From the NCBI RefSeq assembly GCF_001654835.1, contig NZ_LXEP01000015.1, positions 124,001 to 188,000 on the forward strand: DNA of 64,000 nt, in the 5' to 3' direction. Source of the DNA: Buttiauxella gaviniae ATCC 51604 (lineage in GTDB: Bacteria; Pseudomonadota; Gammaproteobacteria; Enterobacterales; Enterobacteriaceae). The notes beneath the pieces were generated by a model that was not told where the DNA came from, did not search any database, and was given only the letters and a program-made list of their open reading frames with translations. This document shows positions 1-64,000 of this stretch, piece by piece; the stretch's first letter is position 1; every line of letters begins with the position of its first letter. The position numbers and the translations under genes were made by a program.

Positions 1-436
1 AAAAGCACCGAAGCAATTGCAGCTCAACCGCTTCCTGCCGCCAACGCCAGTGCGTATGTTAGTGGACAAAAATGGCACCAACCTTGCTGCTCAGGTTGAG
101 TTTGAAAGCTTTAACCGCCAGCTCAGCACGGTGAATCGCCATACTGGCAGCAAATTGGTGAACGCAGTTCAGCAAGATGTTCACGCAATTTTGCAACTGG
201 CAGAAGAGAAAGTGGAAGCTGCGGCACAAGTGCTGATTAAAGCGGCGCGCGAAGAAGCTGATGAGAAGTTAAGCTCTGAGCTTTCCCGTCTGGAAGCGCT
301 GAAAGCGGTGAACCCAAACATTCGTGATGATGAACTCGAAGCAATCGAAAGCAACCGTCAACAAGTGTTGGAAAGCCTTGCGCAAGCCAACTGGCGTCTC
401 GATGCTTTGCGTCTGATCGTGGTGACACATCAGTAG
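1..436 (+). CDS. rapA: RNA polymerase recycling ATPase RapA, C-terminal end (partial)
   Basis: The reading frame is open from the left edge (codons from base 2) to the TAG at 434-436, so only about the last 144 residues of a protein of roughly 968 are present. The sequence matches the C-terminal region of RapA/HepA, for example the segments [16 protein letters not shown] and [19 protein letters not shown] and the end [13 protein letters not shown], as I recall them from E. coli. RapA is a Swi2/Snf2-family ATPase that binds RNA polymerase and helps recycle it. The ATPase domains lie outside the window. The TTG at 17 is internal and is not the start. Confidence 0.95.
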
Positions 437-452
437 TTTGCACGCCGCTTTA

Positions 453-567
453 CTCAAATCATTCGAGTTGCAGCAAGGCGGCAAGAGAGAACATCCCCAG
501 GAGCTTACAAAAGTAAGTGACTGGGGTGGGCGAAAGCAGCCAACGCCGCTGCAGCTTGAAGGATGTA
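453..567. repeat. ERIC element between rapA and rluA
   Basis: This intergenic palindrome of about 115 bp contains the two core segments targeted by the classic ERIC primers: an ATCCCCAGGAGCTTAC arm and an AAGTAAGTGACTGGGGTG arm. The outer arms (CGAGTTGCAGCAAGGCGGC on the left, GCCGCTGCAGCTTGAAG on the right) also pair. It lies in the rapA-rluA spacer and would be transcribed as a hairpin. The exact ends are my estimate. Confidence 0.88.
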
Positions 568-573
568 GAGTAA

Positions 574-1233
574 ATGATTATGGAACCCTATAACCCGCCA
601 ACCGATCCCTGGCTGGTCATCCTTTATCAAGATGACCACATCATGGTCGTCAACAAGCCTTCGGGCTTGTTGTCTGTACCGGGCCGTCTGGATGAGCACA
701 AAGACAGCGTGATGACCCGCATTCAGCGTGACTTCCCGCAGGCAGAATCAGTGCATCGCCTGGATATGGCAACCAGCGGCGTAATCGCCGTTGCGCTGAC
801 TAAAGCGGCAGAGCGCGAGCTGAAGCGTCAGTTCCGTGAACGTGAGCCGAAAAAGCAGTATGTGGCGCGGGTTTGGGGCCATCCTCAGCCGGAAGAGGGT
901 CTGGTGGATTTACCGCTGATTTGTGACTGGCCAAACCGGCCAAAGCAGAAAGTGTGTTATGAAACCGGCAAAGCGGCGCAGACGGAATATCAGGTTCTGG
1001 ATTATGCAGCGGATAACACGGCTCGAGTGCTGTTAAAACCGATTACCGGGCGTTCACATCAGTTACGCGTGCATATGCTGGCAATGGGTCACCCCATTCT
1101 TGGCGATCGCTTTTACGCGACACCAGAAGCCCTGGCAATGGCTCCACGTTTACAGCTTCATGCTGAAATGCTGACCATTACCCACCCAGAGTATGGAACC
1201 CCCATGACGTTCCGCGCCCCGTCTGACTTCTAA
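574..1233 (+). CDS. rluA: Dual-specificity rRNA/tRNA pseudouridine synthase RluA
   Basis: 219 residues, the usual length for RluA, which makes pseudouridine 746 in 23S rRNA and pseudouridine 32 in several tRNAs. The catalytic-loop motif HRLDMATSG is intact, with Asp64 as the expected nucleophile. The conserved C-terminal GRSHQLRVHM segment is also present. The frame offers ATG at 574 and at 580; the first is used here. The gene follows rapA in the same orientation, as in E. coli, with an ERIC element in the spacer. It ends directly at a strong hairpin shared with the convergent djlA. Confidence 0.95.
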   Translation: MIMEPYNPPTDPWLVILYQDDHIMVVNKPSGLLSVPGRLDEHKDSVMTRIQRDFPQAESVHRLDMATSGVIAVALTKAAERELKRQFREREPKKQYVARVWGHPQPEEGLVDLPLICDWPNRPKQKVCYETGKAAQTEYQVLDYAADNTARVLLKPITGRSHQLRVHMLAMGHPILGDRFYATPEALAMAPRLQLHAEMLTITHPEYGTPMTFRAPSDF

Positions 1234-1234
1234 A

Positions 1235-1261
1235 AAAAGCCTCTCAACTTGAGAGGCTTTT
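1235..1261. terminator. Bidirectional terminator between rluA and djlA
   Basis: An AAAAGCCTCTCAA arm pairs with TTGAGAGGCTTTT. The flanking A-run on one side and T-run on the other give a U-tract on both strands, which suits the two convergent genes. Confidence 0.85.
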
Positions 1262-1264
1262 CTA

Positions 1265-2074
1265 TTACTTAAATCCTTTCGCCGTCTTAATCAGATCGTA
1301 CGCTTTCTGGATATCCTGCGCTTTCTGCTTGGCCATCTCCATCATCTCTGGCGGTAAACCTTTAGCAACAAGCTTATCAGGGTGATGCTCGCTCATTAAT
1401 TTGCGATACGCACGCTTAATGGCAGTCGCATCATCCGTGCTTTTAACGCCGAGTACATTGCACGCATCTTCGAGTGTCGGACCACGCTGTTGCTGGAAAC
1501 CACCGCCTTGCGACTGATTGTATCCGCCACCAAATTGCTGCCCGCCTTCCATCATGCGTAAGAACTGATCGAACTGGATGCGTGAAATGCCAAGCTCTTC
1601 CGCAATAACGTACAACACTTCCCGTTCGTTAGGGTGCAAAGAGCCATCAGCAAACGCCGCCTGAATTTGAATTTCAAGAAACATCCGAATTAGGTCAAAA
1701 CGGCCAAAGCACACGCTGCGTAACTGACGCATTTTTTCACGCAGCGGATAACCGTTCTCTTTACCTACACGAAATGCGTGTTGTGCCGCACTGCGCGCAT
1801 CACCATGTAATTGCATGCGATCCATTAATAGCGAGGCTATCTGGATGTCTGCTTCTGTGACGCGCCCTTTTGACTTAGTCAGGTGGCCCATCACTTCAAA
1901 TGTGGTGCTAAAAAATAGTGACTGACGCTGTTGTTGGTTAGAAAACCAGGACTGACGACGGCTACGCACCTTATCGATGGCATGGCCAATCAGCAATCCT
2001 AAAACCACACCCCAGAAGCCACCACCCATAATTAGTGCTATTGCGACACCGAGTACTTTTCCCCAATACTGCAT
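1265..2074 (-). CDS. djlA: Co-chaperone DjlA (membrane-anchored J-domain protein)
   Basis: 269 residues. An N-terminal hydrophobic segment (about residues 5-30, rich in Gly) is the single membrane anchor. It is followed by a TerB-like helical domain, a Gly/Gln-rich linker ([17 protein letters not shown]) and a C-terminal J domain with the HPD signature (SEHHPDKL). DjlA stimulates DnaK and is linked to the Rcs envelope stress pathway in E. coli. It is convergent with rluA and divergent from lptD, the same arrangement as in E. coli. Confidence 0.95.
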
Positions 2075-2257
2075 ATACTCCCCAAATCGTCATGCCGTCG
2101 GCTAGAATTTGCTTTATCATACCCGTCATTGATAGCGGTGCCTAACGGCACTCTGCTGAACGGGAAGGATTAACACTAGCGCTGTGGTGATGAGTAAGTT
2201 AGTCTCTGACCGTTTGCCGACGCTAAGCCATTGATGATGGAACAACGAATAACACGT

Positions 2258-4621
2258 ATGAAAAAACGTATTCCCACCTTGCTGGCCACCTTGATTGGCG
2301 CAGCGCTGTATAGTCAACAAGGTATGGCTGCCGATCTTGCGTCGCAGTGTATGCTTGGTATCCCAAGTTACAATCGCCCTTTAATTCAGGGAGATACCAA
2401 TAACCTACCCGTTACTATAAATGCCGATCACGCAAAAGGAAATTATCCTGATGATGCGGTGTTTACTGGCAATGTTGATATTCAGCAAGGCAATAGCCGC
2501 CTACAGTCTGATGAAGTGTTGCTACACCAAAAACAGGTTGAAGGTCAGCCGGACCCTGTCCGCACGGTCGATGCTGTCGGCAACGTACACTACGATGATA
2601 ATCAGGTTATTCTTAAAGGGCCAAAAGCCTGGTCAAACCTGAACACCAAAGATACCAACGTCTGGGAAGGTGACTACCAAATGGTAGACCGCCAGGGGCG
2701 GGGTACTGCCGATCTAATGAAACAGCGCGGCAATAATCGCTACACCATTCTGGAAAATGGCACATTTACTTCCTGTTTGCCGGGTTCTAATACCTGGAGC
2801 GTTGTGGGAAGTGAAGTCATTCAGGACCGTGAAGAAGAAGTCGCGGAAATCTGGAATGCCCGTTTTAAACTGGGCCCGGTTCCGGTCTTCTATAGCCCTT
2901 ATCTGCAGTTGCCAATCGGTGATAAACGTCGTTCCGGTTTCCTGATCCCAAATGCGAAGTACAGTACCAATAATGGCCTTGAGTTTTCTCTGCCGTATTA
3001 CTGGAACATCGCACCAAACTTTGATGCCACAATCACTCCGCACTATATGGAGCAACGTGGTACTCAATGGCAGAACGAATTCCGTTACTTGACCAAAGCT
3101 GGCGCGGGTATTATGGAGTTCGACTACCTGTTGTCTGATGAGGAATACAAAGACGATACCGCGAAGAACCCTGAAGGGGATGAACGCCGTTGGTTGTTCT
3201 ACTGGAATCACAGCGGTGTGATGGATCAGGTGTGGCGTTTTAATATCGACTACACCAAAGTCAGTGATCCAAACTACTTCAACGACTTTACTTCGCAATA
3301 TGGTTCTAGTACTGACGGTTATGCCACACAGAAATTCAGTGTTGGTTATGCCGTTGAAAACTTCGACGCCACACTTGCAACAAAACAGTTCCAGATTTTC
3401 GATTCTCAACGTAATAGCGGTGCAAATTCATACAGTGCTCAGCCACAGTTGGATATGAACTACTATAAAAACGACGTTGGACCGTTTGATACGCGTATCT
3501 ATGGTCAGGCTGTTAAGTTTACTAACTTTAATAACAACATGCCGGAAGCTACACGCCTGCATATTGAGCCAACAATTAACCTACCGTTATCCAATGGTTG
3601 GGCAAGCCTGAATACCGAAGCAAAGCTGATGGCAACACACTATCAGCAGGACAATCTCGAAAAATACGAAAAAAATGTCAATAGCAACAGCAAGTTAGAG
3701 TCTACGGTTAACCGTACCCTGCCTCAATTCAAAATGGACGGTAAACTGATTTTCGACCGCGATATGGACTCTGCAGCAGGCTGGGCGCAAACCCTTGAGC
3801 CACGCGTACAGTATCTGTATGTGCCGTACCGCGACCAAAGTAACATCAACAACTACGATTCTGCGTTGTTGCAATCTGACTACAATGGCTTGTTCCGTGA
3901 TCGTACTTACGGCGGCCTTGACCGTATAGCTTCAGCCAACCAGGTCACCACGGGGGTTACAACTCGTGTTTATGATGACGCAGCTGTTGAACGTTTTAAT
4001 GTTTCTGTTGGTCAAATCTACTACTTCACCAAGTCTCGTACTGGTGATGAAACGATTAACAGTGAAAAAGGTGACGAAACAGGTTCTGTGGTATGGGCTG
4101 GCGATACCTATTGGCGCATGACTGACCGCTGGGGTTTACGCGGTGGCTTACAGTACGATACACGGCTTGATAATATTGCGACCGGTAACGGCGTTATCGA
4201 ATATCGTAAAGATAACGATCGCCTGGTACAATTTAACTACCGTTACGCAAGCCCTGAATACATCGGCGCCACTGTTTCTAACATCAACATTAATGCTGAC
4301 CAGTACAAAGATGGAATCTCACAAGTTGGGATGACGGCAAGCTGGCCTATCGTTGATCGCTGGTCTGTTGTTGGCGCGTATTACTACGATACCAATGCAC
4401 AACAAGCGGCTGACTCCATGTTAGCCGTGCAGTACAACTCTTGCTGTTATGCGATTCGTTTAGGTTATGAGCGAAAAATTAACGGTTGGGAAGATAACCA
4501 AAGCAAATACGACAACGTAATTGGCTTTAACATCGAGTTACGTGGCCTGAGTTCTAACTACGGCCTGGGCACACAGCAGATGTTGCGTTCAAACATTCTG
4601 CCGTATCAGAGCTCGATGTAA
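2258..4621 (+). CDS. lptD: LPS assembly outer-membrane protein LptD
   Basis: 787 residues from the ATG at 2258, which begins a signal peptide ([20 protein letters not shown]) ending near [10 protein letters not shown]. An ATG-like start further upstream would put extra residues before the signal peptide and is rejected. The protein has a periplasmic OstA/LptA-like N domain followed by a large C-terminal beta-barrel. The conserved Cys-Cys pair near the C-terminus ([11 protein letters not shown]) and early cysteines, including DLASQC and TSCLPG, are those involved in LptD disulfides. With LptE it places LPS in the outer leaflet. surA, the chaperone needed for its folding, follows. Confidence 0.97.
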
Positions 4622-4674
4622 TTCACTTTGACTTGAATTAGCAGTCCGCTTTGCGGCTAAGAAATGGAAAAAGT

Positions 4675-5967
4675 ATGAAGAATTGGAGAACGCTGCTTCT
4701 CGGTGTCGTCCTTGTGGCGAACACCTCTTTCGCGGCCCCACAAGTGGTCGATAAAGTTGCAGCCGTAGTGAATAACGGTGTGGTACTGGAAAGTGACGTT
4801 GACGGCATGATGCAGTCAGTGAAGAGCGGCGCCCAACAAGCAGGGCAACAACTTCCTGACGACAACACTCTGCGTCATCAAATTCTGGAACGTCTGATCA
4901 TGGACCAGATCATGCTGCAGATGGGTCAGAAAATGGGCGTTAAAGTGACGGATGAGCAGCTTGATAAAGCTATTGCTGATATCGCTGCCCAGAACAAAAT
5001 GAACATGGATCAGATGCGTAGTCGTCTGGCCTATGACGGAGTTAATTACAATTCTTACCGTGCACAGATCCGCAAAGAGATGACCATTTCGGAAGTGCGT
5101 AATAGTGAAGTTCGTCGTCGTGTATCTATTCTGCCGCAGGAGGTTGATTCCCTTGCGCAACAGGTTGGTAGCCAAAACGACAGCAGCACCGAACTTAACC
5201 TGAGCCACATCCTGATTCCATTGCCGGAAAACCCTACTTCTACTCAGGTAGACGATGCGGAAAAGCAAGCGCGTGACATCGTTTCACAAGCGCAAAATGG
5301 TGGCGATTTCGGAAAATTGGCAATCACCTACTCTGCTGACCAGCAAGCACTGAAAGGCGGTCAAATGGGTTGGGGTCGTATCCAGGAACTGCCAACTATT
5401 TTCGCTCAGGCATTAGGCACGGCGAAAAAAGGTGACGTAATCGGTCCGATTCGTTCAGGTGTTGGTTTCCATATCCTGAAAGTGAACGATCTGCGTGGCC
5501 AGAGCCAGAGCATTTCTGTGACTGAAGTTCATGCACGTCATATCTTACTGAAATCATCGCCAATCATGAGTGACGACCAAGCGCGAGCTAAGTTAAACCA
5601 GATTGCAGCTGATATTAAGAGTGGAAAAACGACCTTCGCTGCGGCAGCAAAATCCTTCTCTGAAGATCCAGGTTCAGCAAATCAGGGCGGTGACTTGGGT
5701 TGGGCTGCTACCGATATCTATGATCCTGCCTTCCGTGATGCACTGTCGAAAATGCATAAAGGTGAGTTGAGTGCACCGGTTCACTCCTCCTTCGGCTGGC
5801 ACTTGATCGAACTTATGGATACTCGTAGCGTTGATAAGACTGATGCTGCGCAGAAAGACCGCGCGTATCGCATGCTATTCAACCGTAAGTTCTCTGAAGA
5901 AGCACAGACCTGGATGCAAGAACAACGCGCATCTGCTTATGTGAAAGTCATAGGTAGCAATGGCTAA
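4675..5967 (+). CDS. surA: Periplasmic peptidyl-prolyl isomerase and chaperone SurA
   Basis: 430 residues from the ATG at 4675, which begins a clear signal peptide ([20 protein letters not shown], cleaved before APQVV). The order is a SurA N domain, two parvulin domains (around [12 protein letters not shown] and [12 protein letters not shown]) and the C-terminal helix that rejoins the N domain. SurA delivers unfolded outer-membrane proteins to the BAM complex; LptD, encoded upstream, is a major client. The 3' end overlaps pdxA by 8 bases, which indicates translational coupling. Confidence 0.96.
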
Positions 5968-6949
5968 TATCCAACGTGTAGTCATCACTCCCGGCGAACC
6001 TGCCGGGATTGGTCCTGATCTGGTCATCGCGCTGGCACAGCGCGACTGGCCTGTCGAAGTGGTTGTCGCAGCGTCTCCCGAATTACTCCTGGAACGTGCA
6101 GCTCTTCTCGGTCTTCCTCTTCAGCTCATTCCTTACTCGCCTGACGCTCCTGCAAGCCCGCAAACTGCCGGAACACTCACCATACTGCCCATACCACTAC
6201 GAGCACCAGTCAAACCGGGGTTGCTTGATGTGAAGAACGGTGAGTATGTGGTGGATATGCTGGCTCGGGCATGTGATGGTTGTATCAAGGGTGAATTTGC
6301 AGCGCTGATCACCGGGCCGGTACATAAAGGCATCATTAACGATGCTGGTATTCCCTTTATCGGGCATACCGAGTTTTTCGAAGAGCGATCGCACAGCGAA
6401 AAAGTCGTGATGATGCTGGCGACCGAAGAACTTCGCGTTGCGCTGGTGACGACACATCTGCCCCTTAAAGCCATTAGTGATGCGATAACGCCAGAATTAT
6501 TACGCCAGATAATCACCATCCTGTATCATGACCTGCAAACCAAGTTTGGTATCGCGCAGCCGCATGTACTGGTTTGTGGCCTCAACCCCCATGCCGGGGA
6601 AGGTGGCCACATGGGTACTGAAGAAATTGATACCATCATTCCAGTACTAAATGAAATGCGCGGTCTTGGAATGAAGCTTTCTGGCCCGCTACCGGCAGAT
6701 ACGCTGTTTCAGCCTAAGTATCTCGATAACGCCGATGCAGTGCTGGCGATGTACCACGACCAGGGCTTACCTGTACTCAAATATCAGGGCTTTGGTCGAG
6801 CGGTAAATATCACGCTAGGCTTACCTTTTATCCGCACTTCGGTTGACCATGGCACCGCGCTAGATCTAGCCGGCCAGGGGAAAGCCGAGGTCGGCAGTTT
6901 TATTACGGCGCTTAATCTCGCCATCAAGATGATTGCTAATACTCAATGA
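5960..6949 (+). CDS. pdxA: 4-hydroxythreonine-4-phosphate dehydrogenase PdxA
   Basis: 329 residues, the family length. PdxA oxidises 4-phospho-hydroxy-L-threonine with NAD(P)+ in pyridoxal-5'-phosphate synthesis. The [11 protein letters not shown]-terminal signature, the GHTEFF segment, the [11 protein letters not shown] motif and the metal-binding AMYHDQG histidine region are present. The start overlaps the end of surA by 8 bases (ATGGCTAA), and its own stop overlaps the rsmA start (ATGA). The surA-pdxA-rsmA-apaG-apaH order is the conserved enterobacterial complex operon. Confidence 0.96.
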
Positions 6950-7770
6950 ATACTCGTGTCCACCAAGGCCATTTAGCCCGTAAACGTTTTGGACAAAACT
7001 TCCTTAATGACCAGTTCGTTATCGACAGTATTGTCTCTGCTATTAATCCACTGAAAGGCCAGGCGATGGTTGAAATCGGCCCCGGCCTTGGCGCATTAAC
7101 CGAGCCTGTGGGTGAACGCCTTGATGAAATGACCGTCATCGAACTAGACCGTGATCTTGCAGCCCGTCTGCAAACGCACCCATTCCTGGCACCGAAGCTG
7201 ACTATTTATCAGCAAGATGCCATGACAATGGATTTTGGAGAGCTGTCGCAAAAAATCGGTCAGCCGTTGCGCGTTTTTGGCAACCTGCCGTATAACATCT
7301 CCACGCCATTGATGTTCCATCTCTTTAGCTATACTGATGCCATTGCTGACATGCACTTTATGCTGCAAAAAGAGGTGGTAAATCGTTTAGTTGCTGGCCC
7401 TAACTGTAAAGCGTATGGTCGTTTATCAGTCATGGCGCAGTATTATTGCAATGTGATCCCAGTACTTGAAGTGCCACCAACGGCCTTCACACCGGCACCG
7501 AAAGTGGATTCTGCCGTCGTGCGCCTGGTGCCACATGCAGTAATACCGAACCCTGTTAAAGAGCTGCGTGTGTTAAGCCGCATCACCACTGAAGCCTTTA
7601 ACAAGCGTCGCAAAACGATTCGTAACAGCCTTGGGCATCTGTTTAGTCCAGAGGTGATGGCGGAACTGGGAATCGACGCAACCCTACGCGCTGAGAACAT
7701 CTCAGTCGCACAGTATTGCCAACTGGCAAACTATTTGGCTGACAATCCGCAGCAGCCAAAGGAGAGTTAA
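6946..7770 (+). CDS. rsmA: 16S rRNA dimethyladenosine transferase RsmA (KsgA)
   Basis: 274 residues. RsmA dimethylates two adjacent adenosines (A1518, A1519) near the 3' end of 16S rRNA and acts as a late 30S maturation checkpoint. The N-terminal RKRFGQNFL motif, the SAM-binding [11 protein letters not shown] glycine loop and the catalytic GNLPYNIST motif are all present. The ATG overlaps the pdxA stop by 4 bases. Loss of this enzyme gives kasugamycin resistance in E. coli. Confidence 0.97.
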
Positions 7771-7772
7771 CG

Positions 7773-8150
7773 ATGTTAAATTCGCCCCGCGTATGCATTC
7801 AGGTACAAAGCGTTTATATCGAAGCGCAGTCCTCCCCGGAGAACGAACGTTTCGTCTTTGCTTACACTGTAACCATCCGTAACTTGGGGCGAACACCGGT
7901 GCAATTGCTTGGTCGTTATTGGCTTATCACCAATGGAAACGGCCATGAAACTGAAGTTCAGGGCGAGGGCGTGATTGGCGTCCAGCCGCATATTGAACCG
8001 GGCAACGAATATAGCTACACAAGCGGTGCGGTACTTGAAACACCGCTTGGCACCATGCAAGGCCATTACGAAATGGTCGACTCTCAGGGCGATGCTTTCC
8101 GTGTCGCTATTCCCGTATTCCGTCTGGCTATCCCAGCCTTTATTCACTGA
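7773..8150 (+). CDS. apaG: ApaG domain protein (Co2+/Mg2+ efflux-associated protein)
   Basis: 125 residues, a single beta-sandwich ApaG domain. The hallmark segments [24 protein letters not shown] and GTMQGHYEM are present. The biochemical role is still unsettled: mutants of this family affect Co2+ and Mg2+ handling, and the fold resembles fibronectin-like domains. It sits 2 bases after rsmA and 4 bases before apaH in the same operon. Confidence 0.95.
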
Positions 8151-8154
8151 TACG

Positions 8155-9006
8155 ATGTCTACATACCTGATTGGCGATGTTCATGGTTGTTACGATGAAC
8201 TGGTAGCCCTGCTACAACAGGTTGAATTTACGCCTGGCAAAGATATTTTATGGCTTACGGGCGATCTCGTCGCGCGTGGACCCGGCTCGCTTGAAGTTCT
8301 GCGCTACGTACGTGGCCTTGGCGATAGCGTGCGTATTGTTCTCGGTAACCACGATCTGCATCTGCTGGCGGTTTATGCAGGCATTAGCCGTAATAAACCT
8401 AAAGATCGCGTTTCCCAATTGCTGGAAGCGCCAGATGCCGACGAACTGCTGAACTGGTTACGTCGCCAACCTTTGCTTCAGGTTGATGAAGATAAAAAAC
8501 TGGTGATGGCGCATGCCGGGATTACGCCGCAGTGGGATTTGAATACTGCAATGGCCTGTGCGCGTGATGTTGAAGCCGTGCTTTCAAGCGACAGCTATCC
8601 ATTATTCCTCGATGCAATGTATGGCGATATGCCTAACAATTGGTCGCCTGAACTTTCAGGGCTCGCTCGTCTGCGCTTTATTACCAATTCGCTGACCCGC
8701 ATGCGTTATTGCTTCCCGAACGGGCAACTGGATATGTACTGCAAAGACACACCAGAAAGCGCTCCTGCGCCGCTTAAACCGTGGTTTGCTATTTCAGGGC
8801 CGGTTACCAATGAATACTCTGTTATCTTCGGGCACTGGGCATCACTGGAAGGTAAAGGCACACCAGAAGGGATTTACGGGCTGGATACAGGATGCTGCTG
8901 GGGTGGTGAGCTAACATGCCTACGCTGGGAAGATAAAAAATATTTCACCCAGCCATCGAATCGCCAGCAAGATGTTGGCGGTGGAGAAACGGCTATCGCT
9001 TCATAA
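8155..9006 (+). CDS. apaH: Diadenosine tetraphosphatase ApaH (symmetrical)
   Basis: 283 residues from the ATG at 8155, just after apaG. An upstream in-frame extension would run inside apaG and is rejected. ApaH splits Ap4A into two ADP and can remove Np4 caps from RNA. The metallophosphoesterase motifs are clear: [14 protein letters not shown] (D in the second metal site), GNHD, and later AHAG and GHW. An ERIC element follows the stop codon. Confidence 0.96.
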
Positions 9007-9019
9007 TAAAAACCCCGGT

Positions 9020-9148
9020 TATATCCGTCATAATTCAAGTTGCATGAGCGTTGGCTGCTCTCGTTCACCCCAGTCACTTACGTTAGTAAGTGACTGGGGA
9101 TTCACTCCTTTGCCGCCTTCCTGCAACTCGAATTATTTTGGATATACT
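9020..9148. repeat. ERIC element between apaH and folA
   Basis: This palindrome of about 129 bp has ERIC core arms (CACCCCAGTCACTTAC and AAGTGACTGGGGATTCAC) and outer arms (AATTCAAGTTGCA and TGCAACTCGAATT). Unlike the copy at 453-567, its centre is a perfect 14-bp stem (9068-9081 with 9086-9099) around a GTTA loop. It lies between the convergent apaH and folA genes, where it could fold in either transcript. Confidence 0.88.
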
Positions 9149-9177
9149 AGCTAACCGTTTTTTTCATTCTCAACGCC

Positions 9178-9657
9178 TTAACGACGTTCCAGTACTTCGA
9201 AGCAGTAGCCGTGCGAGTTGAGCTCGTCGGCGTCATGAAATTCGCTGAAGGTAGACTGCCATTCATCCGGGTCGTAATCTGGGAAGTGCGTGTCCCCTTC
9301 CACTTCCGCATCAATATGCGTCAGATACAGGCGCTGTGCTTTCGGCAGGAACTGTTCGTAAACACGCCCACCGCCAATCACCATAATCTCTTCCGCATCG
9401 CCACAGGCTTTAATGGCATCTTCTACGGATGAAACCCACTCAACGCGATCGTCGGTGCCGGGCTTGCTGCTAATGACGATATTCTTGCGACCAGGAAGAG
9501 GACGACCAATCGATTCCCAGGTCAAACGCCCCATGATGACAGGTTTATTGAGCGTAGTACGTTTAAACCATGCCAGATCGGCAGGGATATCCCAGGGCAT
9601 GGCGTTTTCCATGCCAATTACACGATCTACCGCTAATGCAGCAATCAGACTGATCAT
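9178..9657 (-). CDS. folA: Dihydrofolate reductase FolA
   Basis: 159 residues, the standard chromosomal DHFR length. It reduces dihydrofolate to tetrahydrofolate with NADPH and is the trimethoprim target. The catalytic Asp27 is in DIPADLAWF; the Met20 loop (GMENAMPW), the NADPH-binding [15 protein letters not shown] segment and the [11 protein letters not shown] motif are all present. It is transcribed toward apaH, from which an ERIC element separates it. The 282-base gap upstream to the LysE-family gene holds its promoter; I identified no specific operator there. Confidence 0.97.
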
Positions 9658-9939
9658 TCTATTAACCCAAGGGTGGTGAAAAAATTGCCGCCACTATACG
9701 GAAAGCGCATTCTTTCGTCGACTATCCGCAAGCCTGTCCGTAAGAATTTTTTTATTCTGCGACTGTAAACCTGTAACGCATTGCTTCCTGATACAGCAGG
9801 AACAATGAGTTAGCTTAAAATTGCCAGAAGGAACGTAAAAAATTCTTAACTGTGGAAGACCATCCACTATAAGTTTACGTGATAGCTGCGTTATAGTTGT
9901 CGCAGTTCACACTTTTCCTCTATTTTGCCGGATAAAACC

Positions 9940-10554
9940 ATGCTGGAAACCACGCTTTTTGTCGCCACAATTGCCACTTTGGGGATGCTCTCTCCTGGGC
10001 CTGATTTCTTTCTGGTCATTAAGAATGCCGCCCGCTATTCACGCACTGCGGCAATGATGACCTCGCTGGGCGTCATCAGCGGCGTGGCAACTCACATGAC
10101 TTATTGTGTTGCGGGTTTAGCGGTGGTTATTACCACCACGCCATGGTTATTTGACCTGTTGAAATATGCCGGGGCCGCTTATCTGATCTGGATTGGTTTC
10201 CAGGCATTACTCGCACGCGGCAGCAGTAAAATGGATGTCAGCAATGTTGAGCGCCAACAAACGACCCTTAAGAAAGCCTTTTTACAGGGCTATTTGTGCA
10301 ACCTGCTGAACCCCAAAGCGACCCTATTCTTCCTTTCTGTTTTCACCCAGGTATTGAACGTGAATTCGGGGACCATGGAAAAACTTTGGTACGCCGGAGT
10401 TATTCTGATGCTGTCCGTGGTCTGGTGGCCTCTGTTGGTCGTGTTAATCCAAAGCGAGCCTGTTCGTCGCGGCCTGGCTAAGGCACAGAAAATTGTCGAT
10501 AAACTGCTGGGTGGAATGTTGATTGCGCTAGGGATTAAAGTAGCTTTGAGCTGA
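9940..10554 (+). CDS. LysE/RhtB-family exporter
   Basis: 204 residues from the ATG at 9940; a TTG 15 bases upstream is possible but less likely. The LSPGPDFFLVIKNA motif near the N-terminus and the CNLLNPKATLFF motif mark the LysE/RhtB family of amino-acid and metabolite exporters, with about six hydrophobic segments. The substrate cannot be told from sequence. E. coli K-12 lacks a gene here between folA and kefC, so this is a lineage-specific addition. It runs toward kefC, from which a palindromic terminator divides it. No strong ribosome-binding site is visible. Confidence 0.85.
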   Translation: MLETTLFVATIATLGMLSPGPDFFLVIKNAARYSRTAAMMTSLGVISGVATHMTYCVAGLAVVITTTPWLFDLLKYAGAAYLIWIGFQALLARGSSKMDVSNVERQQTTLKKAFLQGYLCNLLNPKATLFFLSVFTQVLNVNSGTMEKLWYAGVILMLSVVWWPLLVVLIQSEPVRRGLAKAQKIVDKLLGGMLIALGIKVALS

Positions 10555-10578
10555 CTTTTGCTCAAACCAATAGATTTA

Positions 10579-10606
10579 AAAAAGCTCCCAAATTTGGGAG
10601 CTTTTT
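10579..10606. terminator. Bidirectional terminator between the LysE-family gene and kefC
   Basis: A near-perfect palindrome, AAGCTCCCAAATTTGGGAGCTT, has A and T runs outside it, serving the two convergent genes. Confidence 0.85.
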
Positions 10607-10608
10607 AG

Positions 10609-12465
10609 TTATTCCGGTTTCACTGGCGGCTCATCGGCCTGTATCCCCGAATGAAGCCCTTCTTCCGTCCCCTGCCAGCCGTGGCGCTGAATCACATTCA
10701 GATGTGTACGATCTTCGTTAATCACCTCAGTCAGCATGGCACTGGTGCGTTTGAGCACATCGGCTCGCGCCGACCAGTCTGGAGCCGGAACCATCTCTTC
10801 AACCATCTGCGTATTAAAACGTCGGAAGTGATCGGCTCGCTCACGCGCTTCGTAGCTGCCAACGCCCAGGCCTTCCAGTGCCCGGCGCCCCACTTTTAAT
10901 GCGCCTTCGAATGTTTCACGCTCTGGTTGTTCAACACCCAACTGCCGCAGGCGAATGAAGTGGTCAAGATCGCGTGCTCGCGCAATCACTTTCAGATGCG
11001 GGAAATGTTCCTGCACCAGCTCTGCAAGTTGCATATTGGCATCAGGATCATCGATAGCATTGATCAGCACTTCAGCTTTTGCAGCCCCGGCGGACTCCAG
11101 TAAATCCACGCGTGTTGCATCACCATAAAAGACTTTGGTGCCAAACTTACGCAGCGTTTCAATATGGTCTGGGTCGTGATCAAGAACGACCATTTTTACC
11201 CCGCTGGTGAGTAACAAACGGCCGGAAATCTGCCCGAAACGACCGAAGCCTGCGATAATCACTCGCGGCTGTTCTTCATCGATTTCGTCCGCTTCTCGCG
11301 CCTGCTCTTTACCCGACTTCTCCAGGCGGTTGAGCAATACCAGCAGTAGCGGCGTTGCCGCCATTGATAGCGCAACAGCAAGGGTCAGAGATTTCGCCCA
11401 ACTGTCATCTAACACCTCAGCCATTCTTGCTGTACCAAAAATCACGAAAGCAAATTCACTACCTTGTCCCAGCAAAACAGCAAACCAGCGCCGTTGTTTA
11501 CGCGGCACATTGAGCGGTTTTGCCACAATCCAGAGCGTAATGATTTTGATCGCCAGGAATCCGAACAGCAGCGCGATAATCCGCAGCGGATTCTCAAGCA
11601 ACGTACCGAAATCTATCGACATGCCCACACCGATAAAGAACAACCCGAGCAGCAAACCTTTGAACGGTTCGATATCACTTTCCAGAGCATGGCGATACTC
11701 GGAACTTGCCAGTAACACACCGGCAAGAAACGCTCCCATCGCCATCGAAAGCCCAGCTTCTTCAAGCAATAAGCCAAAACCAAACACCATAAACAGCGCC
11801 ATGGCGCTGAAGACTTCACGCAGGCCGGAACGCGCAACGAACCGCAGCAACGGGCGCGTCACATAGCGGCCCAGCAATATAACGATGGCCAATGCACCAA
11901 CCACTTTCAGAGCTGAAATGGAAAATGCAGCCAGGGTCGTAGTCGCACCGCTACTGGCTAATAACGGAATCATCGCCACCAGCGGGATTGCTGCGATATC
12001 CTGGAATAACAGCACGGCGAACGCGCTGCGCCCCATTTGCGAAACTGTCAGGTTACGCTCGTTCATGGCTTGCATAGCGATGGCGGTAGAAGAAAGCGCC
12101 AGCGTCAGGCCGATTAAAACCGCCACCTGCCAACGCAGCCCTAAGAACATGCAGAACAAGCCGAGCAGCAAACCACACGCCACCATTTGCAGGGCACCTC
12201 CGCCAAACACCGAGGCGCGTAGCGTCCACAAGCGACGAGGGTCAAGCTCCAGACCAATCACAAATAACATCAACACCACGCCGATCTCCGCAAAATGCAG
12301 AATAGTTTCGGCATCGGTAACCAGACGTAATCCCCACGGGCCGATAATGCACCCGGCAATCAGGTAGCCAAGCACCGAACCTAATCCTAGGCGCACCGCA
12401 ATCGGCACAATGATCGCGGCGGAGCCGAGATAAATCAGCGCCTGAATCATGCTGTGACTATCCAT
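10609..12465 (-). CDS. kefC: Glutathione-gated K+/H+ antiporter KefC
   Basis: 618 residues from the ATG at 12465 ([14 protein letters not shown]); the longer in-frame extension runs back into kefF. The N-terminal half is a CPA2-type antiporter membrane domain with about 12 helices, including the [10 protein letters not shown] and GQGSEFAF segments. A cytoplasmic RCK/KTN domain with the Rossmann motif [11 protein letters not shown] and the acidic GDATR segment follows and binds glutathione conjugates. KefC expels K+ and acidifies the cytoplasm during electrophile stress. The start overlaps the end of kefF, its activating partner, by 8 bases. Confidence 0.96.
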
Positions 12466-12988
12466 GGTTCGCCTCCCGCCAGTCGAGTAACCGTTGTTTA
12501 TATTGCTCGGCCTGAACTTCGAGCGTGTTCTCATCACAAACGAAAGTGAAATGAACGGTGAAATGCGGCAGCCAGTTCATGCCACAGTAAAGCGCGGTCC
12601 CCTGCAAGGGTTGCCCAAGCACATCAAAGCCTGGATGGTCACCCAGATTAAAGTGGTTATCGCCACCGCCAGTAGTTACCGCCCACATGACGTTTTTTCC
12701 GTGTAGTGCCTTACCGCCATGCCCGTAGGCCCAGCCGTGAGCAAGGACTTTGTCGATCCACAGTTTCATTAATGGCGGAGTGCTGTACCACTGCATCGGG
12801 TGCTGCCAGATAACCAAATCTGCGCGGCTTAATGCTTCCTGCTCGGCGGCAATATCAATGTTGAAATCGGGGTATAACTCATAGAGGGAGCGCACTTCTA
12901 CATCGGGCAAAAGCGAGGCTTGCTCAAGCATTTTTCGGTTTGCGTGAGAGTGTTGCGGGTAAGGGTGTGAATAAATAATTAAAATCAT
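12458..12988 (-). CDS. kefF: KefC ancillary quinone oxidoreductase KefF
   Basis: 176 residues of flavodoxin-like NAD(P)H:quinone oxidoreductase (MdaB/KefF family). It starts with the [11 protein letters not shown] strand and carries the WQHPMQWYS and TTGGGDNHF segments that bind FMN. It binds KefC and is needed for full antiporter activity. The ATG at 12988 matches the family start; a TTG lies one codon upstream. It overlaps kefC by 8 bases, so the two are translationally coupled. Confidence 0.95.
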
Positions 12989-13092
12989 CAATTAGCCTGT
13001 TGTTTTACCGCATTCTTTTCTCAAAGAGTGTAGTCAGTAATTCAACAGGCTAATAGTCATAATTCCAGTCGGGCTAAGTGGGAAGTCTAGAA

Positions 13093-13326
13093 TTAATTAT
13101 CCAGTTCGCCCATCGATTTAACCTGATCGCGGTTGATCTGCTCAGTCTTGCCGGACTCCGCATTTTTGTAAGAAACCAGGCCAGTCTCGTCATCAACCTG
13201 TGGCTTACCATCTGTGACAATGGTTTTGCCATCTGTGGTTTTTACCGCCTGGTTAGATGAACAGCCTGCTACGGTCAGCAACGTTGCGGTAGCGAATAAG
13301 GACGCCAGTAGAATTTTGTTTTTCAT
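13093..13326 (-). CDS. Small YgdI/YgdR-type lipoprotein (DUF903)
   Basis: 77 residues from the ATG at 13326, preceded by a good AGGGAG site. The signal peptide ends in a lipobox (LTVAGC), so the mature protein is lipid-anchored at the Cys. The mature part is a compact SH3-like DUF903 domain with the typical TTDGKTIVTDGKPQVDDETG run. E. coli relatives YgdI and YgdR have no settled function. It lies between kefF and carB, where E. coli K-12 carries the carnitine cai and fix genes. Confidence 0.88.
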   Translation of the reverse strand: MKNKILLASLFATATLLTVAGCSSNQAVKTTDGKTIVTDGKPQVDDETGLVSYKNAESGKTEQINRDQVKSMGELDN

Positions 13327-13449
13327 GTTGTTCTCCCTGTTTGTAGTCATTTCTCATCTTCAGACTAAAAACATTAGCAGGATTTTCCGGCTTCGCTGGA
13401 AAATACAGAACACTCTGAAGGCATCCCGGTGCGGACAATAAGCGAAAAA

Positions 13450-13469
13450 AAACCCGCCGAGGCGGGTTT
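13450..13469 (-). terminator. carAB terminator
   Basis: On the minus strand, AAACCCGCC pairs with GGCGGGTTT and a run of T follows. It lies about 20 bases after the carB stop. Confidence 0.9.
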
Positions 13470-13488
13470 AGAAAGCTTTACGAAGCGA

Positions 13489-16400
13489 TTACTTAGTGAT
13501 TTGCGCGTGCATTTCCTGCACTGAAATCACTTTTTCTGTCGCGTCAGAGTTCAGCGCCATCGCGGTAGCAAAACCACCGTTCAGCGTGGTGTCGTAGTGC
13601 ACTTTGTATTGCAGTGCGCTGCGGCGAATGAGCTTGGAATCCTCAATTGCCTGACGGCCAGCCGTGGTGTTGATGATGTAGGTGTATTCGCCATTCTTGA
13701 TACGGTCCTGAATGTGCGGACGACCTTCATGCACCTTGTTCACCAGACGCGGGTTAATACCTGCTTCACCCAACACAACCGCAGTACCGTGGGTTGCGTC
13801 CAGTTCGAAGCCCTGCTTCAGCAATTTAGCCGCCAGGTCTACCACACGTTTTTTGTCACCTTCGCGAACAGACAGCAGTGCGCGGCCTGGTTTACGCATG
13901 GTGGACTGGCTGCCCAGCATTGCTTTGGAGAAAGCTTCTGCGAAGGTGCGGCCAACGCCCATGACTTCACCGGTTGAGCGCATTTCTGGCCCTAACAGTG
14001 GGTCAACGCCCGGGAATTTGTTGAACGGCAACACCACTTCTTTTACGGAGTAGTACGGTGGGATGATTTCTTTGGTCATGCCCTGCTGTACAAGGGTTTG
14101 CCCAACCATCACGCGCGCCGCTACTTTAGCCAGCGCCATGCCGGTTGCTTTAGAGACAAACGGTACAGTACGCGCTGCACGTGGGTTAACTTCAATCAGG
14201 TAGACTTCGTTATCTTTCACCGCAAACTGCACGTTCATCAAACCGCGAACTTGCAGTTCGAAAGCCAGTTTCTGCACCTGCTGGCGCATCACGTCCTGGA
14301 TTTCCTGGCTCAGCGTGTAAGCTGGCAATGAACATGCGGAGTCACCGGAGTGAACGCCTGCCTGTTCGATGTGTTCCATAATGCCGCCAATCAGCACGGT
14401 TTCACCGTCGCAAATTGCGTCAACATCCACTTCTACCGCATCGTCGAGGAAGCGGTCGAGCAGCACTGGCGCGTCGTTTGAAACGCTAACCGCTGTCTGG
14501 AAGTAACGGCGCAAATCGACTTCGTCATAGACGATTTCCATCGCGCGGCCACCCAGAACGTAGGATGGACGCACAACCAGCGGGTAACCAATGTGTGCCG
14601 CTTTCTCTACCGCCATTTCGATGGCGGTGACGGTGGCGTTGGCAGGCTGTTTCAGCTTCAGGCGGTCAACAGCGTGCTGGAAACGCTCACGGTCTTCTGC
14701 ACGGTCGATGGCATCCGGGCTGGTGCCGATAATCGGTACGCCAGCTGCTTCCAGTTCACGAGCCAGTTTCAGCGGAGTCTGGCCGCCGTACTGCACGATA
14801 ACGCCTTTTGGTTTCTCAACGCGGACAATTTCCAGCACGTCTTCGAGGGTTACAGGCTCGAAGTACAGGCGGTCAGAAGTGTCGTAGTCGGTAGAAACGG
14901 TTTCCGGGTTACAGTTAACCATGATGGTTTCGTAACCATCTTCACGTAGCGCAAGGGATGCGTGAACGCAGCAGTAGTCGAACTCGATACCCTGGCCGAT
15001 ACGGTTCGGGCCGCCACCCAACACCATGATTTTGTCACGGTCGTTGTTCGGGTTAGCTTCGCACTCGTCTTCATACGTGGAGTACATATACGCGGTATCG
15101 GTTGAGAACTCCGCCGCACAGGTATCAACACGCTTATAAACCGGGTGTAATTTGTATTGCTCACGCAGTTTGCGGATTTCAGATTCGCGAACGCCAGCCA
15201 GTTTAGCCAGACGCGCATCAGCAAAACCTTTACGCTTGAGGAAGCGCAGGAAGTCGTGAGTCAGGCCAGTAATGCCAATCTCTTCGACTTTCTCTTCCAG
15301 ACGCACCAGCTCTTCAATCTGTACCAGGAACCAGCGGTCAATGTTGGTCAGGTTGAACACGCCATCAACAGACATGCCCGCGCGGAATGCATCAGCAACG
15401 TACCAGATACGCTCAGCACCAGCGTCTTTCAGCTCGCGGCGAATTTTGGTCAGCGCTTCAGGGTCATCAAGATTCACTTTCGGGTCAAAACCGGTTGCGC
15501 CCACTTCCAGGCCGCGCAACGCTTTTTGCAGTGATTCCTGTTGTGTGCGACCAATCGCCATCACTTCACCCACAGATTTCATCTGCGTGGTCAGACGGTC
15601 GTTAGCGCCGACGAACTTCTCGAAGTTAAAACGAGGAATTTTAGTCACAACGTAGTCGATAGACGGTTCAAACGACGCAGGCGTTTTGCCGCCGGTGATG
15701 TCGTTCATCAGCTCATCGAGGGTGTAACCAACTGCCAGTTTCGCAGCAACTTTCGCAATCGGGAAGCCGGTTGCTTTAGAAGCCAGCGCCGAAGAACGCG
15801 ACACGCGCGGGTTCATCTCGATAACAATCAGACGGCCAGTTTTCGGGTTGACCGAGAACTGCACGTTAGAACCGCCCGTTTCTACGCCGATTTCACGCAG
15901 CACCGCCATCGAGGCGTTACGCATGATTTGGTATTCTTTGTCGGTCAGCGTTTGCGCTGGCGCAACAGTGATGGAGTCACCGGTGTGGATACCCATCGGG
16001 TCAAGGTTTTCGATAGAGCAAACGATGATGCAGTTGTCGTTTTTATCACGCACAACTTCCATTTCGTACTCTTTCCAGCCGATCAAGGATTCATCAATCA
16101 GCAGCTCTTTGGTTGGCGAAAGATCCAGACCACGCTCGCAGATTTCTTCGAATTCTTCACGGTTGTAAGCGATACCGCCGCCGCTGCCACCCATGGTGAA
16201 TGAAGGGCGGATAATGCACGGATAACCCACGTCAGCCGCAACAGCCAGCGCTTCTTCCATATTGTGTGCAATGCCAGAACGCGCAGTATCAAGGCCGATT
16301 TTTTTCATCGCTACGTCGAAACGGCGGCGGTCTTCAGCTTTATCAATCGCATCAGCGGTCGCACCAATCATGGTGACGCCGAATTCAGCCAGCACGCCCT

Positions 16401-16713
16401 CACGTTCCAGTTCCAGCGCACAGTTCAGCGCAGTCTGGCCGCCCATGGTTGGCAGAACCGCATCCGGGCGCTCTTTCTCAATGATTTTGCGCACCACTTC
16501 CCAGTGAATCGGCTCGATGTAAGTCGCATCGGCCATTTCCGGATCGGTCATAATTGTTGCAGGGTTGGAGTTCACCAGAATGACACGGTAACCCTCTTCA
16601 CGCAGCGCTTTACACGCCTGAGCACCGGAGTAGTCGAACTCGCACGCCTGGCCGATAACAATTGGACCTGCGCCGAGGATCAGGATGCTTTTTATATCTG
16701 TACGTTTTGGCAT
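13489..16713 (-). CDS. carB: Carbamoyl-phosphate synthase large subunit CarB
   Basis: 1074 residues, the family length. CarB holds two homologous ATP-grasp halves: the first makes carboxyphosphate and carbamate, the second phosphorylates carbamate. A C-terminal MGS-like domain is the allosteric site for UMP and ornithine. The paired motifs [19 protein letters not shown] (first half) and [17 protein letters not shown] (second half) show the internal duplication. It follows carA with a 19-base gap in one operon and feeds both pyrimidine and arginine synthesis. Confidence 0.98.
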
Positions 16714-16732
16714 TTTATTTAGCTCCTGATAC

Positions 16733-17893
16733 TTACTTGCTATTAAGAGTGGCGGTAGAACGGTATTGCTTAATCAATTCGATAAAGTGGTCAAACAGTG
16801 GTGCCGCATCGTGTGGACCCGGGCTTGCTTCAGGGTGGCCCTGGAAACTAAATGCCGCTTTATCGGTACGATGGATGCCTTGCAGCGTGCCATCGAACAG
16901 TGACTTATGGGTCACGCGCAGGTTCGCCGGAAGTGTTGATTCCTCTACCGCAAAACCGTGGTTCTGAGCAGTAATCATCACGCAATCGCGATCCAAATCT
17001 TTAACCGGGTGGTTACCACCGTGGTGACCAAACTTCATCTTCACGGTTTTCGCGCCGCTTGCCAGAGCCAGCAACTGGTGGCCTAAGCAGATACCGAATA
17101 CCGGCACGTCGGTTTCCAGGAAGGATTTGATTGCGCTGATAGCGTAATCACATGGTGCCGGGTCACCTGGGCCGTTAGATAAGAAGATGCCGTCTGGATT
17201 CATCTTCAACACATCTTCAGCTGATGTTTGCGCCGGAACCACCGTCAGGCGGCAGCCGCGGTCAACCAACATGCGCAAAATGTTGCGCTTCACGCCGTAA
17301 TCGTAGGCGACGACATGGAACGGTAAATCTTCTTCTTTAGCCGCTTCAGGCAACTCGCCTTCAAGTGTCCAGCTCCCCTGCTGCCAAGCGTAAGCTTCCT
17401 GAGTGGTCACTTCTTTCGCCAGATCCATACCATTAAGGCCAGGGAAGGCTTTTGCTTTCTCAAGAGCCAGAGTGGCATCCAGGTTATCACCGGCGATGAT
17501 GCAGCCGTTCTGTGCACCTTTCTCACGCAGGATTCGGGTCAGCTTACGGGTATCGATATCGGCGATGGCCACAATGTTATGGCGCTTAAGATAGGAAGAA
17601 AGGTCTTCGGTATTGCGGTAGTTGCTGGCAATCAGTGGTAGGTCACGGATAACGAGGCCTTGCGCATGTACCTGGGAGGATTCTTCGTCAGCAGCATTAG
17701 TGCCGACATTTCCGATATGAGGATAAGTAAGAGTGACAATCTGGCGGGAGTAGGAAGGATCAGTGAGGATTTCTTGATAACCGGTCAAAGAGGTGTTGAA
17801 AACGACTTCCCCAATGGCCGAACCCGATGCCCCAATGGCCCGACCGTGGAATTGGGTTCCGTCTTCCAGAACCAATATTGCTGACTTAATCAA
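16733..17893 (-). CDS. carA: Carbamoyl-phosphate synthase small (glutaminase) subunit CarA
   Basis: 386 residues from the TTG at 17893, which gives the family start [14 protein letters not shown] and stands behind a strong CTGGAGGG site. The longer in-frame reading back to 17920 adds residues not found in the family. The class I glutaminase triad is visible: the nucleophile Cys in FGICLGHQ, and His and Glu in [11 protein letters not shown]. It supplies ammonia to CarB through the inter-subunit tunnel. The upstream region carries an ARG box. Confidence 0.97.
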
Positions 17894-17926
17894 AACGCCC
17901 TCCAGGGAATAAACAGTCAATTTATT

Positions 17927-17940
17927 TGCATATTAATTCA
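17927..17940 (-). promoter_or_regulatory. ARG box (ArgR site) upstream of carA
   Basis: On the minus strand the sequence TGAATTAATATGCA fits the ArgR consensus half-site palindrome and lies 34-47 bases before the carA start codon, where the arginine-repressible P2 promoter sits in E. coli. A second weaker box may lie just downstream toward the start codon (about 17907-17924). Confidence 0.75.
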
Positions 17941-18286
17941 AAACGAATTCAGGAATCAATGCAAAACAGCCTGTCATTTGGATTTTTGACAAACGGCGGC
18001 ATTCTAGTGAGCGGCCGGGGAAAAGTCTACCATAAGCGCAACTTTTTATGTGTTTTTTAGCGATCTGATGTGAAAAAGAGGAATTGACCGGTGAAATCAA
18101 CAGCTAACTTACGGTGCGTAATCGGTTGCGGGCCTGGATGAATGGGAATCTGATTGCAAGAAGGTAAAAGGTGGACCAAATGGTCAAAAATGATAAAGAA
18201 ACAATGATTAACGGGTCATAAAGGTACAATTACAAGCATTACAAACAAATAATTAAAACAAACAACAAAAATTACATTAAATAAAA

Positions 18287-18307
18287 AGGGCAATAAAATA
18301 TTGCCCT
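18287..18307 (-). terminator. dapB terminator
   Basis: On the minus strand AGGGCAATA pairs with TATTGCCCT across a 3-base loop, and TTTTATTT follows. It lies about 50 bases after the dapB stop. Confidence 0.8.
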
Positions 18308-18359
18308 ATCAATCAAGTAATTACGATTGAAATAACCACATCACGATGGGTAATAACGA

Positions 18360-19313
<954 letters not shown>

Positions 19314-19350
19314 TCATTCACCTGATAATCAAAAGGTTTTAAATCACCCA

Positions 19351-20358
19351 TTATGCAAACCCACATGACTCCCGCACCACTAGCGTTGGAGGCAGGATGA
19401 TACGTTTTGGGGGCTCATCGTTACCCTGAATACGGCTAAATAACAGCTCTCCAGCTTTGCGACCAATCTCTTTAGCGGCGACCGAAACTGTCGTCAGCGC
19501 CGGCTGAACCAAAGATGCCTCGGTAATATCGTCAAAACCTACAAGCGCGAAGTCGATGCCTGGCTGGCGTCCCATTTTACGCAGTGTCTGCATGACGCCG
19601 AGTGCCACAATATCCTGATAACAGACAGCGGCCGTGATTTCCGGATACTGCCGGAATAGCTCTTCAGCCACGCGGGCACCATCACTTTGACTCGCGAGCG
19701 ATGAAACCACCCATTCACTTTTCGGCTGGATACGGTGCTCTAGCAGTTTGCTGCTGTAGCCGCCGATACGCTGTGCACGGCTAATAGAATTTTCACTACC
19801 GCCGATAAATGCAATGTTGCGATGCCCAAGACGTAACAGATGCTGTGTCGCCAACTGAGTGCCCAAAAAGTTATCGGTGCCGACAAAATCGAAGTCCACA
19901 TCGTCCATGGGGCGCACCACCATAATCGCCGGAATATTACGGCGCTTCAGGGTTTCGAAAAATATCGATGGCGTTTCCCGTGCCGCGCACAACACCATGC
20001 CGCAGGCGTTATTGCGCATCAGAGAATCGACAAATTTTTGCTGGCGCTCGCCGGACTCTTCACTGTTTGCCAAAAATAGCAGCAGATCGTGACGTTCCAT
20101 TTCCTGGCTTAGCCCGGCAGTCATTTCACCGTAAAAAGGGTTGGTAATATCGTGCAGCAGCAGTCCGACCTGATTACTGGTGCGATTGCGTAAATTGGCT
20201 GCCGTTTGGTTATACACGTACCCCAGGTCATCCAGAGCTTTCAGCACACGGGTTCGAGTGGCGTCAGAAATTCTGCCTCGGTTACGCAACACCATTGAAA
20301 CGGTAGCAGTTGAAACTTCCGCCTGCTTTGCGACTTTGGCAAGGGTTACGGTGCTCAT
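19351..20358 (-). CDS. LacI-family transcriptional repressor of the PTS block
   Basis: 335 residues from the ATG at 20358, behind an AAGGAG site; the longer frame adds 20 residues before the helix-turn-helix and is rejected. The N-terminal DNA-binding domain is typical (TLAKVAKQAEVSTATVSMVLRN, recognition helix STATVSMVLR), with the hinge helix near YNQTAANLRN. A periplasmic-binding-protein-like effector domain follows. Among known members it most resembles MalI-type regulators, but the effector is unknown. It is divergent from the isomerase-PTS operon, and three copies of a palindrome resembling GGTTAATCGATTAACC lie in the shared spacer, so it probably represses both. An effector such as a phosphorylated sugar is an inference. 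Confidence 0.88.
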   Translation of the reverse strand: MSTVTLAKVAKQAEVSTATVSMVLRNRGRISDATRTRVLKALDDLGYVYNQTAANLRNRTSNQVGLLLHDITNPFYGEMTAGLSQEMERHDLLLFLANSEESGERQQKFVDSLMRNNACGMVLCAARETPSIFFETLKRRNIPAIMVVRPMDDVDFDFVGTDNFLGTQLATQHLLRLGHRNIAFIGGSENSISRAQRIGGYSSKLLEHRIQPKSEWVVSSLASQSDGARVAEELFRQYPEITAAVCYQDIVALGVMQTLRKMGRQPGIDFALVGFDDITEASLVQPALTTVSVAAKEIGRKAGELLFSRIQGNDEPPKRIILPPTLVVRESCGFA

Positions 20359-20390
20359 TAGCACTCCTTGGTATTTAGCAATTATTCTCA

Positions 20391-20406
20391 GATTAATCGA
20401 ATAACC
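20391..20406. promoter_or_regulatory. Candidate LacI-family operator O1
   Basis: GATTAATCGAATAACC matches 14 of 16 positions of the perfect palindrome at 26330-26345. It lies 33 bases before the repressor start codon and may mediate autoregulation or looping. Confidence 0.6.
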
Positions 20407-20425
20407 AAAAAAATGCATTTCTCCA

Positions 20426-20441
20426 TGTGAAAGCCATCACA
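20426..20441. promoter_or_regulatory. CRP-binding site
   Basis: TGTGAAAGCCATCACA has both perfect CRP half-sites (TGTGA, N6, TCACA). It lies in the divergent spacer between the LacI-family gene and the isomerase-PTS operon. A TTGCTA hexamer at 20466-20471 could be the -10 box of the PTS operon, which would put the CRP site near -42. That spacing is my inference. Confidence 0.82.
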
Positions 20442-20480
20442 GATAACTCAACTTCAGGCGACATCTTGCTAAAAGTGGCG

Positions 20481-20497
20481 GGTTAATCGCGTTTACC
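20481..20497. promoter_or_regulatory. Candidate LacI-family operator O2 (degenerate)
   Basis: GGTTAATCGCGTTTACC keeps the left half of the palindrome exactly and a loosened right half. It lies just downstream of the predicted start of the PTS-operon transcript. Confidence 0.45.
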
Positions 20498-20512
20498 ACC
20501 CTGTTCAAAGTC

Positions 20513-20528
20513 GGTTAATCGATTAATC
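20513..20528. promoter_or_regulatory. Candidate LacI-family operator O3
   Basis: GGTTAATCGATTAATC differs at one base from the perfect palindrome at 26330-26345. It lies 29 bases before the isomerase-like start codon, a position suited to repression. Confidence 0.75.
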
Positions 20529-20556
20529 TTAATTTATCAAGAACAGGGAGAAGAAT

Positions 20557-22302
20557 ATGCATCCGGCATCATACGATAAGTATCCCGAAGTCAGCGTTTC
20601 GGGATTTGACCATCACGCATGGCAGGGTTGGCCCGCAATCCAACAAGCTGTCAGTAAGCAACTTGCTCGCTCGGGAAAAACCGTGTTGGTTATTGACTGC
20701 TACCCAGGCGTTCAACTCGAAGAGATTCACGCGCAACTCATTGCACAACTCAACCCAACACTCACCATTAATGCCGAATCTGCGCGCTTAAGTGAACAAC
20801 ATCTGCATGATTTGCTGGCACGCAACCTGACGGATGACCGGGTGTTTGGCGTACTCTCATGCCATGAATTAAATGAGTTTCTTTGCCCGGAAAAACTCGC
20901 CGCCGCACAGCTAGAGGTCGCTGAAATAACCGAAGGATTGGTAGTGGTTTACGGCCCGGGAGCAGCACTTATTCATTCAGGGGATGTTCTGGTGTATGCG
21001 GATCTGGCGCGCTGGGAAATCCAGCAGCGTTTTCGCCGTGGTGAACTAGGCAACTGGGGCGCGAATAATACAGATGAAGATATTCTGCGCCGCTACAAAC
21101 GCGCGTTTTTCATTGAGTGGCGTGTGTTTGATCGTCATAAAACGCCGCTTCTGAAACGTGCAGATTTCCTACTCGATACCAATGCCGAACAACCAGCAAT
21201 GGTCAGCGGTGAAGCGCTACGCTACGCGCTGCAACAAACCACGCAACAACCGTTCCGCGTAGTGCCATTCTTCGACCCAGGAGTCTGGGGCGGTCAATGG
21301 ATGAAAGACAAATTCGATCTCGATCCCTCAAAACCAAATTACGCATGGTGTTTTGACTGTGTGCCCGAGGAGAACAGCCTGTTACTGCGTTTTGGTGATG
21401 TGCGGATCGAGATCCCCTCTCAGGATCTGGTATTGCTCTACCCTCGCCCGTTGCTTGGCGAGCGTGTGCATGCCCGTTTTGGTGCGGAATTCCCGATCCG
21501 CTTCGACTTCCTCGATACCATCGGCGGGCAGAATTTAAGCTTCCAGGTTCACCCGATTACCGAATACATCCAGCAGCATTTCGGCATGCATTACACCCAG
21601 GATGAGAGCTATTACATGCTGGAAGCAGAGCCTGGTGCGGAAGTGTATCTGGGGACCAAAACCGGTATTAATCCACAGGAAATGCTCGACGATCTTGCGA
21701 GTGCGCAGCGGGGTGAAAAAGCTTTTGATGATGAGAAATTCGTTAACCGTTTCCCGGCACGTAAACACGATCACTTCCTGATCCCGGCAGGTACCGTTCA
21801 CTGCTCTGGATCCGGTGCAATGGTGCTGGAGATCAGCGCAACGCCGTATATTTTCACTTTCAAATTGTGGGATTGGGGCCGCCTCGGTTTGGATGGTCTA
21901 CCACGTCCGGTACATCTGGAACATGGCGCGCAAGTGATTGACTGGCAACGTGATACGCAATGGGTCACCGAGCATCTGGTGAATCATTTCGAGCCTATCG
22001 CGGAAGGTGATGGCTGGCGCGAAGAACGTACGGGTCTACATGAACGTGAGTTTATCGAAACCCGCCGCCACTGGTTTACACAGCCAGTCACGCACCACAC
22101 TCATGGTGGCGTGAACGTACTGAATCTGGTGGAAGGCAGTGAAGCGCTGGTTGAAAGCCCGAGCGGCGCATTCGAACCCTTTGTGGTGCATTACGCCGAA
22201 ACCTTCATTGTTCCAGCGGCAGTCGGCGAATATCGCATTTCCCCATATGGCAGCGGTGTAGGTCAACAGCTCGCCACCATGAAAGCCTGGGTAAGAGGAT
22301 AA
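20557..22302 (+). CDS. Class I mannose-6-phosphate isomerase-like protein with an N-terminal extension
   Basis: 581 residues, well above the roughly 390 of E. coli ManA. The C-terminal part (from about residue 230) is a cupin phosphomannose-isomerase-like domain: FQVHP supplies Gln330 and His332, ESYYM supplies Glu350, and AGTVHC supplies His415, the usual Zn2+ ligand set. The first ~220 residues are an extra domain. Its KTVLVIDCYPG strand, DLARWEIQQRF segment and KRADFLLDTN end faintly recall uridine-kinase-like P-loop folds, but no Walker A motif is seen. That comparison is tentative. It starts an operon with a complete mannose-family PTS (EIIA begins 4 bases after the stop), so it probably isomerises the imported sugar phosphate. 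Confidence 0.8.
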   Translation: MHPASYDKYPEVSVSGFDHHAWQGWPAIQQAVSKQLARSGKTVLVIDCYPGVQLEEIHAQLIAQLNPTLTINAESARLSEQHLHDLLARNLTDDRVFGVLSCHELNEFLCPEKLAAAQLEVAEITEGLVVVYGPGAALIHSGDVLVYADLARWEIQQRFRRGELGNWGANNTDEDILRRYKRAFFIEWRVFDRHKTPLLKRADFLLDTNAEQPAMVSGEALRYALQQTTQQPFRVVPFFDPGVWGGQWMKDKFDLDPSKPNYAWCFDCVPEENSLLLRFGDVRIEIPSQDLVLLYPRPLLGERVHARFGAEFPIRFDFLDTIGGQNLSFQVHPITEYIQQHFGMHYTQDESYYMLEAEPGAEVYLGTKTGINPQEMLDDLASAQRGEKAFDDEKFVNRFPARKHDHFLIPAGTVHCSGSGAMVLEISATPYIFTFKLWDWGRLGLDGLPRPVHLEHGAQVIDWQRDTQWVTEHLVNHFEPIAEGDGWREERTGLHEREFIETRRHWFTQPVTHHTHGGVNVLNLVEGSEALVESPSGAFEPFVVHYAETFIVPAAVGEYRISPYGSGVGQQLATMKAWVRG

Positions 22303-22306
22303 CAAG

Positions 22307-22735
22307 ATGATTAACGTAATTCTGGCAACACATGGCTCGCTTGCCGAAGCACTACTGGCCGGTAGCAAAATGGTTTATGGCGAATTGCCGCATGTATTCC
22401 CGGTGATGCTCACTGAGAACAAGGGCATCAATAGTTTTGGCGATGAGTTTGCCGCGGTGCTGAAACAGGCCGCCAAAGATGCTGATGGTGTGCTGGTGTT
22501 GTGCGATTTGCAAAGCGGCACGCCGTGGAATATCGCCTGCCATCATGCGTTCGATCCGCAAACGCAGCCGCCAATGGCGGTGTTGGGAGGTGTTAATTTC
22601 CCGATGCTATTGCTAAGCGATGAAATAAAAGATCTGACCGATGTCGCCCAAGCAGCAGCGGTTTTACTGGAAGAGTCGCGCGACTCGCTGGTTCAGGCCC
22701 AACTGGCTGAAACCACACAATCTGATGATTTCTAA
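22307..22735 (+). CDS. PTS mannose-family EIIA component
   Basis: 142 residues. The N-terminal VILATHGSLAEALL motif carries the phosphorylation site His9, which takes the phosphate from HPr. The LCDLQSGTPWN segment is the other conserved EIIA-Man region. EIIA is a separate polypeptide here, unlike E. coli ManX, where EIIA and EIIB are fused. It lies 4 bases after the isomerase-like gene and 9 bases before EIIB. The substrate is not readable from this subunit. Confidence 0.92.
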   Translation: MINVILATHGSLAEALLAGSKMVYGELPHVFPVMLTENKGINSFGDEFAAVLKQAAKDADGVLVLCDLQSGTPWNIACHHAFDPQTQPPMAVLGGVNFPMLLLSDEIKDLTDVAQAAAVLLEESRDSLVQAQLAETTQSDDF

Positions 22736-22744
22736 GGGGCAGCG

Positions 22745-23239
22745 ATGAGTATTTCTTTTGTACGCATTGACGATCGGGTGATCCACGGCCAGTTGATCAC
22801 CCGCTGGGCAAAGGAGTTGCCGTGCGATGGGATCATCGCCATTGATGACGCTGTTGCCGCCGATCCGTTGTTGTCTTCGGTGATGAAAGGTGCGGTGCAG
22901 GACACCAAAGTCTGGTTGTTTGATACCGCCACCGCGATTGAAAAACTGCCGAAGATCATCGCCAGTGAGAAGCACTATTTCGTGATTGGTAAATCTCCGG
23001 TGACGCTTAAACGCATTGAAGAAGCCGGTATCAGCCTGCAAAACAGCAATAAGAAAATCAACGTTGGTCCGATGAGCGCACGAGCCACTACCACCACCAT
23101 TGGCCCGAATCAGTCTGTGAATCCCGAAGAGATAGCGGCGTTCGACTATCTCTCGCAGCACGGGCACCAGATTGAATTTCGACTGGTACCCGATGCCAGC
23201 AGTTACAGCTGGCAAGATGCTCGACAAAAACTCAAATAA
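22745..23239 (+). CDS. PTS mannose-family EIIB component
   Basis: 164 residues, a typical EIIB-Man. The RIDDRVIHGQLITRW motif holds the phosphorylated His14, which passes phosphate to the sugar during transport through EIIC/EIID. The ending resembles sorbose/mannose-class EIIB proteins. Its ribosome-binding site (GGGGCAGCG) sits in the short gap after EIIA. Confidence 0.92.
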   Translation: MSISFVRIDDRVIHGQLITRWAKELPCDGIIAIDDAVAADPLLSSVMKGAVQDTKVWLFDTATAIEKLPKIIASEKHYFVIGKSPVTLKRIEEAGISLQNSNKKINVGPMSARATTTTIGPNQSVNPEEIAAFDYLSQHGHQIEFRLVPDASSYSWQDARQKLK

Positions 23240-23250
23240 AGGAGTGCATT

Positions 23251-24048
23251 ATGGCTTTCGAAGCAGCTCTAATCGGCATTCTCTGTTACCTCGGTGCGCT
23301 TAGTAGCCCATGGCTACTGGGGTTGACTGGCGGCTGGTATCTGATTACCCGCCCACTGGTTTCAGGGATGCTGGTAGGTTTTATTCTCGGCGATGTGCAA
23401 ACCGGGATTATCATCGGCGTGGCGGTTCAGGCCGTGTATATCGCCATGGTAACCCCCGGTGGTTCTATGCCTGCGGATCTCAACTTTGTGGCCTTCCCGG
23501 CCATTGCACTGGGTATTCTTTCCAATAAAGGCCCTGAAGTGGCTGTAGCGTTAGCTGCCACTATAGGTATTGCGGGCACCGTGTTATTCAACGCCATGAT
23601 GGTGCTCAATTCTTGGTGGAACCACCGTGCGGATATCGCGCTGGAAAAGGGCGACGAGCGCGGCGTGTATCTCAACAGCGCTATCTGGCCGCAAGCCACC
23701 AACTTCCTGATGCGTTTTATTCCAACGTTTATCGCGGTCTATTTCGGCGCGCAGTATATCAACGCCTTTATGGACAGCCTGCCGCACATCGTTCTTTCCA
23801 CTATGAACGTGCTCGGCGGGATTCTGCCAGCTGTCGGTATCGCCATTCTGCTTAAACAAATCATCAAGAATTACAGCATGTTGATTTACTTCCTTGTGGG
23901 GTTTATCTGCATTGTTTTCCTGAAGCTAAATATGGTGGCGCTGGTGATTGTCGGCGCGTTGCTGGCACTGATTCACTACAACTACAAACCTGAGCCACAG
24001 GCTGAACGTACAGCCTCCACGCCCGCTGATGATGAGGATGAATTCTGA
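23251..24048 (+). CDS. PTS mannose-family EIIC permease
   Basis: 265 residues, mostly membrane segments. The GGWYLITRPLVSGMLVGFILGDVQTGIIIGVAVQ region (seen at about 23331-23430) and the acidic GGSMPADLNF segment are family hallmarks. It forms the sugar channel with EIID. It ends in a hydrophilic acidic tail (DDEDEF), and its TGA overlaps the EIID ATG by one base. Confidence 0.92.
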   Translation: MAFEAALIGILCYLGALSSPWLLGLTGGWYLITRPLVSGMLVGFILGDVQTGIIIGVAVQAVYIAMVTPGGSMPADLNFVAFPAIALGILSNKGPEVAVALAATIGIAGTVLFNAMMVLNSWWNHRADIALEKGDERGVYLNSAIWPQATNFLMRFIPTFIAVYFGAQYINAFMDSLPHIVLSTMNVLGGILPAVGIAILLKQIIKNYSMLIYFLVGFICIVFLKLNMVALVIVGALLALIHYNYKPEPQAERTASTPADDEDEF

Positions 24049-24863
24049 TGGAAGAACGTAAACTCACTCGCCAGGATCTGCGCCGTTGCTGGCGTAGTTG
24101 GATGATGTACAACCTCTCCTCAATGAGCTTTGAGCGCCTGGAGTCATTCGGCTTTTGCTTGAGTATGTTGCCGGTGGCGAAAAAGCTCTATCCCGATGAT
24201 GAACAACGCAAAGAGATGCTCAAACGCCACGCGTCGTTCTATAACACCGAGCCGCAGTTGGGTGCGATAGTCAACGGCATGGTGCTGGGTCTTGAGGAGA
24301 AGCGCGCCAACGGTGAGCCAATCGACGGCGAAACTATCAACACCCTGAAAGTGGGACTGATGGGGCCAGTGGCTGGGATTGGCGATTCAATGATTCCAGG
24401 GATGTTAATCCCGATTCTGCTCAGTATCGGGATGGCGCTGGCGGCGGGAGGGAATATTCTAGGGCCACTGTTTTACTGCGTGGCGTGGCTGGCGATTATT
24501 ATTCCTGGCTCGTGGTTCCTGTTCCTGAAAGGCTACCGCATGGGATCGACGTCCGTTGAGATGCTGGTGAGCAGCAAATCGACTCGCCTGCGTGAAGCGC
24601 TATCGTTGCTCGGCGTATTCGTGATGGGTGGCGTGGCGGCAAGTTACGTGAAGCTCGGCACCGGACTTGAATTTGTCACCAAAGACGGCGTGAATATTCA
24701 TGTGCAACAAATGTTGGACGGGATTTTCCCGAATTTATTGCCATTGTTGGTGGTGATTGGTACCTGGTATTTGATGGCAAAACGCGGCGTGTCACCGGTG
24801 AAAGCGATGTTGCTGTTATTAGTGTTAGCGGCAGTAGGCGTAGCAGTGGGGTTGTTCTCTTAA
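24048..24863 (+). CDS. PTS mannose-family EIID permease subunit
   Basis: 271 residues. The hallmark N-terminal KLTRQDLRRCWRSWM segment, the FYNTEPQLGAIVNGMVLGLEEKRANG motif and the GLMGPVAGIGDSM motif identify EIID, which pairs with EIIC. It is the last gene of the operon. A REP-type palindrome follows, and the next genes (cupin isomerases) converge from the other strand. Confidence 0.92.
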   Translation: MEERKLTRQDLRRCWRSWMMYNLSSMSFERLESFGFCLSMLPVAKKLYPDDEQRKEMLKRHASFYNTEPQLGAIVNGMVLGLEEKRANGEPIDGETINTLKVGLMGPVAGIGDSMIPGMLIPILLSIGMALAAGGNILGPLFYCVAWLAIIIPGSWFLFLKGYRMGSTSVEMLVSSKSTRLREALSLLGVFVMGGVAASYVKLGTGLEFVTKDGVNIHVQQMLDGIFPNLLPLLVVIGTWYLMAKRGVSPVKAMLLLLVLAAVGVAVGLFS

Positions 24864-24867
24864 AAAA

Positions 24868-24946
24868 ACGGTGGATGACGCTTACGCCTATCCACCGTAC
24901 AACACCAAGCCCGAAGGTCGGATTAGCGTGAGCGACATCCGACTCT
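24868..24946. repeat. REP/BIME-type palindromic repeat
   Basis: Two imperfect hairpins sit in the convergent spacer: GGTGGATGACGCTTACGCC with its TATCCACC partner, and GTCGGATTAGCGTGAGCGAC with ATCCGAC. Both have the GGATnnCGnnnnCGnnATCC pattern of enterobacterial REP units. They probably terminate or stabilise the two convergent transcripts. Confidence 0.8.
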
Positions 24947-24947
24947 T

Positions 24948-25730
24948 TTAAGGATGGAAACCCACCCACTTCTGGCTCATCATTCCTGGCTTTGAGATAA
25001 ATTGAAAACGCGCGGGATCATCAATAAATTGTTGATATAGCGGCTCATCGGTAATCCCAAATTCGGTATAGCTGCGTGGTGAAGTCACCTGCAAACGCCC
25101 CGGCATATAGCGACGGTTATGCTGCCAGGCAATATGCTCATCCTGCAATAGTGGATACCACGCCAGCCCTTTGTATGCCCGCACGGCTTCGTATTCAAAT
25201 CCATATTCCCGGTCGCACCAGGCACCAAATGTCAGCGGTTCATCAGGTGAAGCTGAGATCGTGGCATGCGCCCAACCCGGCGGCACCAGCACTTTTTCGC
25301 CAGGCCCGGCCACGATTGCAAAGCAGCGCCCCGGATCGTCGGAAACATATTCCTGCATGTAAATAATCGCTTTACCCTGCCAGATTTCATATAACTCTGG
25401 CGGCGACCAGCCACTGTGCGCACTAATCCGATGAATATGCCCCTGGCTGCGGACAGGTTCATCGCCCAACCGCCCGGAAGCGTAAGTCACCACGCCAAAC
25501 AGTAACATCCGTTTTTTAAGTTCTTCTCTGTCCTGCAATCGAGCAACATCCATGACGATCGCATAAACATCTTCCGGCCCCTGGCACAAAGGATCACGCA
25601 ATGAAGCACGGATCTGATCGAGTTTACGGATCTCCGGCACTGGCCCAATTACCTCTTCGCCGTAGCTAAAACCCATTGGCTGGTGATGGACCTGCATATC
25701 CAGTCCGAAATTGAGGAGCGGCTCAGCCAT
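24948..25730 (-). CDS. Cupin-type phosphoglucose-isomerase-like protein (second of a pair)
   Basis: 260 residues from the ATG at 25730, behind AGGAGG; a longer reading adds ten residues inside the upstream gene. The fold is the archaeal/cupin phosphoglucose isomerase family. The metal-binding set is complete: GHIH, the Glu in PPELYEIW, and a late His in PPGWAHATI. These enzymes interconvert glucose-6-phosphate and fructose-6-phosphate, and some act on mannose-6-phosphate. The start overlaps the end of the paralogous gene by 8 bases, so they are coupled. It lies in the PTS block under the shared operator, so it may act on the imported sugar phosphate. That is inference. Confidence 0.85.
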   Translation of the reverse strand: MAEPLLNFGLDMQVHHQPMGFSYGEEVIGPVPEIRKLDQIRASLRDPLCQGPEDVYAIVMDVARLQDREELKKRMLLFGVVTYASGRLGDEPVRSQGHIHRISAHSGWSPPELYEIWQGKAIIYMQEYVSDDPGRCFAIVAGPGEKVLVPPGWAHATISASPDEPLTFGAWCDREYGFEYEAVRAYKGLAWYPLLQDEHIAWQHNRRYMPGRLQVTSPRSYTEFGITDEPLYQQFIDDPARFQFISKPGMMSQKWVGFHP

Positions 25731-26286
25731 TTTGCACCTCCTTCGCCTGAATTTTGCCATCCTGCTCTATAACGCGTAGCGCAAAGCCCTTTGCCAACGA
25801 GGCATAGTCATGCCCGGCAATGGTTGGCCAGACTGCCAGTGCTGAGAGAATTTCCGTTCCGGTGTTGATTAGACGATGTGCTGTAAAACCTGGAATGATG
25901 TGGACAGAGCCAGCGAAGACTTGCTCCAGCCTCGTCTCACCCTGCTCAGTTTGCAGTAGCAACAGGCCACTTCCACGCAGGCCAAAGTAAACCTCACCTT
26001 GCTCGCGCCGTTGATGAAAATGCCCTCTGGTCATGTAAAATTCGTCGCCAACACGCCCCGGATTCAGATGCGTGGTTCCCACATAAAGCTCGCCGTCACC
26101 TTGCGCTGAACTCAGCATTTCAACCTGGTAAATTGGCGTTTCTGAAGAGATCGCCCGCCAGGCAGTTTGATCGTGAAATATGCCAGCCAGATCCCCGCTA
26201 TGCGTGACCTTAGTAATGATATTTTCAGCCGTGAAATGGCCGTTAGCGAACGCCACACCTGGTGGCATAAAGAAAGGAATAGTCAT
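25723..26286 (-). CDS. Cupin-type phosphoglucose-isomerase-like protein (first of a pair)
   Basis: 187 residues from the ATG at 26286, behind GGAGAAACAAC; the upstream in-frame extension is rejected. It is the typical length of archaeal-type cupin phosphoglucose isomerases. The ligand set is GHFH (residues near the middle), the Glu in GEVYF and the His in GFTAHRL. It is a paralogue of the downstream gene (residues diverge widely but the motif order is the same), and the two overlap by 8 bases. A perfect operator palindrome lies 44 bases upstream, which ties the pair to the LacI-family regulator. Confidence 0.88.
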   Translation of the reverse strand: MTIPFFMPPGVAFANGHFTAENIITKVTHSGDLAGIFHDQTAWRAISSETPIYQVEMLSSAQGDGELYVGTTHLNPGRVGDEFYMTRGHFHQRREQGEVYFGLRGSGLLLLQTEQGETRLEQVFAGSVHIIPGFTAHRLINTGTEILSALAVWPTIAGHDYASLAKGFALRVIEQDGKIQAKEVQNG

Positions 26287-26329
26287 GTTGTTTCTCCGGC
26301 CCAAGGAGAACTGCAAAATTAGCATAGCA

Positions 26330-26345
26330 GGTTAATCGATTAACC
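26330..26345. promoter_or_regulatory. LacI-family operator upstream of the cupin pair
   Basis: GGTTAATCGATTAACC is a perfect 16-bp palindrome, the best copy of the motif that recurs at 20391, 20481 and 20513. It sits between rihC and the cupin gene, where it would overlap the promoter of the cupin operon (a TATGCT hexamer lies just downstream on the minus strand). Confidence 0.82.
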
Positions 26346-26388
26346 GTTTAATCAGACCGGAGAAAGTCGATCTATGTCGCGCAAATTC

Positions 26389-27306
26389 TCAGGGTGCCAA
26401 CGCCAGGACTTGCGCCACCCATGCCTGAAAACCATCGACATCCAAATCCAGCGCAACCTGAGCATTGGGTTGCCGTTCAAAGCGCCCTTCGATATCCACA
26501 ACAGTCGTGCCAGAAGTGAATTCTCCGTGGATTTCAACAGCCACAAAACAAGGCTTCACAACGAACAACTCAGGCTTCACCAACCAGGCAATGGCGCATA
26601 AATCATGCATCCGCAAACCTGTCACCATGCTGCCGCTGCGGTAATGACTAAATAGCGCGTGTAGCATTTTTCCGGTTTGGTTAAGAGATGGGAGCTGCTC
26701 TAAATATGCAGGGCTTAACATCGCTTTATTGGTGACATCCAGGCCGCACATCACAATTTCCAGCCCACTTTCGAACACTCGTGCTGCAGCTTCTGGATCA
26801 ATGGCGATATTAAACTCGGCGTTTGGTGTGAAGTTGCCGCGCCCCGCCGATCCGCCCATGATCACCAGCCGTTTGATCTTCGCTTTGCATTGCGGGTATT
26901 GCGTGAGCAACAGCGCAATATTGGTCAACGGCCCGATGGCCACCAGCGTGATAGCTTCAGGGCTTGCGTTCAGGCATTCATAAATAGCCTGAAAAGCGGG
27001 TTTATCCAGCGGCTGGCGTTGGTGGTCGACAAATGCATAACCTTCCATGCCGGACTCGCCGTGCACGTAGGCCGCATCGCGCAATTTACGCACCAGCGGC
27101 GTGGCTGCCCCTTGAGCAACAGGAATATCTTTGTGCCAGAAGTGCATCAGTTGCAGCGCGTTGCGGGTCGTTTTCTCGACGCTGACATTGCCTGCGACCG
27201 TGGTCAGCAACTTCAAATCAAGCTGCGGGGCAAAAAGTGCAGCGGCAATAGCTACGGCGTCGTCGATGCCAGGGTCGGTATCGAGAATGATTGGAGTTCT
27301 ACTCAT
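26389..27306 (-). CDS. rihC: Ribonucleoside hydrolase RihC
   Basis: 305 residues, matching E. coli RihC (304) closely, including [33 protein letters not shown] and the C-terminal TTVVDIEGR. RihC splits purine and pyrimidine ribonucleosides into base and ribose. The N-terminal Asp cluster DTDPGIDD is the Ca2+ site, and the [13 protein letters not shown] segment is also conserved. In E. coli it sits between ispH and dapB; here it still lies between them, with a sugar block inserted on each side. It is divergent from the GntR-family gene. Confidence 0.95.
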
Positions 27307-27406
27307 ACATTGCTCTCTTATCTTTTAAGTACATACGGTGCGATTACGGCGCGATTAGCTTACTATGTAGCTCATTTCCATGTTTAGTCACGACCGAGAA
27401 AGTGTA

Positions 27407-28138
27407 ATGAAAGTCCCACAGACAAATATTTCTGAATCTGTCACCCAGCATCTTGCACGCCGTATCATGCATGGCGATCTCGCGCCGGGGCTTTCTTTAC
27501 CAGGTGAAAACGAACTGGCCGTGGAGTATGAAGTCTCCCGCACTTCAGTACGCAACGCCCTCCAGGTACTTGCCGCAAAAGGGCTTATCTCCATTCAGGC
27601 CAAAAAACGCAGCACGGTAAATAATCGTGAACAGTGGAGTCTGTTGGATATTGATGTTCTGGGGTGGCTTGCCGAAGGTGAAGTTGACCTGAAACTGGTT
27701 GAACAACTGATTGTGACACGCCTGATTTTCGAGCCAAATGTGGCAACACTCGCAGCATTAAACGCCAACGGACATGATTTGGCAGCGATGGAAGACGCAC
27801 TCCAGTTGATGCGTAAAGGTCAGGTTGAAGCGCAAAGAGCCTTATTTGAAGAAGGTGATCTGGCATTTCACCATGCGCTGCTGCGTGCTACTCATAATCC
27901 TTTCTTACTGGCTCTCGGTAATGCGCTTTCCGCAGCCATGGAACTGTCTTTCAAACAGACGATTGAGAAAGATGTTCGCCAGACCAAAGCCGCCGTTGAT
28001 GATCACTTTCAACTGTTTGATGCTATTCGCCTTAAACAAGTCGAGACTGCCCGCCAGCAAATGCGCACCATCTTGTTGAATGCGGCCAAAAAACGCATCT
28101 GGCAAGATCGTCCGGAAATGTTCGACCACATTATTTGA
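27407..28138 (+). CDS. dgoR: GntR/FCD-family regulator, DgoR-like
   Basis: 243 residues from the ATG at 27407. An N-terminal winged helix-turn-helix (SVTQHLARRIMHGDL, PGENELAVEYEVSRTSVRNALQ) is followed by an FCD effector domain whose metal-site residues are suggested by DLAFHHALL, HNPFLL and DDHFQLFDAI. This is the FadR-subfamily layout of E. coli DgoR, repressor of galactonate use. Its neighbours, a galactonokinase and KDPGal aldolase, support the name. Repeats TTGTATTAC in front of the downstream kinase gene are its likely operator. The effector might be D-galactonate or a related sugar acid. Confidence 0.82.
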   Translation: MKVPQTNISESVTQHLARRIMHGDLAPGLSLPGENELAVEYEVSRTSVRNALQVLAAKGLISIQAKKRSTVNNREQWSLLDIDVLGWLAEGEVDLKLVEQLIVTRLIFEPNVATLAALNANGHDLAAMEDALQLMRKGQVEAQRALFEEGDLAFHHALLRATHNPFLLALGNALSAAMELSFKQTIEKDVRQTKAAVDDHFQLFDAIRLKQVETARQQMRTILLNAAKKRIWQDRPEMFDHII

Positions 28139-28200
28139 TCCTCTCCTGATGTAATTTCGATCTCTCTCACAGATTGTGGGTGTTTTTTGCTCTAGCATTC

Positions 28201-28233
28201 TTGTATTACAAGATTACATGGTTTGTATTACTT
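28201..28233. promoter_or_regulatory. Candidate GntR-family operator, tandem TTGTATTAC sites
   Basis: TTGTATTACAA (28201-28211) is a perfect inverted repeat of the FadR-subfamily type (TNGTNNNACNA). A second, partial copy, TTGTATTACTT, begins at 28223, 22 bases further on and so on roughly the same face of the helix. They end 4 bases before the kinase start codon. Confidence 0.72.
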
Positions 28234-28236
28234 GAA

Positions 28237-29139
28237 ATGAAAAACAACTGGATCGCCATCGACTGGGGCACGACTAATTTCCGGGCATTTTTGATGCAGG
28301 AAAGTGTACAAGTTGCCCAAATCAATCAAGCCTGCGGGTTGTTGTCCATTGAACAAGGGCAATTTGCCAGCACGCTGCAAAACTTACTGCAACCGTGGCT
28401 TGAGCAGCATGGAGCATTGCCCGTCGTGATGGCGGGGATGGTCGGCTCACAGCAAGGCTGGCGGGAAGTACCCTACGCTCCGCTGCCTTGCGACATCGAC
28501 AATTTAATCACTCGGACACTGGCTTTCACGACACCATGGGGCAGTCCAGCGTGGATTGTGCCTGGCGTACAGGGGATGAGCCAATACCACCAGCCCGACG
28601 TCATGCGTGGCGAAGAAGTCCAATTACTGGGGCTCGCCGCATTACATCCTGCAAATGAACATCTGGTCTTGCTGCCAGGCACTCACAGCAAACACGCGAC
28701 GATCGTGAACGGGGAAATCACCGCCTTCTCAACATTTATGAGCGGTGAACTCTTCTCGCTTTTAAGCCAGCACTCAATCCTTGGGCGCGCACTACCAGAA
28801 CAGAAAGAAAGTGAAGAGGCTTTCTTGCTTGGCGTGGCAACAGCCCTGCGTGATGCGCCATTCAGTCACCTGATCTTTTCAGCGCGAACACTCCGTCTGG
28901 CCTTAGAAATCCAGGAATCCCACGTTCACAGCTATCTCTCAGGCCTGGTGATTGGCTATGAACTTAAAGCACTTCCCGCAGGCCAACACGCCTGGGTTGT
29001 GGGCAACCCGGCGCTGATAGCTCGATATCAACTTGCAGCAAACCAGATGGATCTCAATCTGCTATCGGCTGATGGCGACGCCTGCTTCGTGACGGGCCTC
29101 AGTCACCTCTTTACTCGACTACAAGGAATGCAAAAATGA
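28237..29139 (+). CDS. dgoK: 2-dehydro-3-deoxygalactonokinase (DgoK-like)
   Basis: 300 residues from the ATG at 28237; the longer frame would begin with a hydrophobic stretch encoded by the operator and is rejected. The N-terminal IAIDWGTTNFRAF is the phosphate-binding strand of the DgoK family, and LLPGTHSKHATIVNGEI and STFMSGELFSLL are conserved segments. It phosphorylates 2-keto-3-deoxygalactonate at C6. Its stop overlaps the aldolase start (ATGA), as in the dgo operon of E. coli. The ribosome-binding site is weak because the operator occupies that space. Confidence 0.88.
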   Translation: MKNNWIAIDWGTTNFRAFLMQESVQVAQINQACGLLSIEQGQFASTLQNLLQPWLEQHGALPVVMAGMVGSQQGWREVPYAPLPCDIDNLITRTLAFTTPWGSPAWIVPGVQGMSQYHQPDVMRGEEVQLLGLAALHPANEHLVLLPGTHSKHATIVNGEITAFSTFMSGELFSLLSQHSILGRALPEQKESEEAFLLGVATALRDAPFSHLIFSARTLRLALEIQESHVHSYLSGLVIGYELKALPAGQHAWVVGNPALIARYQLAANQMDLNLLSADGDACFVTGLSHLFTRLQGMQK

Positions 29140-29777
29140 GCCCGGAACAATTTATTGCCCGCTGGCAACAAGAGCCTCTACCGTTGATTGCCATTTTGCG
29201 CGGTATAACGCCCGAGCACGCTGTTGAAGCCGCAGAAATTCTGTTGGAGTGCGGTTTCCATTACCTGGAAGTCCCCCTTAATAGCCCATCTGCACTGAAA
29301 TCTATTCACCTGATGAGAGACACCGTAGGCAACCGTGGCTATGTGGGTGCGGGCACGGTGTTAAATGTGGAACAAGTTGATAGCGTTGCTGAATGCGGCG
29401 GGCAATTGATCATCTCCCCAAACTGTAATCCCGATGTGATTCGCCATTCGGTGAAACGCGGCTTGATAAGTCTCCCTGGCGTCATGACACCCAGCGAGGC
29501 TTTTAGCGCCATAGATGCCGGGGCGAGCGCGCTGAAATTATTCCCGGCCGAGCATATCACCCCAGTAATAACCAAAGCGTTCCGCGCAGTCGTCCCACGT
29601 GAAGTGGCCTGTTTACCCGTCGGTGGTATCCAACCGGATGCCGCGCAAATGCGTAGCTATATTCAGGCAGGAGCCGATGGTTTTGGCCTGGGTGGCGGGT
29701 TGTATCAGGCAGGTATGAGCATGGCTGTATTACGTGAACGGGCGCAGGCATATCAGCAAGCCTGGCTTGAGCAATAG
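29136..29777 (+). CDS. dgoA: 2-dehydro-3-deoxy-6-phosphogalactonate aldolase (DgoA-like)
   Basis: 213 residues of the KDPG/KDPGal class I aldolase family. The Schiff-base Lys134 is in SALKLFPAE. The Glu in FHYLEVPLNSP and the GAGTVL motif complete the active site. It splits KDPGal into pyruvate and glyceraldehyde-3-phosphate. It is slightly longer than E. coli DgoA (205). The coupled overlap with the kinase gene and the DgoR-type regulator support a galactonate-type role, although a KDPG isomer is possible. A 60-base gap follows before the transporter. Confidence 0.86.
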   Translation: MSPEQFIARWQQEPLPLIAILRGITPEHAVEAAEILLECGFHYLEVPLNSPSALKSIHLMRDTVGNRGYVGAGTVLNVEQVDSVAECGGQLIISPNCNPDVIRHSVKRGLISLPGVMTPSEAFSAIDAGASALKLFPAEHITPVITKAFRAVVPREVACLPVGGIQPDAAQMRSYIQAGADGFGLGGGLYQAGMSMAVLRERAQAYQQAWLEQ

Positions 29778-29837
29778 AACATTAGATTCCCTACACAATA
29801 AAAAACCTCTTACCCTGAATTTTCTGGAGACAGAACA

Positions 29838-31244
29838 ATGAGCAAAACTCTGGACAACAAACCCACAGCTTCGACAGCGGAGTCAAAGGTTTATAGCAAG
29901 ATAACGCGACGCCTAATCCCGTTTTTGATCTTATGTTATTTCTTCGCCTATCTGGACCGCGTTAACGTCGGGTTCGCTAAACTACACATGCAAGATGCAC
30001 TGAACTTCAGTGACACCGTGTATGGGTTGGGTGCGGGCATCTTCTTTATCGGTTATTTCCTGTTTGAGATGCCGAGCAACTTGCTGATGCAGCGTTTCGG
30101 GCCGCGTTTCTGGATTGCCCGCATTATGGCAACCTGGGCGGTGCTTTCGGCTGGCATGATGTTTGTCACCACCCCGACACAGTTTTACATAGTGCGTTTT
30201 TTACTCGGTGTGGCAGAGGCCGGCTTCTTCCCTGGAATCGTGTTCTATCTCACGCTGTGGTTCCCGTCGTGGCGCTCTGCTCGCACGCTCGGTCTGTTTA
30301 TTCTGGTTACGCCGCTTTCGACCATTATCGGCAGCCCGCTTTCGGGCTTGATCCTAAAGATGTTTGAAGGAGTTGGCCACCTGCACAACTGGCAGTGGCT
30401 ATTCCTGGTTGAAGCAATTCCCTCTTTCCTGCTCGCTTTTGTGGTGCTGCGTTATCTCGATAACGATGTGAAGTCAGCGAAGTGGCTGAGCGATGCCGAA
30501 AAACAGGTCGTCATTAACGATCTGGCAAAAGATGCCGCCAATCGTGCACGTGCCAACCAAGGCAAAGTGGATAGCAGCGTGAAAGGAATGTTGAAAAACG
30601 GCTACGTCTGGCTGCTGGCGGTGGTGTTCTTTAGCTTCAACATCGGTTACTACGGCATCAACTTCTGGCTACCGTCGATCATCAAATCCTCAGGCGTCAG
30701 CGACGATTTCCATATCGGCCTGCTCGCGGCACTGCCATATGTCTTCGGTGCCTGTTTTATGGTGTGGAACAGTCGCCATTCTGACCTGAAACAAGAACGT
30801 CGTTGGCACATCGCTATTCCCGCCATGATTGGCTGCGTGGGCCTGGCATTGAGTGCGTATTGCAGCGGATCCACCTTCTGGATGATGGCGTGGATTTGCG
30901 TGGCGATGTCCGGCACCCTGGCATTGATTCCAACCTACATCAGCCTGCCTGGCGCCCTGCTTTCCGGCACGGCCGCAGCCGCAGGTATCGCCTTCGTCAA
31001 CTCCATCGGCAACCTGGCAGGTTTCTTTGGCCCGACAGTATTGGGCTGGCTGAAAGACACCACCGGGCGCACCGACACGGGCTTATATATCCTCGCGGCC
31101 TTCTTGCTGCTGTGTGCGCCACTCATTCTCGCCCTGCCAGCACGGCTGGCGAATCCGAAGAAAGTTATCGCTGTACCCGAACAGAGCGGTGAGCAGCTTG
31201 ATGCTGCCCAACATATTAACGCGACTATTAATCGCAACGTTTAG
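29838..31244 (+). CDS. MFS anion:cation symporter, sugar-acid uptake
   Basis: 468 residues with about 12 membrane segments. The N-terminal RRLIPFLILCYFFAYLDRVNVGFA and the MPSNLLMQRFGPR motif place it in the ACS family (DgoT, GudP, phthalate and rhamnonate permeases). It is longer than E. coli DgoT (about 430) and looks closer to the RhmT/phthalate type, so the exact substrate is uncertain. Operon position after the aldolase and before a sugar-acid dehydratase argues for an aldonate. TGGAGACAGAACA precedes the start codon. Confidence 0.85.
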   Translation: MSKTLDNKPTASTAESKVYSKITRRLIPFLILCYFFAYLDRVNVGFAKLHMQDALNFSDTVYGLGAGIFFIGYFLFEMPSNLLMQRFGPRFWIARIMATWAVLSAGMMFVTTPTQFYIVRFLLGVAEAGFFPGIVFYLTLWFPSWRSARTLGLFILVTPLSTIIGSPLSGLILKMFEGVGHLHNWQWLFLVEAIPSFLLAFVVLRYLDNDVKSAKWLSDAEKQVVINDLAKDAANRARANQGKVDSSVKGMLKNGYVWLLAVVFFSFNIGYYGINFWLPSIIKSSGVSDDFHIGLLAALPYVFGACFMVWNSRHSDLKQERRWHIAIPAMIGCVGLALSAYCSGSTFWMMAWICVAMSGTLALIPTYISLPGALLSGTAAAAGIAFVNSIGNLAGFFGPTVLGWLKDTTGRTDTGLYILAAFLLLCAPLILALPARLANPKKVIAVPEQSGEQLDAAQHINATINRNV

Positions 31245-31258
31245 AAGAGATAGAAACT

Positions 31259-32971
31259 ATGAGTGGATGTGGCGGTGGCGGATGTGCCAGTTGTGGCACG
31301 CATTTCAACCCGATCCTCGAAGGTGACGATGGCGCACTGAAACGTGCGCTGTACAAATCCATGGGTCATACCGATGAACAACTGCGTAAGCCTGTAATCG
31401 CAGTAGTGAACAGCTACACCAATGCGACGGCGGGACATGCAAACCTGAATGAACTGACCGCCAAAGTGCTCGAAGGCATTGATGAAGCCGGTGGTGTCGG
31501 AATGGTGTTTGGCACTATCGCCCCTTGCGACGGGATAGCTGAAGGGCATCTGGGGATGCGTTACATCCTCGCTGCCCGTGAAGTGATCACCGCGTCGATT
31601 GAAGTGATGATGCGCGCCCACCGTTTTGACGGCATGGTGCTACTCGGCTCGTGCGACAAAATCGTTCCGGCGATGCTAATGGCCGCTGCACGCCTGGATA
31701 TCCCAGCGATTATGGTTAACGGCGGCCCAATGTACCCGGCTGAATATAAAGGTAAACACTGGGACGGCAATATCGTCACCGAAGCCATTGGCTGGAAAAT
31801 GCGCGGTGAAATCAGCGAAGAAGAGTTCGCCCACATTGAAAATATAGCCGAACCCGGCCCTGGCTCCTGCACCATGTATGGCACCGCGAACACCATGTGC
31901 TGTATCGGAGAAGTGCTGGGAATGAGTTTACCGGGTAGCAGTACGCTGCCTGCTATCTCAAAAGAGCGCCGCGAATGTGCTGTGGAAACCGGTCGTCAGG
32001 CCGTCAAACTGGTATTGGATGGCGTTAATGCACGCCAGATCATTACCGCTGAATCCATCCGCAATGCGATGATTTATTTGCTGGCTACGGGTGGTTCGAC
32101 CAACGCAATTCTGCATTTACAGGCAATCTATTATGAAGCAGAGCTGGGCCATTTGCCGCTGTCTGCTTTTGATGAGTTAAGCCATCAGGTGCCATTGGTT
32201 GCCTCGCTTTATCCGGCCTCTGAACACGACATGATCGACTTCTGGGAAGCCGGTGGTGTGCAAGCGGTCGAATATGAAATCAGCAAATTGATGGATCTGA
32301 ATGCGCTGACCGTGGCTGGAAAAACCAAAGCTGAGTTGCTGACCGAAGCAACCCGGAGTTGCCGCCCGGAAGTCATCCATACCTTAGCCATTCCCGTGCG
32401 TAATGAGGCCGGTGTTGCTGTGCTGCACGGCAATCTGTCGCCACTAGGATGCGTGGTGAAACCTGCTGCCGTACCGGAAAACCTGATGGTGTTCCGTGGC
32501 CCTGCGGTGGTGTTTAACAGTGAGCAGGAATCTGTGGAAGCCATCATGTCCGGCCAAATCCAGCCGGGTAGCGTGCTGGTGCTGCGTTATGAAGGGCCAA
32601 AAGGCGGGCCGGGAATGCCAGAGATGTACAAGCCCATGAAATCGCTTGAAGGTATGGGGCTTTCTGATACTTGTGCGTTGATTACTGACGGGCGTTTCTC
32701 AGGCTCCAACCGTGGTCTGTTCGTCGGCCATATTTCACCGGAAGCGGTGGATGGCGGCGAATTGGGTCTGGTAGAAGATGGCGATGAAATCTCTATAAAT
32801 ATCCCAACCCGCACGCTGACATTGCACGTTTCAGAAACCGAACTGGCAACCCGTCGCGAGCACTGGAAACCGGTAGATAAAGAAGTGCCACGCGGCTTCC
32901 TGCGTTTGTATCGCCGTTGGGCACTGCCAGCCGCACAGGGTGCCGTGCTGGCTGACCGGGAGGAAGACTGA
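31259..32971 (+). CDS. IlvD/Edd-family sugar-acid dehydratase
   Basis: 570 residues. Three Cys positions of the family's Fe-S cluster are conserved: Cys90 (IAPCDG), Cys132 (LGSCDK) and Cys204 (GSCTMYG). The catalytic region TDGRFSGSNRG is also present. IlvD/Edd enzymes dehydrate dihydroxy acids or sugar acids (xylonate, arabonate, galactonate, 6-phosphogluconate) to 2-keto-3-deoxy acids. Here it probably replaces the enolase-superfamily DgoD. The N-terminus is unusually Cys- and Gly-rich (MSGCGGGGCASCG). Its stop overlaps the next gene (TGATG). Confidence 0.87.
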   Translation: MSGCGGGGCASCGTHFNPILEGDDGALKRALYKSMGHTDEQLRKPVIAVVNSYTNATAGHANLNELTAKVLEGIDEAGGVGMVFGTIAPCDGIAEGHLGMRYILAAREVITASIEVMMRAHRFDGMVLLGSCDKIVPAMLMAAARLDIPAIMVNGGPMYPAEYKGKHWDGNIVTEAIGWKMRGEISEEEFAHIENIAEPGPGSCTMYGTANTMCCIGEVLGMSLPGSSTLPAISKERRECAVETGRQAVKLVLDGVNARQIITAESIRNAMIYLLATGGSTNAILHLQAIYYEAELGHLPLSAFDELSHQVPLVASLYPASEHDMIDFWEAGGVQAVEYEISKLMDLNALTVAGKTKAELLTEATRSCRPEVIHTLAIPVRNEAGVAVLHGNLSPLGCVVKPAAVPENLMVFRGPAVVFNSEQESVEAIMSGQIQPGSVLVLRYEGPKGGPGMPEMYKPMKSLEGMGLSDTCALITDGRFSGSNRGLFVGHISPEAVDGGELGLVEDGDEISINIPTRTLTLHVSETELATRREHWKPVDKEVPRGFLRLYRRWALPAAQGAVLADREED

Positions 32972-33876
32972 TGACTCAGCGCTATAGCGCGACGAATATC
33001 GTCGGGGTAAATCCGATTGTTGCGATGCCTTTTACCTCTAGCGGCGAAATTGATGAAGTGAGTTTTGTGCGCCTGTTGGAGCATCTCGCGACGACTGGCG
33101 TGCAAGGCACCACGCTTTTTGGTATCGCCAGCGAGTTTCCCAAACTGGAAGACAGCGAGCGTAACCGGCTTGCACAAATGTTTGTCAGCACACTGGCAGG
33201 TAGCCCGCTTTATCGGGCGATGTCGGTGACCGATCACAGCACGGAAGTGGCCGTGAAACGCGCCCGATACTGCGCCTCTCTGGGTGTGGATGCGCTGATG
33301 CTGCTGCCACCGTTTTTCCTCAGCCCTAATCCACAAGCGATTCAGGCACATATTTTTGCCGTGCTGGAAGCGGTGGATATTCCGGTGATGGTGCAGTACG
33401 CGCCGGGTGAAACCGGGTTGCCGATTACGCCTGAACAACTAGCAGCAGTCGCAGACCGCTACCCGCATGCGGTATTCAAAATCGAGTGTAATCCACCAGT
33501 GGATTATACAAGGGAGTTTCTCGTTAAAGCCCCACAGGCCAGCGTACTCAATGGATATGCCGGTTTGTACATGTTGCAAATGCTGACAGCAGGCGGAAAA
33601 GGCGTGATGCCGGGTTGTTCTTTTGCTGAAGTGTATGTGCGGATTTATCAGCACTGGCAGCGGGGCGAAACAGCACAGGCAGAGGCACTGCATCAGGCGC
33701 TGTTACCCTATATCCAACGCTGGATGACGCATTGCGAATACATCATTCAGGTTGAGAAAACGATTTTGATGAAGCGTGGGATTATCGCAACGGACTATTG
33801 CCGCAAGCCTGGCTGGCAACTGTCCAGTGAAGACTATCAGATAATTGATCGCTTCCTGACTGACTTCCAACTGTGA
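32971..33876 (+). CDS. DapA-family (DHDPS/NAL-like) aldolase
   Basis: 301 residues, a TIM-barrel class I lyase. Lys170 in FKIE is the Schiff-base residue, and Tyr143 in VQYAPGETG is the conserved catalytic tyrosine. The second strand reads TTLFGIASEF where DapA has GTTGE, so it is a non-DapA subgroup, such as 2-keto-3-deoxy-sugar-acid aldolases (YagE/YjhH type). It would split a keto-deoxy acid into pyruvate and an aldehyde without phosphorylation, alongside the kinase-DgoA branch. It ends the operon. Confidence 0.85.
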   Translation: MTQRYSATNIVGVNPIVAMPFTSSGEIDEVSFVRLLEHLATTGVQGTTLFGIASEFPKLEDSERNRLAQMFVSTLAGSPLYRAMSVTDHSTEVAVKRARYCASLGVDALMLLPPFFLSPNPQAIQAHIFAVLEAVDIPVMVQYAPGETGLPITPEQLAAVADRYPHAVFKIECNPPVDYTREFLVKAPQASVLNGYAGLYMLQMLTAGGKGVMPGCSFAEVYVRIYQHWQRGETAQAEALHQALLPYIQRWMTHCEYIIQVEKTILMKRGIIATDYCRKPGWQLSSEDYQIIDRFLTDFQL

Positions 33877-33894
33877 GGAGTGACGCTTGATCAA

Positions 33895-33920
33895 AAAAGG
33901 GGAGCATGAGCTCCCCTTTT
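33895..33920. terminator. Bidirectional terminator between the sugar-acid operon and ispH
   Basis: AAAAGGGGAGC pairs with GCTCCCCTTTT around an ATGA loop, with A and T runs on both sides for the two convergent units. Confidence 0.88.
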
Positions 33921-33947
33921 GAATTTGGTGTTTGCGATGGATAACGA

Positions 33948-34898
33948 TTACTCGACTTCTTTCACATCCATACGCAGTTCACGCGGCACTTCAAAAATGA
34001 TGTTTTCTTCGCGCCCGACAAGCTCACGGGTTTCGCTGCCGCCTAACTCACGCAGGCGAGCCAGAACGTTTTGCACCAGAATATCTGGCGCAGAAGCCCC
34101 TGCCGTAACGCCAACACAAACCGCATCTTTAACCCAGGATTCCTGGATATCGGTCGCATCGTCAATCAGATATGCGGCCTTGCCCATACGTTGTGCAAGC
34201 TCTGCCAGACGGTTGGAGTTGGACGAGTTTTTCGAGCCAACCACCAACACCACATCCGCTTCATCAGCCAGCGCACGCACAGCTTCCTGACGGTTGGTAG
34301 TGGCGTAGCAAATATCGTCTTTACGCGGGCCAATGATTTTCGGGAAGCGTTTACGCAGCGCGTCAATCACATCAGAAGTGTCATCCACAGATAGCGTGGT
34401 CTGGGTCATAAACGAAAGTTTGGCTTCGTTTTTCACATCCAGCTTGCTGACATCTTCAGGTGATTCAACCAGATACATACCACCTTTTGGGTTGCTGTAC
34501 TGGCCCATGGTGCCTTCCACTTCCGGGTGACCAGCATGGCCAATCAGAATGGATTCTTCACCACGGCGGCTGGCGCGAGCCACTTCCATATGCACTTTGG
34601 TCACCAGCGGGCAGGTCGCATCGAATACCGTTAAATCACGGCCTTTGGCTTCGTTACGCACCGCCTGGGAAACACCATGTGCGGAGAAAATCAGGATTGC
34701 GCCATCAGGCACTTCACTGATTTGCTCGATGAAAATCGCCCCACGTTCGCGCAGGCTGTCAACCACGTAGCGGTTATGCACCACTTCGTGACGGACATAA
34801 ATTGGCGCGCCGTAAATGGCCAGCGCGTTTTCAACAATGCTGATAGCGCGGTCTACCCCGGCACAAAAGCCGCGAGGGTTAGCCAACAGGATCTGCAT
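33948..34898 (-). CDS. ispH: 4-hydroxy-3-methylbut-2-enyl diphosphate reductase IspH
   Basis: 316 residues, the family length. IspH makes isopentenyl and dimethylallyl diphosphate from HMBPP in the final MEP-pathway step. The [4Fe-4S] cysteines are in [22 protein letters not shown] and [13 protein letters not shown]-like ([11 protein letters not shown]) segments. HEVVHN and the Glu of the catalytic loop follow the expected order. It ends the fkpB-lspA-ileS-ribF transcription unit and overlaps the end of fkpB by 20 bases. Confidence 0.96.
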
Positions 34899-35349
34899 TC
34901 AACGCCTCCAGTACCGGGTCAATTTCCAGTACTTCGATATCAAAATGAATGGTTTGCCCGGCGAGTGGGTGGTTAAAGTCAACGGTGATGGAATCACCAT
35001 TAACCTCACGCACAACACCTGGCATCTCGCTGCCATCCATTGCAGTAAACAGCATAATCGCCCCTGGCACCGGCTCACCCGCATCAATAAATTCACGACG
35101 TGAGAAATACTGAATCATGTCCGGGCTTGGAATACCAAACGCCGACTCAGGTGCCAGTGAGAAGGCTTTTTTGTCCCCTGCTTTCAGGCCGACAAGCTGG
35201 TCTTCCATGCCCGGTGACAGTGTTTCGTCACCCAGCGTGAAGAGTGCCGGTTTGCCGTTATTACGGGTCGACTCGGCTGTGGAACCATCTTCGAGTTTCA
35301 GCGTGAAATGCACAAAAACTCTGCTATTGGCCTGGATAGACTCAGCCAT
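34879..35349 (-). CDS. fkpB: FKBP-type peptidyl-prolyl isomerase FkpB (SlpA)
   Basis: 156 residues, slightly longer than the E. coli protein (149) because the C-terminus runs on beyond EIDPVLEA. The FKBP core with [33 protein letters not shown] and the [21 protein letters not shown] insert-in-flap region is typical of the SlyD-like group. The extension overlaps the ispH start by 20 bases. It begins 3 bases after the lspA stop. Confidence 0.94.
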
Positions 35350-35352
35350 GGG

Positions 35353-35859
35353 TTACCCTTTTTGCTTTGCGGGCTTGTCGGAGGAGACAAAGAACCCCTC
35401 CAGGACAATCAGCGCCGCACCGATACAGATTGCCGTATCAGCTAAGTTAAACGTGGCGAAGTGCCAGTCGCCGACATAGAAATCAATCATGTCGACCACA
35501 AAACCGTGCCATAACCGGTCAAACAAGTTACCGAGTGCACCGCCAATGATTAAAGCATAGGCGATATTATGCAGCTTCTGGCTTGCTTTGGCGCGATACA
35601 TCAACACCGCCAGAATCACACAGATACCGATGGCGATACCCGCGAAGAACCAGCGCTGCCAGCCGCCTTTATCCGCAAGGAAACTAAACGCGGCACCGTA
35701 ATTGCGGGCATAGTGCAGATTCAGCGACGGGAACAGCGATACGGTGTCCCCCAGCATGAAATGCTGGAGGATCAGGTATTTGCTGCCCAGATCGATAATC
35801 AGTACCACGACCACCAGCCACAGCCAGCTCAGTCCGGTCGAACAAATCGATTTACTCAT
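35353..35859 (-). CDS. lspA: Prolipoprotein signal peptidase LspA
   Basis: 168 residues with four membrane segments. The catalytic Asp pair lies in [11 protein letters not shown] and [21 protein letters not shown]. LspA removes signal peptides from diacylglyceryl-modified prolipoproteins at the inner membrane. Its ATG overlaps the ileS stop by one base (TGATG), the usual tight junction with ileS. Confidence 0.96.
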
Positions 35860-38675
35860 CAGGCAAATTTACGCTTTTCGCCGTCACCGGCTACGTTGGT
35901 GACACAGCGGCCGCAGATTTCTGCGTGTTCCGCAACCAGACCGACGTCGGTAGTGTAATGCCAGCAACGCGGGCATTTTTCACCGTCGGCTTTACGCAGG
36001 GCAACTTTCAATCCTTTCAGGATTTCGCTTTGCTGTGCGTCATCAGTTGCCTGCGAATAATCGGCAACTTCAGCACCTGAGGTCAACAGGACAAATCGCA
36101 ATTCCTCGCCCAGGCTGTTGAGCTTCGCCGCCAGTTCGCTGTCGGCATACAGGGTAACTGCTGCTTCCAGAGAGCCGCCCACACGCTTATCAGCACGCGC
36201 TTGTTCGATAACTTTGTTCACTTCGCCACGCACAGTTAAAAGCGTGTCCCAGTATTCATTGTTCATCGTTTCGCTGTCAGCCAGGCCGAACAGACCTTCG
36301 TACCACTCGCCGGTGAAGACGTATTTCTCACGATTGCCTGGCAGGAACGCCCAGATTTCGTCAGAGGTGAAGGACATGATTGGTGCCATCCAGCGAACCA
36401 GCGCTTCTGCAATGTGGAACAGTGCAGTCTGGCAGCTACGACGCGCTATGCTGTCAGGCTTCGCGGTGTACTGGCGGTCTTTGATAATGTCGAGATAGAA
36501 CGAGCCCATTTCGATGGAGCAGAAACGCATCAGGCGTTGCACCACTTCGTGGAAATCGTAGTTTTCGTAAGCCGCGAGGATATCGGTTTGTGCATCCTGC
36601 GCACAGCTGACAGCCCAGCGATCCAGAACAACCATCTCTTCCGGTTTCACCATATCGGTTTCTGGATTGAAGCCGTTAAGGTTCGCCAACAGGAAACGAG
36701 CGGTGTTACGGATACGACGATAAGAATCAGCAGCGCGTTTCAGGATCTCATCGGACACCGCAATTTCACCGGTGTAATCCGTTGATGCCACCCACAGACG
36801 CAGAATATCCGCGCCCAGTTTGTTCATCACGTCCTGCGGAGAAACGGTGTTACCGATGGATTTGGACATTTTGCGGCCCTGACCATCAACGGTGAAGCCG
36901 TGAGTCAGTACCTGGCGGTAAGGCGCTTTGCCTTTCATCGCCGTCGAAATCATCAGTGAAGACATGAACCAGCCGCGGTGCTGATCCGAACCTTCCAGAT
37001 ACATATCTGCTGCATGGCCGTTGAATTCAGGGCGTACATCAACAACAGATGAATGCGTTGAACCGGAGTCGAACCACACGTCCAGGGTGTCTGGCACTTT
37101 GGTGTAGTTGTCAGCGTCGTCACCCAGAATGTCGCGCGGGTCGAGATCCCACCACGCCTGGATGCCATCTTGCTCAACACGCTTAGCAACTTCTTCCATC
37201 AATTCCAGAGTACGCGGATGCAGCTCTTCAGTGTCTTTGTGTACAAACATCGACATTGGCACGCCCCAGGTACGCTGGCGGGAAATACACCAGTCAGGGC
37301 GGTTAGCAACCATAGATTCAATACGCGCCTGGCCCCAGTCCGGGATCCACTGCACGCCTTTGATCTCTTTGAGTGACTGCGCGCGCAGGCCTTTTTGATC
37401 CATGCTGATGAACCATTGAGGTGTTGCACGGAAGATGATTGGTGTTTTGTGACGCCAGCAGTGCGGATAGCTGTGCAGCAGTTTCTCAACGTGCAGCAGA
37501 ACGCCTTTATCACGCAGGATGTTAACGATCAGGTCGTTCGCTTTGAACACCTGTACGCCATCCAGACCTTCATAAGTACCTGGCAGGTAGCAACCGTCCG
37601 GGCCAACCGGGTTAGCGATTTCCAGATTGTATTTCTGGCTGATCACGTAGTCGTCAGGGCCGTGGCCGCCAGCGGTATGCACTGCACCAGTACCTGCTTC
37701 CAGCGTAACGTGCTCGCCAAGAATCGCCGGCACATCGAAATCTAAGAACGGGTGCTTGTAGCGAGTCAGTTCCAGATCGGCGCCTTTAGCGGTGCCCAGA
37801 ACAGTCCATTCGGTGATAGCCGCGCTCTTCATTACGCTTTCGAGCAAATCTTTAGCAACGATTAACGCCTGGCCATCAACCTGCACCAGTGCATATTCGA
37901 ATTCTGCATTCAGAGAAACCGCACGGTTAGCTGGCAGAGTCCACGGAGTGGTGGTCCAGATAACCATAGAAACCGGGCCATCAACTTGAGTTGCGCCAAA
38001 TTTCGCTTTTACCGCGTCAGCATCAACAGCCTGGAAGCTAACGAAGATAGATGGAGAGGTTTTGTCGTAGTACTCAACTTCCGCTTCAGCCAGAGCTGAA
38101 CGGCAGTCAACGCACCAGTGCACAGGTTTAGCCCCTTTATGCAGATGGCCGTTACCGACGATTTTACCCAGCGCACGGATAATGTTCGCTTCGGTTTTGA
38201 AATCCATAGTCAGGTACGGACGTGACCAGTCGCCCAACACACCCAGACGGATGAAGTCGGCACGCTGCCCGTCTACCTGCTCTGCCGCGTATTTACGGCA
38301 TGCAGCGCGGAATTCAGCCGCAGAAACTTTCTCACCTGGCTTGCCGATCAGCTGTTCTACTTTCAGTTCGATTGGCAGACCGTGGCAGTCCCAACCTGGA
38401 ACATACGGAGAGTCAAAACCGGAAAGACCTTTGGACTTCACGATAATGTCTTTCAGAATCTTGTTAACTGAGTGACCAATGTGAATGCTGCCGTTCGCGT
38501 ATGGAGGGCCATCATGCAGAATGAAGGATTTTTTGCCTTTCTTTGCATTACGGATGATGCCGTACAGGTCATCATCATTCCAGCGAGCCAGCATGCCCGG
38601 TTCGCGTTTGGCGAGGTCGCCACGCATCGGGAACCCTGTTTCCGGTAAATTCAGGGTAGATTTAAAGTCACTCAT
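35859..38675 (-). CDS. ileS: Isoleucyl-tRNA synthetase IleS
   Basis: 938 residues from the ATG at 38675 ([19 protein letters not shown]); a 15-residue upstream extension is rejected. The class I HIGH motif lies in [11 protein letters not shown], and KMSKS is in [11 protein letters not shown]. The large CP1 editing domain (residues about 200-400) holds the [14 protein letters not shown] segment. Zn-binding Cys pairs near the C-terminus (CPRCWHY, CGRC) complete the bacterial-type enzyme. It charges tRNA-Ile and edits valine. Confidence 0.97.
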
Positions 38676-38703
38676 TAGATTCTCGGTTCCGTAGTTAGCT
38701 TGC

Positions 38704-39636
38704 TCAGGTATTGGGCCCAAAAAATTCGCGGGCGGTTACCACATCTTTGGCGATTTGCGCTTTCAGTTCATCAAGCGAAGCAAACCGTTGTTCATTTCGT
38801 ATTTTTTTACGTAGCACCACATCAATATGGTGCCCATATAAGTCCATTGCAACGTCCAGCAAATGGACTTCCAGCTGTTGGCGCAGGCCCGCCACCGTTG
38901 GCCGTGTACCAATATTGGCAACACCCGGCAGCAGTTTATCGCCAAGGCCTGCGACTTCTACTGCAAACACCCCTTTCACCGGGGAAACCTGACGACGCAG
39001 CGGTAAATTCGCCGTGGGGAAACCAATGGTTCTTCCCAGTTCATCACCATGGACGACACGCCCGGAGATAATAAACGGATGACCCAATAGACTTTCGGCA
39101 AGCGTTAAGTCGTCATCAGCCAGTGCCTGGCGAACAGCCGTGCTACTGATTCGCACGCCACCTTCGCAGAAAGTTTGCGTACTGGTAACGTCAAAACCAT
39201 ATTCGAGGCCAGCCTTCTGTAATAACAAGAAATCCCCCTGGCGACCAGCACCAAAGCGGAAATCATCACCGACCGCGAGGAATTTTACCCCGAGGCGGTC
39301 TACCAACAGATCGCTGACAAAACTTTGTGCTGTGAGTGCCGCAAAGCGGCGATCAAACCGCACGCATAGTACATAGTCCACACCACACTCAGCCAGATAA
39401 CGCAGCTTCTCGCGCAGGCGTGTGAGACGCGCTGGGGCTTTATCACCCGCGAACAGCTCAAGCGGTTGCGGTTCAAAGATCATGACCATCACCGGAAGAT
39501 TTCGCGCACGCCCTTGTGCACACAACCCTTTTAAAAGGGACTTGTGGCCTCGATGCACGCCATCAAAATTACCAATGGTGAGGACACACCCGTGGTGGTT
39601 CTGGCGTAAATTATGTATGCCGCGTATCAGCTTCAT
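38704..39636 (-). CDS. ribF: Riboflavin kinase / FMN adenylyltransferase RibF
   Basis: 310 residues, bifunctional. The N-terminal adenylyltransferase domain has [14 protein letters not shown] and the later [10 protein letters not shown] motif. The C-terminal kinase domain begins around [26 protein letters not shown], with the [10 protein letters not shown] motif. It makes FMN and FAD from riboflavin. It begins the ribF-ileS-lspA-fkpB-ispH unit, 28 bases before ileS. Confidence 0.96.
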
Positions 39637-40226
<590 letters not shown>

Positions 40227-40250
40227 TCGCCAACTTGTTGTTAGCTTGAA

Positions 40251-40276
40251 AAAAAACCGGCTTATGCCGGTTTTTT
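40251..40276. terminator. Bidirectional terminator between rpsT and nhaR
   Basis: AAACCGGC pairs with GCCGGTTT around TTAT, flanked by A and T runs, so it can terminate both convergent genes. Confidence 0.9.
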
Positions 40277-40300
40277 TATATCTGAAATTTGAGTCCTGAT

Positions 40301-41194
40301 TTAAATCTCTTTAAACAAAGCCGAGTAATCCCGATTGCACACACGCTGCACCGCCGGGTGTTGAATCATTCGTTCAGCAAATATGGCGTGATACTCTTCC
40401 ATAACATTCTCGATTCGCCCAATCTCAACAATATTCTCGTCGTTATAGATATCCTGCCCGTATAGGGTCGGCGCGACAAAAATCGCATTGTGTGCCGCAC
40501 CAAAGGCTTTCATCAGCGCCGCATCATCAAACTCACCGAGAATTTCAACCTTCAATCCTTGAGTGTTAATCCAGTTCAAAATCTTACGCCCTAACATCGA
40601 CCGGCGGCCTGGAATCAATAAGCGTCGGGTTTCTAGACAGGCAGGGAAAGGCAAATCTGGCACCGGATTTTGGCTCCAGAAACTAATGCCACATTCGCCA
40701 ATTTTCACCGAGAACAACCCTTCCTGCTGAGTTGAATCAATCGGGCAGTCAGAGATGATCATATCCAGTTTGTGTTGGCTCAATTGCTCAAGCAGCATTT
40801 CGTGAGTCGATTCAAAGCAGCGTAGGTGGATTTGCTCGTCTTCAACGACAGCCGCATCAAGCACGCCGCTCACCAGGCGTTTTGATAGCGCATCCGCAAT
40901 ACCGACATCAAACAACAGGCTGGACTCTTTGCGGTAGTTCACGATATCCAGCATTTCCTGGCTTAAGGTAAACATACGGTCTGCATAGCGGAAAACAAGC
41001 TGGCCTAATTCAGAAGGCACCAGACCACGCCCCTGGCGGCGGAACAGTTTACCTTGCAGGCGCTCTTCCAACGCTTTGATCTGGCCGGTTATGGTTTGTG
41101 GCGTTAAATACAGCGCTTCAGCAGCACCTACCACTGACCCTTCCTTGCAGACATGCCAGAAGTAATAGAGATGGTTGTAATTTATGTGTGACAT
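40301..41194 (-). CDS. nhaR: LysR-family Na+-responsive activator NhaR
   Basis: 297 residues from the ATG at 41194, behind AGGGAG; the longer frame is rejected. The N-terminal helix-turn-helix ([26 protein letters not shown]) and the effector domain ([24 protein letters not shown]) match E. coli NhaR. It activates nhaA with Na+ and also osmC and pgaABCD in E. coli. It lies 66 bases downstream of nhaA, with an 11-bp hairpin between them. Confidence 0.95.
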
Positions 41195-41227
41195 ATGTTT
41201 TTCACTCCCTGATAAACAATCCATTAG

Positions 41228-41252
41228 CTAACGGCTCCCGAGGAGCCGTTAG
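41228..41252 (-). terminator. Intercistronic hairpin between nhaA and nhaR
   Basis: CTAACGGCTCC and GGAGCCGTTAG pair perfectly over 11 bp around a CGA loop. No T-run follows, so it may attenuate or stabilise the transcript rather than fully stop it. Confidence 0.6.
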
Positions 41253-41260
41253 TATATAAA

Positions 41261-42439
41261 TTAATGATGCTGTAATTGCGAGCTGAAGCGGCTTCTCAAC
41301 ATGCAGTAACCGACGACGGCTGAGAACAGTGATCCTAATAGAATACCCAGTTTGGCCCAGGTAATCAGCGCCGGGTCTGCACCGTCAAATGCCAGCGATG
41401 CAATGAAGATAGACATTGTGAAGCCAATCCCGCACAGCACACCGACCGCCATGATCTCCTTGCAGGTCGTCCCTTCAGGCAACGTTGCCAGTTTCAGCTT
41501 CAGTGCTGCCCAGCAGAACAGGCTAATACCCAGTGGCTTGCCGATAAACAGACCCGCCATAATCCCCATCGGTAACAATGAGGTTAACCCGGCAAAAGTC
41601 ACACCGCTTAATGAAACGCCCGCATTGGCAAAAGCAAACAACGGCAGAATCAAAAATGCAACCCAAGGATGCAGCACATGCTCCAGTTCTTTAGCTGGAG
41701 AGCGCCCATCTTTTTCTTTCAGTGGGATAAGGAAACCAATAATTACCCCAGCAAGCGTTGCATGAACGCCCGATTTCAATACTGCGGTCCACAACACCAC
41801 GCCAACCAAAATATACAAACCAGTACGGCGCACATTGCAGATATTCAGTAATGCCAGTACAGCAATAGCACCAGCAGCAACAGCCAGCGAAAGGATGGAG
41901 AGATCGCTGGTGTAGAACAGAGCGATAATTACGATCGCGCCCAAATCATCAATAATGGCCAAAGCCATCAGGAACACTTTAAGTGCGACCGGTACACGAT
42001 TGCCCAGCAATGCCAGAATACCCAGTGCGAAAGCGATATCGGTTGCCGCCGGAATCGCCCAACCTTCACGGGTAATCGGGTCCTGGAAGTTGAACAGCAA
42101 ATAGATTGCTGCAGGGACGACCATACCGCCCAATGCCGCAATAACCGGGAACGATGCCTGGCGCATGCTGGCAAGTGAGCCACTTACCATTTCGCGTTTT
42201 ACTTCAAGGCCAATCATCAGGAAGAAGATTGCCATCAATGCATCGTTGACCCACAACAGTAGATTTTTACTGATATCCAGCGAACCAATACGCACCTCTA
42301 CCGGCGTATTTAAAAACGACTGGTACAGGTCACTGGTGGAGCTCAAGTTGGCAAGAACCATTGCCAACACAGCGGCAAGGATTAAAAAGATGCCGCTGGA
42401 GGCATCATTATTGAAAAAGTATTTTAGTTTTTTTGTCAT
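41261..42439 (-). CDS. nhaA: Na+/H+ antiporter NhaA
   Basis: 392 residues from the ATG at 42439 ([16 protein letters not shown]); the longer frame is rejected. About 12 membrane segments are present. The transport-site Asp pair is in the conserved [18 protein letters not shown] segment, and the [13 protein letters not shown] helix is intact. It exports Na+ in exchange for 2 H+ and is key to salt and alkaline tolerance. It is followed by its regulator nhaR, as in E. coli. Confidence 0.96.
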
Positions 42440-42600
42440 CTTTTCATCCCGGTTTTCAAACTGCCTTAAATCATTTAGGGCATTAATATGTATTAAGCAT
42501 AGCGCGCCTAACACATCGATAAAAGTAGATTATATTGCATTCAATGATCGGAAATAACGAATCAAATCACATAAAAAACTAATGAATACCTGGCGCATAA

Positions 42601-42638
42601 AAAAAGCCTGAATCAAAAATATTCGATTCAGGCTTTTT
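42601..42638 (-). terminator. dnaKJ terminator
   Basis: AAAAAGCCTGAATC pairs with GATTCAGGCTTTTT around a 10-base loop, with a T run on the minus strand. It lies 24 bases after the dnaJ stop. Confidence 0.88.
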
Positions 42639-42661
42639 TACTACCAATAAGGAAGTTAGGT

Positions 42662-43801
42662 TTAGCGGGTTAGATCGTCAAAGAATTTCTTCACGCCGTC
42701 AAAGAAGCTCTTTGAACGCGGACTGTTCTTTTCGCCACTCGGCCCACCAAAACTTTCCGCCAGATCGCGCAGCAATTGTTTCTGCTTTTCATTCAGGCTA
42801 ACTGGGGTTTCTACAACAACGCGGCATAACAGGTCACCCTGGGCCCCGCCACGTACAGATTTCACCCCTTTACCACGCATTCTGAACAATTTACCAGTTT
42901 GCGTTTCACCAGGCACTTTCAGGTTTACACGCCCATCCAGTGTTGGGACTTCAATCTCACCACCCAAAGCGGCCATTGCAAAGTTAATAGGCACTTCGCA
43001 ATACAGGTTGTTACCTTCACGCTCAAAGATTGGGTGCTGTTTAACCTGAACCTGGACGTATAAATCACCTGATGGTGCACCGTGCTCACCCGCTTCGCCT
43101 TCACCTGCCAGACGAATACGGTCGCCTGTATCAACGCCAGCCGGGATTTTCACCGACAGCGTTTTGGTTTTTTCAACACGACCATGTCCATGACAGGTGT
43201 TGCACGGATCTTTAATAATTGAACCGCGACCCTGACAGTGTGGACAGCTTTGCTGCACGGTGAAGAAGCCCTGACGCATTTGCACCTGGCCTTGTCCATG
43301 ACAAGTCGGGCAAGTCTGTGGCTTGGAGCCCGCTTTCGCGCCGCTACCGTGACAAACGCCACACTCTTCAAGCGTTGGGATGCGGATCTCTTTGGTGACG
43401 CCACGAACCGCTTCTTCCAGCGTTAAGTCCATGTTGTAGCGTAAATCGGCACCGCGGGATGCACGCTGACGACGGCCACCACCGAAGATGTCACCGAATA
43501 CGTCGCCAAAGATATCACCAAAGTCAGCACCGCCACCGCCAAATCCGCCGTGACCACCACCGCCCATACCGCCTTGCTCAAACGCGGCGTGACCATACTG
43601 GTCATAGGCTGCACGTTTTTGCTCGTCGGTCAGGATTTCGTAGGCTTCTTTAATTTCTTTAAACTTGCCTTCGGACTCTTTGTCACCCTGATTACGATCT
43701 GGGTGGAACTTCATTGCCAGGCGTTTATAGGCTTTCTTGATTTCACGCTCTTCCGCGTTTTTCGGAACGCCTAAAACCTCGTAATAGTCTCTCTTCGCCA
43801 T
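42662..43801 (-). CDS. dnaJ: Chaperone DnaJ (Hsp40)
   Basis: 379 residues, class I J protein. The J domain has HPD at 33-35 (KFHPDRNQ). A Gly/Phe-rich segment ([20 protein letters not shown]) follows. The cysteine-rich zinc domain has four CxxCxGxG repeats ([32 protein letters not shown]). The two C-terminal client-binding domains complete it. It stimulates DnaK ATPase and delivers clients. It follows dnaK with a 97-base gap. Confidence 0.97.
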
Positions 43802-43898
43802 CTTTTTTGTCTGCCCCTAACATGCGGGCACGGGCGCAGAGGAAAACCTCAACGCCCGTGCTTCTATTCACATCACACTTTAACTTACAAAAGGGCGA

Positions 43899-45818
43899 TT
43901 ATTTTTTGTCTTTAACTTCTTCGAACTCAGCATCAACAACATCGTCGTCTTTGCTTGCAGAGTTACCAGCGTCAGTAGCGTTACCTGCTTGCTGTTCTGC
44001 ATGCTGTGCCTGAGCCAGCTCCATCAGTTTCTGAGAAACTTCTGCCAGCGCCTGCATTTTCGCTTCGATGTCAGCTTTGTCTTCGCCTTTCAGAGAAGTT
44101 TCCAGTGCGCTCAGTGCAGACTCGATTGCAGTTTTGTCGTCAGTTGGCAGTTTATCGCCTGCTTCTTCAACCTGCTTACGAGTGCTGTGCATCAGGTGGT
44201 CACCCTGGTTGCGAGTCTGAACCAGTTCTTCGAACTTACGGTCAGCCTCGGCGTTAGCTTCCGCATCGCGCACCATTTTCTGGATTTCTTCTTCATTCAG
44301 ACCAGAAGAAGCCTTGATGGTGATTTTCTGCTCTTTACCGCTGTTTTTGTCTTTTGCAGACACATGCAAAATACCGTCAGCATCGATGTCGAAGGTAACT
44401 TCGACTTGCGGCATGCCACGTGGTGCTGGGCTGATACCATCCAGGTTGAACTGACCCAGAGATTTGTTATCAGCTGCACGTTTACGTTCACCCTGAATCA
44501 CATGGATAGTCACCGCAGACTGGTTATCTTCAGCTGTGGAGAACACCTGGCTGTGCTTAGTCGGGATAGTGGTGTTTTTGTTGATCAGTGAAGTCATCAC
44601 ACCGCCCATGGTTTCGATACCCAGAGACAGCGGGGTAACGTCCAGCAGCAGTACGTCAGTCACATCACCAGCAAGCACACCACCCTGAACAGCTGCACCG
44701 ATTGCAACAGCTTCGTCCGGGTTAACGTCTTTACGTGGTTCTTTACCAAAGAACTCAGTAACTTTCTTCTGCACCATTGGCATACGAGTCTGACCACCAA
44801 CCAGGATTACATCCTGGATATCGGATACAGACAGGCCAGCATCTTGCAGCGCAACTTTCAGCGGCTCGATAGAACGGTTTACCAAGTCTTCGACCAGGGA
44901 TTCCAGTTTCGCACGAGTCACTTTGATGTTCATGTGTTTTGGACCAGTCGCGTCTGCTGTGATGTACGGCAGGTTCACGTCGGTCTGCTGAGCAGAAGAC
45001 AGCTCAATTTTCGCTTTTTCAGCAGCTTCTTTCAGACGCTGCATAGCCAGTGGATCGTTACGCAGATCGATGCCTTGATCTTTCTTGAACTCCTCCACTA
45101 AGTAGTTGATCAGACGGCTATCGAAGTCTTCACCACCCAGGTGGGTATCACCATTGGTTGCCAGAACTTCGAAGGTTTTCTCGCCATCAACTTCGTCGAT
45201 TTCGATAATAGAGATATCGAAAGTACCACCACCCAAGTCGTATACCGCGATAGTACGGTTGCCAACTTCTTTATCCAGACCGTAGGCCAGAGCCGCTGCG
45301 GTTGGTTCGTTGATGATACGTTTTACTTCCAGACCTGCGATACGGCCAGCATCTTTAGTTGCCTGACGCTGAGCATCGTTGAAGTATGCAGGAACGGTGA
45401 TAACAGCTTCAGTTACTGGTTCGCCCAGGTAATCTTCAGCGGTTTTCTTCATTTTCTTCAGCACTTCAGCAGAGATCTGCGGAGGTGCCATTTTTTGGCC
45501 TTTAACGTCAATCCATGCATCACCGTTATCAGCGCCAATAATTTTGTACGGCATGATAGCTTCATCACGCTGCACTTCTTCATCCTGGAAGCGACGGCCA
45601 ATCAGGCGTTTGATCGCGAACAGTGTGTTCTGCGGGTTAGTCACTGCCTGACGTTTAGCCGGCTGACCAACCAGAATCTCACCATCTTGCGTATAAGCAA
45701 TGATAGAAGGAGTGGTGCGGTCGCCCTCGGCGTTTTCCAGAACGCGAGCAGTAGTACCATCCATAATCGCTACACAAGAGTTGGTAGTACCCAAGTCGAT
45801 GCCAATAATTTTACCCAT
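43899..45818 (-). CDS. dnaK: Chaperone DnaK (Hsp70)
   Basis: 639 residues. The nucleotide-binding domain starts [20 protein letters not shown] and includes [11 protein letters not shown]. The linker [13 protein letters not shown] joins it to the substrate-binding domain, which ends in an acidic EEVKDKK tail. It binds exposed hydrophobic peptides in ATP-driven cycles with DnaJ and GrpE. Two sigma-32 type promoters lie upstream. Confidence 0.98.
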
Positions 45819-45865
45819 CTAAACGTCTCCACTTAAAATTTGTTCGTCATATGGTCGTGAACCTG

Positions 45866-45893
45866 TTATGCGGGCAAACAAGAGTCTTTCAAC
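45866..45893 (-). promoter_or_regulatory. Heat-shock (sigma-32) promoter P2 of dnaK
   Basis: On the minus strand, GTTGAAA (45893-45887) and CCCGCATAA (45874-45866) fit the sigma-32 pattern and align with E. coli dnaK P2. The spacing is about 12 bases, so confidence is modest. Confidence 0.6.
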
Positions 45894-45940
45894 TGCCCAA
45901 ACATGATTTTTTACAGGTCCATCAACTGCGGTTGCATACA

Positions 45941-45968
45941 AGATGGGGTCACTCGGCTCGCCATCAAG
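45941..45968 (-). promoter_or_regulatory. Heat-shock (sigma-32) promoter P1 of dnaK
   Basis: On the minus strand CTTGAT (45968-45963) and CCCCATCT (45948-45941), with 14 bases between them, match the sigma-32 consensus and align with E. coli dnaK P1. Confidence 0.85.
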
Positions 45969-46115
45969 GGGCAAGGCAAAAAAAATTTTCATCTTCACAC
46001 CTGTTTAGATCATGGACTCAGGCTCTCGACCTGATTATGATGCCGCGCCCCGCTGCCCTTTAGCAGTTGTGTGGCGACTACATATAATCATTTTCAGACG
46101 AATTTTAGAGGAACT

Positions 46116-46685
46116 ATGGGCAACACTAAGTTGGCTAATCCAGCTCCCCTGGGCTTGATGGGCTTCGGCATGACCACCATTCTGCTCAATCTGCATAACA
46201 CCGGCATCTTCCCTTTTGATGTCAACATCCTTGCAATGGGCATTTTCTACGGTGGTATCGCACAAATTTTTGCCGGCCTGTTAGAATTTAAGAAAGGTAA
46301 TACTTTCGGCCTGACAGCTTTCGTTTCTTATGGCTCTTTCTGGCTGACTCTGGTCGCCATTCTGATCATGCCTAAGATGGGTCTTGCAGATGCTGCGAAC
46401 GCACACTTCCTCGGTGCGTACCTCGGTTTGTGGGGCGTATTCACACTGTTCATGTTCTTCGGCACCCTGGCTTCTGCGCCACGCATGCTGCAGTTCGTGT
46501 TTGGTAGCTTGACAGTACTGTTTGCCCTGCTGGCTATTGGCCACCTGGTAGATAACGAAAGCATCGTTCGCATTGCGGGTTGGATTGGCCTGGTTTGTGG
46601 TGCAAGCGCCATTTATCTGGCAATGGGCGAAGTGCTCAATGAGCAGTTTGGCCGAACCGTGCTGCCAATTGGTGAAAAACACTAA
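46116..46685 (+). CDS. satP: Acetate/succinate:proton symporter SatP
   Basis: 189 residues from the ATG at 46116, behind AGAGGAAC; an earlier in-frame start would lack this site. The AceTr family signature NPAPLGLMGFGMTT is at the N-terminus. Six membrane segments are seen, forming an anion channel-like hexamer in homologues. It takes up acetate and succinate with protons. It is divergent from dnaK and ends at a terminator shared with the convergent MFS gene. Confidence 0.95.
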   Translation: MGNTKLANPAPLGLMGFGMTTILLNLHNTGIFPFDVNILAMGIFYGGIAQIFAGLLEFKKGNTFGLTAFVSYGSFWLTLVAILIMPKMGLADAANAHFLGAYLGLWGVFTLFMFFGTLASAPRMLQFVFGSLTVLFALLAIGHLVDNESIVRIAGWIGLVCGASAIYLAMGEVLNEQFGRTVLPIGEKH

Positions 46686-46711
46686 TTCCTGCACTTACGT
46701 GTAAGAAAACA

Positions 46712-46739
46712 AAAACGCGGAGGCTAGCCTCCGCGTTTT
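46712..46739. terminator. Bidirectional terminator between satP and the MFS gene
   Basis: AAACGCGGAGGCTAGCCTCCGCGTTT is a near-perfect palindrome with A and T runs outside it. Confidence 0.88.
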
Positions 46740-46740
46740 T

Positions 46741-48066
46741 TTATGAATGTTGCAGCGGCCTTTCAACCACCTTATCTTCATGCGTTAAATCTTTGCGCAA
46801 CCAAATCCCCAATCCCAGCCCAACCATTGCCAGTGCCAGTACATACCAGGCAGGTCCCATTGGTGATATGGCAGACAACATCGTGACAAAGATTGGCGTC
46901 AGGCCACCAAAAATGGCATACGACATATTGTAAGAGAACGAGATACCGCTAAAACGCACTTCCGCCGGAAACGCTCGCACCATCACAAACGGCACTGCCC
47001 CCACAACCCCAACGCTCAAACCAGCAAGCCCATAGAATAAGAAAAGATATTCAGGATAAATTGCCGTCAGGTGATAGAACATCCAACTGCACACAGCCAA
47101 TAGTAAGCTGCCGAAAGTAAAGGTTTTGCTGGCACCGATACGGTCAATAATCAGCCCAGCCAGAATACAACCAATGCACAACATTACGATGGCGATACTG
47201 TTCGCCTGAAGCGTCAACGCGGGTGCAATACCCAACTGTTTTTGCAGCCAGGTTGGCGCCATCAAAATGACCACCACAATCCCCGCTGACAACAACCAGG
47301 TCAGCAGCATCGAAATCACGACCGCTTTTTTATGGTTTGCGATGACCGATTTCAACGGCAACTCTTCCGCCAGCGCTTTGCGTTGCTGCATCTCAAGGAA
47401 GATGGGAGTTTCTTGCAACCAGCGGCGCAAATACATTGCCACCAGGCCGAAAATCCCGCCGAGGAAGAACGGTATACGCCAGCCGCCATCGTGAATTGCC
47501 TGCTGGGTCATCGAGGTATTAATGATGGTAGCAACCACGGACCCCAACAAAATACCGGCAGTTAAACCAGCAGTTAAGGTGCCACATGCAATACCAATAC
47601 GTTTATAGGGAACGTGTTCTGCGACAAATACCCATGCTCCGGGCACTTCACCACCGATTGCCGCCCCCTGAAGAACGCGCATCAGCAGCAATAATACAGG
47701 TGCCGCGATACCCAACGTTTCATAGGTTGGCAACATCCCGATCGCAAGCGTTGGCAGCGCCATCAGTAAAATGCTCAAGGTGAACATTTTTTTACGACCA
47801 ACCAGGTCGCCGAAGTGCGCCATGATGATTCCACCCAGCGGACGAGCCAGATAGCCTGCAGCAAAGATACCAAAAGTTTGTAGCTGACGAAGCCACTCGG
47901 GAATATCGGCCGGGAAAAAAAGCGCTCCAACGACGGTGGCAAAAAAGACGAAAATGATGAAGTCGTAGAACTCTAGCGCACCACCCAAAGCGGCAAGGGT
48001 CAGGGTTTTGTAATCCTGACGATTCAAGGGCCTGGTGCGATGTGTTGAATTGAGTTGTTGTGCCAT
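46741..48066 (-). CDS. MHS-type MFS transporter
   Basis: 441 residues with about 12 membrane segments. The GGALEFYDFIIFVFFATVVG segment and RPLGGIIMAHFGDLVGRKK motif are typical of the metabolite:H+ symporter (MHS) family, relatives of KgtP, ProP and ShiA. A large cytoplasmic loop separates the halves (LQETPIFLEMQQRKAL). The substrate is not readable. E. coli K-12 has no equivalent between satP and mog, so this is an extra gene. The intergenic region upstream has an inverted repeat (48087-48144). Confidence 0.85.
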   Translation of the reverse strand: MAQQLNSTHRTRPLNRQDYKTLTLAALGGALEFYDFIIFVFFATVVGALFFPADIPEWLRQLQTFGIFAAGYLARPLGGIIMAHFGDLVGRKKMFTLSILLMALPTLAIGMLPTYETLGIAAPVLLLLMRVLQGAAIGGEVPGAWVFVAEHVPYKRIGIACGTLTAGLTAGILLGSVVATIINTSMTQQAIHDGGWRIPFFLGGIFGLVAMYLRRWLQETPIFLEMQQRKALAEELPLKSVIANHKKAVVISMLLTWLLSAGIVVVILMAPTWLQKQLGIAPALTLQANSIAIVMLCIGCILAGLIIDRIGASKTFTFGSLLLAVCSWMFYHLTAIYPEYLFLFYGLAGLSVGVVGAVPFVMVRAFPAEVRFSGISFSYNMSYAIFGGLTPIFVTMLSAISPMGPAWYVLALAMVGLGLGIWLRKDLTHEDKVVERPLQHS

Positions 48067-48086
48067 AAGAGCCTGCTTCCAGAGTG

Positions 48087-48144
48087 AGTGTGGTTATTAG
48101 CTTCCATTTTGCTGTAAAGCAAATTCACTATAACGAACCACACT
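48087..48144. promoter_or_regulatory. Inverted repeat upstream of the MFS gene
   Basis: AGTGTGGTT (48087-48095) and AACCACACT (48136-48144) are exact inverted copies 40 bases apart. Direct copies of CCAGAGTGA flank them (48079-48087 and 48152-48160). It may be an operator or an AT-rich hairpin; no known regulator could be assigned. Confidence 0.45.
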
Positions 48145-48189
48145 CCACATACCAGAGTGACTACATCTTATACCGCAAACAACTTGGTT

Positions 48190-48777
48190 TTAGGAGTTTG
48201 TATCGCGAATGGCACTTTTAGGGCGAAAAGCTGCTACCACAGAGCTATCCGTCTCAATGTAAGGACCATCTAATAACTGTATACAATACGGTACACTTGC
48301 GAAAATACCCGACACTACCACCTTGTTGTCAGCATCTTTTACGCCTTCCAGGGTTTCCTGAATTGACTTCGGCTGCCCAGGTAAATTCAGAATGAGTGCC
48401 TGCTTGCGAATCACTCCAACCTGGCGTGAAAGAATTGCCGTCGGCACAAAGTGCAGGCTTATCTGGCGCATCTGCTCGCCAAAGCCAGGCATTACACGAT
48501 CCGCAACCGCAAGCGTTGCATCAGGAGTGACATCGCGGCGTGCAGGGCCTGTGCCGCCAGTGGTTAACACCAAATGACATGCCATTTCATCCACCAGCTC
48601 ACACAGCGCCTGCTCAATAAGCGGTTGTTCATCAGGGATTAAGCGCGTTTCAATTTGGAAAGGAGTCGTTATGGTGCGCTCCAGCCAGTCAACAAGCGCC
48701 GGAATGCCTTTATCTTGATATACACCGCTCGAAGCGCGGTCGGAGATGGAAACTAAGCCAATGCGTAAGGTATTCAT
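48190..48777 (-). CDS. mog: Molybdopterin adenylyltransferase Mog
   Basis: 195 residues, the E. coli length. Mog adenylates molybdopterin before molybdate insertion by MoeA. The family motif LVLTTGGTGPARRDVTPD and the NLPGQPKSIQETL segment are intact, and the N-terminus RIGLVSISDRASSG fits. It lies 123 bases upstream of the MFS gene and 110 bases after the talB stop on the same strand. It is probably independent. Confidence 0.95.
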   Translation of the reverse strand: MNTLRIGLVSISDRASSGVYQDKGIPALVDWLERTITTPFQIETRLIPDEQPLIEQALCELVDEMACHLVLTTGGTGPARRDVTPDATLAVADRVMPGFGEQMRQISLHFVPTAILSRQVGVIRKQALILNLPGQPKSIQETLEGVKDADNKVVVSGIFASVPYCIQLLDGPYIETDSSVVAAFRPKSAIRDTNS

Positions 48778-48856
48778 ATCATTCCCGGAGATTCAAAACT
48801 TAACGGAATGATACACGGTGGAGGGAGCAGCAGACAGAGGTGAAACACTAAAAAGC

Positions 48857-48878
48857 GTGGCAGGGCGGAGCCTGCCAC
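48857..48878 (-). terminator. talB terminator
   Basis: GTGGCAGG pairs with CCTGCCAC around a 6-base loop, and on the minus strand a T-run follows the stem (CGCTTTTTAG). Confidence 0.8.
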
Positions 48879-48887
48879 ACGTAATGA

Positions 48888-49841
48888 TTACAGCAGGTCG
48901 CCGATCATTTTTTCCAGTTTTTCCTGGTCGATAGCAAACTTACGGATGCCGTCAGCCAGTTTATCAACTGCCATTGGATCCTGGTTGTGGCTCCACAGGA
49001 ACTGGGATTCAGTCATACGCTCTGGACGTGCTTTCACTTCACCAGTGTAAGACAGTTTACGCTCAACCGTACCTTCGCTTTCAGCCAGCTCTTTCAGCAG
49101 AGCAGGTGCGATGGTCAGACGGTCACAACCAGCCAGTTCGATGATTTCACCCAGGTTACGGAAGCTTGCGCCCATAACCACGGTTTCATAGCCGTGTTCT
49201 TTGTAGTACTGGTAGATTTCAGAAACAGAAACCACACCTGGATCTTCATGCGGTGCGTACTCTTTCTTATCGGTGTTCGTTTTGTACCAGTCGAGGATAC
49301 GACCCACGAATGGAGAAATCAGGAACACACCTGCTTCAGCACAAGCACGCGCCTGAGCGAAGGAGAACAGCAGAGTCAGGTTACAGTTGATGCCTTCTTT
49401 TTCCAGCTGCTCAGCAGCACGGATGCCCTGCCAGGTAGAAGCCAGTTTGATCAGGATACGGTCGTTGCTGATACCCGCATCGTTGTACATTTTAATCAGA
49501 CGTTTTGCTTTAGTGATGCTGGCATCGGTGTCATAAGACAGACGCGCATCAACTTCAGTAGAAATACGACCTGGGATCAGTTTCAGGATTTCCAGACCAA
49601 TATTCACCGCCAGCTTGTCAGTCGCATCCACAACCTGTTGTGCATGATCGCTGCTCTGCTCGCGCGCCCACGCAATCGCATCGTCAATCAGTTTGCGATA
49701 TTCAGGGATTTGCGCAGCGTTCAGGATCAGAGATGGGTTAGTGGTGGCATCTTGCGGTTGATACAGCTTCATTGCCGCAATATCCCCGGTGTCCGCAACT
49801 ACTGTGGTTAGCTGACGCAGGGAGGTCAATTTATCCGTCAT
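48888..49841 (-). CDS. talB: Transaldolase TalB
   Basis: 317 residues from the ATG at 49841 ([20 protein letters not shown]), the E. coli start; a 24-residue longer frame is rejected. The Schiff-base Lys lies in the ILIKLASTW segment, and [10 protein letters not shown] is the conserved N-terminal motif. It transfers dihydroxyacetone units in the pentose phosphate pathway. The upstream spacer is A/T-rich and probably holds the promoter. Confidence 0.97.
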
Positions 49842-50057
49842 GATAGTGTTTCTCATTAGATGTAACTTGTTAGGGGGATGTAACCGGTCTGGCTTGATGA
49901 TATCACGACGCAATTCAGGTGCAACCGCAGCAACACATCGGCAGGAACTGAACGCGAAAGTGATAAATACCGTGTATTATTTGCCTGCAATCTAAAGGAT
50001 CATGCGCGACCACCGCGCATTAGCTGTGCTCGCAACGCATGCAAACGAGGGATGTTA

Positions 50058-51503
50058 ATGGCAGATTTTTTTCTGTTTATCAATGAGATACTATGGGGTT
50101 CTATCCTCATTTATTTGTTAGTCGGCGCAGGCCTTTGGTTCACCTGGCGCTGTGGTTTTGTACAATTCCGCTATTTGACCCAGCTTCGAAGCATAATTCT
50201 GGCGAATAAAAATAAAGATTCTTCCGGAATATCCTCATTTCAGGCGCTTTGCACAAGCCTCGCTGCACGTGTAGGTAGCGGTAATCTTTCTGGCGTGGCG
50301 CTTGCTCTTACACTCGGTGGCCCTGGTGCTATTTTCTGGATGTGGGTCGTAGCCATGCTCGGAATGGCGACCTCTTTTGCCGAATGCACCCTTGCCCAAC
50401 TTTATAAAACACGCGATATCGAAGGCAATTATCGCGGTGGCCCGGCGTGGTATATGGAACGTGGGCTGGGAATGCGCTGGATGGGGGTGATGTTCTCCAT
50501 CTTTCTGATGATAGCCTTTGGTTTGATCTTCAATGCGGTGCAAGCGAACTCCATCGCCAATGCCGTGAATAACGCTTTCGGCATTCCCAAAACCTGGATT
50601 GGCATCGGGCTTGTTGTCTTAACAGCTGGTGTTATTTGGGGTGGAATGCGTGGCACCGCGCGCGTCGCCCAATGGTTGGTTCCGTTTATGGCGCTTATCT
50701 GGGTGTTGATGAGCCTGATCGTCATGGCAATGAATATTGAGCGTTTACCTGAAGTGGTTTCGCTGGTGTTCAAAAGCGCATTCGGCTGGCAAGAAGCGGC
50801 ATCAGGCGCTCTTGGATTCACTATTAGTCAGGCAATCACCACAGGTTTTCAGCGCGGTATGTTTTCTAACGAAGCGGGCATGGGTTCTTCACCTAACGCT
50901 GCAGCCGCTGCCGCGACATGGCCGCCACATCCCGCATCACAAGGGTTGGTGCAGATGTTTGGTGTGTTGATTGATACAATAATCATCTGTTCAGCCACCG
51001 CCGGGATTATCCTGTTTTCGGGCATTCTGGATACGGCAAGTCCTGACATGAACGGCATAATGCTGGTACAACAAGCACTGAGTAGTGTAGTGGGGTCGTG
51101 GGGAACTGGATTCATCGCAATCATTGTTATGCTGTTTGCATTCACATCGATTGTCGCCAACTATGCCTATGCAGAAAACAACCTTCTTTTTTTACAACAA
51201 AAAAGCCCTTTTGCTACTGTGTTATTCCGTTGCCTGGCACTGGTAATGGTGATGTTTGGCACTCTTTCTCCATTGCCATTAGTCTGGCAAATGGCAGACG
51301 TAGCAATGGCGTTTATGGCTGTCACTAACCTCACGGCAATTCTGCTGCTTTCGCCTATCGCCCGCGATCTCAGTATCGATTACCTGCGGCAGTTAAAATT
51401 AGGTAAAACACCCGTTTTCGACCCAAATCGCTTTCCGGAAATTAAAAGCCAGCTGGCACCGGGTATCTGGGACAATCCGGAACCACCTGAAACCAGGCGC
51501 TAA
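50058..51503 (+). CDS. yaaJ: Alanine or glycine:cation symporter family protein YaaJ (AGCS)
   Basis: 481 residues from the ATG at 50058, spaced correctly from GAGGG; the ATG at 50052 sits too close to that site. It has about 10-12 membrane segments. The family signature NLSGVALALTLGGPGAIFWMW is present, as is the later GMGSSPNAAAAA segment. These transporters take up small amino acids with Na+ or H+. In E. coli YaaJ has no firm physiological role. It is divergent from talB. Confidence 0.93.
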   Translation: MADFFLFINEILWGSILIYLLVGAGLWFTWRCGFVQFRYLTQLRSIILANKNKDSSGISSFQALCTSLAARVGSGNLSGVALALTLGGPGAIFWMWVVAMLGMATSFAECTLAQLYKTRDIEGNYRGGPAWYMERGLGMRWMGVMFSIFLMIAFGLIFNAVQANSIANAVNNAFGIPKTWIGIGLVVLTAGVIWGGMRGTARVAQWLVPFMALIWVLMSLIVMAMNIERLPEVVSLVFKSAFGWQEAASGALGFTISQAITTGFQRGMFSNEAGMGSSPNAAAAAATWPPHPASQGLVQMFGVLIDTIIICSATAGIILFSGILDTASPDMNGIMLVQQALSSVVGSWGTGFIAIIVMLFAFTSIVANYAYAENNLLFLQQKSPFATVLFRCLALVMVMFGTLSPLPLVWQMADVAMAFMAVTNLTAILLLSPIARDLSIDYLRQLKLGKTPVFDPNRFPEIKSQLAPGIWDNPEPPETRR

Positions 51504-51572
51504 TCGCAACCATCGGCTAATACTTTCAGTAAATTTGCTAAAGTAGTGGGCATTAATCGGCAAGGAACAGAT

Positions 51573-52346
51573 ATGCTAATTCTAATTTCACCTGCAAAAA
51601 CACTGGATTATCAAAGCGACCTCCCTACCGATCGCTATACACAGCCCGAGTTGCTGGACTATTCTCAGCAACTGATTGCCGTGGCGCGTAAACTTAGCGC
51701 CCCGCAAATCTCCTCCCTGATGCATATCAGCGACAAACTGGCATCCCTGAACGAAACCCGTTTTAACGAATGGCACCCGGAATTCACCCCTCAAAATGCG
51801 CGTCAGGCGATTCTGGCGTTTAAAGGTGATGTTTATACAGGTTTGCAGGCTGAAGAGTTTAGCGATGCAGATTTCGAGTTCGCACAGCAGCATTTACGGA
51901 TGCTTTCCGGATTGTACGGCGTATTACGCCCACTTGATCTAATGCAGCCGTATCGTTTGGAGATGGGTATTAAGCTTGAGAACCCGCAGGGTAAAGATCT
52001 GTATCATTTCTGGGGTGACACCATCACCGAGAAACTGAATCAGGCGCTGGAAGCTCAGGGTGACAATGTTGTGATTAACCTGGCTTCAGATGAATACTAC
52101 AAATCGGTAAAACCGAAAAAGCTCAATGCAGAAATCTACAAGCCGGTGTTCCTTGATGAGAAGAATGGCAAATTTAAAGTCATTAGTTTCTATGCCAAGA
52201 AAGCCCGTGGCCTGATGAGCCGCTACATCATTCAAAATCGCCTGACTAAACCTGAGCAACTCACGGGCTTTAACACAGACGGCTATTTCTTCGATGAAAC
52301 AATGTCAAGTAAGAATGAATTAGTGTTTAAACGCCACGAGCAGTAA
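51573..52346 (+). CDS. yaaA: Peroxide stress resistance protein YaaA
   Basis: 257 residues from the ATG at 51573, behind AAGGAAC; the longer frame is rejected. The DUF328 family signature [14 protein letters not shown] is at the start. In E. coli YaaA is an OxyR target that lowers free iron and limits Fenton damage; the fold is a DNA-binding cantaloupe-like one. It is followed by a terminator shared with yaaX. Confidence 0.95.
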
Positions 52347-52350
52347 AACA

Positions 52351-52375
52351 AAACGCCAGCGCAATGCTGGCGTTT
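52351..52375. terminator. Bidirectional terminator between yaaA and yaaX
   Basis: AAACGCCAGC pairs with GCTGGCGTTT around a GCAAT loop, flanked by A and T runs. Confidence 0.88.
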
Positions 52376-52378
52376 TGC

Positions 52379-52675
52379 TTAGTGATGTTTGTATTGGCCA
52401 TAGTGGTTGCCGTTATCGTGATGGTCCTTATCATGGTGGTCATGATCATGGCGCTCGTCATGATGGTCATGCGGATGCCATCTGTTATCACGCCATTCAT
52501 AGTGGTCGTTCCACCAGCCCCGGTCCCGCCAGTGGCCGCCGTCCCAGTAATTACCGCCCCGATCCTGGTCGCCAATTTGCAGCTTCACCGCTGGAATTAG
52601 CGTAATTTCTGAAGCCTGTGCAGCCAGCGGAGCCACGACCAGAATCGACAAGGCCAGAATAATTGATTTCAACAT
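52379..52675 (-). CDS. yaaX: DUF2502-family secreted protein YaaX
   Basis: 98 residues, the E. coli length, with a signal peptide ([21 protein letters not shown], cleaved before SEIT). The mature domain carries the family core [22 protein letters not shown] and the YEWRDNRW motif. The C-terminal third is a His/Asp-rich tail (repeats such as [14 protein letters not shown]), which suggests metal binding in the periplasm. The function is unknown. An AAGGAG site precedes the ATG. It is convergent with yaaA and divergent from the phytase. Confidence 0.9.
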
Positions 52676-52987
52676 AAGTTACTCCTTACTGCATTCGTGC
52701 CCGTTATGGGTTACTGAAGCCAGCATATGCCGAATAATACCGCCTTGTTATTCTCTGCAATCCTAATCTCTCATCGTGCGCATTTAATGGGAATTCCTAC
52801 ATTTTCCCTCCTTGTTTCCTGCACAATTCCTCCATGATTCTGGTCACTAAATTCATATGCCTGCGTGGATTTTCTTTTGTGGACTAATACAACAACGAGA
52901 CGAACTCGACGTTACCCCTTTGCTTCTGGAGTATATTTGTCGAACTGAAGATCCAGCTTTAACACGCCAAAAATAAAGAGGCTGTAG
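52676..52987. promoter_or_regulatory. Divergent spacer between yaaX and the phytase gene
   Basis: 312 bases hold the promoters of both genes. No clear operator, CRP site or PhoB box was found by eye. An AAAGAGG site precedes the phytase start codon. Confidence 0.5.
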
Positions 52988-54328
52988 ATGACAATACCTG
53001 CGTTTAAACGCCAAAAACTGACGCTTCACCCTGGTCTGTTCGTAGCACTGAGCGCCATATTTTCATTAGGCTCGACGGCATATGCCAACGACACTCCCGC
53101 TTCAGGCTACCAGGTTGAAAAAGTGGTTATCCTCAGCCGCCACGGTGTGCGAGCCCCCACCAAAATGACACAGACCATGCGCGACGTAACACCCAATACC
53201 TGGCCCGAATGGCCAGTAAAACTGGGTTATATCACGCCACGCGGTGAGCATCTGATTAGCCTGATGGGCGGGTTTTATCGCGAGAAGTTTCAACAACAGG
53301 GCATTTTATCGCAGGAAAATTGCCCTACACCGAATTCAGTTTACGTCTGGGCAGATGTCGATCAACGCACGCTTAAAACGGGCGAAGCTTTCCTGGCAGG
53401 ACTTGCCCCGCAATGTGGTTTAACTATTCACCACCAACAGAATCTTGAAAAAGCCGATCCGCTGTTCCATCCGGTGAAAGCGGGCACCTGTTCAATGGAT
53501 AAAACTCAAATCCAACAGGCCGTTGAAAAAGAAGCTCAAACGCCCATTGAGAATCTGAACCAGCGCTATATTCCCTCTCTGGCCTTGATGAACAGGGCTC
53601 TCAACTTTTCGACGTCTGCCTGGTGTCAGAAACACAGCGCGGATAAAAGCTGTGATTTAGCGCAATCCATGCCGAGCAAGCTGTCGATAAAAGATAATGG
53701 CAACAAAGTCGCTCTCGACGGGGCCATTGGCCTTTCGTCTACGCTTGCTGAAATTTTCCTACTGGAATATGCCCAAGGGATGCCGCAAGCAGCGTGGGGG
53801 AATATTCATTCAGAGCAAGAGTGGGCGTCGCTATTGAAACTGCATAACACCCAGTTTGATTTGATGGCGCGCACACCTTACATCGCCGCACATAACGGAA
53901 CGCCTTTATTACAGACCATCAGCAACGCGCTGGAGCCGAAAGCCGACGTAAGCAAACTACCGGATATCTCACCTAACAATAAGATCCTGTTTATTGCCGG
54001 GCACGATACTAATATTGCCAATATCGCAGGCATGCTCAACATGCGCTGGACGCTACCTGGGCAACCCGATAATACCCCTCCGGGCGGCGCTTTAGTCTTT
54101 GAGCGTTTGGCCGATAAGTCAGGGAAACAATACGTTAGCGTGAGCATGGTGTATCAGACACTCGTGCAGTTACGCGCTCAAACACCGCTTAGCCTTAAGG
54201 AACCCGCAGGAAGTGTGCAGCTAAAAATTCCTGGCTGTAGTGACCAAACGGCTGAAGGATATTGCCCGCTGCCAACATTCAAACGCGTGGTTAGCCAAAG
54301 CGAAGAACCGGGCTGCCAATTGCAGTAG
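52988..54328 (+). CDS. Periplasmic 6-phytase / histidine acid phosphatase (AppA type)
   Basis: 446 residues. A signal peptide (residues 1-33, ending GSTAYA) precedes mature NDTPASG. The histidine acid phosphatase motif RHGVRAPT (catalytic His52) and the HDTN acid motif (His339, Asp340) are intact. Eight cysteines in the mature part can form four disulfides, as in AppA. The sequence is, from memory, nearly identical to the industrially known Buttiauxella 6-phytase, which begins with the same NDTPASG residues. It releases phosphate from phytate in the periplasm. It sits between yaaX and the thr operon, away from the E. coli appA location. Confidence 0.95.
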   Translation: MTIPAFKRQKLTLHPGLFVALSAIFSLGSTAYANDTPASGYQVEKVVILSRHGVRAPTKMTQTMRDVTPNTWPEWPVKLGYITPRGEHLISLMGGFYREKFQQQGILSQENCPTPNSVYVWADVDQRTLKTGEAFLAGLAPQCGLTIHHQQNLEKADPLFHPVKAGTCSMDKTQIQQAVEKEAQTPIENLNQRYIPSLALMNRALNFSTSAWCQKHSADKSCDLAQSMPSKLSIKDNGNKVALDGAIGLSSTLAEIFLLEYAQGMPQAAWGNIHSEQEWASLLKLHNTQFDLMARTPYIAAHNGTPLLQTISNALEPKADVSKLPDISPNNKILFIAGHDTNIANIAGMLNMRWTLPGQPDNTPPGGALVFERLADKSGKQYVSVSMVYQTLVQLRAQTPLSLKEPAGSVQLKIPGCSDQTAEGYCPLPTFKRVVSQSEEPGCQLQ

Positions 54329-54383
54329 CAGAGAGAAAAACTGGCTACTGCACATAAGCTTTTACTCCGATATACGAAAAGAA

Positions 54384-54413
54384 AAAGCCGCTTGCGGTTA
54401 AGCAAGCGGCTTT
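54384..54413. terminator. Bidirectional terminator between the phytase gene and thrC
   Basis: AAAGCCGCTTGC pairs with GCAAGCGGCTTT around GGTTAA. It lies between the convergent phytase and thr operon and favours the thr side, where the T-run is longer. Confidence 0.88.
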
Positions 54414-54447
54414 ACTGAGTATCGTTGCCTTATAAACGGAAAGACAA

Positions 54448-55734
54448 TTACGCTTTGTTCATCATCAATTCGCGCAGCGCGGCAAAATCGGCTGGTAGAT
54501 TATGGGAGAGCAGCGGTAAGTCAGCACGCTCAGCAAGTTCTGCAGGCAGCGGCAGAGTTTCGCCCAGAATCTCTTCCACGCTCTCTTTAAACTTCGCTGG
54601 ATGCGCCGTTCCCAGGAACAGGCCGTATTCGCCCGGCTGGAGCTGGTCACGCAGCGCACGGTAAGCAATGGCAGCGTGTGGTTCAGAAACATAACCCACC
54701 GCTTTCAGCTCTTGCATGGTGGCTTTGGTGGTTTCGTCAGTCACTGTCGCATAACCCAGATCGGTCAAACGCCAGGTTTTACGGCGGAACAACTCTTCCA
54801 CGCGCGGCCAGTTGTTTGGCTGGCTGACATCCATGGCGTTAGAAAGCGTCGCCACAGTCTTTTTCGGGGTCCATTCGCCGTTAGCTAAGAAGCGTGGAAC
54901 GGTATCGTTCGCATTGGTCGCCGCAATAAAACGCTTGATTGGTAGGCCGAGTGATTTTGCCAGCAGGCCCGCAGTCAAATCACCAAAGTTACCGCTTGGT
55001 ACGGAAACCACTAACTGGTTACGCGCTTCCTGAGGCAGTTGAGCAACCGCTTCAAAGTAATAGCAAATCTGCGCCAGCAAACGGCTGATGTTGATGGAGT
55101 TGGCAGAGTTTAACCCCAGCGCCACTTTCAGCTCTTCATCATCAAACGCTTGTTTCACCAGCGCCTGGCAGGCATCAAAATCACCGTCGATTGCGACAGT
55201 TTCAATGTTACCGCCAAGCGTGCAGAACAGTTTTTCCTGCAGCGGGCTGATTTTGCCACGCGGGTACAAAATCACCACACGCACGTTTTGCAGTCCATAA
55301 AATGCATGGGCAACCGCAGCACCAGTATCACCAGACGTTGCAGTCAGAATCGTAACCGGCTTGTCACCGCTGATATGCGTCAGCATCTGCGCCATAAAGC
55401 GCCCGCCGAAATCCTTAAATGCCAGAGTTGGGCCATGGAACAGCTCAAGACAGCCGATGTCCGGTTCAACGCTTTTAACTGGTGCAGGGAAGGCGAAGGC
55501 CGCACGCACGCGCTCTTCGAGGATTTCCTGCGGAATTTCATCACCGAGGAAGGCAGACAGAACTTTGCTGCTGCGGGAGACGAAATCCATCTTCAGCATT
55601 TCGTCGATTTCTGTCAGTTCAAATTCCGGCAAATCATGTGGAAAAAACAGCCCTTGCTGCTTACCCAACCCTTGCACAATCGCCTGGGCAAAATTGACCT
55701 GCTCGTTATGATCTTTAAGGTTATACAGTTTCAT
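54448..55734 (-). CDS. thrC: Threonine synthase ThrC
   Basis: 428 residues, the E. coli length. It makes threonine from homoserine phosphate using PLP. The Schiff-base Lys lies in FHGPTLAFKDFGGRFM, the phosphate loop in SGDTGAAVAHAF, and SVPSGNFGDLTAG is the conserved PLP-phosphate segment. It follows thrB by 3 bases as the last gene of the thr operon. Confidence 0.97.
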   Translation of the reverse strand: MKLYNLKDHNEQVNFAQAIVQGLGKQQGLFFPHDLPEFELTEIDEMLKMDFVSRSSKVLSAFLGDEIPQEILEERVRAAFAFPAPVKSVEPDIGCLELFHGPTLAFKDFGGRFMAQMLTHISGDKPVTILTATSGDTGAAVAHAFYGLQNVRVVILYPRGKISPLQEKLFCTLGGNIETVAIDGDFDACQALVKQAFDDEELKVALGLNSANSINISRLLAQICYYFEAVAQLPQEARNQLVVSVPSGNFGDLTAGLLAKSLGLPIKRFIAATNANDTVPRFLANGEWTPKKTVATLSNAMDVSQPNNWPRVEELFRRKTWRLTDLGYATVTDETTKATMQELKAVGYVSEPHAAIAYRALRDQLQPGEYGLFLGTAHPAKFKESVEEILGETLPLPAELAERADLPLLSHNLPADFAALRELMMNKA

Positions 55735-55737
55735 GCG

Positions 55738-56667
55738 TTATCCCAGAACTCGTGCGCCCGCCGTATCCAGACGGCAAATATGTACAAAACCTTCCTGGTT
55801 CTGCAAATAGTGTTGGCTGAGCCAGTCAGCCACGCGTTGTGCGGTATCAGTGTTATCGCACAACGCAAAGAGAGTTGGACCTGAACCCGAAATACCACTC
55901 GCCAGCGCACCAATATCTGCAGCAGCCTGGCGTGCCTCGTTAAAGCGCGGCAGCAATTTAGCGCGATAAGGCTCAGCAATCACATCACGCATCAGTTTTG
56001 CCGCAAGTTGTGGCTGGCGGGTGTGGCATGCGTGAATGAAGCCCGCCAGATGACGACCGTGGCTAATACAATCCTGGCGGCGATAAAGCGCCGGTAGAAT
56101 GGCTCGTGCTTCTGCGGTAGAGACTTTAATCCCCGGATACGCCAGCACCCAAAGCCATTCATCAAAACCCGGTACAGACTGGCTGATGATGCCATTTTCT
56201 TCAATCATCAGCTGCATGCCACCGAGGAAACACGGCGCTACGTTATCATAATGAACGCTGCCTGAAATGCGCCCTTCCAGCTCGCCCATCAAGCTCAGTA
56301 AACGCGTGTCGCTCAATGGTTTGCCGCAGTATTCATTCATCGCCATCAGGCCTGCGACCACTGAACAAGCGCTGGAACCGAGGCCGGAACCAATCGGCAT
56401 GCTCTTTTCCAGAGTCATCTTCACGGGAATATTCTTGCCGATTTCCTGGCAGAAGCGCTCCCAGCACTGATAAACGATGTTTTCGCGCGGCTCGTCTGGC
56501 AATTTGCTGGCGAAGCGCCCGATGTTGTTCAAACTAAAAGTGTCTGCCGCTTCGACAGTCACGTAATCCCCAAGTAGCGAGCCATCTATCGGCGATACGG
56601 CCGCGCCCAGAACATCAAACCCGACGCTCATATTGGCACTGGAAGCCGGGGCGTATACTTTAACCAT
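55738..56667 (-). CDS. thrB: Homoserine kinase ThrB
   Basis: 309 residues, GHMP family. The N-terminal [18 protein letters not shown] and the ATP-binding [18 protein letters not shown] motif are intact, and [13 protein letters not shown] is the third GHMP motif. It phosphorylates homoserine. It lies one base after thrA and 3 bases before thrC. Confidence 0.97.
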
Positions 56668-56668
56668 C

Positions 56669-59131
56669 TTAAACTCCTAACTTCCATGACAAAGTGCGCA
56701 ATAAGTCGGCGAAAACACCGGCAGCAGTAACATCATTCCCTGCTCCGTAGCCACGCAGGACTAACGGCAAAGGCTGGTAATAATGGCTGTAGAAGGCCAA
56801 CGCATTTTCGCCATTTTTAACTTTATACAATGGGTCGTTGCCATCCACCGCATCAATTTTAACTTTACAGCTACCGTCTTCTTCAATAACGCCAACATAA
56901 CGCAGCACTTTTCCTTCATCACGGGCTTTTGCAACTCGCGCAGAGAACTCATCATCCAACTGCGGTAAACGTGACATAAATGACTCGACATCACCTGTAG
57001 AATCAAATGACTCCGGTAATACTGGCTCAATGATGATATCCGAAAGCTCAAAATTACTGCCGGTTTCACGCGCCAGAATTAATAGCTTACGCGCCACATC
57101 CATACCAGAGAGATCATCACGCGGATCGGGTTCGGTATACCCCATTTCACGGGCAACTTTGGTGGCTTCTGAAAGGCTCATGCCCTCGTCCAGCTTGCCA
57201 AAAATAAACGACAGGGAACCCGAAAGAACGCCGGAGAAACGCTGTAACTCGTCACCCGCATTCAGCAGGTTTTGCAGGTTTTCGATAACCGGCAAACCCG
57301 CACCTACGTTGGTGTCATAAAGGAACTTACGGCGCGATTTTGCCGCCGCGTTACGCATCTGGTGGTAGTAATTCATGGTGGAAGTGTTCGCCTTTTTATT
57401 CGGCGTCACCACGTGGAAACCCTCACCAAGGAAATCAGCATACTGGTCAGCAACTGCCTGGCTGGAGGTACAGTCAACAATGACCGGGTTCAACAGGTGA
57501 TACTCTTTTACCAGACGAATCAGGCGGCCAAGGTTGAGCGGCTCTTTCGCCTGGGCCAACTCTTCCTGCCAGTTATCCAGATTCAGGCCGTGAATATTGG
57601 TGAGCAGCGCTTTCGAATTCGCAATACCACATACACGCAGGTCAATATGCTTCTGCTTCAGCCACGCCTGTTGACGTTTCACCTGCTCAACCAGTGCAGC
57701 ACCCACGCCACCGACGCCAATCAGGAACACTTCGATAACCTGATCGGTATTGAATAGCATCTGGTGAGTCACACGCACACCTGTGGTGGCATCATCATTG
57801 CTGACCACAACCGAGATAGAACGCTCTGAAGAGCCCTGTGCGATGGCGACGATATTGATGTTGGCGCGGGCAAGGGCTGCGAAGAACTTAGCGGAAATAC
57901 CGCGCAAAGTACGCATCCCATCCCCGACGACAGAGATAATGGCCAGATGCTCCATGATCGCCAGTGGTTCAAGCAGACCTTCTTTGAGTTCGAGATAGAA
58001 CTCATCATCCATCGCACGTCGCGCACGTACGCAATCCGCCTGCGGCACACAGAAGCTGATGCTGTATTCAGAGGATGACTGAGTAATCAACACCACCGAA
58101 ATTCCAGCTCGAGACATAGCAGCAAAGACGCGTGCCGCCATACCAACCATGCCTTTCATCCCTGGGCCTGAAACGTTAAACATCGCCATATTATTCAGGT
58201 TAGTGATGCCTTTAACCGGCAGGTCATCTTCATCACTCTCTGCACCAATTAAAGTGCCTGGCGCTTGCGGGTTACCAGTATTTTTAATCAGACAAGGGAT
58301 TTGGAATTGAGCAATTGGGGAAATAGTACGTGGATGAAGAACTTTGGCGCCGAAGTAAGAAAGCTCCATGGCCTCCTGATACGACATCGATTTTAAAAGC
58401 CTTGCATCCGGTACCTGACGTGGGTCGCAAGTATAAACGCCATCAACATCAGTCCAGATCTCACAACAATCTGCACGTAAACACGCAGCCAACACGGCCG
58501 CTGAATAGTCAGAGCCATTACGACCCAGAACGACTAACTCACCTTTATCGTTCCCGGCAGTAAAGCCCGCCATCAGGATCATATGGTCTGCCGGAATACG
58601 GCTGGCAGCAATGCGACGAGTGGACTCAGTAATATCTACAGTAGACTCAAGGTAATGCCCAACAGCGAGAAGTTTTTCTACCGGATTGATAACCGTCACA
58701 TTGTGACCGCGAGCTTTAAGCAATTCAGCCATAATAGCGATAGAGAGCTTTTCGCCACGGCAGATGATAGCGGCGTTGATGCTTTCCGGACATTGCCCCA
58801 AAAGGCTGATCCCGTGCAGAACATGCTTCAGCTGCGCAAACTCCTTCTCAACAAATCCCTTGAGCTGCACGACAGGGAAACCCGGCTGTGCATCTGCGAG
58901 ACCATTCAGAAGTTCGCTGAAAATGCGTTCTGCATCGCTGATATTCGGTAAGGCATCCTGGCCGCCAATTGTTTTTTCAATCATGGCAACGAGGTGATTG
59001 GTAATTTTCGCCGGGGCAGACAGCACGGTCGCAACCTGCCCCTGTTTGGCATTACTTTCCAGGATATCGGCAACACGCAGAAAACGCTCCGCATTTGCCA
59101 CTGAAGTACCACCGAATTTCAACACTCGCAT
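56669..59131 (-). CDS. thrA: Bifunctional aspartokinase I / homoserine dehydrogenase I ThrA
   Basis: 820 residues, the E. coli length. The kinase domain begins [17 protein letters not shown] and ends in ACT domains (residues about 300-450) that give threonine feedback inhibition. The homoserine dehydrogenase part has the NAD-binding [13 protein letters not shown] motif and the catalytic KKANTS and [11 protein letters not shown] segments. It catalyses the first and third steps from aspartate. It starts 27 bases after the attenuator. Confidence 0.97.
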
Positions 59132-59158
59132 TTATTATTACCCTTGAGTTTTTAGTCC

Positions 59159-59189
59159 AAAAAAAAGCCCGCACTGTTTAGGTGCGGGC
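59159..59189 (-). terminator. thr operon attenuator
   Basis: On the minus strand GCCCGCAC (59189-59182) pairs with GTGCGGGC (59174-59167), followed by eight T. It lies between thrL and thrA, and part of the leader (GGTGCGGGC near the thrL stop) could form the competing antiterminator. Confidence 0.9.
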
Positions 59190-59213
59190 TTTTTTCGTTT
59201 TTCCTGGTATGCG

Positions 59214-59282
59214 TCAGCCCGCACCGTTACCTGTGGTAATGGTGGTTGTAATAATTGTTGTCATTGGGCTGATGCGAATCAT
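59214..59282 (-). CDS. thrL: thr operon leader peptide ThrL
   Basis: 22 residues, MIRISPMTTIITTTITTGNGAG would exceed the display limit, so in parts: MIRISPM, then a run rich in Thr (seven) and Ile, then GNGAG. It is too short for ordinary ORF calls. The 3' end matches E. coli ThrL (ITTGNGAG). Ribosome stalling at Thr and Ile codons when these amino acids are short prevents the attenuator from forming. The N-terminal part and the number of regulatory codons differ from E. coli. Confidence 0.93.
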   Translation of the reverse strand: MIRISPMTTIITTTITTGNGAG

Positions 59283-59310
59283 GGATGTTGTGTGCTCGTA
59301 ATATGATTTA

Positions 59311-59346
59311 CCTATATTGACTAAAGTATCCGACGGCCTAAGTCAA
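59311..59346 (-). promoter_or_regulatory. Likely thr operon promoter region
   Basis: On the minus strand a TTGACT block (59346-59341) is followed by GGATACTTTAGTCAATATAGG. Its order and composition match the conserved thr promoter block of E. coli as I remember it. The exact -10 choice is uncertain. Confidence 0.6.
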
Positions 59347-59439
59347 TTTATTTTTAATTTTACCACTGTTAGTGGCACAGCTTTTGAACGCTGAAAAAGC
59401 AGCAAAAATCGCGCTTATTACGCTGAAAAAATGGGGGAA

Positions 59440-60168
59440 TCACACCCCATCCTCACTGCTATTAAAGCTGTTTCCAGCATTATTCTCTGGCAGTTTTTTT
59501 TCGATATCATGCAGCAAACGGTGCAACATTGCCGTATCTCGCTGCGCTAACAAGCCAAGACGCTGCTGTAACCAATCAACCATTTTTTGGTCGCTGCTCG
59601 CCTCAACACGCTCAAGCAAAGCAGTGAGACGAGAACGCAATGCGCTTAGCTGTTTAGCATCCACCACATCATGTTCTGGCGCAGGGAGCTGCATAAGCGC
59701 TGACAATTGATAACAGTAGACCATTACAGCCTGACCAAGATTAAGCGATGGATAATCCGCAACCATTGGTACGCCGGTCAGAACATCCGCCAGTTCGAGT
59801 TCTTCATTGGTCAGCCCCGAATCTTCACGGCCAAACACCAGTGCCGCAGTCCCTACCCAGGTACGCTTTTCTTCAAGTAATGGAACCAATTGTTGCGGTG
59901 TGGCGTAGTAATGAAATTTAGCGCGGCTGCGGGCAGTGGTTGCAATCGTAAAATCGACATCATGCAAGGCTTCCGCCAGCGTATTAAAATGCTGTGCATT
60001 ATTGAGCACATCACCAGAACCATGCGCGACCCAGCGTGCTTCAGGTTGTCGATCGGCTTCGCTATCAACTACACGCAATTCAGCAAATCCCATGGTCTTC
60101 ATCGCTCGGGCTGCTGCACCAACATTTTCAGCTCTGGCGGGTGCGACCAGAATAATTATAAAACGCAT
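59440..60168 (-). CDS. yjtD: SPOUT-family tRNA/rRNA methyltransferase YjtD
   Basis: 242 residues, a little longer than E. coli YjtD (228). The N-terminal IILVAPARAENVGAAARAMKTMG and the SAM-binding ALVFGREDSGLTNEEL and LNLGQAVMVYCYQLS motifs place it with the TrmJ-like SpoU/TrmH methyltransferases. A TrmJ-like target (ribose 2'-O of tRNA) is possible but not shown. It lies between thrL and arcA in the usual synteny. Confidence 0.92.
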   Translation of the reverse strand: MRFIIILVAPARAENVGAAARAMKTMGFAELRVVDSEADRQPEARWVAHGSGDVLNNAQHFNTLAEALHDVDFTIATTARSRAKFHYYATPQQLVPLLEEKRTWVGTAALVFGREDSGLTNEELELADVLTGVPMVADYPSLNLGQAVMVYCYQLSALMQLPAPEHDVVDAKQLSALRSRLTALLERVEASSDQKMVDWLQQRLGLLAQRDTAMLHRLLHDIEKKLPENNAGNSFNSSEDGV

Positions 60169-60516
60169 TAAAACTCTCTTTAAAAAAAGTGCCCGTTATT
60201 GGACATTCACAAGTTTCAAATGATAATACGCATCAAAAATTTACATTAAAGCAACATTCATATATAAAATGTATGTAATGCGAATCATAAGCACCTTGAA
60301 TACATATCGGTGGTTTGACCAGCAAGAAAACATGCAATAAACAGCATTATCTAATTGTTTTTAATGGTAAAAAAACAACATTAACACCATCATCAATCTG
60401 ATTTATGTTCTTTACTAATCAATTCATGTAACTATATATATTATTAAAATATTGTGATGGAATGTGGCAAAACGCGACGATGATTTCATCAAACTGTTAA
60501 CGTGCTACAATTGAAT

Positions 60517-60530
60517 TTGATATATGTCAA
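60517..60530 (+). promoter_or_regulatory. FNR site upstream of arcA
   Basis: TTGATATATGTCAA matches the FNR consensus TTGAT-N4-ATCAA with one mismatch. arcA is FNR-activated in E. coli. It lies 280 bases before the arcA start. Confidence 0.75.
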
Positions 60531-60582
60531 CGAAGCGTAGTTTTATCAGATGTCTAAAGCGGTCCTGCCTGTTATGTTGCTG

Positions 60583-60714
60583 TTAAAATGGTATAGGATA
60601 ACAACCGTTTTTGACACCGTCGGGTCCAGAGGGAAAAGTGCCCACGACCAAGCTAATGATGTTGTTGACGTTGATGGAAAGTGCATCAAGAACGCAATTA
60701 CGTACTTTAGTCAT
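60583..60714 (-). CDS. yjjY: Small ORF at the yjjY position (doubtful gene)
   Basis: 43 codons opposite the arcA leader. The first 27 residues (MTKVRNCVLDALSINVNN, then IISLVVGTF) match E. coli YjjY as I recall it, but the last part reads PSGPDGVKNGCYPIPF and differs. The nucleotides still look E. coli-like through that part, so a one-base indel has shifted the frame. The leader may be conserved as DNA or RNA rather than as a protein. Confidence 0.45.
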   Translation of the reverse strand: MTKVRNCVLDALSINVNNIISLVVGTFPSGPDGVKNGCYPIPF

Positions 60715-60810
60715 GTTACGCCCAGCATGTTAATTTTTGGCATGTATTAGGCAGGTCAGGGACTTTTGTACTTCCTGTTTTGATTTAGTTGGCAATTTTA
60801 GGTAGCAAAC

Positions 60811-61527
60811 ATGCAGACCCCGCATATTCTTATCGTCGAAGACGAATTAGTAACACGCAACACGTTAAAGAGCATTTTTGAAGCAGAAGGTTATGATGTT
60901 TTTGAAGCGACTGATGGCGCTGAAATGCATCAAATCCTTTCCGATAATGACATCAACCTGGTCATAATGGATATCAATTTGCCAGGCAAAAATGGCCTGC
61001 TGCTCGCACGTGAATTGCGTGAGCAAGCCAATGTGGCATTGATGTTCCTGACTGGCCGCGACAACGAAGTGGATAAAATCCTTGGTCTTGAAATCGGTGC
61101 AGATGATTACATCACTAAGCCATTCAACCCACGCGAATTAACCATCCGTGCGCGCAACCTGTTGTCTCGTACTATGAACCTGGGTGCAATCAGCGAAGAA
61201 CGTCGTTCCGTTGAAAGCTACAAGTTCAATGGTTGGGAATTGGATATCAACAGCCGTTCATTGGTCAGTCCAAATGGCGAGCAGTATAAGTTGCCGCGTA
61301 GCGAATTCCGCGCCATGCTGCACTTCTGTGAAAACCCAGGGAAAATTCAGTCCCGCGCTGAATTGCTGAAGAAAATGACAGGTCGTGAGCTGAAGCCACA
61401 CGATCGTACCGTTGACGTCACAATTCGTCGTATTCGTAAGCATTTCGAATCGACCCCAGATACACCTGAAATCATCGCTACGATTCACGGCGAAGGTTAT
61501 CGCTTCTGCGGCGATTTACAGGAATAA
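60811..61527 (+). CDS. arcA: Response regulator ArcA
   Basis: 238 residues, the E. coli length. The receiver domain has the phosphorylated Asp54 ([12 protein letters not shown]) and Lys in [10 protein letters not shown]. The OmpR/PhoB-type winged helix follows ([28 protein letters not shown]). Phosphorylated by ArcB in low oxygen, it represses aerobic respiration genes. A long leader with an FNR site precedes it and a strong terminator follows. Confidence 0.98.
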
Positions 61528-61550
61528 ACCTGTAATCAAACATGAATGTG

Positions 61551-61577
61551 AAAGGGCGGATTTTTAATCCGCCCTTT
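61551..61577. terminator. Bidirectional terminator between arcA and creD
   Basis: AAAGGGCGGATT pairs with AATCCGCCCTTT around a TTT loop, with a T-run for arcA and an A-rich side for the convergent creD. Confidence 0.9.
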
Positions 61578-61598
61578 TCTTTTGTCTCGATTATCTAT

Positions 61599-62957
61599 CT
61601 ATTTCCACAAGCGGAACCGCTCCGGATCTTCCTGGATCTCGCCATTTTCTGGCACCTGCACTTTCCTTCTCATTCCGTACCAGTCGATATTTCGTGTCAG
61701 TAACATAATGGCTGAGAGCGCTGCAAAAAGGACGCCTGTACCGAGCAGTAGAGCACTGTCTTCAGACTGCAGCAGCTGCCAGAGCACCGCATCCAGCATC
61801 AATAATCCCAGAGTAAACATCGCACTCGCTTTGCCGCTATTGAGTACAGCCTTAAGGTAAAAACCGTTAATTCCGGCACAAACCAGGCTCGCCAGCAGCC
61901 ATGCTCCGTTAAATCCAATGTGCTCCGATACAGCCAGTAGAACGAGATAGAACATCACAAGCGATAGCCCAACCAGCAAATACTGCATCGGGTGAACACG
62001 CAGTCCGGTCAGTGTCTCCAGCAAAAAGAAGCTCATAAATGTTAGACCAATCAGAAGGATGGCATATTTTACGGCGCGGTCAGTCAGTTGATACTGGTCG
62101 ACCGGGTTCGCTACCGTGACGCTAAAGGCCGGGAGACGATCGACGTCAATCAGCTGACCATCATAGAAACTGGTGTTCAAATTGTTAGCAAACCAGGTGC
62201 TTTGCCAGCTGGCGCTAAATCCACTATCAGTGACAGTCCGCTGCTGCGGCAAAAAATCGCCCATAAATCCAGGATGCGGCCAGTTGCTGGTTAAGTTGAA
62301 CTGGCTATTACGCCCAACAGGCACCACAGCAAGCTGTTTAGTTCCCATCAAATCCAGGTTAAAACGCAGCGTGAGTTTCTCATCCTGAAGACGTTTTATA
62401 GGGAGAATGGCATGTAGCCCCTGCCCTACTCCAGGCAGATTGCTACCGGGTTCAATCGGATAAGACTCACCGTTTATATCCAGTTCACCCACTTTGCCAA
62501 TACCGCGTGAGTCGCCAACTGCCAGCACCACGTATGGCGTACCAATAAGAGTATCGGGACCTACCTCGTTTGAGAGCAATTGGCGATTAAACGTAGCATT
62601 TAGCGTGATAGCCGTGCGCCAGATTTGCCCCTCATAAATACCGATATGACGTGGTTCAACGGTTTGCTTCCCCACAATACTCAAGTTCTCCGGCAGGTAG
62701 TAACGAATGAACCGGCGCTCTTTCTTAATCTCTTTATTGTCTTCCATAACTGTCGTTAGCTCCGTTATGGGGATGGCGATCAGTGGACCAGTAATTGTTT
62801 GCGGGCCACTGGCACTTTGGCGCAGTGACTGTTCAACATCATCCCGATAACTGCTGCGTTCATTAACTAACGAACTCAACATATTTAATGGAATCAACAA
62901 CACCACCATACATCCTAGCAAGGTCATGACTTTCCAGAACAACGCAGATTTAAACAT
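61599..62957 (-). CDS. creD: Inner membrane protein CreD
   Basis: 452 residues from the ATG at 62957, behind GGAGGGG; a 4-residue longer frame is less likely. An N-terminal membrane anchor is followed by a large periplasmic domain and about five to six C-terminal membrane segments (from the QLTDRAVKYAILLIGLTFMS region). It matches E. coli CreD throughout, including NWPHPGFMGDFLP and WQSTWFANNL. CreD is the strongest target of CreBC and is linked to envelope and colicin tolerance. A cre-tag lies upstream. Confidence 0.95.
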   Translation of the reverse strand: MFKSALFWKVMTLLGCMVVLLIPLNMLSSLVNERSSYRDDVEQSLRQSASGPQTITGPLIAIPITELTTVMEDNKEIKKERRFIRYYLPENLSIVGKQTVEPRHIGIYEGQIWRTAITLNATFNRQLLSNEVGPDTLIGTPYVVLAVGDSRGIGKVGELDINGESYPIEPGSNLPGVGQGLHAILPIKRLQDEKLTLRFNLDLMGTKQLAVVPVGRNSQFNLTSNWPHPGFMGDFLPQQRTVTDSGFSASWQSTWFANNLNTSFYDGQLIDVDRLPAFSVTVANPVDQYQLTDRAVKYAILLIGLTFMSFFLLETLTGLRVHPMQYLLVGLSLVMFYLVLLAVSEHIGFNGAWLLASLVCAGINGFYLKAVLNSGKASAMFTLGLLMLDAVLWQLLQSEDSALLLGTGVLFAALSAIMLLTRNIDWYGMRRKVQVPENGEIQEDPERFRLWK

Positions 62958-63019
62958 AATCCCCTCCATTTTTGATGGGCAGAGGATAGGGAGCGTTTGT
63001 GGGGGCTAAATGAAGTTAT

Positions 63020-63035
63020 GTGAAGGGACGGTGAA
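63020..63035 (-). promoter_or_regulatory. cre-tag (CreB-binding direct repeat) upstream of creD
   Basis: On the minus strand TTCACCGTCCCTTCAC is an exact TTCAC-N6-TTCAC direct repeat, the CreB box. A third partial copy (TTCAT) follows. It sits 63-78 bases before the creD start codon, inside the short creC-creD spacer. Confidence 0.88.
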
Positions 63036-63044
63036 GTGCGGGAG

Positions 63045-64000
63045 TTATTTTTCAGGCAATACTAATCGAGCATGCACACCACCTTCAGGACGATTCTCAA
63101 GAGTTATGGTTCCACGATGCAAACGTACGACTTCACGGACAAATGCCAGCCCTAAGCCACTGCTTTTTTGCCCGTTGCTACGGGGCAATGAGTAAAAACG
63201 TTCGAATACGCGTTCTTTTGCATAATCAGGTATCCCGCTTCCTGTATCAGAAACCAGAATAGTGGTCTGTCCAATATTCTGTTCAACACTTAAAACCACC
63301 TCCCCAGCGGGTGGAGTAAAATCGAGCGCATTATCCAGCAAATTCCCAACAGCTTGCTCAAGCAAAGCTGGATCACCATCCACGGTAAGTTCTTCGGGAA
63401 CATTTTTATCGATTCTTAGCAAGATTTGTTTACTGCGGGCGAGCACTTCGCGGCTTTCGCATAGCGAGGAAAATAGCACTGCCAGACTTATCGGTTGAGC
63501 CGTGATTTCAACCCGGCTTTCCAGTTTCGCCTGGCGTAATAGATTATCGACCAGCTGCTGCATGCGCAGATTTTGCTGAAGAATGTTCGCAGAGAACTTC
63601 TCCACAACTTCTGGCGGCGGGCCTTCACGTAAAATTTCTGCCGCACCACGAATCGCCGCCATCGGGCTTTTCAACTCATGAGTCAGGGCATGAACGTACT
63701 GCTCTATATACGTTTTCCCTTCGAGTTTCAGCCGCATACTTTCTAGCGCCAACGCCAATTTACGCAATTCGCTACTGCCCGGTTTAGGTAGCGGTAAAGG
63801 GTGCTCGGTCGTGGCCGAGTCTGCATAGCGAACCAGTTTCCCAATGGCCCGGTTAATCCACAACACAAACCCGAAACCAATCAGCAAAGCGATGCCCAGT
63901 AATGCAATGCCCGCCCACAGAATGCGCCGCTCACTGCGGCGTATAACCGGGTCCATTGCGCTGTTTGGCTTACCAACACTCAACACACCAATGATGTTTT
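63045..64000 (-). CDS. creC: Sensor histidine kinase CreC, C-terminal two-thirds (partial)
   Basis: The frame stays open to the right edge (codons NIIGVLSVGKPN at the edge), so about 317 residues of some 474 are present. A membrane segment (RILWAGIALLGIALLIGFGFVLWI) and a HAMP region are followed by the H-box HALTHELKSPMAAIRG, N-box NLLDNALDFTPPAG, G1 DTGSGIP and G2 SSGLGLAFVREV. CreC phosphorylates CreB during growth on fermentable carbon. creD follows 87 bases later with its cre-tag. Confidence 0.95.
   Translation of the reverse strand, partial: NIIGVLSVGKPNSAMDPVIRRSERRILWAGIALLGIALLIGFGFVLWINRAIGKLVRYADSATTEHPLPLPKPGSSELRKLALALESMRLKLEGKTYIEQYVHALTHELKSPMAAIRGAAEILREGPPPEVVEKFSANILQQNLRMQQLVDNLLRQAKLESRVEITAQPISLAVLFSSLCESREVLARSKQILLRIDKNVPEELTVDGDPALLEQAVGNLLDNALDFTPPAGEVVLSVEQNIGQTTILVSDTGSGIPDYAKERVFERFYSLPRSNGQKSSGLGLAFVREVVRLHRGTITLENRPEGGVHARLVLPEK

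Follow-up and report, generated by a model that had tools for sequence, protein, structure and literature searches.

Gene content of the locus

Between positions 19351 and 26286 of the window (the whole 64 kb stretch of DNA that was analysed) lie a LacI-family gene and, divergent from it, a phosphotransferase system (PTS) operon headed by the gene for a 581-aa protein resembling phosphomannose isomerase (PMI). Two cupin genes of the phosphoglucose isomerase (PGI) family, cup200 and cup270, overlap by 8 bases and are convergent to the PTS operon (Table 1). An earlier reading of the letters alone (the sequence-only reading) had named these genes; all are open reading frames where it placed them, and their assignments agree with Pfam cut-offs and, for the PMI-like protein, with a match to 1qwr. 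The Pfam models EIIA-man, PTSIIB_sorb, EII-Sor and EIID-AGA all pass their cut-offs, giving all four EII subunits of a mannose-family PTS. Judged by the lengths of orthologues, the starts at 20358 (lacI), 25730 (cup270) and 26286 (cup200) are the more likely ones. The name cup270 comes from the uncorrected reading frame, and it is because of the corrected lacI start that the palindrome at 20391 falls upstream of that gene.

Table 1. Features of the locus, with positions in the window
Feature	Position	Strand	Remarks
LacI-family repressor	19351..20358	-	PF00356/PF00532; start moved from 20418
Palindrome copy 1	20391..20406	.	2 mismatches; upstream of lacI
Palindrome copy 2	20513..20528	.	1 mismatch; 122 bp from copy 1; upstream of PMI-like gene
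581-aa PMI-like protein	20557..22302	+	~225-aa N-terminal domain, then cupin PMI half
Mannose-family PTS EIIA	22307..22735	+	PF03610 58.3 bits, cut-off 21.4
Mannose-family PTS EIIB	22745..23239	+	PF03830 129.8 bits, cut-off 27
Mannose-family PTS EIIC	23251..24048	+	PF03609 219.6 bits, cut-off 26.3
Mannose-family PTS EIID	24048..24863	+	PF03613 304.6 bits, cut-off 25
cup270, long cupin, PGI family	24948..25730	-	PF06560 62.0 bits, cut-off 20.7
cup200, short cupin, PGI family	25723..26286	-	PF06560 81.6 bits, cut-off 20.7
Palindrome copy 3	26330..26345	.	Perfect; upstream of cup200-cup270

The claim that no kinase or aldolase accompanies these genes holds for 19351-26286, but a neighbouring operon at 27380-33876 carries both and contains no copy of the palindrome. 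Scans for promoters and terminators returned fewer sites than shuffled sequence (4 against 7.8 and 6 against 7.9, respectively), and we therefore annotate neither. A distant blastn search with 3,944 bases of the operon against 5,426 E. coli genomes gave no match.

Elsewhere the same genome encodes another ManXYZ-like PTS, one PF00342 PGI and one PMI matching PF20511, the latter being the only gene that a PF20511 search of the genome recovered. Since separate mannose-PTS, PMI and PGI genes exist, those of 19351-26286 appear by sequence to be a second such set, and the pathway looks redundant. GH38 genes, in contrast to some relatives described below, gave zero matches in this genome.

A PMI-like family with an additional domain

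The 581-aa protein has no match in Pfam, PF20511 (PMI_typeI_cat) included, or in NCBIfam at E 0.001. The B. subtilis mannose-6-phosphate isomerase 1qwr is nevertheless matched by sequence (E 4.6e-13 with phmmer), by profile (E 1.1e-14) and by predicted fold (target TM 0.83), and the top 17 Foldseek matches of the model (pLDDT 92.2) are all PMIs. Residues H332, E350 and H415 are kept in 37/37 PMI-like rows and align to H, E and H of 1qwr; we take the equivalent residues of PMI to be metal ligands.

An N-terminal domain of ~225 aa precedes this cupin PMI half. Its profile found nothing below E 0.27 among PDB sequences, four members tried against Pfam gave nothing below E 0.02, and a Walker A pattern occurs within the first 120 residues of none of the 37 rows. 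When the whole model was searched against BFVD, a viral uridine kinase appeared at rank 31 (E 2.4e-3, target TM 0.49), and our guess is that the domain could be a degenerate P-loop kinase. Many cupin and helicase-like entries appear in the same list of matches.

We confirmed at least 585 related loci. In a quick-method tree of 87 PMI proteins, the label for loci with both cupins is scattered, with 12 changes, at least 7 of them forced by starred branches; therefore the trio has been gained or lost repeatedly. One protein of this tree, from L137, sits on a very long branch. The family is new in that it has no name in Pfam or NCBIfam, carries an extra N-terminal domain and is recurrently linked to cupins.

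The two cupins

By sequence cup200 is placed in its family by a match to the T. litoralis PGI (E 2.4e-39). The model of cup270 (pLDDT 92.3) resembles the P. furiosus enzyme (PfPGI), and among its top 12 Foldseek matches (E 2e-12 to 3e-10) there are only cupin PGIs and an engineered relative. The metal ligands of PfPGI are given as His88, His90, Glu97 and His136 in PMC6627849, and by our own matching of positions this H-H-E-H set is present in 14/14 cup270 rows and 16/16 cup200 rows. Nevertheless, cup270 is just 17-21% identical to solved cupin PGIs, has a longer H-to-E spacing than these and bears a C-terminal extension, whilst cup200 has Trp at the position aligned (in our numbering) to Tyr152 of PfPGI.

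A PF00342 PGI is encoded in 13/13 searched genomes that have a full cup270 at the PMI locus, and is absent from 2/16 genomes searched. Both of the latter are Bacillota, in genomes whose completeness is not stated, and in each the sole PF06560 match is a cup270 relative (30-31% identity), an indirect hint that such cupins may act as PGIs. Loci exist in which the PMI-like gene is accompanied by a single cupin, of either kind, as would fit two proteins with the same or overlapping jobs. In other enterics a distant relative of cup270 adjoins PTS, HxlB and HxlA genes.

The LacI-family protein and the palindrome

The regulator comprises an HTH and a sugar-binding domain, both above the Pfam cut-offs. 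It also scores 310.5 bits against the NCBIfam MalI-subfamily model NF007449 (cut-off 310), and no mal genes were seen in 19351-26286. The palindrome GGTTAATCGATTAACC, with up to 3 mismatches allowed, occurs three times in the 64 kb window against 0.17 expected, a count that 0/100 shuffles reached, and so a single motif does recur in both promoter regions, as the sequence-only reading had it.

A LacI relative (at least 40% identity) lies within 10 kb of the PMI gene in 34/34 gammaproteobacterial loci, and the palindromes are retained at matching positions in most of them. Paired sites adjoin lacI in 32/34, spaced 121-123 bp in 20 loci, 130-132 bp in 10, and 112 and 73 bp in one each. A site near cup200 was found by script in 22/25 gammaproteobacterial loci, or in 23/25 counting L032, which was read by eye. 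In L027 the LacI relative is just 45% identical and the script found zero sites. PMC4052901 includes a ManR in its list of LacI regulators assigned to mannose and mannosides, and may already name the regulator described here.

Gene neighbourhoods in other genomes

Conserved co-occurrence of the three isomerase-like genes had been proposed as a check, and the trio is indeed found together in Bacteroidota, Chlorobiota, Bacillota and Spirochaetota. Neighbours were counted with seeds drawn from the same loci. Of 46 non-gammaproteobacterial loci, 32 encode a ROK kinase and 3 a mannose-family PTS; the two never occur at one locus and 11 loci have neither, suggesting that kinase and PTS may be alternative ways of producing a hexose 6-phosphate. 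The ROK protein at L038 has glucokinases and ManNAc kinases as its solved relatives, which is not decisive for mannose specificity. GH38 genes are nearby in 16 of the 46 loci, GH2 genes in 6 and either in 22; the other 24 have neither within 10 kb by the seeds used, and 30 of the 46 are without either cupin.

PF01074 matched 13 of the 148 neighbour proteins scanned (148 of 325 listed). In 20 genomes of our own choice, a GH38 gene lies within 10 kb of the PMI gene in 7, where 74 PF01074 matches in 101 Mb would predict 0.26. A probability of 1e-9 for at least 7 such loci was set aside, as it presumes an even spread of GH38 genes and mixes two ways of finding them. At L080 one GH2 neighbour has mannosidase Ig domains and a second an exo-glucosaminidase Ig domain; L136 holds GH31, GH27 and GH51-type genes, and L135 an FGGY kinase.

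Closer relatives extend the regulon itself. In the enteric loci L015 and L017, genes for an MngA-like PTS and an MngB-like GH38 protein begin beside extra palindromes, and in L023 they lie inside the operon, between the palindromes and the PMI gene; these MngA-like and MngB-like proteins score under the NCBIfam equivalog cut-offs. The GH38 reading frame of L017 extends past the edge of the locus. At L029-L031 a LacI relative (69-70% identity) and palindromes with 2-3 mismatches are followed by pmi, PTS EIIBC and a GH38 gene. The description "self-contained" is fair for the genome studied here but not for some relatives, in which GH38, GH1 and additional PTS genes join the set.

A probable mannose regulon

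With a probability of roughly two in three, we read the locus as a LacI-controlled mannose regulon, in which ordinary mannose chemistry would be performed by an unusual group of enzymes. Mannose in free form, or a closely related sugar such as glucose, would enter via EIIABCD and emerge as the 6-phosphate; the 581-aa enzyme would convert mannose-6-phosphate to fructose-6-phosphate, and the two cupins would interconvert the latter with glucose-6-phosphate. In both promoter regions the LacI protein would bind the palindrome, perhaps with a DNA loop joining the two sites that lie 122 bp from each other; mannose or a mannose phosphate would release it. This is suggested by the MngA/MngB-like genes that join the palindrome-marked regulon in three enteric loci, by the arrangement at L029-L031, by the ROK/PTS alternation and GH38/GH2 neighbours outside the gammaproteobacteria, by the mannosidase Ig domains at L080, by the retained H332, E350 and H415, by the two Bacillota genomes that have a cup270 relative but no PF00342 PGI, and by the single-cupin loci. 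Against it stand the genome's existing PMI, ManXYZ-like PTS and PGI and its lack of GH38, the 30 cupin-less loci and the 24 without GH38/GH2, the glycosidases of L136, the kinase of L135 and the exo-glucosaminidase Ig domain at L080, as well as the shared origin of the seeds, the sub-cut-off MngA/MngB-like scores and the case of L027.

The sequence-only reading had instead pictured an unusual aldose, ketose or disaccharide-like phosphate needing up to three isomerase steps. Were a rare hexose (allose, altrose, talose etc.) imported, the three isomerases would walk or epimerise it to fructose-6-phosphate. In favour of this, the genome already has other mannose-type genes and the trio is kept together; moreover, the distant cup270 relative beside HxlB and HxlA implies that the cup270 group can serve other sugars. 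However, 3-epimerase, aldolase and kinase families are absent among the genes of 19351-26286, the neighbouring kinase and aldolase are not marked by the palindrome, and in relatives it is mannoside-type partners that stand beside the same palindromes, pointing to mannose-6-phosphate as the entry. Some loci make do with a single cupin, be it the long or the short kind, which makes three steps improbable, and we regard a rare hexose as unlikely. A fructosamine-type (gfr) operon, an outcome that would have told against novelty, or a plain manXYZ-manA copy would share the mannose-family PTS, yet SIS-type families have no match among these genes and a separate ManXYZ-like PTS and PMI exist elsewhere. 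To our knowledge, cupins and a PMI of the 581-aa type are absent from known operons of both kinds, and we consider either identity highly improbable.

The cupins leave more room for doubt. The PMI-like enzyme may act on mannose-6-phosphate whilst one or both cupins are something other than PGIs, for example an anomerase acting on mannose-6-phosphate or glucose-6-phosphate, or a 2-epimerase that converts these two directly into each other. The divergence, spacing and extension of cup270, the Trp of cup200 and the PF00342 PGI in 13/13 genomes and in the genome studied here would all suit this, but the metal ligands and the fold match PGI and two genomes may depend on a cup270 relative as their sole PGI; on balance we hold it to be rather doubtful. 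In a more speculative and similarly doubtful version, the three enzymes would form a conserved module in which the cupins go beyond PGI activity, through direct or anomer-specific interconversion of mannose-6-phosphate and glucose-6-phosphate, channelled via a complex that the extra, nucleotide-kinase-like N-terminal domain would hold together.

Should the cupins prove to be plain PGIs, the mannose regulon would involve ordinary chemistry. Even so, a testable function is offered for a large PMI-like family (at least 585 loci) that goes unnamed in Pfam and NCBIfam at E 0.001, and likewise for bacterial cupin PGIs in sugar operons. Moreover, a dedicated mannose regulon, operator included, is predicted in many Enterobacterales.

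Comparison with known systems

The sequence-only reading knew of no described pathway with this gene set, and we likewise found none in open-licence PubMed Central papers. The E. coli mannose pathway, manXYZ with manA, is alike in its mannose-family EII, type I PMI-like enzyme and predicted chemistry. In contrast, the locus described here has separate EIIA and EIIB genes, an adjacent LacI gene, two cupins and a divergent PMI-like protein of 581 aa with an extra domain, and the Buttiauxella set coexists with a ManXYZ-like PTS and a PF20511 PMI. Relatives of both products of E. coli mngAB, which serves 2-O-alpha-mannosyl-D-glycerate, join the regulon in L015, L017 and L023, where they would give mannose-6-phosphate, whereas MngA/MngB-like genes are absent from 19351-26286; E. 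coli mngA is controlled by MngR, according to the title of a work cited in PMC8490865. Type I PMIs (1qwr, 1zx5) resemble the C-terminal half of the 581-aa protein by profile and fold, but the latter lacks the PF20511 match at E 0.001 and has ~225 aa more at its N-terminus. Lastly, the archaeal cupin-type PGIs of Pyrococcus and Thermococcus (PF06560) share family match and H-H-E-H ligands with cup200 and cup270, and their fold with the model of cup270, whereas the cupins described here lie in a sugar operon, often as a pair, in genomes that also encode a PF00342 PGI.

Gene set, operator and genomic setting

The sequence-only reading had proposed a self-contained, operator-linked gene set, and this is borne out: the genes are in place, and the palindrome GGTTAATCGATTAACC, a putative operator, marks both promoter regions with three copies against 0.17 expected by chance in the 64-kb window. 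lacI lies on the reverse strand, divergent from the PMI-like gene and the mannose-family PTS genes EIIA-B-C-D on the forward strand, and the genes for the long and short PF06560 cupins, cup270 and cup200, lie on the reverse strand, convergent with the PTS operon. Start codons of the set were re-placed by orthologue lengths. Among the best 80 of at least 585 confirmed loci, the closest PMI-like protein is from B. agrestis (93% identity), so the window is Buttiauxella-like.

Elsewhere this genome has a PF00342 PGI, a PF20511 PMI, a ManZ-looking EIID with its neighbouring subunits and, alongside aga-like genes, a third mannose-family PTS (the last two named by eye). The regulon is a second set in a cell already possessing other mannose-PTS, PMI and PGI genes. 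The adjacent operon in the window is of a galactonate-like, sugar-acid kind and encodes a GntR/FCD regulator, DGOK-family kinase, KDPG-type aldolase, MFS porter, IlvD/Edd-type dehydratase and DHDPS-family protein.

Coordinates of flanking genes and of neighbouring or related clusters (L-numbers, loci in other genomes)
Feature	Location	Relation to set	Basis of name
dapB-like gene	window 18360-19244	left flank	by eye
rihC	window 26389-27306	right flank	NCBIfam match over cut-off
Galactonate-like operon	window 27380-33876		
EIIC and GH1-type insert	L140:6058-8773	between EIID and cup270	
EIIC and GH1-type insert	L141:9826-12541	between EIID and cup270	
Cupin next to phosphohexomutase gene	L138:2815-5150		
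Cupin next to phosphohexomutase gene	L139:4140-6334		
EIIBC, cupin, HxlB, HxlA	L142:5027-8615		
EIIBC, cupin, HxlB, HxlA	L143:4857-8593		

Conservation and distribution

Relatives' loci came from one scan of genome contigs (34 gammaproteobacterial, 46 other) and, since only the best 80 of at least 585 confirmed were retained, neighbour counts describe the closest relatives. Among these best 80, a lacI relative (at least 40% identity) is present in 34/34 gammaproteobacterial loci and mannose-type EIIC plus EIID in 29/34, with both cupins in 23, cup200 only in two and neither in nine. A palindrome pair (up to 3 mismatches) lies beside lacI in 32 of the same 34, spaced by 121-123 bp (n=20), 130-132 bp (n=10), 112 bp (n=1) or 73 bp (n=1). 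As the spacings mostly form two groups that differ by roughly one turn of the helix, DNA looping between the paired palindromes is suggested. By script, a palindrome was found by cup200 in 22/25 gammaproteobacterial loci of the best 80; L032 has one on the other strand, overlooked by the script, and none was found by cup200 in L027 and L034.

A second sample covered 295 genomes of the family, among them the one studied here. cup270 was matched in 36 of the 295 at E 0.001, and 32 of these matches, including one fragment, reached E 1e-40 or lower. All 30 loci examined from these 32 genomes contained cup200, and 28 had EIID inside a short locus; in the remaining two EIID is more distant, behind an inserted cellobiose-type EIIC and GH1-type gene. 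The other four matches are to different cupins, as are the second copies that some genomes of this sample carry; two of three such places inspected lie in a different PTS cluster. L140 and L141 carry a cellobiose-type PTS EIIC and GH1-type gene in the arrangement of L017, perhaps a beta-mannoside branch, the families of the inserted genes having been tested for L017 only.

Two record titles deserve mention. L014, which carries the regulon, is labelled Escherichia coli, probably wrongly, since a search of 5,426 complete genomes of that species gave no match. L031 belongs to a MAG with the title Pluralibacter; its gene order is that of Aeromonas and its PMI falls with Aeromonas proteins in the tree, so that it is probably a mis-binned contig.

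Co-occurrence of the three isomerase-like genes, which the sequence-only reading had wished checked, was searched for, and the trio recurs in enterics and in Bacteroidota, Chlorobiota, Bacillota and Spirochaetota, all among the phyla with both-cupin loci. Of the 46 non-gammaproteobacterial loci in the best 80, cup200 is found in 16, nine of these also with cup270, and 30 have neither. Among 20 hand-picked genomes, eight have cup270, in single copy and adjoining the PMI-like gene. Phylum samples (E 1e-40, centre genome counted) gave cup270 in 5/395 Bacteroidota, 4/398 Bacillota (two of the four weak) and 1/247 Spirochaetota genomes, and the PMI-like gene adjoins it in all five Bacteroidota and both strong Bacillota matches. 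Therefore, outside the enterics the set is rare, yet strongly linked where found. In L137 the PMI-like protein beside cup270 is only 36% identical. cup270 lacks a nearby cup200 in L134, L136 and L137, and cup200 stands alone in L027, L052 and L069, these six genomes having no other PF06560 match; cup200 also occurs without nearby cup270 in L047, L050, L064, L074 and L076.

The isomerase-like proteins

H332, E350 and H415 are kept in 37/37 PMI-like rows, aligned to H, E and H of 1qwr, where their counterparts presumably bind metal, and the predicted model gives the C-terminal half a PMI fold. Because the protein fails PF20511, it was classed as PMI-like rather than as a type I PMI.

cup270 and cup200 pass those cupin PGI tests that were run, cup200 without a structure model of its own. 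In two Bacillota genomes of unstated completeness (L138, L139) there is no PF00342 match and a cup270 relative (30-31%) is the sole PF06560 match, which suggests PGI activity for this branch without proving it for cup270 itself. This relative adjoins a phosphohexomutase gene (by Pfam in L138, by eye in L139) and a GAPDH-like gene (by eye). A separate enteric cluster (L142, L143) joins PTS EIIBC and a cupin (25-26% to cup270) to HxlB (6-phospho-3-hexuloisomerase) and HxlA (3-hexulose-6-phosphate synthase), both over the NCBIfam cut-off in L143, opposite an SgrR-looking gene (by eye); it looks like a system that splits a PTS sugar into ribulose-5-phosphate and formaldehyde.

The substrate

The 46 non-gammaproteobacterial loci of the best 80 include 32 with a ROK kinase, three with a mannose-type PTS, none with both and 11 with neither; ten have a related sugar porter. 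The single ROK match in the gammaproteobacterial part of the best 80 (24% identity) is in L019. Kinase and PTS are alternative routes to a hexose 6-phosphate, and the common step is therefore the next one, the PMI-like enzyme.

From its three isomerase-like proteins the sequence-only reading had favoured a rare sugar. This loses to mannose on the glycosidase and PTS partners at relatives' loci, and is now the less probable reading. GH38 genes lie near 16/46 and GH2 genes near 6/46 non-gammaproteobacterial loci of the best 80. PF01074 (GH38) was matched by 13/148 neighbour proteins scanned, GntR, UTRA and DeoR family regulators being equal or commoner among them, and seven PMI-like loci have a match within 10 kb against 0.26 loci expected (74 matches, 101 Mb, 20 hand-picked genomes).

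Most telling for mannose are genes resembling the mannosylglycerate PTS (MngA) and GH38 enzyme (MngB). In L015 and L017 they start beside additional palindromes (the L017 GH38 frame extends past the locus end, and its start alone was read), and in L023 they are within the operon itself, the MngA-like frame being short (314 aa). In L029-L031 a LacI relative and palindromes precede pmi, PTS EIIBC and GH38 genes. The proteins tested fall short of the cut-offs of the NCBIfam equivalog models of MngA and MngB, and are thus named MngA-like and MngB-like only. MngA-like PTS and GH38 routes would converge on Man-6-P; uptake by MngA is described in PMC8490865.
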